From positions 1 to 39,828 of the forward strand of contig JAURPJ010000024.1 of assembly GCA_030835305.1 (NCBI GenBank): a DNA stretch of 39,828 nucleotides. Direction: 5' to 3'. The DNA is from Verrucomicrobiota bacterium. GTDB taxonomy: Bacteria > Verrucomicrobiota > Verrucomicrobiia > Verrucomicrobiales > Akkermansiaceae. Position 1 is the stretch's first letter; every line of letters starts with the position of its first letter. The notes under the pieces are model-generated. The model was given only the letters and a program-made list of their open reading frames with translations, did no database searches and was not told where the DNA came from. Of this stretch, positions 1-39,828 are shown piece after piece. Both the position numbers and the translations under genes were made by a program.

Positions 1-471
1 CTCGACCCCCTTGAGGGCGTGGACTACTTGGGCATCGGCGTGCCCCAGATCGGTCGCCACCCCCACCCTTCGATCCCCTCTCGCAATGACATAGCCAACT
101 GGTTCGACCGCATCGTGAGGCAAGGGAAAAGTCGTTAGCTCAAATCCCTCCCAATTGAACTTTTGCCCGCTTTCAAATACAATCCACTGGGCCTGTTCAC
201 GGAGTCCCTCCTGCACCACCCGACCAGTCATAATCGAGGCCACGATCGGCACGCGACACTTGCGAAGGAAAACATCGAGACCGCGAACGTGATCGCCATG
301 TTCGTGGGTCAGCAGAATACCGGTCAATTTTTCCGGTGCCACTCCGAGCGTTTCCAGACGAAGATTCAGCTGCTTCGCGCTCAAACCGGCATCAATAAGA
401 AGATATTTTCCATCGCATTCCACGATGGTTGAATTCCCTCCGCTGCCACTCCCTAAAACCGCAAATCGCAT
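1..471 (-). CDS. MBL-fold metallo-hydrolase, YycJ/WalJ-like (3' end cut by window)
   Basis: Reads from an ATG at 469-471 to the left edge without a stop, giving the first 157 residues. The start MRFAVLGSGSGGNS is the classic opening of the YycJ/WalJ branch of the metallo-beta-lactamase fold. The metal-binding HxHxDH motif appears as THEHGDH around residues 53-59. Later segments (PHDAVEPVGYVI, then GVATDLGH) also match that branch. Family members are cytoplasmic nuclease-like or phosphodiesterase-like hydrolases; the exact substrate is uncertain. The gene is divergent from the tRNA gene to its right, with about 140 bp between them. The C-terminal part lies outside the window. Confidence 0.9.
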   Translation of the reverse strand, partial: MRFAVLGSGSGGNSTIVECDGKYLLIDAGLSAKQLNLRLETLGVAPEKLTGILLTHEHGDHVRGLDVFLRKCRVPIVASIMTGRVVQEGLREQAQWIVFESGQKFNWEGFELTTFPLPHDAVEPVGYVIARGDRRVGVATDLGHADAQVVHALKGVE

Positions 472-610
472 CGGCTGAGAGGATGTCCCCGATCACTCGA
501 ATGGGCAATTCAAACCGAAAATCAACGGGCATAAATTTACCTCAAAAAAAGAATTTGATAACGAGAACCTCTTGCATACGGCCTCTGGCCCTCTAAGATG
601 CCCCTCAGCT

Positions 611-692
611 GCCGGGATGGTGGAATTGGTAGACACGCGTGATTTAGGATCACGTGCCCTTGGGCGTGCAGGTTCGACCCCTGTTCCCGGTA
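611..692 (+). tRNA. tRNA-Leu (anticodon UAG)
   Basis: The 82-nt sequence folds as a class II tRNA. The acceptor stem GCCGGGA pairs with TCCCGGT, with one G-T pair at the first position. The anticodon stem CGTGA/TCACG encloses the loop TTTAGGA, placing anticodon TAG at 645-647. A long variable arm follows, then the T-arm with GGTTCGACC. The 3' CCA is not encoded. It should read CUA/CUG leucine codons. The area just downstream holds a small ORF and a truncated gene, as is common beside tRNA genes used for integration, but no attachment-site duplication is visible in the window. Confidence 0.97.
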
Positions 693-743
693 CTTTCAAA
701 ACAGCAAAGACGAATTAGAACAATAGACAAACTCAAGGATAAG

Positions 744-848
744 TTGCCTGACGGGATGAAAGCAATGTTTGCCTCTTTCATAAAAGGTAAAGTCCCAGAA
801 ATCGGTGGCGACCTCCTAGAGAAGGCCAATGGGCTCTTTGGTGGGTAA
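744..848 (+). CDS. possible 34-aa small protein or gene tail downstream of tRNA-Leu
   Basis: An open frame ends at a TAA at 846-848, directly before a strong terminator. The likely coding part starts at TTG 744, preceded by AAGGA at 735-739, or at ATG 756. The product would be about 30-34 residues, ending VPEIGGDLLEKANGLFGG. It has an amphipathic, Gly/Leu-rich look and no recognisable domain. The open frame runs back through the tRNA, which is not meaningful. It could be a real small protein, or the 3' scrap of a longer deleted gene, since the same neighbourhood holds a truncated DUF1553 gene. The nearby terminator favours something transcribed here, although that could be only the tRNA. Confidence 0.35.
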   Translation: MPDGMKAMFASFIKGKVPEIGGDLLEKANGLFGG

Positions 849-872
849 CCTCTCCTTGATTCCTCTCTCTCG

Positions 873-899
873 AAGCCCGCATCCCAGCGGGCTTTTTTC
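873..899 (+). terminator. Rho-independent terminator after tRNA-Leu/small ORF
   Basis: An 8-bp perfect stem, AAGCCCGC (873-880) with GCGGGCTT (887-894), closes a 6-nt loop and runs into TTTTTT. It lies 24 bp after the small-ORF stop and probably ends the tRNA transcript. Confidence 0.85.
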
Positions 900-917
900 T
901 TACGCTGAAATCCCGTG

Positions 918-1277
918 GTTGCGCCGACCCGCGAAAATTGCAGCTCGAGAAGACTCGTTTCCATTACCCCGCTTGCCGCCCTTGCGACCCTCAATGACGA
1001 AGCATTTTCGGAGATGGCTCAAGGACTTGCCCGTCGAATGAAGTATGAGACCGAGGGAGATCTTGGAACCAAGATTGCCACGGGCTTTCGGATTGCAACC
1101 AGTCTCAAGCCCGGAGAAAGACAAATAAAGATCCTCATGAAGCTCTTTAGCGAAACAGCAGCGGATTACGAAGCGAACCCCGAACCCTACCCCGGACTCG
1201 CGAGGACAGCCGATGGGACCGCGTTCACGATCGTTGCAAGTGCGCTTCTCAACATGGACGATGCTCTAACCGAGTAG
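918..1277 (+). pseudogene. 3' fragment of a DUF1553 (PSD1) gene
   Basis: About 119 codons, open to a TAG at 1275-1277, read as the C-terminus of the DUF1553 domain found in Planctomycetes/Verrucomicrobia cytochrome-type proteins. It begins at the APTRENCSSRR segment, then TPLAALATLNDEAF, which corresponds to the family's conserved TPLQAL..LND block. It ends with the LLNMDDA segment that normally closes these proteins. Complete family members are typically 700-1100 residues and begin with a signal peptide and a cytochrome-like PSCyt1 domain. Nothing of that precedes this fragment: the homology starts about 20 bp after the terminator. I therefore call it a deletion remnant. Its usual partner, DUF1501, is also present only as a 3' scrap at 11693. 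Confidence 0.8.
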
Positions 1278-1344
1278 CGGCCGCGCACTCGGTTTCAATA
1301 AGAGAGTCTTCGACAAAGTCGCTCAGAACAGATAAGACGCGCTT

Positions 1345-2343
1345 ATGAAACTACTTTGTATTTCAGCATTCGCCTGTGCGATCGCTTCGGGACAGCAGCA
1401 GCCATTCCCAACCACAGGCTCGGTAGAACGTCTGGACCCCTTGCTTGATCAACTCATTGCCCCTGAGACCCAAATTGAAGTCATTGCCTCAGGCTTTACG
1501 TGGTCAGAGGGCCCGGTTTGGGATAAAAAAAATAGTCGCCTTCTCTTTTCCGACGTTCCGGAAAACACCGTTTACCAGTGGAACTTGAAGGACGGAGTTT
1601 CGGTCTTTTTGAAACCATCAGGATTCACTGGACCGAGGAACTATAGCGGCGAACCCGGATCGAACGGGCTGACCTACGATAACGAGGGCCAGCTCCTTTT
1701 CTGTGAACACGGAGACCGCCGGGTTTCCATGCTTTCCAAAGGGAACAGCGGAAAAATCACCCTTGCCGATAAATACGAAGGGAAACGATTCAACTCTCCA
1801 AACGATCTCTGTGTTCATTCGTCGGGGCTCATCTTTTTCACGGACCCACCCTACGGATTGCCCCTCAAGGAAAATGACCCAACCCGCGAAATTGATGCTT
1901 TTGGAGTTTACCGCATTGCCCTCGATGGCACTGTGGAGATGGTCATTTCTAATCTCAAGCGCCCGAACGGAGTCACGCTTTCAAACGATGGAAAAACCCT
2001 CTATATCGCCCAATCGTATGGGAACGAGGCGTGGATCATGTCCTATCCGCTGGATAATAAGGGAAATGTTGGCAAGGGAGCACTTCTTTTTAATGCCACT
2101 GAACTCGCCAAGACTGACAAAGGACTGCCGGACGGGCTTAAGACCGACACAAAGGGAAACATCTGGTGCACTGGTCCTGGAGGAGTCCTCATCATTAGCC
2201 CGAAGGGTAAACTCCTTGGCCGCATTCTCACCGGACATCGAACCGCAAATTGTGCGTGGGGGGAGGATGGCTCCACTCTCTATATGACTGCTGATTACTA
2301 CATCATGCGTCTTCAAACCCTGACCAAAGGGACCGGCTTTTAA
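1345..2343 (+). CDS. secreted SMP-30/gluconolactonase-family lactonase
   Basis: 332 residues with an N-terminal signal peptide (MKLLCISAFACAIASG) followed by a six-bladed propeller of the SMP-30/gluconolactonase/LRE family. The expected divalent-metal ligands are visible: E55 in TWSEGPVW, N208 in RPNGVTLS and D263 in GLPDGLKTD. FNSPNDL (149-155) is another family block. Members hydrolyse sugar or other lactones, and this one would act outside the cytoplasm. The stop is 7 bp before the FadR-type regulator, so the two probably form an operon concerned with sugar-acid use. The physiological lactone cannot be read from sequence. Confidence 0.9.
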   Translation: MKLLCISAFACAIASGQQQPFPTTGSVERLDPLLDQLIAPETQIEVIASGFTWSEGPVWDKKNSRLLFSDVPENTVYQWNLKDGVSVFLKPSGFTGPRNYSGEPGSNGLTYDNEGQLLFCEHGDRRVSMLSKGNSGKITLADKYEGKRFNSPNDLCVHSSGLIFFTDPPYGLPLKENDPTREIDAFGVYRIALDGTVEMVISNLKRPNGVTLSNDGKTLYIAQSYGNEAWIMSYPLDNKGNVGKGALLFNATELAKTDKGLPDGLKTDTKGNIWCTGPGGVLIISPKGKLLGRILTGHRTANCAWGEDGSTLYMTADYYIMRLQTLTKGTGF

Positions 2344-2350
2344 GTAGATC

Positions 2351-3028
2351 ATGGCTCAACGCAGCTCCAATATCATCAAGGCCCTCGAACTGGAGATCAT
2401 GGAGGGCAAGCTCACTCCCGGTGAGCGCCTTCCGTCGGAAGAAAAGCTTTGCGCTCGTTTTGATGCCAGTCGCACCGTAATTCGCGAAGCAATCCAACAG
2501 CTCAGGGGCCGCGGGCTTCTAAGAACCCTGAAAGGTTCCGGCTCCTACATCGCCGACCCCAGTCTCGAAACCCTTGCCGGCGCGGTTGAGACCTACTCGG
2601 TCCTGACCAACGACGATTCTTATCTTGAATTGATGGACTTCCGTATTCTTCTCGAAACCGAATGCGCCCGTCTCGCCGCCATTCATTCCGGAGAAAAAAT
2701 TATCGAAATCATGCAAAAGGCCATCGACAAGATGGAAAATTCACGCGGCGACCGAAAGCGTTTTAGCCAAGCCGACATCGCATTCCACCTCGCCATCGCC
2801 GCCGGTTCAAAGCACAACCTTTACGCAACAGTGTTGAGTGCTCTTGAGAAACGCTCCATTGAATACGCCAACGTCAACCGTGGCGACAGCGAGTGGTATC
2901 AAAACGTGATCACCACTCACCAGGAAATCTTTGACGCCATTTCCGGTGGGCAATCCGAAGAAGCTGCCGCCGCCATGAAGCGCCACCTCATCCTATCCCG
3001 CCGCCACTACGTTGACTTGGAGCGATGA
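2351..3028 (+). CDS. GntR-superfamily, FadR-subfamily transcriptional regulator
   Basis: 225 residues. The N-terminal winged helix (about 5-70) carries the GntR signature LTPGERLPSEEKL followed by SRTVIREAIQQL. The C-terminal FCD ligand domain keeps the expected metal ligands: D142 and H146 in ADIAFH, H190 in TTHQ and H212 in KRHL. FCD proteins bind small carboxylates such as sugar acids. Co-transcription with the lactonase 7 bp upstream suggests that it senses a product of that enzyme and controls the pair or a sugar-acid regulon. The GntP permease at 23052 would be a logical target, but that is inference. No operator was identified. Confidence 0.92.
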   Translation: MAQRSSNIIKALELEIMEGKLTPGERLPSEEKLCARFDASRTVIREAIQQLRGRGLLRTLKGSGSYIADPSLETLAGAVETYSVLTNDDSYLELMDFRILLETECARLAAIHSGEKIIEIMQKAIDKMENSRGDRKRFSQADIAFHLAIAAGSKHNLYATVLSALEKRSIEYANVNRGDSEWYQNVITTHQEIFDAISGGQSEEAAAAMKRHLILSRRHYVDLER

Positions 3029-3091
3029 GATAACACTTCTTCGAAAAACACTCTCGCCTTCCTAACCCGAACCTCTAGAAACCCAGACACT

Positions 3092-3163
3092 ATGATACGT
3101 TATATTCTTACCGCAATCACCCTCGCAGCCGCAGTCCTTCTTAGTTCCTGCTGCTGCCTCTAA
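3092..3163 (+). CDS. 23-residue peptide with lipobox-like LSSCCCL end
   Basis: ATG at 3092 gives MIRYILTAITLAAAVLLSSCCCL and a stop: one basic residue, a hydrophobic stretch, then a lipobox-like LSSC followed by two more cysteines. Very short lipopeptides of this shape seem to recur in PVC genomes, so I list it, but no function can be assigned. It lies 63 bp after the regulator, just before a broken nitroreductase gene. It could be entericidin-like, or simply a signal sequence left after loss of a longer gene. Confidence 0.45.
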   Translation: MIRYILTAITLAAAVLLSSCCCL

Positions 3164-3177
3164 GCTGACCTTTTGGA

Positions 3178-3726
3178 AATGTCCAAGATCCCTCTGAACT
3201 TTCGGGAATTTCCCGAAAGGGAGATGAAGGGGTGGGCCCAATGGAGCCAATCTCCAGCCCTAGCATTTCTCAATCATTCGCGATCCTGGCATAAAAAAAA
3301 GCCATTCGCGTAGCTGCTGAAGAAAAAGAAAAAGAATTTTACCATTCCCGAGCACCTGAGGACTGGCTGGATGCTCTGGCGCCCATCGAAACTGATGCTC
3401 AAAAGTCATTTCTAGAAACAGCTCCGGTTCTGGTGGCGATCTTCCAGAAATCAGAGGTGATTCGTGCCGACAGCACAGTCTCCAAAACCTATTATCCAAA
3501 GGAATCGGTCGGAATGGCGACCGGTTTTCTCCTTTCGGCCCTCCATTTCGCAGGCTTGGCCACATTGACCCACACGCCCAGCCCCATGAAATTTCTCAAT
3601 GGGATTCTGGGGCGTCCGGCTTCCAAAAAACCCTTTCTTGTGCTGGTGGTTGGATTTCCCGCATCAGACTGCCGGGTTCCGGACATTTCCCGACTACCGA
3701 CCGAAGAAATGGTTAAACTTCACTGA
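3178..3726 (+). pseudogene. nitroreductase (iodotyrosine-deiodinase-like), multiply broken
   Basis: Three blocks of one nitroreductase-fold flavoprotein can be read in different frames. ATG 3178 opens MSKIPLNFREFPEREMK, the usual N-terminus of this branch. About 50 codons are then missing. At 3240-3260 the conserved GANLQP appears, but the Trp that should follow is a stop (TAG at 3261-3263) before HFSIIRDPGIKK. The frame shifts again at a run of eight A at 3293-3300. The C-terminal half (AIRVAAEEKEKEFYHSR, ESVGMATGFLLSALH, THTPSP) then runs open to the TGA at 3724-3726. An internal deletion, a nonsense change and a frameshift together make a functional product very unlikely. Confidence 0.85.
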
Positions 3727-3748
3727 TTCAAAAGCCAATGCAGATTAA

Positions 3749-4156
<408 letters not shown>

Positions 4157-4187
4157 TTTCGAGGATTCCCCCTTAAAAAAAAGTACC

Positions 4188-4220
4188 AGCCGCCCTTCTT
4201 AACGGAGGGCGGCTTTTTAT
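4188..4220 (+). terminator. Rho-independent terminator of glnB
   Basis: A 9-bp perfect stem, AGCCGCCCT (4188-4196) with AGGGCGGCT (4206-4214), is followed by TTTTTAT. It starts 31 bp after the glnB stop. Confidence 0.92.
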
Positions 4221-4221
4221 T

Positions 4222-4580
4222 TCACCCGTCCCGTTGATCTGAGTTTCAAGTAGAAATGGGAAGGGATGGTGGTGGCGATCAGCTCAAGCGTGTGAATCTC
4301 GTGTTGACAAGAAGAGGCACTTACTCTCTCTGCCTTATTCACTCTCCTTGAAATTCCCCAATCACGAACAAGCCGCCCCATCCTTGTTTTCAATCAAAAG
4401 TGCTCTTAAGAACACTCTTTGCGTCTTCCGTCTATCAACGCTGCCACCCTCGAGCTTCCCCATGAGCTACACCAGATCCCGCTCTTCACGGCCTTTCCGC
4501 CAAAAGCAAATTCCTAGCAACAATCGTCTTGGCGGTTCATTCTTCGGACCAGAAAGTCAGGTCAATTCCAGAATTTGATC
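4222..4580. other. gene-free spacer with one copy of the dispersed repeat
   Basis: About 360 bp between the glnB terminator and the end of the minus-strand sulfatase. No convincing coding frame. The only recognised structure is the repeat copy near 4497-4521. A TTGACA-like hexamer near 4303 lacks a matching -10 box. Confidence 0.6.
4497..4535. repeat. dispersed repeat copy 1 (core AAAGCAAATTCCTAGCAA) inside an inverted repeat
   Basis: The core AAAAGCAAATTCCTAGCAAC at 4502-4521 recurs exactly at 16400-16419 and imperfectly at 9955, 11840 and 16335. In this copy the core is flanked by CCGCCAA (4497-4503) and TTGGCGG (4529-4535), a perfect 7-bp inverted repeat. It lies between two genes whose 3' ends face each other, so it could be transcribed. 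Function unknown. Confidence 0.7.
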
Positions 4581-6062
4581 TCAATCCTCCGGGAACCGGT
4601 CCAGGTAGCCCCACCGAAACCCCTTTTTCCCGCGGTAATTCATCTCGCGCCCCCGTGCCTGCTCTTCGATCCAGAACCTGACATGCGCCGGTTCGGCAAA
4701 GGGATCGCCGACCTCCTTCTGCCAGGCCCGGTAGGCAGTCAGCATCTCATCCAGCACCGCCTTGTATTCCGGGGTCTCCGCTACGTTCACCCACTCCTCA
4801 GGGTCTCTCTGCAGGTCATAGAGTTGATACTTCGGAGGGTTCCGATACGCCGCATACGCCTTGCGGACCTTCGCCGGCGCTACATCGATTTCCTCCTGCT
4901 GGCAACCCGCTATGAAGTGCGTGTTAAATTGATTCAAATACGCCACTGCGCTGAGATTCTCCCCCTGTTCCTCCGGTGTCACGATCAACTTGTGGCGCTC
5001 GGTCCGGAACGCGAACTGCAAACACGCGATCCGCGGCGCAGCCCCGGTCGTGATGAACTGCAACGACTCCCGCCAGTCCTCCACGTCCTTCCCTACCAAC
5101 AACGGCTGCAGCGCCCGTCCCGATAGACCCTCCGGCTCCTTTACCCCGGCTGCCGCCAGGAAGGTCGGAAGAATGTCGGACACGCTGACAAGCTCGTCGC
5201 GCACCAGTCCCGCCTTCACGTGCCTCGGCCAGTGCACAATGAACGGAATCCGCGCCCCGGCGTCGTAAACGCTCGTCTTGCCCCTAGAGAACTGCGCCCC
5301 GTGGTCGCCGATATAGAGGATCAGCGTATTGTCGGCCTTGCCCGATGCCTCGAGCTTCGCAAGCAGATCCGCCACCAGCATGTCCAGGCGCTTCATGCAG
5401 TTGTAATAGTTCGCCGTCGCCTCCCGCAACCGCTTAGAGTCACAACCGACCCACGGCAACGGTTTCACCTCCTTGCCCGTCTGCAGGTTCTTTTCTTTTG
5501 GATACCCACCTGCCTGTGGAATCAAGGGAAAGTGCGCGTCCGGATAGTTGATCGACAAGAAGAACGGTTCGGCTCCCTGCCCGAAGAACTCGCCCGCCTT
5601 CGCCGCATACGCTCCCATCGCCTTCCGGCTGAAATTCGCACCGGAAATCGCCCTGAAATCAATGTGCTTCGTGAACACCTTCTCCGGATTCACGTGCAGC
5701 TTCCCGATCAGTCCGGTCCGGTACCCCGCCCCCTTCAGCAGCCCTAACACATTCGGCCATTCCTCAAACATAGCGAACTTGTGCGTCGCCAGCCCCAGGT
5801 GCCCATTCACCACCGGATGCCGCCCGGTCAGGAAACACGCCCGCGACGGTCTGCACACCGAATACGGCGTGAAGGCCTTGTCGAAGCGCACGCCCTCCTT
5901 CGCCAATCGATCCAACACGGGCGTCTTCACATACGGATCCCCATAACACCCCAACTCCGGCCCATTGTCTTCCGAAACGATCAAGAGAATGTTCGGTTGC
6001 ACTGCGTGAGCCACCCCCAGCAAGACCACCACTATCTTTCCCAATCCCCCAATCATTTTCAT
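4581..6062 (-). CDS. secreted Cys-type sulfatase (SGSH-like branch)
   Basis: 493 residues with a short signal peptide (about 1-20) followed by PNILLIVSEDNGPELGCYG, the metal-binding start of the alkaline-phosphatase-like fold (D32, N33). The formylglycine motif is CRPSR (C70-R74) in SVCRPSRACFLTGRHP, so a maturase must convert C70. The second metal site appears as YIGDHG. The NGPELGCYG opening resembles N-sulfoglucosamine sulfohydrolase-like sulfatases, but the substrate is not proven. The ATG overlaps the stop of the upstream PIG-L frame by 4 bp (ATGA), so it was the last gene of a sialidase/PIG-L/sulfatase operon. Upstream members are broken, which may reduce or abolish expression. The segment looks GC-richer than its neighbours. 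Confidence 0.93.
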   Translation of the reverse strand: MKMIGGLGKIVVVLLGVAHAVQPNILLIVSEDNGPELGCYGDPYVKTPVLDRLAKEGVRFDKAFTPYSVCRPSRACFLTGRHPVVNGHLGLATHKFAMFEEWPNVLGLLKGAGYRTGLIGKLHVNPEKVFTKHIDFRAISGANFSRKAMGAYAAKAGEFFGQGAEPFFLSINYPDAHFPLIPQAGGYPKEKNLQTGKEVKPLPWVGCDSKRLREATANYYNCMKRLDMLVADLLAKLEASGKADNTLILYIGDHGAQFSRGKTSVYDAGARIPFIVHWPRHVKAGLVRDELVSVSDILPTFLAAAGVKEPEGLSGRALQPLLVGKDVEDWRESLQFITTGAAPRIACLQFAFRTERHKLIVTPEEQGENLSAVAYLNQFNTHFIAGCQQEEIDVAPAKVRKAYAAYRNPPKYQLYDLQRDPEEWVNVAETPEYKAVLDEMLTAYRAWQKEVGDPFAEPAHVRFWIEEQARGREMNYRGKKGFRWGYLDRFPED

Positions 6063-6793
6063 AAACCCTCCCAGTAATCACACACTTTAACCCCCCTCGC
6101 AAACTCAATCTCCACACCAGCCTTCGACGCAATCTGACGGTTCGCCTCCAGGATCCTTTTGTCCAATCCATACCCGCAGCTCCACAGATTGCGCTCATGT
6201 TGCGAAGCGTGGCAGCGCAGCAGCTCCCCCTTCCACTGCCTCACGTCCTCACCAAACGTCGTCACCAGATCCAGATACATCCCCACCGTCTTCGTATCAC
6301 GCACCAACAAGGCCAGCGGCGCCCTCTCCTGCTCCCGCGCCCAGCTGTCAAAGATCCAGAACGTCCGCCGGTGATCCGCATTCGTATCGCTCCCATGCGG
6401 TAATACCACCGCATCCGCATCAACCCGATCCAGAATCACCCGCACCAGCTCCTCGTTCTCCCTCTTGCCGATCATGTGCCCCTCCTCATTCTCCGTCAGC
6501 CGATGAAACCGCAATCGCTCCTCCGCCAATTCATACCGCCAACAGCCCTCCCGCTGCTCCGCTTCCCGAGGCACCGTCTTCTCCTCCTAGGTCGCCGCAA
6601 AGCAATCCTCCACCCCGCCTGCCCCGCCCGTCAGCACCTCGAGAAACAACTCCAGGTCCCACTGCTCCAGATGCCGCAGCGTCAACGTCACCACCTCGAA
6701 GTCGTCCGGAGGCGGTACCAGCACCAGGCATCGGCGTATCCCATCCCACGGACCAGCGTTCCGCCCCAATATCGCTGGAGCCGCTCCACTCAT
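6059..6793 (-). pseudogene. PIG-L (LmbE-like) deacetylase broken by a nonsense codon
   Basis: One continuous frame from ATG 6793 to TGA 6059, interrupted by a TAG at 6587-6589. The N-terminal part has RRCLVLVPPPDDFEVVTLTL and LTGG. The family's zinc motif HPDDE should be there, but His is replaced by Pro (P28) and Glu by Phe. After the stop come PREAEQREG, LPHGSDTNADHRR (second PIG-L motif) and LRCHASQHERN. Loss of the zinc His and a nonsense change in the same gene argue for decay rather than sequencing error. The start overlaps the upstream sialidase stop by 4 bp, and its own stop overlaps the sulfatase start, so it was translationally coupled on both sides. Confidence 0.82.
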
Positions 6794-6948
6794 TTCACCA
6801 AGTCCTCAATCCCAAAGCCCTGGAAGAACATCTGCTTCAGCCCCTCGTAGAGCACGCCCACGTGGTCAGGGCCGATCTGTGTCAGACACGAATACCCGGC
6901 GCAAATCCGGATGTCATAGAGGATTTGCATGTTATCCGGACCAGTCAA
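6790..6948 (-). pseudogene. 3' fragment of a BNR sialidase gene
   Basis: The last ~52 codons read LTGPDNMQILYDIRICAGYSCL followed by GPDHVGVLYEG and a stop. This is the C-terminal block of exo-sialidases (GYSCL..I..DHVG.LYE). The frame stays open up to 6999, but resemblance ends near 6948, and no Asp-boxes remain. The rest is gone: the oppositely oriented phosphoesterase gene starts at 6999. It was the first known member of the coupled sialidase/PIG-L/sulfatase operon. An intact but different sialidase is at 10445. Confidence 0.75.
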
Positions 6949-6998
6949 CGTTTCCTCGCGATAGATCTTCCGTCCTACTCGTCGTATTATCCTTTCCA

Positions 6999-7883
6999 AT
7001 GCTCAAGGTTTTCCTCGTTTTATTTCTCGCACTTATTCCCGTCAGTTCAGCCTGCGCTAGCAATCACTTGCGGGTCCTTTCCTATAATGTGTGGTATGGC
7101 TTCACCAAAGTTCCAGAGCGTAAAAAGAACTTCCTGGAGTGGATGGAGACTCAAAACCCAGATATTGTCTCGCTTCAGGAGCTAAATGGATACACCGCAG
7201 ACAGGTTGGAGGCCGACGCAGCAAGATGGGGACACGCTCATTCGGCGATACTCAAAGAAGACGGATTCCCCACTGGTATCACCTCGCGCTTCCCGATCAA
7301 GGAAGTCCGCCGTTTCCGCGAGGGCTTCCATCACGGGTTGCTACGCGCACGCATCAAGGGAATCTACTACTACGTGATCCACCTACACCCGAGTAATTGG
7401 GAGATTCGTGGGCGCGAAGCCGACCTTGTTTTGGCAGATATCGCCGAGCTTCCAAAGGGCTCATTGGTTGCCTTAGTTGGCGATTTTAACACCTTATCTA
7501 CCACAGATCAAAGACACTATGTAAAAACTAGTCTCGAACCTTTTTTCGCGGCACGTGATATCAAATATAAAGAAAAAAATCTGCGCGATGGCAAATTTGA
7601 CTACTCCGTGATTAGGAAATTTACTGCGGCTGGGCTGATCGATCTGGAACACTCAAAACGCAAATCTGGATACTTCTTCACTGGAAGCTTCCCGACAAAA
7701 ATCAAAAAACCGGGCGACCACGGGGAAGCTCGACGCCTCGACTATGTATTTGCCAGCCCTTCTCTCGCCAAGCGAGTAACCCGCGCAGAGATCATTGCTG
7801 ACGACACAACCTGGACCTTATCAGACCACCTCCCGATAGTCGTTGAGATCACCCATAAGCAGAGACCCAAGGACGACAAGTGA
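6999..7883 (+). CDS. secreted endonuclease/exonuclease/phosphatase-family protein
   Basis: 294 residues from ATG 6999, chosen because it opens a clear signal peptide (MLKVFLVLFLALIPVSSACA); an open frame to 6879 runs over the antisense sialidase scrap and is rejected. The EEP fold is shown by LSYNVWYG (N30), DIVSLQEL (E61), HLHP (H130), GDFNTLS (D162, N164) and a C-terminal LSDHLPIV. These are the metal and catalytic residues of DNase I-like or sphingomyelinase-like hydrolases. Likely a periplasmic or exported phosphodiesterase of unknown substrate. Its upstream region is a recombination junction, so its original promoter may have been lost. Confidence 0.88.
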   Translation: MLKVFLVLFLALIPVSSACASNHLRVLSYNVWYGFTKVPERKKNFLEWMETQNPDIVSLQELNGYTADRLEADAARWGHAHSAILKEDGFPTGITSRFPIKEVRRFREGFHHGLLRARIKGIYYYVIHLHPSNWEIRGREADLVLADIAELPKGSLVALVGDFNTLSTTDQRHYVKTSLEPFFAARDIKYKEKNLRDGKFDYSVIRKFTAAGLIDLEHSKRKSGYFFTGSFPTKIKKPGDHGEARRLDYVFASPSLAKRVTRAEIIADDTTWTLSDHLPIVVEITHKQRPKDDK

Positions 7884-7950
7884 CAGGGAGTTAAAAACAA
7901 ACCAAAATTCTCATTGCCTGCTCGCAGTTCAACGATGAGCATCTGAGGAA

Positions 7951-8946
7951 ATGTCAGAAATAAAAATTGATGCAGACGCCGCACGGGAGGCCTTGAAAAA
8001 GTTGGGTCCCAAACTTGGTCTAATCATTCCCGGAATTATCGTGCTTGCAGGAGCATTTACCAGCTACTTCACAGTCCCAACTGATTCAGAAGCAGTGGTG
8101 TTGCGCTTCGGAAAATACAATCGAACAGCAGCGCCAGGTTTGAACTTCAAACTACCCTTCTGGTTTGAAACCAAAGAGATCATTCCTGTTGATCGGCGCC
8201 TAAAGATGGAATTTGGATATGGAACCGCAGGATCTACGAACCCCTTCCAGACCCGCCCCAAAGAACACTACGAGGAACAATCAATGATCACAGGTGATAA
8301 GAATGCCGCTGCTGTGGAGTGGGTGATCCAGTACCGTATCAGTGACCCAGAAGCGTATCTTTTCAAAGTTCGTGATCCCGAAGAAACGATGCGGGATGCC
8401 TCGGAATCAGTGATGAGGGAAGTGGTTGGTGATCGAACTGTTGACGAGGTTATTACGATTGGGCGTGAATCAATCGCAACCGACGCCCTAGTCAAGCTTC
8501 AGGAACTCGTCGACTCTTATGGGCTCGGTTTAAAGATTGATCAGCTCCAACTGAAAAACGTAAACCCACCACGGCAGGTGCAGGCATCCTTCAACGAGGT
8601 GAACCAAGCACAACAGGACAAGGCCAAGCAAATTAACGTCGCAAAGGGACTATACAATAAAGCGGTCCCAAAAGGCGAAGGTGAAGCGGATCAAAAAATC
8701 AGTGCCGCGGAAGGTGAAAAACTTCAGCGAATCAATGAGGCCACCGGTGATGCAGAACGCTTCTTGGCTCTCTTCGAAGAATACCAAAAGGCACCAGAGA
8801 TTACCCGTCAGAGGCTTTATCTAGAAAAAATTCAGGATGTTCTACCCCGGCTTAAAAACAAATTTATCATGGAAGGAGAGGCCAGCAAACCGCTACCCCT
8901 TCTCGACCTTAACAACGCATTAAACGGAAAGGGAGGTGCTCGATGA
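7951..8946 (+). CDS. hflK: SPFH-domain membrane protease regulator HflK
   Basis: 331 residues: a short cytoplasmic N-terminus, one membrane segment (about 21-45, LGLIIPGIIVLAGAFTSYFT), then an SPFH/Band-7 domain (EAVVLRFGKYNRTAAPGLNFKLPF) and a coiled-coil-rich C-terminus. The PGL.FKLPF block and the VNPP segment match HflK. HflK and HflC form a cage in the membrane that encloses and regulates the FtsH protease. The stop overlaps the hflC start by 4 bp (ATGA). No ftsH or hflX is adjacent. Confidence 0.92.
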   Translation: MSEIKIDADAAREALKKLGPKLGLIIPGIIVLAGAFTSYFTVPTDSEAVVLRFGKYNRTAAPGLNFKLPFWFETKEIIPVDRRLKMEFGYGTAGSTNPFQTRPKEHYEEQSMITGDKNAAAVEWVIQYRISDPEAYLFKVRDPEETMRDASESVMREVVGDRTVDEVITIGRESIATDALVKLQELVDSYGLGLKIDQLQLKNVNPPRQVQASFNEVNQAQQDKAKQINVAKGLYNKAVPKGEGEADQKISAAEGEKLQRINEATGDAERFLALFEEYQKAPEITRQRLYLEKIQDVLPRLKNKFIMEGEASKPLPLLDLNNALNGKGGAR

Positions 8947-9890
8947 AAAAAGCGTTTGGATTTATAATAGCAGCCTTGGTTCTCATCGTTTTGCTCTTCG
9001 TTACTGGAACGGTTTATACCGTCAGAGAAGGTCAACAAGTCGTCCTAACACAGTTTGGAAAGCCGAGTGGAACCATCACAGAAGCTGGTTTACATTTCAA
9101 GTTGCCCTTCATCGTCAAGGTCAACGTGATCGAAAAGCGCTTTCTGGCTTGGGATGGCGAAAGCGCGCAAATGCCAACCCGAGACAAGACCTACATTCAG
9201 GTTGATACCTTTGCTCGTTGGAAAATTTCCGACCCTCTCCTTTATTTTAAGACCTTACGGGATGAACGAAGTGCTCTCTCACGTCTCACCGATATTTTGG
9301 GGTCGGAAACTCGTAATGCGGTCGCCAAACACGATCTCCTCGAAGTCGTGCGATCGACCAAAGACCGTAAACCAGAAAGAACTGATTTGCAGAACGAAAA
9401 GGAAGCAGTCTTCGAACCCATAAAAATCGGCCGCCGGGAAATCGAAAAAAATGTTTTCGAGATCGCAAAAACCAAACTAGAAGACATCGGAATCGAGCTC
9501 CTCGACCTTCGTTTCAAGCGAATTAACTACAACCAGTCCGTCGCACCACAAATCTATGAGCAAATGATTTCTGAACGCCAGCAGATTGCCGAACGCTTTC
9601 GTTCCGAAGGAGCAGGCGAAGCGGCTCGGACGATGGGTAAGATGGAGAGGGAAGTGAAGCGGATCGAATCAGAAGCCTATCTCAAAATTCAGTCAATTCT
9701 TGGAGAAGCGGATGCCGAATCGACCCGGATCTACGCCGAAGCCTATGGCGGAACTCCCGAGCGGGAGAGCTTTTACGAGTTTGTTAAAACATTAGAAGCC
9801 TACGACAAAATACTCGACGAAAATACGACCGTCATCCTCTCGACTGATTCCGACCTCTTCAAGTTACTAAAAGGCTCAAAATCAGAATAA
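8943..9890 (+). CDS. hflC: SPFH-domain membrane protease regulator HflC
   Basis: 315 residues: an N-terminal membrane anchor (about 4-26), the SPFH domain with VREGQQVVLTQFGKPSG and GLHFKLPF, then a charged helical region containing the typical HflC run ERQQIAERFRSEGAGEAA (about 217-234). Followed by YAEAYGG, also typical. Partner of HflK in the FtsH-regulating complex. Translationally coupled to hflK by a 4-bp overlap. No terminator is visible; a copy of the dispersed repeat starts 7 bp after the stop. Confidence 0.92.
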   Translation: MKKAFGFIIAALVLIVLLFVTGTVYTVREGQQVVLTQFGKPSGTITEAGLHFKLPFIVKVNVIEKRFLAWDGESAQMPTRDKTYIQVDTFARWKISDPLLYFKTLRDERSALSRLTDILGSETRNAVAKHDLLEVVRSTKDRKPERTDLQNEKEAVFEPIKIGRREIEKNVFEIAKTKLEDIGIELLDLRFKRINYNQSVAPQIYEQMISERQQIAERFRSEGAGEAARTMGKMEREVKRIESEAYLKIQSILGEADAESTRIYAEAYGGTPERESFYEFVKTLEAYDKILDENTTVILSTDSDLFKLLKGSKSE

Positions 9891-9896
9891 AGAGTA

Positions 9897-9974
9897 TTAC
9901 CCCCCTTCTCCCCCTCTCCGATTCCTTCAACGACGCACTAAGGAGCTCCACCTAAAAAGCAAATTCCTAACAAC
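9897..9974. repeat. dispersed repeat copy 2, long form (~75 bp)
   Basis: The segment from TTACCCCCC through CTCCCCCTCTCCGATTCC to AAAAAGCAAATTCCTAACAAC matches 11781-11851 along its whole length with about nine differences. The right end (9954-9974) is the shared core also found at 4502 and 16400. It separates hflC from a surface-protein remnant, which resumes within a few bases of the repeat. A similar but weaker copy may sit at 15257-15277. Confidence 0.75.
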
Positions 9975-9978
9975 CTGA

Positions 9979-10440
9979 TTGCTCCGAATACAAGGCCCCG
10001 ACCATGCCTTGTCCGAGAGTTGGCAGGTTAGCCCCGAGCTCGGCGGAATTCCGGCCGGATTCACCATTCCAACCGGGGATTGCGACTCCTGGGCGGCAAC
10101 CGCATTTGCCGCGCTTCCGGGAGCCTACAGCAACCCCGATGCCGATGTCCGGGCGAATCTCGTCGAATATCCTCTTGCTTCCTCTCCTGCTGATTCTGGT
10201 TCCTTCCCTGAGATCGAGGTGTTCATCGCTGGCGTCGATTACGTCGCGATTCGTTACGCGGTGAATCCGCTTGCTGGCGACGTGACGCTCACTCCTCGGA
10301 CTTCAGTCGCCCTCCTTAATTGGAACGCCGACCCCGTCTAGCTGGATCCTCCGGCGGGAGATGTCCACACCCGGCGTGCCAACGCCACGCTGGATAGCTC
10401 GCCTCGTCGCAAATTGCGGATCTCGGTCGCCCTTGACTAG
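9979..10440 (+). pseudogene. C-terminal remnant of a large verrucomicrobial surface/secreted protein
   Basis: A frame open except for one TAG at 10339-10341 reads DSWAATAFAALPGAY, DADVRANLVEYPLASSP, then VTLTPRTS, and finally RRKLRISVALD and a stop at 10438-10440. This matches the C-terminal module of the 1857-residue protein at 17471 (SWAQSHGF, DNDKDGINNLLEYALDSNP, FVRLRVTY) in order and spacing. The calcium-binding D.D.DG part is degraded to DADV, and there is no start or upstream domain. It is the tail of a lost gene, joined to hflC's downstream region through the repeat at 9897-9974. Confidence 0.72.
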
Positions 10441-10444
10441 CCCC

Positions 10445-11647
10445 TTATCGCGCCGAGACCTTTTTCCAATCGTCACTCAGTTTTACTTTCGAGGCTTTCT
10501 TTGCCTTGGCGTCCAGTTCTTCCAAGGTGAAGCGGACGCTCATGATGTAAGGTGCCTCGCCTTGAGTCCAGTGGCCGTAAGTCACGGAGACGAAGGTGCC
10601 GTCGGGAAGAATTTCAACGCCGGGGTAGGTTGTGTCGTGGCCCTTTTTATTGTCCATGATGCGGACAACGTATTGGCCGGGAGTGCCTTTTTCGAAATCG
10701 CTCCAGGTTCCGACCCAACCGGACCAGTCGCCGGCGTTTGGCATAGGTCCGGATACTTCTCCGGAGCCCATCACCTTGTTGCCGGGTGAGATGCCACGGA
10801 AAGAAATGAACAGTCGACCGTCGGGACCGTATTTCCCGGTGTGGCGGTCACCAGTCAAGGTGATCGGGAGTTCCCGTGGCTTGCTCCAGCTTTCGCCTTC
10901 GTCGTCTGAAAAGATGATGTGGGAGTTCTTTCGGCGGGAATTTTCCCGGAGCAAGACTGCGAGCCGCTTGCCATCCGGTGAGCGGATGATTCCTGGTTCG
11001 CAGAGGTGGATGTCGGAAGATTCGTAGATGATTTTGGGTTCCGACCAAGTGAGGCCACCATCCTTTGAGTTTGTCTGGAGGAGCTTGAATACAACCGGCT
11101 TTTCTCGCTTACCGTTTGGCTGCAAGAAACGGCCGTCATCATGGAAGAGACAGAAGTAGTGACCGGGCTTGTCCTTCACCTCCATGTGGCACCCCATTGC
11201 GACGATGCCTCCGAAATTTCCGATGGCCTTCAGCTCGGACCAAGAGCGACCTTCGTCTTCCGAGACCGACATGCGGATGGGATGGAGTCCGGAGAACATG
11301 ATGATGCGTTTCTTTCCCTGAGCATCGGTGACGCGGTGAAGGGTCGGGACCTCTCTTGAGGTTTCCCATGATCTTGGCGTCGGGAGTCGATTCGACCAGG
11401 TGAGTCCGCCGTCGGTGGAACGTTTGTAAACGATTCCACCCCGCCCGTGACCTTTGGGGTAAACAGTCAGGATGGTTTGATTGTCGTCCAGGAGACAAGT
11501 CGTCGGATGACCAAGATACTGTCCGGTTTCATAGTCGACCAGCACTTGACGGTAATAATCATAAGCGAGGTCGACTAAGGGAAGCTCGTGGGCCCTTGCC
11601 TGGAGAGCCGCAAGTTTGGCGATCAGAAAAAAGACCAGAAATCGCAT
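10445..11647 (-). CDS. secreted BNR-repeat sialidase (exo-alpha-sialidase family)
   Basis: 400 residues with a signal peptide (MRFLVFFLIAKLAALQARA). Four Asp-boxes mark the blades of a six-bladed propeller: STDGGLTW (77-84), SEDEGRSW, SKDGGLTW and SDDEGESW. HPTTCLLDD near the N-terminus and TTYPGVEILPDGTFV near the C-terminus are typical of this branch. The likely role is release of sialic acid or a related residue from glycans at the cell surface or outside. It is monocistronic here, converging on a surface-protein remnant with 4 bp between the stops. It is not the parent of the sialidase scrap at 6790, which belongs to a different operon. Confidence 0.88.
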   Translation of the reverse strand: MRFLVFFLIAKLAALQARAHELPLVDLAYDYYRQVLVDYETGQYLGHPTTCLLDDNQTILTVYPKGHGRGGIVYKRSTDGGLTWSNRLPTPRSWETSREVPTLHRVTDAQGKKRIIMFSGLHPIRMSVSEDEGRSWSELKAIGNFGGIVAMGCHMEVKDKPGHYFCLFHDDGRFLQPNGKREKPVVFKLLQTNSKDGGLTWSEPKIIYESSDIHLCEPGIIRSPDGKRLAVLLRENSRRKNSHIIFSDDEGESWSKPRELPITLTGDRHTGKYGPDGRLFISFRGISPGNKVMGSGEVSGPMPNAGDWSGWVGTWSDFEKGTPGQYVVRIMDNKKGHDTTYPGVEILPDGTFVSVTYGHWTQGEAPYIMSVRFTLEELDAKAKKASKVKLSDDWKKVSAR

Positions 11648-11692
11648 CTCATGTTGTTAGCACAACCGGGAACAAAGGGCCAGACGAATCGA

Positions 11693-11779
11693 TCAAACCA
11701 GGATCTCTTTGATGATGTGGCCGTGGACGCCTGTCAGACGCATGTCTCTTGAAGAAAAGCGGAAGGTGCTCTTGCTGTA
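11693..11779 (-). pseudogene. 3' fragment of a DUF1501 gene
   Basis: The last ~28 codons read STFRFSSRDMRLTGVHGHI and end KEILV-stop. This matches the conserved end of DUF1501 proteins (TFR..GRD.RLT.VHG..). The match stops exactly where the dispersed repeat begins at 11781. The rest of the gene, typically about 450 residues, is absent. DUF1501 proteins normally pair with DUF1553 proteins; the only DUF1553 sequence here is another 3' fragment at 918. Confidence 0.72.
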
Positions 11780-11780
11780 G

Positions 11781-11851
11781 TTACCCCCGTTTCTCCCCCT
11801 CTCCGATTCCGTCAACGAAGCCCTAAGAAGCTCCACCTCAAAAGCAAATTC
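11781..11851. repeat. dispersed repeat copy 3, long form
   Basis: Near-identical to 9897-9968: TTACCCCC, CTCCCCCTCTCCGATTCC, AGCTCCACCT and AAAAGCAAATTCC occur in the same order. The left end abuts the DUF1501 scrap. Beyond the right end, 11852-11948 carries an open minus-strand stretch that I could not assign. Confidence 0.75.
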
Positions 11852-12018
11852 CATGCAGTTGGCATCGGAAAGACAGTGATGAAACTCCGCACCGAGAACC
11901 AGTTTCATAAGAGCAGCAGCCTAATCCTCGGCAACTCTCGGTAAATCATTGATTTGCTCGATGGTAGCGCTGATTTTATCGATTGGGACAGGTGACTCAA
12001 GACGCGCAGGATGCGTCC

Positions 12019-12807
12019 ATGATTCTTCTTCTGGTCGCCATCGCTCTCGTTCTTGTACTCATCGAACGCATCTGGCCCGGCAACAAACTTCCTTCCTCCA
12101 AAGGCTGGTGGGCCCGCATCGTAGTCGTCAATACGGTGCAAGTCGGCATCATAATTCTCGCCGGAGAAACCTGGGACCATTGGTTCGAGAAAGCCTCGCT
12201 TTTTCACCTCGGCGACAAACTCTCCATCTTCTGGGGCACCATCGTTTGCTACTTCATCTCCACCTTCATTTACTATTGGTGGCATCGCATTCGCCACGAA
12301 TCCAATTTCTTCTGGCGTCTCTGCCATCAACTCCATCACTCGCCACAGCGGATTGAAATCCTCGCCAGTTTTTACAAACACCCCGTGGAGATCACCATCA
12401 ACTCCCTGATTTCTGCAACCCTCACTTACGGTATTCTTGGTCTCTCGATCGAAGCAGCCGCGCTCTACACCTCCTTCACTGCCGTCGCGGAATACTTCTA
12501 CCACTGGAACATCCGCACGCCGCGTTGGCTCGGACCTATTTTTCAACGTCCCGAATCCCATCGCGTGCACCACATGCACCATCACCACACTCAGAACTAT
12601 GCCGATCTTCCCATTTGGGATATCCTCTTCGGCACCTACAACAATCCGAAAACCTCACCAAAGAAGTGCGGATTCGACCCTGAAAAGGAAGAGCGCTTTG
12701 GCGCCATGCTCGCCTTTCAGGACGTCCACGCTCTCCCGGCAACCTGTCTCGGCTGCCACAAGCGCTGGGCCTGCTATTCACAAAAAGAACAAGACGCAAT
12801 ATCATGA
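12019..12807 (+). CDS. fatty acid hydroxylase/sterol desaturase-family membrane enzyme
   Basis: 262 residues from ATG 12019, chosen for AGGA at 12008-12011; a TTG 36 bp upstream is possible. Several hydrophobic segments are followed by the diiron histidine clusters HRIRH (H89, H93), HQLHH (H103, H106, H107) and HRVHH (H181, H184, H185), with extra histidines in MHHHH. The family hydroxylates or desaturates lipids in the membrane; the substrate is unknown. The C-terminus has a CLGCHKRWAC cluster that might bind a metal. It overlaps the next gene by 4 bp and heads a three-gene operon. Confidence 0.9.
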   Translation: MILLLVAIALVLVLIERIWPGNKLPSSKGWWARIVVVNTVQVGIIILAGETWDHWFEKASLFHLGDKLSIFWGTIVCYFISTFIYYWWHRIRHESNFFWRLCHQLHHSPQRIEILASFYKHPVEITINSLISATLTYGILGLSIEAAALYTSFTAVAEYFYHWNIRTPRWLGPIFQRPESHRVHHMHHHHTQNYADLPIWDILFGTYNNPKTSPKKCGFDPEKEERFGAMLAFQDVHALPATCLGCHKRWACYSQKEQDAIS

Positions 12808-13250
12808 AACGAACCCTTCTCACTTTCCTCATCGGCGGCATCGGCTGCTTGCAAATCATCGGATACGCCACCGGCTCTCAAACCATTCGCGGACTTGGCC
12901 TCATTTCTGGCATCGCCCCCTATCCCAAGGTCTTCTGCGAATCCGACGGCTATGAACCCTTCGCTGCTGAATTCAAAATATTCGATTATAACAACACCGA
13001 AATCCCTCTCACCGCCGAGCGCTATTCAAAACTCGATGGCCCTTATCAGCGACGCAACGTCTACGGAGCTGCCCTGGCCTACGCGCCCCGGCTTCCAGAT
13101 AACCTCCGAAACCATCTCTTTGAAAAAATCCTCACTGACGACTTCACGCTCTCCGAAGAACTCGACCTCACTGAGCTCAACGAACCATTCATCGTGATCA
13201 AACCCCGCTCCGGCGAGAAGCCCACTCTCTATCACTACTCACTCAAGTAA
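12804..13250 (+). CDS. 148-aa membrane-anchored protein, function unknown
   Basis: Starts in a 4-bp ATGA overlap with the desaturase and ends 3 bp before the HTTM gene, so it is firmly in the operon. The N-terminus (MKRTLLTFLIGGIGCLQIIG) is a signal or membrane anchor. The rest is soluble and probably faces the periplasm, with the blocks GLISGIAPYPKVFC, YEPFAAEFKIF and FEKILTDDF. No family recognised. From its position it may be an accessory subunit of the HTTM protein, which in other bacteria often travels with a small partner. Confidence 0.8.
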   Translation: MKRTLLTFLIGGIGCLQIIGYATGSQTIRGLGLISGIAPYPKVFCESDGYEPFAAEFKIFDYNNTEIPLTAERYSKLDGPYQRRNVYGAALAYAPRLPDNLRNHLFEKILTDDFTLSEELDLTELNEPFIVIKPRSGEKPTLYHYSLK

Positions 13251-13253
13251 ATC

Positions 13254-15056
13254 ATGAACTCACAATTTGCTCTCTTTCGAATCGTCTTCGGAATCTTCCT
13301 CACCTGGCACTTCATCGCCCTCATCACCTACGGGACTGAGTTGTTCTCCAACGAAGGTATCATCAGCGAGGCTTCTCTCAATCCGACCTATGGACTTTTT
13401 CCAAACCATCTCTACCTCTGGGACACGCCTTTTGTTGTAGCCCTGACTCTTGGTATCGCAGTCCTCGCATCCATCACCTTCACCCTCGGATGGGCCCGAC
13501 GCATCTCAACCATCGTCCTTTGGTTTATCGTCACCGCGCTCTTCCACCGAAACAATCTCACGTCAAACCCCTCGCTTCCTTACATCGGACTCATTCTCAT
13601 CCTCACCACTTTAATTCCAATCGGCGAAAATTTCTCCCTAAGCAAGAAAAACGAAAACTGGTTTATGCCCAAATGGACCATTCCCGTTGCTACCTTCCTG
13701 CTCGCTCTCGGTTACACGTTCAGCGGATGGACCAAGCTTTCTTCTCCCAGCTGGATCGACGGCAGCGCCATCGCCCACATACTCAATAACCCGCTAGCCC
13801 GACCTGGCTTCTTCCGTGATTTCCTGCTCAGCGCGCCTGACGGATTTCTAGTCTTTCTTACCTGGGGCGCTCTTCTCGCGGAGCTCCTCTACCTCCCTCT
13901 TTCCTTTCACAAGAAAATCCGCCCCTGGATCTGGCTCGCGCTCCTCGGAATGCATCTCGGACTCATCCTCCTCATTGATTTCGCCGACCTCTCGATGGGC
14001 ATGGTGATGATCCACCTCTTCACCTTTGACCCCAAGTGGCTAAGGTCAACGGCCCCCGCCCGTATAGCCTTCGATGCCGATTGCCTCATGTGTAATCGCT
14101 TCCTCGCCTTCCTTGCTCGGGAAGATCAGAAGGAACTTCTCACTTTCGAAGCTCTTCCAGACGATGAAGAAAAAACGAGCATGATCGTCACTCGGAATGG
14201 CCAAACCTTTCGGCGTTCTCCCGCCCTTATCATCATCTTTGACTCTCTGGGCGGACACTGGAAAGCGCTCTCGTTCATCGGCCGAGTGATCCCTCGTCCA
14301 ATTCGGGATTTAATCTATGACTTGATTGCCGAAAACCGCCATCGCCTCGGCTCAAAGAAAAGCTGTATTCTTCCCTCCGCGGCGGTGAGGCAGCGAATCA
14401 TAAAAACACTCAGCACCCTCAGTCTCGTTACCTTTATCTTCACACTCTCCTCCTGCGTCTTGATCGAGCGTCCGCCCGGAGGAACACATTTGGGCAAAGA
14501 AACCGCTGCCTTCACTGAAGTTACCACTTCTGACAAATCGCTCATCCAAACTGGAGACGTCATCGCCTTTCACATGTCGAAGAAGGAAGCGATGACTTAT
14601 TTAAAGAAAGGAAAGATCCAAAAACTTCCCTACCAGCTCTTCAACTATGGCCACCTCGCTCTCGTCGTTGAAGGCGAAAAGGAGAAGAGGCTCCTCCAAC
14701 TCGCCATGAAGCAAGCTGCCAATATCGACGACGGGCTGGAATACCTGGACGATAAACAATGGACCGTCTTCCGTCCTACCTCTGACATTAACGAAGAACG
14801 TCTTGAAGAATTTGTCTCCCTCTCACTCACCAAGCTTTCCGACCCAAAAAAAGCCTACGACTACTCCGGGGTGCTCGGTGTTCACAACCGCACAACAACA
14901 CCGGAAACGCCCAAGGAAATCGACAATGAATACACTTGCGTCACCCTGATCCAGGCGGCGCTGCATTACGCCGGTCACCGCACTCAATCAATTCACCGTA
15001 AAGGCTTCCTCGATATCGTAACGCCAGCGCAATTGATCGAAAGCAAGAAGCGCTAG
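13254..15056 (+). CDS. HTTM membrane protein fused to a DCC domain and a YiiX-like permuted papain-fold domain
   Basis: 600 residues with three parts. About 1-265 is a polytopic membrane domain of the HTTM type (related to vitamin K-dependent gamma-carboxylase), starting FALFRIVFGIFLTWHF. About 268-385 is a DCC/DUF393 domain with DADCLMC (C277, C280), which normally acts as a thiol-disulfide-like unit. A new hydrophobic stretch ends in the lipobox-like LSSC (C401). About 410-600 then resembles YiiX-type permuted NlpC/P60 (papain-fold) hydrolases, with TGDVIAF, GHLALV (H467) and YTCVTL (C562), the His-before-Cys order of that class. HTTM-DCC fusions are known; the added hydrolase-like domain is unusual. 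Substrates cannot be inferred, and no frameshift joins the parts. Confidence 0.82.
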   Translation: MNSQFALFRIVFGIFLTWHFIALITYGTELFSNEGIISEASLNPTYGLFPNHLYLWDTPFVVALTLGIAVLASITFTLGWARRISTIVLWFIVTALFHRNNLTSNPSLPYIGLILILTTLIPIGENFSLSKKNENWFMPKWTIPVATFLLALGYTFSGWTKLSSPSWIDGSAIAHILNNPLARPGFFRDFLLSAPDGFLVFLTWGALLAELLYLPLSFHKKIRPWIWLALLGMHLGLILLIDFADLSMGMVMIHLFTFDPKWLRSTAPARIAFDADCLMCNRFLAFLAREDQKELLTFEALPDDEEKTSMIVTRNGQTFRRSPALIIIFDSLGGHWKALSFIGRVIPRPIRDLIYDLIAENRHRLGSKKSCILPSAAVRQRIIKTLSTLSLVTFIFTLSSCVLIERPPGGTHLGKETAAFTEVTTSDKSLIQTGDVIAFHMSKKEAMTYLKKGKIQKLPYQLFNYGHLALVVEGEKEKRLLQLAMKQAANIDDGLEYLDDKQWTVFRPTSDINEERLEEFVSLSLTKLSDPKKAYDYSGVLGVHNRTTTPETPKEIDNEYTCVTLIQAALHYAGHRTQSIHRKGFLDIVTPAQLIESKKR

Positions 15057-15264
15057 TCAACTTTGACCCACGTTCCTTTGTCATAACTCTCCCACAACTT
15101 CTCGGCGAGCTCCACGCCCTTGGCTCCCTCGCGAAGAGATCATCACGACGCTCGCGCACATCCCACGATGAACTAAACTGGCAAATCACGCGTGTCTTGG
15201 TCTTGAACAAAGCATAGTCCGCGTCGTCCGCCGTGCCTGTATCGGCTTTTTTTTGAAAAAGCAA
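15053..15264 (-). pseudogene. 3' remnant of a Gfo/Idh/MocA oxidoreductase with internal deletion
   Basis: Reading right to left, DADYALFKTKTRVICQFSSS followed by WDVRERRDDL matches the C-terminal sheet of Gfo/Idh/MocA oxidoreductases (DAAYA.F...GVI.Q..SSW.VR). The frame changes near 15135 and resumes as REGAKGVELAEKLWESYDKG then TWVKVD-stop, the usual end of such proteins. Roughly 70-100 codons between the blocks are missing, as is the whole NAD-binding half. The stop codon overlaps the stop of the convergent HTTM gene. Confidence 0.72.
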
Positions 15265-15292
15265 TTAGAACCCTGCAGTAAGCTCCCCGACT

Positions 15293-16231
15293 ATGATACT
15301 TTTGCGTTCAACGTTTAGACTGGTTGCCGGAGTTCTCCTTCTAGCGGCAACTTTACCGTGTATTGGAAGTTCAGTATTTCTTGATGCCTCAACCGAGGGA
15401 AATCAGGTGAGGCTCGCGACTCCCTATGGAACAACCATCTTTATCGTTCAGCCGGGCATGAATATTAACCCAGCTTTCAAGGTTGAGGACATGCAAACAA
15501 ACTGGTCCAAAGATCATTTGCCCGGCTTTAGCTCTTCAGCCGACATGCAGCCGGTACAGGTCAATCATATCCCTATCGTAAGCTTGGATGGGGAAGACTA
15601 TATTGGCCTTGGTTTTGATTTCAATGAGACAGGAGGGAATGGATCAGACTTTGATATCGTCAACATGATAATTTGGGCCAGCCCTCAACCCGTGAATACG
15701 ATCGAGGCGGGATTAGCGACAGACCCCGACCTCAGCGGCTATTCTTGGTCTGGAGATCCGGCTAATAACATCGTTAAATCGTGGGAAAACAACCTCCGTC
15801 AATTGGAGAGTTCAAGTGTTGGCGAAAGCCTTGGCCTCACTCCCATTTATGTTCAGAACGTGAATCCTCAAATCTTTGTTCCAAACGACACTCGGCCTTA
15901 CGATACCGATCCAAATCGTATTTACGCGAACGAATTAACAACCCTCGGATCCAACGCCGTAGAAATTGGTATCCTCGTCTCCGCGTCGATTCTGGATTCG
16001 GTAGCTTCAACTGACTATCTCTACATCGGAGTGCAAACCGGAAGTATGAATGGAGGAGGGAGCGATCGATTTGGAGTGATGGACCCCACGTCTATGGTAA
16101 GTGGAGGTTTTTTCGATCAGAATAATATCACAGTGACTTCATTTGCAGAGAGTATTCCGGAGCCTTCAAATCTTGCCTTCTCTTCACTCGCTGCATTGAC
16201 CTTGGTTTTGCGGAGATCTCGCGGTATTTAA
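15293..16231 (+). CDS. PEP-CTERM sorted exported protein
   Basis: 312 residues with an N-terminal signal peptide and a C-terminal PEP-CTERM tail: PEPSNLAF, a short hydrophobic segment (SSLAALTLVL), then the basic end RRSRGI. Proteins of this type are processed by an exosortase (EpsH/XrtA class) and exported, often together with exopolysaccharide. The middle is rich in Asn, Asp, Gly and Ser, with no enzyme domain recognised. No exosortase is in the window. A divergent copy of the dispersed repeat may lie in the 40 bp upstream (15257-15277). Confidence 0.88.
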   Translation: MILLRSTFRLVAGVLLLAATLPCIGSSVFLDASTEGNQVRLATPYGTTIFIVQPGMNINPAFKVEDMQTNWSKDHLPGFSSSADMQPVQVNHIPIVSLDGEDYIGLGFDFNETGGNGSDFDIVNMIIWASPQPVNTIEAGLATDPDLSGYSWSGDPANNIVKSWENNLRQLESSSVGESLGLTPIYVQNVNPQIFVPNDTRPYDTDPNRIYANELTTLGSNAVEIGILVSASILDSVASTDYLYIGVQTGSMNGGGSDRFGVMDPTSMVSGGFFDQNNITVTSFAESIPEPSNLAFSSLAALTLVLRRSRGI

Positions 16232-16593
16232 TAGACCTATTGCGATCACCGCCAGCCCTCAAATCAAAGGAAGAGTTGTAACACCGTTCTCCCCCATGAA
16301 ATCCGCCCAACCCTGCCTTTTGCGGCCTTTTCTCCGAAAGCATATTCCTAGCAGCCCCCGTGTGTTCAGCCAAACTTCTGTCTCCTCAATCTTCCCGCCA
16401 AAAGCAAATTCCTAGCAACGCAACAACCAGCCAACCAAAACCATAAACTGGCTTCTCTGAGTTTTCATGCTCTCCATCCTAATTTGTCTTAATGCTCTAC
16501 CCATCAACCGATGCGATTTTAAGTTAAAATATCCCCGGTCAGCCTCATAGAAAAATTCCTAGTCTTACTTGGCCCTTATTTCTAAGTTGAAGC
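16232..16593. other. gene-free spacer carrying two dispersed-repeat copies
   Basis: 360 bp between the PEP-CTERM gene and the SGNH hydrolase without a credible coding frame. Two repeat copies lie near 16327-16354 and 16394-16419. A possible third partial copy, AAAAATTCCTAG, is at 16551-16562. Confidence 0.6.
16327..16419. repeat. dispersed repeat copies 4 and 5
   Basis: Copy 5 (16394-16419) carries CCCGCC followed by AAAAGCAAATTCCTAGCAAC, identical over the core to 4502-4521. Copy 4 (16327-16354) has GAAAGCATATTCCTAGCAG and shares the preceding GCGGCCTTT-like stretch with the sequence before copy 1 (ACGGCCTTTCCGCC). The two cores are about 65 bp apart in the same orientation. Confidence 0.7.
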
Positions 16594-17268
16594 ATGCCAA
16601 AAAGAATCTTTTTTTATTTACTGATTGTCGCTGTTATAGGAGTCCTTAGCGGGACTCCTGATCCCTTCTCCAAACCTTTCGATAATCCCATCGACAGGCC
16701 AGGACTGCCTCGAGTTTTAATTCTAGGAGACTCAATTTCCATCGGGTATACTCCTCGAGTGCGAAAATTATTGGATGGAAAAGCCAATGTCCATCGCCCA
16801 ACCACTAACTGTAGATGGTCCGCCTTTGGCGATCAAAACCTCGATGAATGGATCGGTAACGGGAAGTGGGATCTGGTTCATTTTAATTTTGGATTATGGG
16901 ACTGGTATGGATGGTCGCAAGATACCAAAGCCACCCCTGAATCCTACTCCAAAAGCCTTGAAAACATTGTCCGGAAACTCAAAAAATCAGAAGCTAAGCT
17001 GGTTTTTGCTATGACCACTCCGCCCTGTGTCGGACCTGAAAAAAAGGCGAAGATTAAAATCTCAAAAGCGAAAGCTCAGGAATTCAACCACGCCGCCCTG
17101 AGAGTCATGAAAAAGCACGGTGTCGTCGTAAATGATCTCTATGCCTTAATCGTAAACAAGCGGGAGAAATATCAAATGGGAGAAAACAACGTCCATTACA
17201 ACGAAGCTGGACGTGATTTGCTTGCCGCCCAAGTGGCCAAAGTCATAAAGGAACAATTATCCCAGTAA
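16594..17268 (+). CDS. secreted SGNH/GDSL-type hydrolase
   Basis: 224 residues with a signal peptide, then LPRVLILGDSISIGYTPRVR carrying the nucleophile S47. KANVHRPTTNC and FNFGLWD supply the oxyanion-hole Gly/Asn blocks. The catalytic His is H201 in NNVHYNEAG. The paralogue at 25459 has DVHY at this place, whereas here Asp is replaced by Asn (N199); the effect is unknown. The branch is common in Planctomycetes and Verrucomicrobia near sulfatases and probably deacylates carbohydrates. It stands alone here, with a hairpin 22 bp after the stop. Confidence 0.87.
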   Translation: MPKRIFFYLLIVAVIGVLSGTPDPFSKPFDNPIDRPGLPRVLILGDSISIGYTPRVRKLLDGKANVHRPTTNCRWSAFGDQNLDEWIGNGKWDLVHFNFGLWDWYGWSQDTKATPESYSKSLENIVRKLKKSEAKLVFAMTTPPCVGPEKKAKIKISKAKAQEFNHAALRVMKKHGVVVNDLYALIVNKREKYQMGENNVHYNEAGRDLLAAQVAKVIKEQLSQ

Positions 17269-17290
17269 CTAAGTCAGGCGGCATAATGAC

Positions 17291-17308
17291 AGAGCTCAAA
17301 TGAGCTCT
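17291..17308 (+). terminator. possible terminator hairpin after the SGNH gene
   Basis: AGAGCTCA-AA-TGAGCTCT, a perfect 8-bp stem, is followed by ATTCCTTT rather than a pure T run. It is 22 bp downstream of the stop. Weak as an intrinsic terminator. Confidence 0.4.
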
Positions 17309-17470
17309 ATTCCTTTCAGTGAGACCGAAAATTTTCGGGGGCTTTAAAAACTCCGGGATGCTCTTTCAATGTGAATTGATAGCCATTACCTTATTCCCTC
17401 CTCCAGCTTAAAGCTGAAGGTCACGATTTCCTAACTTCACAACGAATTTACCACCACTTCCATAGCCTCC

Positions 17471-20400
17471 TTGATCATGCACCTATTCCTCCGTTCTTTT
17501 TCAACCGCTACCGCGGCGCTTCTCCTCACCTTGGTCGGTCTAAAACCTATCTCCGCCGATGTCGTGATTCCGAATTCCATCAAAGCCTTTCACCAAGGCG
17601 ATAGCCTAACCGGAAATGGCGCGGCATTACAGGTCATCAACGGAAGTGGCATGTCAAAACCTGACCCTAATGATCCATCGACCTGGACCGTCAACTCCAC
17701 GGCATGGGCGGACGATTGGCAGGGGTTTTCAACTCCGTCGGGTAACAATACCACATGGGCCGTTCTTGATCTCGGTTCACCAACTCCCAACCTTGATCAA
17801 ATCTACCTTTGGAATGTCCAAGAAAATAATGCTCGTGATCGGGGAACCCATCGCTTCAACATTTTCCACGCCACCTCCCCAACAATCACCCCCCCCGCAA
17901 CTAGCGGAACTGTCACCTCCTATAATTTTGCAAGCGGTGGATGGTCCAAAATCAACGGGACTTTTTCACTCGCCCAAGGCACTGGAAATGGCGATAGCGG
18001 GCAATCATTTGACGTTTCAGCAGCGGGTGGGGCCCGCTACATCGGCCTTCAGCTTGTCAGCAACCACGGTGGCTTTCGCGTGGGATTCGGCGAGGTCGCT
18101 TTTACCACGAAGATTCCTACTGGGGCCCCTTCCGTCGTTACGCTCACTCCAACAACAGTCACCTTCTCAAGTGCTACTATTCGGGGAAACCTTATTGACG
18201 TAGGAACCAGTTTGCCTTCCCTAAGTCTTTATTGGGGACCATCTGATGGAGGAAGCAACCCAGCAGCTTGGGCCAATAACAAAAATCTTGGGGGCCAAGC
18301 AGATCCCGGGGAATTCTCATCGAGTCTAAACGGCCTACAACCTAACACCACCTACTTTTACCGCGCTTATGGAGCAAACGCTCAAGGCGAGGATTGGGCA
18401 TCTTCCAGCGAAAGCTTCACGACGGCCTCCGCACCCCCCACCGTAGAAAACCTCGCCGCAAGTAACATCATGGGCACTAGCGCCAATATTGGGGCCATCG
18501 TCAACTCGACCGGCGGGGAAATACCCACCCTAGTTATCCATTACGGAGATAATAATGCCGGCACAGGCAATTGGGATTCGCAACTCGAACTAGGATTACA
18601 GACCAGCTCCGACAGCGGGTTCATCTCAGGCCTCGCTCCAGGAACAACCTACTTTTTCCGAGCAGCCGCTACTAATTCTGCGGGGACCTCATGGGCCCCT
18701 TCAACCGCTACCTTTTCCACAACGGACGTCAATCCACCGACGATCACCAACTCACCTGCAAGCCGAATCAACGGCACCTTCGCGACCCTCAACGGAGAAG
18801 TCATTGATGCCGGCGGAGATCCTCCCACCGTCACGATTTACTATGGTACGGTCGATGGCGAATCCACTCCTGCGAACTGGGAACTTTCCGTTCCCGGGGG
18901 CACCCAATCCAGCTCATTTTCCCGCCTCGTTTCCAATCTTCAACCTACCACCACCTACTACTTCCGCGCCTTGGCACAAAACGCCGCTGGCAGCAGTTGG
19001 GCCTCCACCTCCCGGACTTTTATCACGCCGGTTTTCACTCCGCCTTCGGTTGTCATCAACGAAATCCACTACGACGAGGATACCAAAACCGTTCGCGCCG
19101 AATTCATCGAGCTTTTCAACCCGAGCAATAATCCCATCGATCTCTCAGGCTACTATTTCTCCAGCGGAATCGACTTCGAGTTCCCGGCCGGAACCATCCT
19201 CGCCGCAGGAGGCTATTTGGTCGTGGCGGAAGACCCGGCCACCTTGCTCTCGCGCTTCGGATACCCCGGAGCGCTGGGCCCCTTCGCCAACGGTTCCTCT
19301 CTCCGGAACTCGGGCGAACGAATCACTCTTCGCAATCCCGCCGGAACGACGGTCGATGAAGTTGATTATCAACTGGGCTTCCCCTGGCCCACCGTGGGAG
19401 ATGACATCGGGACTCTTCTTGCCAGCCCATCCATCGAGCTCATCAATCCTCTTCTCGACAACGATCTGGGAGGTAGCTGGCGGGCATCCGGATTTCCCGC
19501 CGCAACTTCAAACAGCGGAGCTGGTGGTGACAGCCCCGTCAACTACATTGCCGGGAATGCGACTTGGAAATATCTCGACGACGGCAGCGATCAAGGAACG
19601 GCCTGGCGCAACACCGAATTCGACGACTCGGGTTGGGCCAGCGGCCCTGCCGAGCTGGGCTACGGCGATTCCGACGAGGCCACTCTCGTAAATTCCGGCC
19701 CTGCGGGAGGCCGCTACGCCACCACCTATTTCCGAGCTTCCACCGACATTCCCGACCCCTCGGACTTTGTAAACTTTACCATCTCGATCACCTATGATGA
19801 CGCCTACGCGATCTATGTGAACGGAGTCGAAGTGGCCCGTCACGCCGGCCTCACCAACAACGCCCCGTATGATGAATACGCGAACAATACTGTCGGCGAT
19901 AATGCCAATGACACCGTGACCGTTCCCACCAACGCCTTCGTTTCCGGCACCAATGTCATCGCGGTGGAGATCCACCAATCCAGCCAAAACAGCAGCGATA
20001 TCAGCTTCGCCCTTTCCCTCACCGGAGAAACCTCGGGCGGAAATCCAGGCGGTAGTTTCGCTCCCACCCCGGGCGCAGCCAACCGATCGTACGCCACCAC
20101 AGTCCCTCCCCAGATTCGTCAAGTGGACCACCTTCCCAACCAGCCAATGTCCGGTCAACCGGTCGTCGTCACCGCCAAGGTTACCGATCCCGATGGTGTC
20201 GACTCCGTGACCCTGCAATACCAGCTCGTCAATCCAGGCGACTACTTCTCCCGTTATCTCAAGTTCAACGACAACGGGACCACCAATGAAGACCCGCGTT
20301 ATGAAGACCCCGCCGAATGGACCGAGGTCGTCATGACCGACGACGGCACCGGCGGAGATGCCCTCGCTTTCGACTCCATCTTCACGGTAACCCTCCCCGG

Positions 20401-23044
20401 CACTCTGCAGACAAACCGCCGCCTGATTCGCTACCGGATCTCGGCAGGCGACACCCCCGGTGCAAAAATCACAGTGCCCTACAAGGATGACCCCCAACCC
20501 AATTTCGCCTACTTCATTTACGATGGCACCCCCGACTGGAGCGGATCCGTCCGCGGCAGCGACGCTCCGGTGAACCACTCCGGTTCCCTGATGTCGAGCA
20601 TCGCGACCTACTTCCTGCTCAGCAAAAACTCGTATGTTGATGACTCCCAATTCGGAGGCTATCGCGGATCGAATTACCTCTGGCCCGGCACCATGGTTTA
20701 CGAGGGGAAGGTTTACGACCACATCAAATATCGCCCGCGTGGTGGCGTGCACCGCTTCCAGTATGGCAAAAATTTCTGGAAGTTTGACTTCGACCGTGGC
20801 CGCCGTTTTGAAGCACGGGATCGCTACGGTGAGAAATACTCCGAAGCGTGGGACAAACTCAATTTCTCATCCATCGTTCAACAAGTGAACTTCAACCACC
20901 GGGGCGAGCAGGGCTTGTTCGAGGGGGTTGGCTTCCGCCTCTTCCAGCTGAGTGGCGTCGAGGCCTGCCACACCCACTATGCCCAGTTCTATGTCATCGA
21001 CGAAGCCAGCCCCACCGGAGCCAACCAATATGAGAGCGACTACTACGGCCTCTTTCTCGCCATCGAACAACTGAACGGCCAGTTCCTCGACGAACATGAC
21101 CTGCCCGATGGCAACCTATACAAAATCGAGGGCCACCGTGGCGACTCCAACAACCAGGGACCCACCCAGGTCGACAACGGCAGGGATATTTCCAGCTTCA
21201 TCAACGCTTATCGTAACGGAACACCCACCGCCCACTGGTGGGAGAACAACCTCGATATCGAAAAGTATCTCAGCTACCGCACCATCGTCGAAGGAATCCA
21301 CCATTACGACATCGCCGCAGGCAAAAATTACTTCTACTACCACAACCCCGAAACCTCTAAGTTTGAAGTTCACCCCTGGGATCTTGATCTCACTTGGGCC
21401 AATAACATGTATGGCTCCGGCAACCATGATTTCAAAACAAAGGTCGCGCAGAACCCGGCCTTCAACACCCGCTTTCAAAATCGCGTCCGCGAAATCATGG
21501 ACCTACTCTACAACCCCGATGAAGGCCACAAACTCATCGATGAAATGGTTCGGGACGTCTGGACCCCGGGAGCACCATCGCTGGTCGGCGCCGACCGACG
21601 ACAGTGGGACAACAATCCCCGGATCAATCACCCCGATCGCTACTATGACGTCGCTTCCGGCAATGATTTCGGAGGTATGATTCAGATTCTCAAGAACTAC
21701 ATCGTCTCTCGCGGAAATTGGATGAAGTCGAATCTTCTCACCTCGGAAAACGTCATTCCCAAAACTCCCGTGATCACATATTCCGGTGCCCCCAGACACC
21801 CCGCCAACGGCCTGCAATTTACCTCAAGCAACTACAATTCAAACACGGCCTTCGCAGCCGTGGAGTGGCGAATCTCCGAAATCTACGACCCCACCACTTC
21901 CAACTATCTTGCCGAAGAACCTTACCTCTATGAGATTGAAGATCCCACCACCTCCGGTGAACTCACCTCATTTAATCCGGACTATCTCTTCCCCGCGGTT
22001 TCCGCGAGACCCGGTCAAACCTATCGCGCCCGTGTCCGCCACCGGGACTCTGAAGGACGCTGGAGCCACTGGTCCGCACCCGCCGAGTTTGTGGTCTCGA
22101 CTCCCGACGTCACGCCTCTCGCAAACGATCTCCGCATCACCGAAGTTCACTATCATCCCGCCCCGGCCAGCTCCACGGAACAAGCGATGGGCTGGACCGA
22201 TTCCGATTTCGAATACATCGAGATCCAGAACATCGGAGCGGCTGCCATTGACCTGACCGATGTCCGTTTCACCAAGGGAGTCGACTTTGACTTCCCGCCG
22301 GGAACCATGATTCAGCCAGGAGCCTTTCTCCTCATCGTAAAAAACCAGACGGCCTTCGATTCCCGATACGGAGTCGGCCTACCCGTGATTGGCGAATGGG
22401 ATCCCAATGACCAATTGAGCAACGGAGGAGAAAACATAAAACTCTCCCTCGGTGCCGGCACCGCCATCATCGAGTTCACCTATGATGACGATGCTTCCTG
22501 GCCGACTTCTCCCGACGGAGGAGGCCCCAGCCTAACTCTCATCCTTCCGACCGAAACCCAGCCCGCAGATCACTCGGACCCCTTGGCCTGGCAGGCCAGC
22601 CAACAGGCCGGAGGCACTCCTGGTGCGGCCGGACCCGGCACCTCGAACTTTGATTCGTGGGCACAGAGTCACGGCTTCGAAGCCGGCACCTCCATGACCG
22701 CCGATAATGACAAGGATGGTATAAATAACCTTCTCGAGTATGCCCTCGACTCCAATCCAACACTCGCTTCAAACCACGAACTTCCCACCGGAGCAACCGA
22801 ACTGATCGACGTTAACGGTGTGACTGATCGTTATCTAACCCTGACCTTCAGACGCAATCTAGCCGCCTCTGAACTCACCTTCAGCGTCGAGCTTTCGGGC
22901 GATCTTGTCTCCTGGGATAACAATACCGCCGTCCCGGTTTCTTCAACTGATAACGGCGACGGAACCGCTACCGAGATTTGGCGCGCCCCGCTTCCTTCGA
23001 CCACCAACTCCCGGCAGTTTGTCCGCCTCCGCGTGACCTACTGA
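17471..23044 (+). CDS. giant secreted protein: discoidin-like, three Fn3-like, two lamin-tail and a CotH kinase-like domain
   Basis: 1857 residues. A signal peptide (1-29) is followed by a discoidin/F5-8C-like domain (about 35-215) and three Fn3-like repeats (about 218-520), each ending LQP.TTY(F/Y)(F/Y)RA. Lamin-tail domain 1 (about 524-690) starts VVINEIHYDED. A beta-sandwich (about 696-855) follows, then the CotH domain (about 1020-1418) with RPRGGVHRFQYGKN and the metal-loop-like HPWDLDLTW near 1299. Lamin-tail domain 2 (about 1550-1720) starts LRITEVHYHP. The C-terminal module (about 1724-1857) contains SWAQSHGF, the calcium-type DNDKDGINNLLEYAL, and FVRLRVTY at the end. CotH proteins in spores phosphorylate coat proteins; the exported verrucomicrobial role is unknown, perhaps adhesion or surface modification. 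No frameshift was seen. Confidence 0.9.
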   Translation: MIMHLFLRSFSTATAALLLTLVGLKPISADVVIPNSIKAFHQGDSLTGNGAALQVINGSGMSKPDPNDPSTWTVNSTAWADDWQGFSTPSGNNTTWAVLDLGSPTPNLDQIYLWNVQENNARDRGTHRFNIFHATSPTITPPATSGTVTSYNFASGGWSKINGTFSLAQGTGNGDSGQSFDVSAAGGARYIGLQLVSNHGGFRVGFGEVAFTTKIPTGAPSVVTLTPTTVTFSSATIRGNLIDVGTSLPSLSLYWGPSDGGSNPAAWANNKNLGGQADPGEFSSSLNGLQPNTTYFYRAYGANAQGEDWASSSESFTTASAPPTVENLAASNIMGTSANIGAIVNSTGGEIPTLVIHYGDNNAGTGNWDSQLELGLQTSSDSGFISGLAPGTTYFFRAAATNSAGTSWAPSTATFSTTDVNPPTITNSPASRINGTFATLNGEVIDAGGDPPTVTIYYGTVDGESTPANWELSVPGGTQSSSFSRLVSNLQPTTTYYFRALAQNAAGSSWASTSRTFITPVFTPPSVVINEIHYDEDTKTVRAEFIELFNPSNNPIDLSGYYFSSGIDFEFPAGTILAAGGYLVVAEDPATLLSRFGYPGALGPFANGSSLRNSGERITLRNPAGTTVDEVDYQLGFPWPTVGDDIGTLLASPSIELINPLLDNDLGGSWRASGFPAATSNSGAGGDSPVNYIAGNATWKYLDDGSDQGTAWRNTEFDDSGWASGPAELGYGDSDEATLVNSGPAGGRYATTYFRASTDIPDPSDFVNFTISITYDDAYAIYVNGVEVARHAGLTNNAPYDEYANNTVGDNANDTVTVPTNAFVSGTNVIAVEIHQSSQNSSDISFALSLTGETSGGNPGGSFAPTPGAANRSYATTVPPQIRQVDHLPNQPMSGQPVVVTAKVTDPDGVDSVTLQYQLVNPGDYFSRYLKFNDNGTTNEDPRYEDPAEWTEVVMTDDGTGGDALAFDSIFTVTLPGTLQTNRRLIRYRISAGDTPGAKITVPYKDDPQPNFAYFIYDGTPDWSGSVRGSDAPVNHSGSLMSSIATYFLLSKNSYVDDSQFGGYRGSNYLWPGTMVYEGKVYDHIKYRPRGGVHRFQYGKNFWKFDFDRGRRFEARDRYGEKYSEAWDKLNFSSIVQQVNFNHRGEQGLFEGVGFRLFQLSGVEACHTHYAQFYVIDEASPTGANQYESDYYGLFLAIEQLNGQFLDEHDLPDGNLYKIEGHRGDSNNQGPTQVDNGRDISSFINAYRNGTPTAHWWENNLDIEKYLSYRTIVEGIHHYDIAAGKNYFYYHNPETSKFEVHPWDLDLTWANNMYGSGNHDFKTKVAQNPAFNTRFQNRVREIMDLLYNPDEGHKLIDEMVRDVWTPGAPSLVGADRRQWDNNPRINHPDRYYDVASGNDFGGMIQILKNYIVSRGNWMKSNLLTSENVIPKTPVITYSGAPRHPANGLQFTSSNYNSNTAFAAVEWRISEIYDPTTSNYLAEEPYLYEIEDPTTSGELTSFNPDYLFPAVSARPGQTYRARVRHRDSEGRWSHWSAPAEFVVSTPDVTPLANDLRITEVHYHPAPASSTEQAMGWTDSDFEYIEIQNIGAAAIDLTDVRFTKGVDFDFPPGTMIQPGAFLLIVKNQTAFDSRYGVGLPVIGEWDPNDQLSNGGENIKLSLGAGTAIIEFTYDDDASWPTSPDGGGPSLTLILPTETQPADHSDPLAWQASQQAGGTPGAAGPGTSNFDSWAQSHGFEAGTSMTADNDKDGINNLLEYALDSNPTLASNHELPTGATELIDVNGVTDRYLTLTFRRNLAASELTFSVELSGDLVSWDNNTAVPVSSTDNGDGTATEIWRAPLPSTTNSRQFVRLRVTY

Positions 23045-23051
23045 TGAGGCT

Positions 23052-24359
23052 TCAGTTCATGGGCATCACAAGACTCGCCAACCAAACCACCGCAAATCCC
23101 ACCAAGCCCATCAGCGACAACATTACGGAAAAAGTCTTCAAGGTCTCTATCTCATTCATACCGGACATTTTCGAAACGATCCAAAAACCGCTGTCGTTCA
23201 TCCACGGCAGTGGTTTGGAGCCACAGCCAATCGCAAGCGCCACATAGACAGCGTGAAATCCCAACTCAGCGTCCAAAACCATAGGCGCCACGATGCCCAC
23301 CGCTGTGATCATTGCGACCGTTGCCGATCCCTGCGCGAAGCGCACCAAGGCAGTCAACACAAAAGCCAGAAGCAAGATCCCACCGCCGCTACCCACCATC
23401 CCTGAAAGTTCGGCCCCAATCCCGGTGTCCTTCAACACCGCTCCAAAAGCAGCACCGGCAGCCGTGATGAGAATAATCACTCCGCCACTCGAAAGGGCCT
23501 CATTGATCACCGTCTTTAATTCACAATATTTCGTGGCCTGCACCATCGCCATTCCGGCGCCCAGAGCCATCGCGACATTTTTCCCGCTCAAGACTTCAAG
23601 CCAAGCCGGAAGCCCATCCCACATCTCCAAAAAAGTTCGCAAACTAATCAGCACCAATGGCGAGAGAATCGGTATTAAAGACCATCCCAACCCGGGCAAT
23701 TCCTTCTTTTCCTTACTCTCGATTCCCGGTACCTCAATCTCACGGTAGGTGATACCAAACTTTGCATTGGCCCAGCGCGCATAACCATAACCCACCGAAA
23801 TCGTCACCACTCCCAACATCAATCCCGCCGGGATTAAGACCCCCAAACTCACCTCAAGACGTGCCGCCACCAGCAAGGGCCCCGGCGTAGGCGGCACCAA
23901 TGAATGCGCCATGCTCGCTCCGGCCACCACACTCAACAGCGCGAGCAAATAAACCTTGGGATTGGTTCGCGAAAATGCCCGCACCAAAGGCAGCATGAGA
24001 TAGAATACGGTGTCGAAAAACACCGGAATCCCGAGAACGAATCCGCTCCCCAGAAAAGCCATCGGTGCCCGCTTGACTCCAAAAAGAGAAAGGAGGCCCC
24101 GAACGATTCGTTCCGCCGCACCGCTTGCCAGGAGGCACTGACCAATGATCGCCGCCAATGCAATCAGGATCCCGATTTTTCGGCAACCCGTCCCGAACCC
24201 CTCCGCCACCCGGCTCATCGCATCCGTACCAACTCCCGGCGTCAAGATCGACACCACAAAAGCACCCAGTAAAAGCCCAAGAAAGGCGTGCAACCTGAGA
24301 CACAAAATTGAAACAATCACCACCGCCAGCCCCACCAGGCAAATCTCAATCGCTCCCAT
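23052..24359 (-). CDS. GntP-family gluconate/organic acid:H+ symporter
   Basis: 435 residues of about 12 hydrophobic segments. Family blocks are clear: HAFLGLLLGA near the N-terminus, GIPVFFDTVFYLMLPL, HSLVPPTPGPLLVA and, near the C-terminus, IGCGSKPLPWMNDSGFWIV. GntP members import gluconate, related sugar acids or, in some branches, glycerate or C4 acids by proton symport. The gene converges on the CotH protein with 7 bp between stops. Immediately upstream is gene debris, so its promoter region may be recent. Together with the lactonase and the FCD regulator at 1345-3028 it would fit sugar-acid use, but they are 20 kb apart. Confidence 0.93.
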   Translation of the reverse strand: MGAIEICLVGLAVVIVSILCLRLHAFLGLLLGAFVVSILTPGVGTDAMSRVAEGFGTGCRKIGILIALAAIIGQCLLASGAAERIVRGLLSLFGVKRAPMAFLGSGFVLGIPVFFDTVFYLMLPLVRAFSRTNPKVYLLALLSVVAGASMAHSLVPPTPGPLLVAARLEVSLGVLIPAGLMLGVVTISVGYGYARWANAKFGITYREIEVPGIESKEKKELPGLGWSLIPILSPLVLISLRTFLEMWDGLPAWLEVLSGKNVAMALGAGMAMVQATKYCELKTVINEALSSGGVIILITAAGAAFGAVLKDTGIGAELSGMVGSGGGILLLAFVLTALVRFAQGSATVAMITAVGIVAPMVLDAELGFHAVYVALAIGCGSKPLPWMNDSGFWIVSKMSGMNEIETLKTFSVMLSLMGLVGFAVVWLASLVMPMN

Positions 24360-24431
24360 CCGCCCACTTTCAATATTCGAACCTTATTGTTCAATCTCCA
24401 ATCTCACCAACCGGCAGCCCGAGGCCCTCCG

Positions 24432-24650
24432 TCAACAGTCAGCTTTTCCGGTAGTCTCTTTTGGCTCTACCTTTTTCATAAAACCCTCACTCGCCACTGC
24501 CAGGCCACTTGAAAACGAAGCAACCCGTTTTCGCAATGCCCGGGCCAGAGTAATTTCCCCCTCTGTTTCGATCGCCATCGCACGGCTCTTCATCTTCGCG
24601 CAACTTGTGTATGCTGGCACGTTCTTGGGAAAAATAGGACCAGTCTTCAA
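24432..24650 (-). pseudogene. possible remnant of a REP-associated tyrosine transposase
   Basis: The open stretch includes EGEITLARALRKRVASFSSG followed by LAVASEGFMKKV. This resembles the conserved segment of Y1 transposases of the REP-associated class (LR.RVRYF.DG.V.GS..FV). The HUH and catalytic Tyr regions were not found. If correct, it is a dead copy of an element whose relatives mobilise short palindromic repeats, which is of interest beside the dispersed repeat family. The match is short and by eye only. Confidence 0.35.
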
Positions 24651-24677
24651 ATCAGGGGCAAGCCAACGAATACAGTT

Positions 24678-25008
24678 TTACTCCTCGGCAGCAGTCAAAC
24701 CATCTCCAATATCTGAATCAAAATTAGTTAAGTCGGTTAAATATTTGACTATATACAATGCGGCTCCGGTATTACGCCAGGTCAGAGTCAAGCTCCCTCG
24801 CTCTTGATCATAAACAAGGCCGGTGATGGCGCAATCCACAACGGGGCCGGAACCAGTTCCGTTGCCCGCGGAATTTTTTCAGTGGCATTGTAATCCCGAC
24901 TTCCCTGCCAATCCGCCACCGAGAACTGAAGTGCAGTGGTCGTAGCATCTGAAAAGTTAAGCGTGGCCACAAAATTATTAGCACTATTACCGCCAATACC
25001 GGTGATGA
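24678..25008 (-). pseudogene. 3' debris of a secreted beta-sandwich protein gene
   Basis: Two blocks in different frames. First, GGNSANNFVATLNFSDATTT and LQFSVADWQGSRDY (about 24870-25000), typical of secreted verrucomicrobial beta-sandwich domains. Then, after a frame change near 24830, ITGLVYDQERGSLTLTWRNT followed by YIVKYLTDLTNFDSDIGDG, ending at a TAA at 24678-24680. The LTLTW..TGA..YIVKYSTDL type of ending also closes other large secreted proteins of this group (compare the end of the gene at 26313, SLTWDSQANTTYRIVASTDL). The 5' part is replaced by a pepC-like fragment. Confidence 0.6.
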
Positions 25009-25346
25009 AAAACTGGATATCCCCTGCTCGTGAATTACCTAAGGGCGCATGACATTGAACCCGGCAATCATCCAGCAACGACCGGATGACTTCTGGTTGG
25101 TGATGCCTTTTGTTTGGATTTGTGACTGAACTGTCCGTCCTCGCCCGAAATGATCTGGCGATTCAGGGCAAGCTTGTTGATCTCTTTATTGGTGACAGCA
25201 TTGTGACGAACCAAATCCTCGCTTTTCATTTCATATCCCATCCGAAGGTCGGAATGAAATTCGGGAGTCAGGGCGCTTGTTGATTGTGCGAAAGACATAG
25301 TGATAAGAGTGTTGGCAACCGCGGATAGGGTAATGATCAACTTCAT
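25009..25346 (-). pseudogene. 5' fragment of a peptidase C1B (bleomycin hydrolase/PepC-like) gene, broken
   Basis: ATG 25346 opens a signal-like N-terminus, then MKSEDLVRHNAVTNKEINKL and SGEDGQFSHK, as at the start of C1B peptidases. A one-base loss near 25120 shifts the frame. The family then continues as IQTKGITNQKSSGRCWMIAG with the catalytic Cys in SGRCW, then NVMRP. The next codon is TAG (25039-25041), followed by VIHEQGISSF. Homology ends near 25009, where unrelated debris begins. About 330 downstream codons, including the His and Asn catalytic residues, are missing. Confidence 0.78.
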
Positions 25347-25458
25347 GCCAGAAGGAGAAATACCGCTGACGGCGCAAACAACACGATGGGTTTAGAGAGC
25401 CATTTGGAGATCAATGATGAATCATTCGAAATCAAATTTCGATTGTTGGGGCTCGTTA

Positions 25459-26142
25459 TTATTTGATCGCGAGAACCTTGACCACTTCTTTAGCAAGCTT
25501 CATGGAACCCTCCCGGGTATAGTGGACGTCGGCCTTCCGTTGGATTTTGGCGGCATTCTTTTTGGCAAACGCGTAGAGATCGTGAATTTCAACTTTCATT
25601 TCCTTCATCACCCTGGCTGCGATCTCGTTGTATTCGGCGGCGTGCCCCGGAACGCGACCACGCGCGCCCTCGGGCACTGGAGTGGTATTGCGCCAGATCA
25701 AGCGAGCTCCGGTCTTCCTGAGGCGCTTCACCAATTCACGCAGATTTTTTTCGTAGGCTTCAGGCCCCACCTGTTGCTTGCTGGTCCCGGCCTTGGGGTC
25801 GGCAAGATTTTCACCGTCGGGCCCCATGTATTTGAGGTCGTGAAGGCCCCAGTTAAAATGAATGACATCCCACTTCTTGTCTTTTCCACCAATCGCCAAC
25901 CACTCATCCAGGCCCTTGAGACCGTGAATTGTTGCGGCACAATTGACAGGTGGACGATGGACATTGGCTTTACCTTTCAATAACTCGCGGACTTGAAGCG
26001 TGTATCCGATGGAAATCGAATCGCCAATCAAGAGCACCCGTGGAAGACCCTCGACATCTTCGATCTGTTTAAAAGGTCCTTTCTTGGGAGCCGCAGCGAC
26101 CAACTGGATAAGAACAAGCAAGGCTACAAAAAATCGGACCAT
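25459..26142 (-). CDS. secreted SGNH/GDSL-type hydrolase (paralogue of the one at 16594)
   Basis: 227 residues with a signal peptide (about 1-18), then LPRVLLIGDSISIGYTLQVR with S42, KANVHRPPVNC, HFNWGLHDLKY and the catalytic block KADVHYTREG (D205, H207). It shares the GDSISIGYT, KANVHRP and HFN.GL.D signatures with the 16594 protein, so the two are paralogues of one branch, probably carbohydrate esterases. Unlike its paralogue it keeps Asp in the DVHY block. It stands alone: the downstream debris is on the same strand but about 110 bp away. A TCGAAAT-CAA-ATTTCGA hairpin lies at 25426-25442, just after its stop. Confidence 0.88.
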   Translation of the reverse strand: MVRFFVALLVLIQLVAAAPKKGPFKQIEDVEGLPRVLLIGDSISIGYTLQVRELLKGKANVHRPPVNCAATIHGLKGLDEWLAIGGKDKKWDVIHFNWGLHDLKYMGPDGENLADPKAGTSKQQVGPEAYEKNLRELVKRLRKTGARLIWRNTTPVPEGARGRVPGHAAEYNEIAARVMKEMKVEIHDLYAFAKKNAAKIQRKADVHYTREGSMKLAKEVVKVLAIK

Positions 26143-26312
26143 GAGGCCCTGTTAGAATATCCCGGGACGTGAGACAAGTGTGCGACGCGACAATCGCTAC
26201 CCCAATTCGGGCAAGATATTTTAACAAGCAAACCATGAACTTGTTCACTCGGCCGAACGACATTGCTCCGTTCTCTTAACGGCTCCCTTTGAATTCAATA
26301 GGGTGTTCAAAC

Positions 26313-28329
26313 ATGCTCACTCTAAAATAATGCGGAACCCTTGCCCTATCCGCCTATTGCGCCTTCGGCCAAGGCCAAACCCTTAAAAACGAACTGGTGG
26401 CCTACTGGCCTCTCGACGAAATTCAAGGGAACAAGACCCCCGACCTTGCCAATGGTGAGGATTTTCTTTTGCAAAGTGTCGGTGCGACCGACCAAATCCC
26501 GGGCAAATTTGGAATGGCCTTCAAGTTCAAGAAAGCCAAGAAGGCGCACCTCGTACGAACTCAAGATCCGGCTAACGACCTGCCGGCCATGAAGAACGAA
26601 TCCTTCACCGTTGCCTATTGGGTACGGGCCAATGCCGCCGGACAATCCGATCTCCGCTTCTTCTTGGAGGGAAGTAATCTTCCAAGTGACGGAACCCCGC
26701 TCTTCACCATGGGGACCGTGCCCGGCGGCTCAAACAATTCAGTGGACGTCTTCATCCGGGATAAGAATGGGTTTCCACTTTTAAACCACACTCCCGCTGG
26801 AGCCACGCCGCTCGATGGACTCGACTGGAAACCACGTCGCTTTCGTGCAAGCTGCACAGGCTGATGGCTCGGCCACGAAACAGGTCTACATCGACGGAGT
26901 GCTTGATTCCATTGCGATTCCAAATAAGCCCGCCGGCTACACCCACAACATGAATACCACCTCCATCGCAGCGGTTCTTCGCACCAGTGACGTGGTCATG
27001 TAGATGGCGACATCGACGAGGTTGTGATTTGGAAACGCCCGCTAACCCAGGCGGGGCTCGATGATCTCATCGCCAACGGCATGCCAGACCTTGATGAACA
27101 ACAAGAAGATCTTCAAATCAACAGCTTTGCCCCGGAATTTCGCAAAGTCGCCTCAGGTGATGAAGTCACCATTACTTGGGACGCAACCCAAGACGCCACG
27201 CTTGAGATCGACCAAGGCATCGGTGATGCCACCGCAACGAGCGAATTTGGAGTCGGCAGCACCAAGGTTGTCATTACGGAAGACACCACCTTCACCCTAA
27301 CCGCTTCGCGGGACGACGAGGCTCCGGTCACTCAAACGCTCACCGTCTCTCAGATTACGGGCGTTGCCAGTGGGTGGAACTGGATTGACGACTTCAATGG
27401 ACTCACTCACGGCGCGCTCTCCAGCCAAGGTTCATGGCTGACAGCGGAAGGCCCCTGGGAGGTCACCACCATTGGCAACACCGAGGCCACCACCGCAACC
27501 GCCGGAACCGACCTCACCGGTCGGATCACCCAAACGCGCGCCCTGCGGGAAGACAGCACCCGCACCTTGTTTTTCCGCTTCTGTTACAGCAGCGCAGAAA
27601 CAGATTTTCCCGTTCTCGCCAAGGTCGGATTTGGCGAGAAGGCAATTCGTTTTGCTATCGACTACGTCAACAACATCGGAACCTACACTACCTTTAGGCG
27701 TGATATTGGCGGCCCCCTCCGCATGGAAGCAATCGATGGAATCGGTGGCCCGGTCACCGGCTCGGGAATCACCTTCGAGCCCGACACATCCTACGATGTC
27801 TGGATTGACGTTAATAAGGATCCCTTGGACCACCGACACCTTCTCGGTCCATGTCGCTCCGACCGGAGGCAACCGTCAAACCGTCTTTGACAACTTCTCA
27901 TCCAATCGCGAACGGCAAGAAGTCTTTCTCCTTGGATTCCCCCGCCCCATCATCGACACCATATTTGTCACCACAACGAACGTCAACGATCTCGCAAGCC
28001 AGACCATTGCCTTCGATGATTTTTACATCTCGGATGCCGAAAGTAATCCCGCGACCGCTCCCGTGGCTCCGGGCTTTGGCAAGATCCTTCCCGCAGATCT
28101 CGTCATCAAGAACATGACCTTCGATCCAGTTACCCAGCCACTCAGCCTCACTTGGGATTCGCAAGCGAATACCACCTATCGAATCGTCGCTTCCACCGAC
28201 CTCTCGGTCGATAACTGGTCCGAGATCCAGGACAACGTTGCCTCACAAGGAGCATCCACCACCGAGTCTCTCACGCTGGCTTTCGGGCAAACTTTTGATA
28301 GGCTCTTCTTCCGCGTCGAGGTCCAGTAA
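26313..28329 (+). pseudogene. LamG-domain secreted protein gene with one nonsense and three frameshifts
   Basis: A single ~670-codon gene can be followed across frames. ATG 26313 starts a signal peptide but meets TAA at 26328-26330. The frame continues as TLALSAYCAFGQGQ, a cleavage-like end, and ELVAYWPLDE, the start of a LamG/concanavalin-like domain. Frame changes occur near 26830 (DGLDW to HVAFVQAAQADG), near 27000 (to DGDIDEVVIWKRPL) and near 27823 (DVNKDP to TTDTFSVHVAPTGGN). The rest includes a second sandwich (WNWIDDFNG onward) and ends SLTWDSQANTTYRIVASTDL and FFRVEVQ. The whole gene is present with a good terminator, so inactivation is probably recent. Confidence 0.85.
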
Positions 28330-28350
28330 TCAAACAAGATTTCCTTACCC

Positions 28351-28388
28351 GCCGGCCCTTTTTTCCAAGAGGGCCGGCAGATTTTTTT
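28351..28388 (+). terminator. Rho-independent terminator after the LamG pseudogene
   Basis: GCCGGCCC (28351-28358) pairs with GGGCCGGC (28371-28378) and is followed by AGATTTTTTT. The stop codon is 22 bp upstream. Confidence 0.88.
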
Positions 28389-28425
28389 ATGCCCATGCCT
28401 CGCGAATTTTTGATATCAGAATTGG

Positions 28426-30180
28426 ATGCGACTATTCGTCACTACTCTTTTGGCATTTTATGCTCTTCCCGTCTCGTCCCAGGATCGTGGGAATCTTGAA
28501 TTCAAAAACGTTAAGACATTCACGATGTCTCCCCCCAATATCGTCCTCATCATGGCCGATGACCTCGGCTTCTCCGATCTCGGCTGCTACGGCTCCGAAA
28601 TCAATACTCCCAACATCGACGCGCTCGCCAAGGACGGCCTCCGCTTCACCCAGTTCTACAACACTGCCAAGTGCCATTCCTCCCGCGTCTCCCTTCTCAC
28701 CGGCCTCTACTGTGACCAAGCCGGCGGCGAATCCCTCTCGCGTGGAGCGACCATTGCCGAAGTCCTCAGACCTGCCAATTACCACACCATGATGGTCGGC
28801 AAATGGCACCTCTCAAAGCAACCGACCGACTTCGGATTCGACCGCTACTGGGGGCACCTTTCCGGAGCCACCAACTTCTTCACTGGAGACGACACCTTTC
28901 GCCTCGACGGAAAGCCCTGGAAAGTCCCCAACGCCCATAACGGAAAACCGTTCTACACCACCAACGTCATCACCGACTACGCCATCGATTTCCTGACTGA
29001 CCACTTCGTCAAAAATCTCGGAAGAATTTCAAAATCCCCGTCAGGTAGTAAAGGTCTTGAAACGAAAGGTGACTTCGACGGCGACGGAAAGAGGGCAAAA
29101 GTCGAAATGCCCAAGCCTTTTTTCCTTTACTGTGCCTACAACGCTCCACACTACCCGCTCCAAGCACCCAAAGCCGAGGTGCAAAAATACAAAGGCAAAT
29201 ACGCCGAAGGCTGGGACGTCCTTCGCAAACGCCGCCACGAAAAACAAATCAACACGGGCCTCCTTCCCGCCAAATGGCCGCTCTCACACCGCGCCGCTCA
29301 CATCCCGGCCTGGGACAGCCTCTCGCCTGAAGACAAACAATGGGAAGAAGACCGCATGGAAGTTTACGCAGCCATGGTCGATGTCCTTGACCAAAACATT
29401 GGCCGCCTCGTCGCACATCTAAAAGAAAAGGGCCTCTACGATAGCACCCTCATCATGTTCTGTTCCGACAACGGAGCCTGTCCCTTCGACCGCACCCGTG
29501 GCAAGAAACTCAAACCCTGGGACCCAAAGTCCTACTGGTGCTACGACGTCGGCTGGGCCTCGCTCGGCAACACTCCCTTCCGCCTCTACAAGCAAAACCA
29601 ACACGAAGGCGGCATCTCCTCCCCCATGATTGTGCGCGGCCCCAGGTCACTCCTCAAAACCAAGCCCGGCAGCATCACCCGACAACCCGCCCACCTCATC
29701 GACTTCATGGCCACCGCCCTCGAAGCGGGAAAAGCTTCTTATCCCGAAAAAATCGGAGGCCGGAGAATTGGGGTGAAATCCCCACGAGGTCAAGGGCAGG
29801 CCTTTATGAAAATGGTAGACCAGAGAACTGTCGACCCCCTCGCCGGAAAATCCCTCCTTCCCATTTTCGCTGGAGAGCAACGCCAACCCCACGACCCGCT
29901 CTACTTCCACTACCAAAAAGATCGCGCCCTCCGCTCGGGCGACTGGAAGATCGCCTCGGCAAAACTCGGCCGCTGGGAACTCTACGACCTCGCCGAAGAC
30001 CGCACTGAACTCAATGACCTCGCTGCCAAACATCCGGAGCGCGTCAGGGAAATGGTCGCCCAATGGCACGACATTGCCAAAGGCAAAGAGCGCCTTCCCA
30101 AAAACCAACTCAAGCCCGTCAAAAACACCCTAACTCCACAAAAATTCGGAGTCCGCTCAGATCCCGGAATCAAAAAGTAG
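28426..30180 (+). CDS. secreted sulfatase with CHSSR active-site variant
   Basis: 584 residues with a signal peptide (MRLFVTTLLAFYALPVSS), then PPNIVLIMADDLGFSDLGCYG (D45, D46 metal ligands). The formylglycine site reads CHSSR (C83-R87) in AKCHSSRVSLLTGLYCDQAG, with Ser where the classic CxPSR motif has Pro. Other blocks include VGKWHLS, FFLYCAYNAPHYPLQAP and MFCSDNGACPF. It resembles the arylsulfatase A-like branch (S1_4 type) of marine PVC bacteria, but the substrate is unknown. No maturase is nearby. It follows a terminator, so it has its own promoter, and it converges on purC with 33 bp between stops. Confidence 0.92.
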   Translation: MRLFVTTLLAFYALPVSSQDRGNLEFKNVKTFTMSPPNIVLIMADDLGFSDLGCYGSEINTPNIDALAKDGLRFTQFYNTAKCHSSRVSLLTGLYCDQAGGESLSRGATIAEVLRPANYHTMMVGKWHLSKQPTDFGFDRYWGHLSGATNFFTGDDTFRLDGKPWKVPNAHNGKPFYTTNVITDYAIDFLTDHFVKNLGRISKSPSGSKGLETKGDFDGDGKRAKVEMPKPFFLYCAYNAPHYPLQAPKAEVQKYKGKYAEGWDVLRKRRHEKQINTGLLPAKWPLSHRAAHIPAWDSLSPEDKQWEEDRMEVYAAMVDVLDQNIGRLVAHLKEKGLYDSTLIMFCSDNGACPFDRTRGKKLKPWDPKSYWCYDVGWASLGNTPFRLYKQNQHEGGISSPMIVRGPRSLLKTKPGSITRQPAHLIDFMATALEAGKASYPEKIGGRRIGVKSPRGQGQAFMKMVDQRTVDPLAGKSLLPIFAGEQRQPHDPLYFHYQKDRALRSGDWKIASAKLGRWELYDLAEDRTELNDLAAKHPERVREMVAQWHDIAKGKERLPKNQLKPVKNTLTPQKFGVRSDPGIKK

Positions 30181-30213
30181 CCTGCATTCCCAGCTCTCGG
30201 ACCACTGCACCAT

Positions 30214-31269
30214 TTAAGTCAACTCGTCCAAAATTAGATTCACGGACTCGACAATCCGCTGATCCCGCGGTCGGAGGTCAGGCGTGAAAGCTTCACCGGT
30301 GATATGCTGAAGGCCCTCAATGTAGCGAACCGCGATCTCATTGGCTTGCTCTTCAGAAAACTGCTGATCGTTTTTATCCTTCACCATTCCCCGGGCGAAC
30401 TCCTTTGAAAAGGACACCGGCTTGCCATCGCGGGTTACCAATTCACCGTCATCATCCAGCCTCCAAAAGCGCGAAGAATCCATGGTGTAAAGTTCATCGG
30501 CTGCCACGATCATACCTTCCGAATTGATCCCATGCTCGGTTTTGGTATCGACCAAGACCATTCCCCGCTCAGACAAATACTGCGAAACGATCCCGAAAGC
30601 CATAAGCGAGGAATTACGAATCGCGGCATATTGCGCGGCAGAGCAAACACCCGCATTCACGAGATAGTCAGCATCGACCGTGCGGTCTACTTTATCTTTG
30701 GTGCTGGGGGTATCCATCAAGTAGGGAAGGCGACCGTTGGGTTGCAGTCTGCCTACCTCCAACTCATGCCCGGCATACTGCATAATTTCGGTTCCAGCCT
30801 CTTTGGCGGCGAGCCAGTGTTGGTAAAGCGAAGTCGAGGTCGAACTCTCCGCCATATAGAAACGGACAACATTTTCCAACATCACCAAAGTCAGATTCTC
30901 CGCGGGGATCACCGTCGAACTGGGAGCCAGACCCTCCACTTCAAACTGCGAACTTCCCACCACGTCCCTCACCAACCGTAACATGTGATCATGGTTCATT
31001 GAGAGAATCTGATCCTTGAATGGAATCGCTCCCCGGTTCACGTCGTGAGTAGAGATCCGGTTGTTCCGGAACATCAGCCGAATCGGCTTGCCGTTGCGAT
31101 GGGCGAGAGTCTCTCCGAAAACAGAATCGGAAACCTTGCCCTTCAGAACAATGCAACTTTTCAAACGCGGAACGTCTCCGTCCTCGATTAGCTGCTTGAT
31201 TGAGCGGCCCTCATTCACTGCCGGTCCGTACTCTGCAACCAACTCCCGGATTTCATGATTCTCTAACAT
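30214..31269 (-). CDS. purC: phosphoribosylaminoimidazole-succinocarboxamide (SAICAR) synthase
   Basis: 351 residues, on the long side for PurC. Blocks of the family: RLMFRNNRISTHDVNRGAIP, ENVVRFYMAESSTSTSLYQH and LVDTKTEHGINSEGMIVAAD, then DELYTMDSSRFW. The enzyme joins CAIR and aspartate using ATP in purine synthesis. ATG 31269 gives a normal N-terminus. No other pur genes are nearby. Its upstream 170 bp lead into a PHM-like gene fragment. Confidence 0.94.
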   Translation of the reverse strand: MLENHEIRELVAEYGPAVNEGRSIKQLIEDGDVPRLKSCIVLKGKVSDSVFGETLAHRNGKPIRLMFRNNRISTHDVNRGAIPFKDQILSMNHDHMLRLVRDVVGSSQFEVEGLAPSSTVIPAENLTLVMLENVVRFYMAESSTSTSLYQHWLAAKEAGTEIMQYAGHELEVGRLQPNGRLPYLMDTPSTKDKVDRTVDADYLVNAGVCSAAQYAAIRNSSLMAFGIVSQYLSERGMVLVDTKTEHGINSEGMIVAADELYTMDSSRFWRLDDDGELVTRDGKPVSFSKEFARGMVKDKNDQQFSEEQANEIAVRYIEGLQHITGEAFTPDLRPRDQRIVESVNLILDELT

Positions 31270-31443
31270 TCGCTTGAAAAGATTACTTCTGATTGCTCAA
31301 CGCCGGAAGAGTAGTCAATTCGCCGGGAACTACAAGGCAGGGGCGCTCCCAAATCACACCGAGTATTTTGGGGAAGGCAAACTCACCATCTGCATTTCAA
31401 CCACGCCGGAGCAAAGTAAATCACGCTGTCGCCAGCAAGGCGA

Positions 31444-31900
31444 TCAATCTTCGATGTATCCAAGCGTCGCAAAGAACATCTCGTCGAAACTCTGTTCGCC
31501 CCACCGAATCTCCTTCTTCGGGTTCGGGTTGTAAGGATTATTGGCAGAGTTATCCCAGGCATTCCGGATGTGTACTTGGGTTTCTTTGGGCAGTTTGCGT
31601 GGCTCCTTGAAGACGTAGGTTCGCTGCCAGTTGAAGTTATAGTTTGGGACCGAGAGCAACATCTCGCGACGCCCATCCGAATATACCGCTTCAAATTCCA
31701 TGAATTTCCCGCGAAAATGCATATGCGGATTGATCGCGTAAAGAGTCACACTCTTCTTGATCGACAGTATCTTTTTCGCAGTGAACTCAGGCGCACCCGC
31801 CGGAATCCTAAAGTCTCTCTCCAAAACCACTGCGGTTTTGAAGATCTTCTCCGTAGGTTTGTCTGAGATATGAAGCCCGAGCTTTGTGTCAGTTGCGCGA
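31444..31900 (-). pseudogene. C-terminal fragment of a PHM-like (copper type II monooxygenase-like) protein gene
   Basis: About 150 codons read TKLGLHISDKPTEKIFKTAV, then LYAINPHMHFRGKFMEFEAV with the PHM-type HMH motif, then YNFNWQRTYVF and QSFDEMFFATLGYIED-stop. This is the C-terminal part of PHM/DBM-like domains that in Planctomycetes/Verrucomicrobia end long redoxin-cytochrome proteins. The frame stays open leftward from 32004, inside speD, but resemblance starts only near 31890 and no signal peptide or upstream domain exists. It sits between the speD stop (31958) and purC, and is probably untranslated. Confidence 0.7.
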
Positions 31901-31957
31901 TCCACCGGGCAAGTGAGTATGGGCCACTGTATTCGCCGACAAATCAAAAAACGAGCT

Positions 31958-32335
31958 TCATTTGGGCCCTGGAGGCCTCCGCTCAAAGACCTTCCGGAAG
32001 ACATTGGTCGGCTGAAAAACCTCCCTCAACCTGCGAGCGATTTTATCGGCAAGATCACGCTTTCCGCAGGTATAAATATCAAAGGAGGCATATCCAATAT
32101 CCGGCCAGGTATGGATCGCCAGATGGCTCTCGGAAATCACCACCACCCCACTCAGCCCGGCTGGATTGTATGAATGGATCATACTATCCACGACCGTGGC
32201 TCCGGCCTTACGGGCACAGTCGATCATCGTATCCTCCAGCAAATCTGCATCCGTCAAAAGGTCCCGCCGACAGCCCGAACACTCCATTGCGATATGAACC
32301 CCGTAGGGGCTATGCTGACCGTGCTCCTCAAGCAT
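31958..32335 (-). CDS. speD: S-adenosylmethionine decarboxylase proenzyme
   Basis: 125 residues from ATG 32335, chosen because MLEEHGQHSPYGVHIAMECS is the normal start; an open frame reaches further up into the K+ channel gene. The self-cleavage site ISESHLAIHTWP is intact: E69 / S70 (pyruvoyl precursor) / H71, with H75 and C90 (YTCG) also kept. The enzyme makes decarboxylated AdoMet, the aminopropyl donor. It is the last gene of the six-gene operon, starting 8 bp inside the 3' end of the K+ channel gene. Its partner aminopropyltransferase is the first gene, so the pathway pair brackets the operon. Confidence 0.95.
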   Translation of the reverse strand: MLEEHGQHSPYGVHIAMECSGCRRDLLTDADLLEDTMIDCARKAGATVVDSMIHSYNPAGLSGVVVISESHLAIHTWPDIGYASFDIYTCGKRDLADKIARRLREVFQPTNVFRKVFERRPPGPK

Positions 32336-33398
32336 TGATTTGCTCCATAAACTCATCACACTCGGCTGAACTGCGGGCAATGATAACGAGTTCGTCATCG
32401 TCAGTCAGGACTGTCTCCTTGGGTGGATTCAAATCCGCATCAGCCCCTCTTTTGATCCCGACAATCTGAACCTGATGAGGGCTTTCGAGAGCTTGAATCT
32501 GCAATCCACTCAGCGGATGCCCCGTCGACCGATGCTTTCTTAAGTAGAGCTCACAACCCGTCCGGTAACTCAGAAGCTGGCCGACCACTTCGCCAATACC
32601 CGGCTGGTTCAAGTCCTGCGTCATGACGCGATCAGGAAGACCATCACCCCATATATAACGCAGGCCCGCCTTTCGGAAAAGCTCGACCGAAGAGGCGTTC
32701 TCGATCATCGAAAGCACCCGTGAAACCTGTGTCGGAAAGAGGTTCTTGAGAAAAGATGCCGTCGCATAGACCTCGGTATCATTTGAATCTTGCGAATCCG
32801 GCAAGACGATCACGCCTTGGCTTTCCCCGACATTGGCTTTTTCGGCCACTCCCTCTTCTCGTAGTGAGCCTCTCACGAAAGACACACCCAGCTCCTTCAA
32901 GCTCTGTGGCAATTCCCCAAGCCGGTCGCTCACGATCAACAATCCCGCCCCGTCACCCAGCGACATACGGAGTTCAATGAAGATTTTCTCGACCCGATCG
33001 ACCGACGGGCATCCTGAAATAATGACATGATTGTTCATAGTGAGTTTATGTAAGCCTTTCTTTTTACGACTGAAGTGATCGACCACGGCTTCCGACACCG
33101 TGCCGAGTAGGATACCAATGAGACTGATTCCGAGAAGGAAACACGGGTAGGCGATCAGAAAACGGCCACACCATGTCTGCGGGTAGTAGTCACCATAGCC
33201 GACCGTCGTCATCGTCACCATGGCCCACCAGATGGAATCCCAAATCCCAAGGCCTTCCTGGGTTCCCCGCTCTGCAAAATAAAAGGCGATTCCGAAAACC
33301 AAATTCAACGCAATAGCCGCAAGAACGGCGGTCAGAAACCGCTGAACCGGATGCCCCTCAAACTTGAAGAGCCTGATGAATCGCCGGAATAACCACAT
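32328..33398 (-). CDS. 2-TM potassium channel with RCK (TrkA-N) and TrkA-C-like domains
   Basis: 356 residues. Two membrane segments (about 20-42 and 80-105) flank a pore with the K+ selectivity filter TTVGYGD (64-70). The cytoplasmic RCK domain begins NNHVIISGCPSVDRVEKIF, with a GxxxxD-like fold start that departs from the standard GxGxxG (GCPSVD), so NAD(H) binding is doubtful. SRVLSMIENASSVELFRKAG and a TrkA-C-like end (VLTDDDELVIIARS) complete it. MthK- or GsuK-type K+ conductance is expected. It is 5 bp after the unknown protein and overlaps speD by 8 bp, so it is clearly part of the polyamine module. Confidence 0.92.
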   Translation of the reverse strand: MWLFRRFIRLFKFEGHPVQRFLTAVLAAIALNLVFGIAFYFAERGTQEGLGIWDSIWWAMVTMTTVGYGDYYPQTWCGRFLIAYPCFLLGISLIGILLGTVSEAVVDHFSRKKKGLHKLTMNNHVIISGCPSVDRVEKIFIELRMSLGDGAGLLIVSDRLGELPQSLKELGVSFVRGSLREEGVAEKANVGESQGVIVLPDSQDSNDTEVYATASFLKNLFPTQVSRVLSMIENASSVELFRKAGLRYIWGDGLPDRVMTQDLNQPGIGEVVGQLLSYRTGCELYLRKHRSTGHPLSGLQIQALESPHQVQIVGIKRGADADLNPPKETVLTDDDELVIIARSSAECDEFMEQINA

Positions 33399-33403
33399 GA
33401 ACT

Positions 33404-34159
33404 TTAGCTGATCTCAAGGCTCCATCGGGTTTTCCAAAACGGTTGTATGCTGTCATCCGGCTGCCAATCCGGAGCCGATCGTGACGGAGCCCACCTCGCA
33501 AGATGGCCCATCACTTCCGGAAACCACTCACTCAATTCCCGCACCAACAAAAATCCCTGCTCGATCACCTCCACAATCACATCTTCCCCGCTCACCTCAT
33601 CGTATCCGAGGTCGTCAATGGTCAGGCTTTGGCGACAGATTTCCTCGATCTCATTCCAGATCAAACCCTCCAGAAGAGAAACTTCCCATCCGCCTTCCAC
33701 AAAGCTGAATCGTCCTTCCTGCATGAAGTGGGCAAAGACCAATTCCACCGGATCCGCACCCAGATGGAGACCGACGGGAACCCTTAGATCCTCCCAACGA
33801 TCATCGGCCAAAAACCGTCCCCAGGCAGCCTCGGTTTCAAAATCACTGTGGTGGGCCAACGCAAATTCCCCCGAACCCAAATCAACCGCCGAAAAGACAT
33901 CAAAGTATCGCAGCACCCGCATGTAGCGTTTCCGAAACGCGGTTGACGTCGCATGACCCAGCGTCGATACCCGGTAAAAATTCTTCTCGGAAATCTCGAC
34001 GAGATTGCGCGTCAGCAGCCAGGCTAAAATGGAATCGAGGTGGGTCTGGGAACCCGGCAAAAGCACATCATACTCGATGCTGTTTGAAGCCATGTGGCCC
34101 AACAACACCGTCCCGTTAAAGAGACACCGCCGCTCCGGACTGATCGTAAAATCCCCCAT
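33404..34159 (-). CDS. 251-aa soluble protein of the DUF350/polyamine module, function unknown
   Basis: No signal peptide or membrane segment. The N-terminal third (HLDSILAWLLTRNLVEISEK, then FYRVSTLG) could be a winged-helix-like unit, but that is a guess from pattern. The C-terminal half is acidic (LIWNEIEEICRQSLTIDDLG, SGEDVIVEVIEQG). No family recognised; it does not look like YjfK (DUF2491), the protein found at the matching place in enterobacterial DUF350 clusters. Its ATG overlaps the DUF350 stop by one base (TAATG) and it ends 5 bp before the channel gene, so it is translated as part of the operon, probably as a cytoplasmic partner. Confidence 0.85.
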   Translation of the reverse strand: MGDFTISPERRCLFNGTVLLGHMASNSIEYDVLLPGSQTHLDSILAWLLTRNLVEISEKNFYRVSTLGHATSTAFRKRYMRVLRYFDVFSAVDLGSGEFALAHHSDFETEAAWGRFLADDRWEDLRVPVGLHLGADPVELVFAHFMQEGRFSFVEGGWEVSLLEGLIWNEIEEICRQSLTIDDLGYDEVSGEDVIVEVIEQGFLLVRELSEWFPEVMGHLARWAPSRSAPDWQPDDSIQPFWKTRWSLEIS

Positions 34160-35031
34160 TAAATACTCGCAATCACGATGAAGGCTACAATCAGGGATAC
34201 CACCGCTTCAAGCAAGCCAAGCCCCCAGTTGCGGTCCTTCTGTAACTCGGCCGAAAGCGAAACCTTGCCGGAAAAAATCAAGTGCACCACGAGCCGGAAA
34301 AGCCCCAGAACAATGACGTAGCCAAATGCCAGAAAGACCACGGTCGGAAGGGCATCATACCGCATTTTGGCATTTCCAAGCAACAATGCGAAAGCGAGGA
34401 GCGACCCGCCAAAGGCCAGGCCCACGGCCGGATTGTCTTTCTCCAATTCGCCATGCAAATCAAGCCCCGCAGCTTTGGGATAAACCTTGGAATATAGAAG
34501 GAATAAGACCTGCCCGACCACAAAGTAAATTAGAGTCAGCCAAGGCTCGCCGAGATCGACCGGCTCAATCTGCTCGCTGAGAGATGCCCGAATCAGAATC
34601 GCCGTTCCCAGAAAACTCGCCGCCTCAACGACTGCGAGTCCCGCATTGCGATCTTCCAAAATCTCTTTGCGGTTTTTGAAGTTGGGGAAGATGACGAAAT
34701 CATTTACCAAGAGCGTTCCAACTAGGAGAACAAGCGAACCCGCGGTCCAGATAATCGAGCTCACTAGCTCTTGGCCCCAGGTAAAATCATCCGGCGAGGG
34801 AGACTGTATTACCGAAGCTATCACCACTCCCAGCGCCGCTATAAACCCGCCGTAAGAAATGGCAAAGGCGGGGTTGTCCTTCTCGGCCAGCTGCTGGGAA
34901 AGGCTCACCTTGCGGAGAACGACGTAAGCCTGGCTGCCAATCCAGAGAAAGACAATCGCCTTAACAAGATAGATCCAAATGGTCCACTCGGAGAATTCAC
35001 CGGGAAACTGGAAATCAAAAAGAGTTTTCAT
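34159..35031 (-). CDS. tandem DUF350 (YjfL-like) membrane protein
   Basis: 290 residues from ATG 35031 (MKTLFDFQFPGEFSEW); the frame runs on upstream into the lipoprotein gene but that part is Pro/Val-rich and overlaps it. About eight membrane segments form two DUF350-like halves (about 20-150 and 160-290). Family-like repeats recur: SQQLAEKDNPAFAISYGGF and, in the second half, HGELEKDNPAVGLAFGGS, and EDRNAGLAVVEA versus KDRNWGLGLLEA. Single DUF350 proteins have about 130 residues, so this is a duplicated form. The function is unknown; the family recurs in envelope-stress neighbourhoods with polyamine enzymes or PspA. Confidence 0.88.
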   Translation of the reverse strand: MKTLFDFQFPGEFSEWTIWIYLVKAIVFLWIGSQAYVVLRKVSLSQQLAEKDNPAFAISYGGFIAALGVVIASVIQSPSPDDFTWGQELVSSIIWTAGSLVLLVGTLLVNDFVIFPNFKNRKEILEDRNAGLAVVEAASFLGTAILIRASLSEQIEPVDLGEPWLTLIYFVVGQVLFLLYSKVYPKAAGLDLHGELEKDNPAVGLAFGGSLLAFALLLGNAKMRYDALPTVVFLAFGYVIVLGLFRLVVHLIFSGKVSLSAELQKDRNWGLGLLEAVVSLIVAFIVIASI

Positions 35032-35053
35032 AATCGTGGTCGAAGTGATGGGG

Positions 35054-35893
35054 CTATTTACCCCCGCCAAAGGAACTTCCGGAACGGGAGGAACTGCGGA
35101 AACTTCCGGAGCTGGAAGAACTGCTACGGGAGCCAAACCCTCCACTGCGGATGGCCTTGGAAGGATTACGGGCCTGAAAGGATTTTTGGCTGGCGGTCGG
35201 ATTCCGAAGCGGTGCCTTAATCTTACTCGAGGTCCGCGACTTATTTGGGGAAGCGCCGGATCCTTTGAAGACCGGGGTTTTCGAGGTGGTTACACTCGCG
35301 GTGTTAATCCTGCCCACTCTGGAGCGGTAACTATCACGATCAAGCGGAGCGGAACGACTGTAGCTCGGGGGATAGTTTCCATAGCCCCACCCTGAACGGT
35401 ACGGTTGGTGGGACGAAAAAAGATAACTCATCATGAGGAAGTCGCCAACTCCGAAACCGCGATGGTAATAGTGATTATTTCCGTAGATTTGGCTGTTCCC
35501 GTGCGTCTGCGCCCGGTGACCGCCATTGCCATCTTCGGTGATCTCGATCGTCGCCAGTTCCTGCACATCATCGGGACCAAGCTCGGTCGTGAGCGAAAAC
35601 CCCCGCACCTCCCCGGAGGAATATTCGGACACCTTGACATAGTCGATCGTATTGTCCTCGTTCAAGTCGAGGTTACAAATCCGTGGGTCCCCCGAGTTGA
35701 TTCTCTTCTCCAGATCTTCGGCATTCTTGACCTCCTTCAGCAAAGCGGTCACCGCCTTGAGGTCCAGGCCATCGGCCGCTTCCGAAGTCACGGTCATATT
35801 AACGTTCTGGTTCACGTCATCTCCGCACGAGACCAGCAACGGGCTCAGCGCTGTCGCGAAGATGAGACTTAAATTAAGGGGGAGTGATTTCAT
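35054..35893 (-). CDS. lipoprotein with Gly/Ser-rich tail, polyamine module
   Basis: 279 residues. The signal peptide ends in the lipobox LLVSC (lipidated Cys about 22). A compact domain (about 25-120) contains DLNEDNTIDYVKVSEY, similar in pattern to a short calcium loop. A Tyr/His/Gly-rich stretch (GNNHYYHRGFGVGDF) follows, and the last ~100 residues are low-complexity, basic and Ser/Gly-rich, ending SGSSFGGGK. In firmicute DUF350/SpeD clusters a lipoprotein with a similar tail (DUF4247) occupies this slot; I did not recognise that domain itself, so the parallel is positional. It starts 15 bp after the aminopropyltransferase stop. Confidence 0.82.
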   Translation of the reverse strand: MKSLPLNLSLIFATALSPLLVSCGDDVNQNVNMTVTSEAADGLDLKAVTALLKEVKNAEDLEKRINSGDPRICNLDLNEDNTIDYVKVSEYSSGEVRGFSLTTELGPDDVQELATIEITEDGNGGHRAQTHGNSQIYGNNHYYHRGFGVGDFLMMSYLFSSHQPYRSGWGYGNYPPSYSRSAPLDRDSYRSRVGRINTASVTTSKTPVFKGSGASPNKSRTSSKIKAPLRNPTASQKSFQARNPSKAIRSGGFGSRSSSSSSGSFRSSSRSGSSFGGGK

Positions 35894-35908
35894 CGCTTAT
35901 GAAAAATT

Positions 35909-37582
35909 TTAGGGGGATTCCTTCCAGGCCCGCAAGTAGTGACGGAAAATGGCCGGATCGTCCAGAGTGGTTATATCCTCTGATGAGGATTTCAAGAAAC
36001 CAGGGGCAAAAACAAGAGCCGCTCCGAGGGTTTCACCATTGAGATAACGGGTCGGAATCTCGAAGCCGGTGAGACGACCCAGCTTTTGAGCCAATTCCTC
36101 CGGAGTCGTTTGATCCGAAGACGTACTCACCCACCAACCCCAGTCACCAAAAGAGGGAATGTTTGCGTGAAGAGGAACGGTCGCAAATCCGGCCGCTTCC
36201 ATCGTCCGCCCAATGCAAAGGAAAGCCTCCCGCGCGTGCCAAGGCGAGGTCGATTGCTGGATAATCAAACCTCCTTCCTTCAACAACCCGCGCAATTGCC
36301 CGTAAAAGGCAAGACCGTAAAGTTTCGCCAACCCGGGGGAGGAAGGATCCGGAAAGTCGAGAATAACCACGTCGAATCGCCCCTCCGCTTCCGCCACATA
36401 GCGCGAAGCATCCTGATGCACGATTTCCACCTCGGGAAGCTCGACCGAATCCCCGAGAAAACGTTCCGAGCGATCAGGCATCAGCGTCGATTTCGTCTCG
36501 CCGGTTCCGCTCGCCGGAACGATTCGTAACTGAACCCTGGCATCCGAAAACGCCCCCTCATTCATCCGTACCATATCCTCGTGACTTGCCGACATCTTCG
36601 TCATGAAGGGATCCAGATCCACCAAGGTGACTTCCTTCACCGCCGGATATTTCAGCACTTCCCGCAGGGCCAGGCCGTCACCTCCGCCCAGAATCAAAAC
36701 CCTTTCTCGACTCTTGCTCAGCGCCATCGCCGGATGAGTCAAAAGCTCATGGTAAATGTATTCGTCGTTCTGCGAGAACTGCAAATGCCCGTTGATGTAG
36801 CAGCGCAAATTCCCCTTCTCTGACTTGGTGAGAACGATCCGCTGGTAGGGGGAAGTCGCGGTGTAAACGACCTGATCCCGGTAGAGCGATTGCTCCGCAT
36901 CCAGCGCCCATTCCTTGCACTTGGTGAAGCCCACCACACACCCCGCCAAAGCCACTGGAATAAGAATAATCCAGACCCGGCCAAACCGCGATTGCCGGCG
37001 AAAAATCACCACGCAAATCAGAGCTCCGCTTAGTGTGATCAAGGCCAAAATCAGCGCCGTTTCGGTGATCGAAAATTTTGGGATCAAAAGAAAGGTCCAA
37101 AACAGTCCGCCCAACAAAGCCCCGGCATAATCCATTCTCAAAACCTTGCCTATGTTTTTCCGCATCGCCGGCATGAACGACTCGTTGAGCCGCGTGATGA
37201 GCGGAATCTCAAGACCAATCAAGAGTCCACAAAAAGAGATCAGGCCGTAGTGGACCAAGGAAAAATTCAGCGGATAAAACGCGAAGGTTTGAATGAAAAA
37301 AAGCGGCCCGAAGCCACCCAGCAGCGCGAGCACAATCTGCGAACCCGCCAACATATCGACCAGCCAACGATCGGGTAATCGTTGCTGGATCTCCGCACCC
37401 AACCCCATGAAGAACAGCATCACGGCGATGACCAACGCCCACTGTTGCACCGAGTTCCCGAGGAGGTCGGACGACACCTTGCTCAAAGTATATTCATAGG
37501 CGATCCCGCACCCTCCCATCACAAAGATGGCGAGTCCAAGGATCCACCCCTTCAGCGCATCGCTCCCCTCTTTCACGGACAC
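35909..37582 (-). CDS. membrane-anchored polyamine aminopropyltransferase (spermidine synthase-like)
   Basis: 557 residues. The N-terminal half has about seven membrane segments (about 12-230), beginning AIFVMGGCGIAYEYTLSKV, as in the long membrane-bound branch of the family. The C-terminal half is the catalytic domain: SPYQRIVLTKSE, HLQFSQNDEYIYHELLTHPA, the AdoMet-type loop LILGGGDGLALREV (near 296-309), DLDPFMT, and the catalytic DFPDPSSPGLAKLY. The expected reaction is transfer of aminopropyl from decarboxylated AdoMet to putrescine or another amine. First gene of the operon whose last gene is speD. The membrane domain places the reaction at the cytoplasmic membrane. Confidence 0.93.
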   Translation of the reverse strand: MSVKEGSDALKGWILGLAIFVMGGCGIAYEYTLSKVSSDLLGNSVQQWALVIAVMLFFMGLGAEIQQRLPDRWLVDMLAGSQIVLALLGGFGPLFFIQTFAFYPLNFSLVHYGLISFCGLLIGLEIPLITRLNESFMPAMRKNIGKVLRMDYAGALLGGLFWTFLLIPKFSITETALILALITLSGALICVVIFRRQSRFGRVWIILIPVALAGCVVGFTKCKEWALDAEQSLYRDQVVYTATSPYQRIVLTKSEKGNLRCYINGHLQFSQNDEYIYHELLTHPAMALSKSRERVLILGGGDGLALREVLKYPAVKEVTLVDLDPFMTKMSASHEDMVRMNEGAFSDARVQLRIVPASGTGETKSTLMPDRSERFLGDSVELPEVEIVHQDASRYVAEAEGRFDVVILDFPDPSSPGLAKLYGLAFYGQLRGLLKEGGLIIQQSTSPWHAREAFLCIGRTMEAAGFATVPLHANIPSFGDWGWWVSTSSDQTTPEELAQKLGRLTGFEIPTRYLNGETLGAALVFAPGFLKSSSEDITTLDDPAIFRHYLRAWKESP

Positions 37583-37698
37583 AGCCTAGCCATGAAATGC
37601 CCAAGCTCAATCCGTTCTCCATGGAATCGAGTGTTAATTATCCAAAAAACTCCCTTTTCATCTTCAATTCATCTTCAATCTGCAACCATCCCTCCGTG

Positions 37699-38844
37699 AT
37701 GAAAAAACTTCTCCCTCTCATTCTTCCCTCACTCATGGTTTTGAGCAGTTCACTCTATGGACAACGCCAGCCCCCTCCGGGCCCGCCCCCCGGGGGAGGA
37801 AGACCACCACGCGGCGAGCGCCCGCACCGCCGGATTGAGCAGCAGCCTGAAGCGAACGAACAGGAACAGCGAAGACGACCCCGAGGACAACGAGGAGGTG
37901 GCCCGCGCCCTGAAAATCTCACCGAGTCAGATGCCGACCTCGGAACCGCCGGCATCGCCTGGTATCCGATTTTGGAAGATGGATTGGCCGAAGCCAGGCG
38001 CACCAACAAGCCCATCCTCTTCATGGCCGTCGCTTCCCAATGCGGCGGCATCCCGGGTGTCTTTTGACCCGGCTACACCGCCACGCAGAACCGTGAGTTC
38101 AGCAATCCAAAAGTCATCGAAGCCACCCGCGATTTTGTCTGCATCCGCATCGACTCCTATGAGAGCGAAGAGGCTCAAAAAATCGTTCGCGGTTACCTCA
38201 ACGGTCGCTTTGAAAACACCGCCTTTTGCCTCCTTTCGCCGGACGGAAAAAAGAAGCTTTCGCGGAGCAGCCGCGGGCCCAACCAGGTTCTCGGAGGCGA
38301 CCTTGTGAGAGCCTTTGGAGAAATCGCCGACGACTACAAAAGGAAAGGCAAAGCCGAAAAAGCAGCAGTCCCTGATTTCCCTAACTTCCGCCTCGGTCTC
38401 AATGTTTCCTCCGCCGACCAGCGGATCATAGTCCTAATCACAGGCACCGAAAAGGAACTTAATGCCGCCCGCAACTCCCTTCCCTCAACAAGCAACGATC
38501 CTGAGATCATTGGTAAATTTCACTATGACTTTGAAACCGATCCCCATACCTGGACCGGGATTCTCACAGGCGACCGATCAAAATCAGGCATCAAAATCAT
38601 CGTCCCGGACACTTACGGGCAGAAAGGAAAGATCGTGAAGTCGCTTCCCCTCGACACCAACGCGAATGACCTCAAAACAGCGCTCCTGAAAGCGAATAAA
38701 ACTTTTGCGGAAACCACCCCGAAAAAGAACTACCAAAGCCACGTTCAACAAGGACGTCGCCAGGGCATCAACTGGACCATGCCCATGAAATTTGGCGAGG
38801 ATCGCGATGGCGACGGCAAGATCGATCACCGCGGAGGACGCTAA
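37699..38844 (+). CDS. secreted thioredoxin-like-fold protein with an in-frame TGA (selenocysteine, readthrough or nonsense)
   Basis: One frame of 382 codons from ATG 37699 to TAA, interrupted only by TGA at 38065-38067. A signal peptide is followed by a Pro/Arg-rich linker (GPPPGGGRPPRGERPHRR and onward), then a thioredoxin-like domain starting IAWYPILEDGLAEARRTNKP with QCGGIPGVF before the TGA and PGYTATQNREFSNPKVIEAT after it. The frame is intact for another 258 codons, ending with the calcium-type DRDGDGKIDHRGGR. No CxxC is visible; the TGA falls in the active-site region of the domain. A short hairpin (CACG/CGTG, 38082-38095) lies after the TGA. In this decay-rich region a plain nonsense change is the simplest view. 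Confidence 0.7.
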
Positions 38845-38876
38845 GGCACCTGCCCCTCTCAAATCAAAATCAATTC

Positions 38877-38909
38877 AGCGGCCGGAACGATAGGTTCCGG
38901 TCGCTTTTC
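38877..38909. terminator. bidirectional Rho-independent terminator between convergent genes
   Basis: GCGGCCGGAAC (38878-38888) pairs with GTTCCGGTCGC (38894-38904), 11 bp with one G-T pair and a 5-nt loop, followed by TTTT. It sits between the thioredoxin-like gene and the MFS gene; the A/T-poor left side makes it better for the plus strand. Confidence 0.85.
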
Positions 38910-38919
38910 ATTCCCTCGG

Positions 38920-39828
38920 TCACTTGGTGATTTTCTTGGGAAACCGCAGAATTTTAGCAATGATGAGAAAGACCAGGAATGCTGCCAAAAATGCCCACGG
39001 CTGCCATTCCAGAGTCCACGTGAGAGCTTCATCATCAGTCTTTCCAAATTCACGTCTCTGGAAGGAAACCGTGCCGGCAAACACCAAACTTGCCGTTCCA
39101 TAACCAATATTAAAAAGAAGCCCCTTCACGCTGAGCACGGTCGCCCGCTGGCTCGAATCTGCGAGACCATTCAGATAACGACTCATCAAAAATCCCAGAT
39201 GAGACATTCCCACCATCACTCCGATCCCCGGGAGCACCCCCCAGTAAGTCCAGGCCTGACCCAGCAAGTAGAGACAGAGCAGGGACCACCCCGCCGTCAT
39301 TACAAAATTGGTGAGAGGCGCGTACATGCTCACCAAGTAACGCGAGAGGCGCGGAGTATAGATTCCAAGCAGCGCCGCACCGGCCGCAATTAATCCAAAG
39401 GTATAAGTTGGAATCTCAATCAAACGATAATACTCGCTGTTGATCGTTGCGAAGTTCCGCACCACTCCGTCAATGAGAAGTCCTCCGATTACGATCAAAA
39501 TCGCCGCCTTCGTCGTGAAGACCCATTTGGCAGCTCTCCACGTCTGCCACAGAATCGCCGTAAACCCTGCCGCTTGGTCTCCCTCTTTGACCTCACGGAA
39601 TTGGAGTGAAACGATAAAAGCGGCCACTGCCTGCACCAGGCAAAAGACAATGGGAAGACGATGTGCGATCTCCACATCAAGCCCAACCGCTCCCGCATCA
39701 TAAACCAAGGCACCCACCACCATCGCCACCACCATGGCGCTCGATCGAAGTTTGAAGGTGGTCTCCAGCACTTCATCCCAATCCTCCTCCTTCTCCAGGC
39801 TGTCAAATGCCAGAGCTTCATCCGCACC
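38920..39828 (-). CDS. MFS-type membrane transporter (5' end cut by window)
   Basis: The frame enters from the right edge and runs about 302 residues to the stop at 38920. It holds roughly eight hydrophobic segments (for example AMVVAMVVGALVYDAGAVGL, LIVIGGLLIDGVV, YTFGLIAAGAALLGIYTPRL), with a cytoplasmic loop carrying the acidic EEDWDEVLETTFKLR near the window edge. This order fits the C-terminal two thirds of a major facilitator protein. The substrate cannot be inferred. The apparent internal start near 39771 is a GTG within the loop and is not a true start. Confidence 0.8.
   Translation of the reverse strand, partial: GADEALAFDSLEKEEDWDEVLETTFKLRSSAMVVAMVVGALVYDAGAVGLDVEIAHRLPIVFCLVQAVAAFIVSLQFREVKEGDQAAGFTAILWQTWRAAKWVFTTKAAILIVIGGLLIDGVVRNFATINSEYYRLIEIPTYTFGLIAAGAALLGIYTPRLSRYLVSMYAPLTNFVMTAGWSLLCLYLLGQAWTYWGVLPGIGVMVGMSHLGFLMSRYLNGLADSSQRATVLSVKGLLFNIGYGTASLVFAGTVSFQRREFGKTDDEALTWTLEWQPWAFLAAFLVFLIIAKILRFPKKITK

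What the first reader, a model, noticed from the sequence alone, without database searches (positions are those of the whole stretch)
31958..37582. Six-gene polyamine / DUF350 / K+ channel membrane operon
Aminopropyltransferase with a membrane half, a lipoprotein, a duplicated DUF350 protein, an unknown soluble protein, an RCK K+ channel and SpeD are packed with gaps of 22 bp or less and three overlaps. The two polyamine enzymes bracket the membrane parts. Polyamines are known pore blockers of K+ channels, so one testable idea is that the enzymes make, at the membrane, a polyamine or modified amine that gates this channel or stabilises the envelope. Parts of such clusters are known near PspA/YjfK; this channel-plus-lipoprotein version with a tandem DUF350 and no PspA seems distinct.
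Basis: partly seen in the sequence, partly recalled or inferred. Interest (0 to 1): 0.68.

Follow-up and report, generated by a model that had tools for sequence, protein, structure and literature searches.

The report
Membrane polyamine and potassium channel operon
Six adjacent bacterial genes, combining polyamine-type enzymes, membrane proteins and a potassium channel, are kept together in several genera and look like a slimmed-down version of a larger membrane-stress gene cluster.

Summary
On the minus strand of window 31958-37582 lie a membrane-fused SpeE, a lipoprotein, a tandem DUF350, an unknown 251-aa protein (U251), an MthK-like RCK K+ channel and SpeD, tightly packed. A U251 profile rang in 7 of 384 genomes of the class; with Pelagicoccus and a Lentisphaeria genome that makes nine. 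Their neighbourhoods show two main forms. Three genomes carry nine genes: SpeE-Lipo-DUF350x2-U251-Kch-CesT-PspA-SpeD-AAA. Five genomes of four genera, the window included, carry the form without CesT, PspA and AAA (one is cut by a contig end). The PspA-less loci lie on one side of a 100/100 branch; no CesT and no standard PspA was found in the two of these five genomes tested. So "no PspA" is best read as one old loss from a PspA-type operon. The families and most linkages were already in print (PMC11237479). New here: the SpeE+channel+U251 arrangement, the U251 family, and the persistent PspA-less lineage. The genome has a separate carboxyspermidine-type gene trio, so SpeD/SpeE probably serve another acceptor. 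Gating of the channel by the product is untested.

The parts
35909..37582 (-). SpeE-type aminopropyltransferase domain fused to an N-terminal multi-TM half (557 aa); motifs DEYIYHE, GGGDG, DFPDP, PSFGDW
   Evidence: NF002956 539.7 bits; alignments to spermidine synthases
35054..35893 (-). Lipoprotein (279 aa), lipobox-like LLVSC, Asp76/80/84 in a DxDxDG-like loop, Ser/Gly-rich tail ending GGK
   Evidence: no Pfam family; AF2 model poor, mean pLDDT 44.9
34159..35031 (-). Tandem (two-repeat) DUF350 membrane protein, ATG at 35031 (290 aa)
   Evidence: (two PF03994 stretches)
33404..34159 (-). U251, soluble protein of an undescribed family; N-terminal third predicted winged-helix-like at modest confidence
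   Evidence: no family; HTH_45 E 0.055 in 1 of 8 members; weak fold matches; 7 of 384 genomes
32328..33398 (-). MthK-like 2TM K+ channel with RCK domain, filter TVGYGD (356 aa)
   Evidence: (MthK 8djb, E 9e-16)
31958..32335 (-). SpeD, class 1b type S-adenosylmethionine decarboxylase (125 aa from ATG at 32335, overlapping the channel gene by 8 bases)
   Evidence: TIGR03330 112.7 bits; PDB 1vr7, 1tlu; only PF02675 match in the genome

Best explanation
A six-gene envelope-homeostasis module that descends, by loss of CesT, PspA and an AAA ATPase, from a nine-gene PspA-type operon. SpeD makes decarboxylated AdoMet. The membrane-fused SpeE transfers its aminopropyl group to an acceptor that is probably not putrescine (a membrane-associated amine, lipid or protein; inferred). 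The tandem DUF350 and the lipoprotein form the membrane and periplasmic part. U251 is a cytosolic adaptor or winged-helix regulator (weak evidence). The RCK channel is the ion-flux output, gated by an intracellular ligand that is unknown and need not be the aminopropylated product. Shown: gene identity, packing, conserved order, one-sided distribution of the PspA-less form, conserved donor-side motifs. Inferred: acceptor, physiological role, channel ligand, single transcript.
For: Nine-gene versions in L072 (Pelagicoccus), L100 (same order) and L101 (same family); PspA-less versions in window, L071 (= L104), L102, L103 and, cut by a contig end in DUF350, L099. CesT-PspA-SpeD-AAA also stands as a block in L035, L063 and L078, so SpeD without the dyad in the window points to loss. 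Concatenated tree: the five PspA-less loci (two of them near-copies) and the five others are split by a 100/100 branch. No CesT in G000 or the L071 genome, one in L072's; PspA only as a divergent sub-cut-off protein in G000 and the L071 genome, two over the cut-off in L072's. One SpeD in the genome, besides a separate carboxy(nor)spermidine synthase / NspC / agmatinase trio. D[FL]PDP and P[ST]FGxW in 23 of 23 membrane SpeE rows (with L072 and L101 mended; window, L071 and L104 are near-copies), where B. subtilis spermidine synthase has DSTEP and PTYPSG, while YHE and GGGDG are kept. dN/dS 0.03-0.34 between window and L071 for five of six genes.
Against: No expression or biochemical data. SpeD dN/dS between window and L071 is 0.895 (2 synonymous, 6 non-synonymous changes), so relaxed constraint on SpeD is not excluded. 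The carboxynorspermidine synthase hit is below its curated cut-off (395.8 against 800 bits), and no arginine or ornithine decarboxylase of the PF02784 kind was found, so the alternative spermidine route is likely, not proven. The tree is unrooted; the direction (loss) rests on L035 and Lentisphaeria as outgroups. PspA and CesT were not searched in the genomes of L099, L102 and L103. Promoter-like sites were no more than in shuffles.
Confidence: 0.6

Rival explanations
1. One reading: SpeD and SpeE make a polyamine-like product at the membrane that blocks or gates this K+ channel.
For: In 8 of 9 U251 genomes the channel lies directly after U251. An E or D stands near the inner pore mouth in 9 of 9 aligned channels (SEAV in the window; by eye; its position at the mouth is inferred). 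Polyamine block of inward rectifiers is established (search listing only).
Against: The channel is in only 2 of 12 intact SpeE loci sampled in the phylum (plus a 30-bit fragment in L032) and is absent beside U251 in Lentisphaeria L063; SpeE-DUF350-SpeD loci persist without it. Among solved structures it is closest to MthK, and no Kir channel is in the 60 rows shown. No block was tested.
Confidence: 0.15
2. Ordinary spermidine biosynthesis (SpeD+SpeE) with unrelated membrane genes alongside.
For: SpeD matches the AdoMet decarboxylase model over its cut-off and solved AdoMetDC structures; the SpeE domain keeps GGGDG and YHE; NCBIfam calls the fused protein polyamine aminopropyltransferase.
Against: DUF350 beside SpeE in 11 of 12 intact loci, the twelfth cut at a contig end; changed acceptor-side motifs; a separate carboxyspermidine-type trio. 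Li et al. 2019 reported that such fusions do not complement E. coli speE (recalled; paper not held).
Confidence: 0.15
3. The six-gene cluster is a decaying remnant of the PspA operon without its own function.
For: CesT, PspA and AAA are missing; SpeD dN/dS 0.895 on eight changes.
Against: The six frames are open in window, L071, L102 and L103, and the visible four in L099, although L102, L103 and L099 are only 32-61% identical to the window; dN/dS 0.03-0.34 for the other five genes.
Confidence: 0.08

Closest known systems
CesT/Tir-PspA operons with 7TM-fused spermidine synthase, 8TM DUF350, Ctha_1186 lipoprotein and DUF4178 (second group of Ravi et al. 2024, PMC11237479; section 19 and passages read)
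   Same: Membrane-fused SpeE, tandem DUF350, a lipoprotein; nine-gene relatives carry CesT and PspA
   Different: Window lacks CesT, PspA and DUF4178; adds RCK channel, SpeD and U251
CesT/Tir-PspA operons with ATP-grasp ligase, K+ channel, 4TM DUF350, DUF1190 and DUF2491, and their dyad-less variants (third group, same section)
   Same: K+ channel, DUF350; SpeD occurs with this group; dyad-less variants are already described there
   Different: SpeE fusion instead of the ATP-grasp ligase; tandem DUF350; no DUF1190 or DUF2491 match
SpeD / MFS-SpeE fusion / DUF350 clusters (Li et al. 2019, BCJ20190561; not held, content recalled; cited in PMC11237479)
   Same: SpeD, fused SpeE and DUF350 together; a role other than spermidine proposed
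   Different: I do not recall channel, lipoprotein and U251 in this arrangement from it; not checked

Membership tests
Ravi second-group PspA operon | SpeE domain fused to an N-terminal 7TM half | tested here: met
   NF002956 539.7 bits over 472; TM half by crude hydropathy, 6 segments in the L071 copy; exact TM number not settled
Ravi second-group PspA operon | 8TM (tandem) DUF350 | tested here: met
   two PF03994 stretches; 8 hydrophobic segments in the L071 copy
Ravi second-group PspA operon | CesT/Tir-PspA dyad | tested here: not met
   absent from the operon; no CesT and only a divergent PspA in the genome
Ravi second-group PspA operon | DUF4178 protein | tested here: not met
Ravi second-group PspA operon | Lipoprotein with Ctha_1186 domain | tested here: inconclusive
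   lipoprotein present; no model of that domain was at hand, and Pfam gave no match for the window protein
Ravi third-group operon | K+ channel with intracellular ligand-sensing domain | tested here: met
Ravi third-group operon | ATP-grasp glutathionylspermidine-synthetase-like ligase | tested here: not met
   not among the ten operon and neighbour proteins scanned; rest of the genome not searched
MthK-type RCK K+ channel | TVGYGD filter, 2TM pore, RCK domain | tested here: met
   (TrkA_N 22.0 bits is just under its cut-off 23.8; TrkA_C is over)
MthK-type RCK K+ channel | Ca2+ gating | not tested
   ligand site not modelled
Class 1b AdoMet decarboxylase | Self-processing serine and His/Cys context (ESH, HTWP, TCG; roles recalled) | tested here: met
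   kept in 10 of 10 aligned rows
Canonical spermidine synthase | Makes spermidine from putrescine | not testable with these tools
   acceptor-side motifs differ from 1iy9

The most novel reading that the evidence does not exclude
A self-sufficient envelope module in which a membrane-bound aminopropyltransferase modifies a new acceptor (lipid, protein or amine) and a ligand-gated K+ channel acts as output, kept for a long time after loss of PspA, with U251 as a new cytosolic regulator linking the two.
Probability: 0.3. Interest if true: 0.75.

Novelty: new variant of a known kind. Interest (0 to 1): 0.5.

Why it matters
The same operon with and without PspA, in the same bacterial family, separates what the polyamine/DUF350/channel part does from what PspA does. 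That makes the open questions of the aminopropyl acceptor and of DUF350's role directly testable in a minimal six-gene system and in a relative with the nine-gene form, Pelagicoccus (strain name suggests an isolate; not checked).

Tried and rejected
U251 in viral contigs: one pattern match, no relative. U251 in plasmids: none. Channel in plasmids: one weak hit (29.3%, 64% of query), not followed. SpeE in plasmids: 14 records, 4 of them fetched. PDB sequence searches with U251 and lipoprotein profiles: nothing better than E 0.023. AF2 of U251: mean pLDDT 56.5, only about residues 1-80 usable; Foldseek had no match at E<=0.001 (best 0.035, a DNA helicase; LmrR prob 0.99 but E 0.19). AF2 of the lipoprotein: 44.9, not searched. 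Promoter- and terminator-like sites: no more than the shuffles give within one s.d. (2 against 3.5; 10 against 9.5). Rfam: no match in 29000-39828. The channel profile rang in 59 of 288 genomes at 1e-12, but only two full-length relatives, both rows of the profile itself; the next best was 86 bits. Considered and rejected: assembly artefact (five assemblies agree, one in part); a second SpeE-like gene at G000:C79 as the true spermidine synthase (TIGR00417 32.3 bits against cut-off 249.55; GGLGFG in place of GGGDG).

Counts: of the 13 SpeE genomes, G269 holds only fragments with stops and was left out, giving 12. L071, L104, G533 and G387 are taken as one genome (contig length 180255; the 5750-base operon stretch of L071 is found letter for letter in L104). 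L063 and L073 are the same Lentisphaeria locus. In one search the DUF350 query was out of frame, so its lack of hits is not used. In one search the group label of L074 was wrong (its DUF350 is tandem-sized) and that row is a long branch, so the label counts of that call are not used. In one search the third motif shown for L072 and L101 was a false early match; one search shows DFPDP in both.
Full report
What is there. Six genes run on the minus strand from 37582 to 31958: a membrane-fused SpeE, a lipoprotein, a tandem DUF350, U251, an RCK K+ channel and SpeD. Pfam and NCBIfam between them name four; the lipoprotein and U251 match no family. Junctions with the likeliest starts are +15, +22, -1, +5 and -8 bases (one search takes an earlier DUF350 start). 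The nearest flanks are a SAICAR-synthetase-domain gene and, by eye, a sulfatase-like gene; the flanks of the relatives look different (by eye).

How far it is conserved. DUF350 occurs in 28 of 288 genomes of the phylum, 21 over the curated cut-off. The fused SpeE occurs in 13 of 387; one of these (G269) is only fragments. The other 12 loci were all fetched: 11 have DUF350 beside SpeE and the twelfth (L079) is cut by a contig end; 8 have SpeD in the stretch, 3 have PspA in the stretch, and 2 (window and L035) have the channel, with a weak 30-bit fragment in L032. So SpeE-DUF350 is the core, SpeD is frequent, and PspA and the channel are optional. Of 14 plasmid records with the fused SpeE I fetched four; Alteromonas and Novosphingobium show the core with DUF4178 and SpeD, so the core crosses phyla.

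The informative marker is U251. A single-sequence search found it in 2 of 288 genomes. A pattern scan of the named genome collection gave 60 candidate stretches and 3 confirmed relatives: L071 (Verrucomicrobiia Co_bin.176), L072 (Pelagicoccus sp. SDUM812002) and L073 (Lentisphaeria); the patterns were strict, so this is a lower bound. A four-row profile found it in 7 of 384 genomes of the class. Counting each genome once, there are nine: window, L071, L099, L102, L103, L100, L101, L072 and Lentisphaeria.

Two main forms of one operon. L072, L100 and L101 carry SpeE-Lipo-DUF350x2-U251-Kch-CesT-PspA-SpeD-AAA (CesT and PspA confirmed by Pfam for L072; L101 has wider spacing around SpeD, with a 132-aa ORF between PspA and SpeD). 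Window, L071, L102 and L103 carry SpeE-Lipo-DUF350x2-U251-Kch-SpeD. L099 shows DUF350-U251-Kch-SpeD up to its contig end, with no AAA after SpeD. The Lentisphaeria genome splits it: SpeE-Lipo-DUF350 at 1.69 Mb and U251-CesT-PspA-SpeD-AAA at 1.00 Mb, without the channel. L035 and L078 hold CesT-PspA-SpeD-AAA with other partners in place of U251 and Lipo; L035 has the channel, L078 does not.

Loss of PspA. In a tree of six concatenated proteins (LG+F+G4; L099 lacks SpeE and Lipo, L035 lacks U251 and Lipo, Lentisphaeria lacks the channel) the five PspA-less loci, two of them near-copies, are split from the five PspA-bearing ones by a branch of 100/100. The SpeE tree puts window and L071 with L072 and L034 at 100/99 (run before L100-L103 were found). 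Since the CesT-PspA-SpeD-AAA block also stands outside the U251 group (L035, L078), one loss is the simplest reading; the tree itself is unrooted. In G000 and the L071 genome no CesT was found (0 of 2; 1 of 1 in the L072 genome), and only a divergent PspA below the curated cut-off, in G000 next to another AAA protein. PspA and CesT were not searched in the genomes of L099, L102 and L103; only their loci were read.

Still under selection? Between window and L071, dN/dS is 0.106 (SpeE), 0.139 (lipoprotein), 0.109 (DUF350), 0.344 (U251), 0.030 (channel) and 0.895 (SpeD; 2 synonymous and 6 non-synonymous changes). Five genes look constrained; SpeD cannot be judged from eight changes, though ESH, HTWP and TCG are kept in 10 of 10 rows aligned.

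What the enzymes may do. SpeD is the only PF02675 match in the genome. The genome also encodes adjacent homologues of carboxynorspermidine synthase (395.8 bits, below cut-off 800), NspC (494.7, above cut-off 409.05) and agmatinase (237.5, above cut-off 174.3) at G000:C124. Spermidine is therefore probably made there. No PF02784-type arginine or ornithine decarboxylase was found besides LysA and NspC, so the putrescine source is open. The fused SpeE proteins keep YHE and GGGDG but show D[FL]PDP and P[ST]FGxW in 23 of 23 rows, where B. subtilis spermidine synthase (1iy9; species recalled) has DSTEP and PTYPSG. That these positions line the acceptor side is recalled knowledge. Together this fits aminopropyl transfer to another acceptor, as suggested before (PMC11237479 passages, citing Li et al. 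2019, which I could not read).

The channel. Among solved structures it is closest to MthK (E 9e-16). The filter is invariant in the nine rows aligned. In the nine U251 genomes the channel is next to U251 in eight. I have no evidence for or against polyamine block; the gating idea remains a hypothesis.

U251 and the lipoprotein. U251 has 36 invariant positions over 8 members. Its N-terminal part folds as a winged-helix-like unit in a low-confidence model, with weak PadR/DtxR-like matches and a weak HTH_45 hit in 1 of 8 members. The lipoprotein keeps Asp at positions 76, 80 and 84 in a DxDxDG-like loop, suggesting, not showing, calcium binding. The lipobox cysteine is missing in L034.

Literature. 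I searched on DUF350, polyamine and PspA, DUF350 alone (35 papers listed), a six-term mix, the Li et al. title phrase with other terms, polyamine block of bacterial channels and YjfL/YjfK/YjfJ/YjfC/spermidine. I opened four papers: PMC11237479 (section 19 and passages), which describes such operons; PMC10948618 (passages), experimental work on a CesT-type/PspA cluster in Pseudomonas; PMC10407285 (passages); PMC11107197 (passages and section 10). In what I read, SpeE fusion, channel and SpeD together without PspA was not described; supplementary tables and figures were not seen, so it may be listed there.

Verdict. A genuine, conserved variant, not described in what I read, of known PspA/polyamine/DUF350 operons; moderately interesting, because the PspA-less lineage offers a clean test of what this module does on its own.

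Noticed in passing
window 31444-32004: Downstream of SpeD the window has only the last 147 residues of a Cu2_monoox_C-like protein that is a 589-aa gene in L071 (12363-14132); an apparent truncation right after the operon.
   Followed up: partly
L069:7309-9893 (G000:C91): Divergent PspA-like protein (31.6 bits, below cut-off 33.9) beside a 551-aa AAA ATPase; the operon's CesT, PspA and AAA profiles gave no hit there at 1e-4.
   Followed up: partly
L032:5679-6005 (G121): Short channel-like protein (108 aa) with TTIGYGN instead of TVGYGD near an SpeE-DUF350-DUF4178-PspA-CesT cluster; possibly degenerate.
   Followed up: no
L074:6944-13602: Alteromonas mediterranea plasmid cluster SpeE, SpeD, hypothetical, 'toxic anion resistance protein', DUF4178, hypothetical, DUF350.
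   Followed up: no
L077:2583-10374: Novosphingobium plasmid cluster SPFH, two DUF4178, hypothetical, DUF350, SpeE, FAD oxidoreductase, SpeD, rhodanese-related.
   Followed up: no
window 17471-23044: ORF of 1857 aa on the plus strand, not examined.
   Followed up: no
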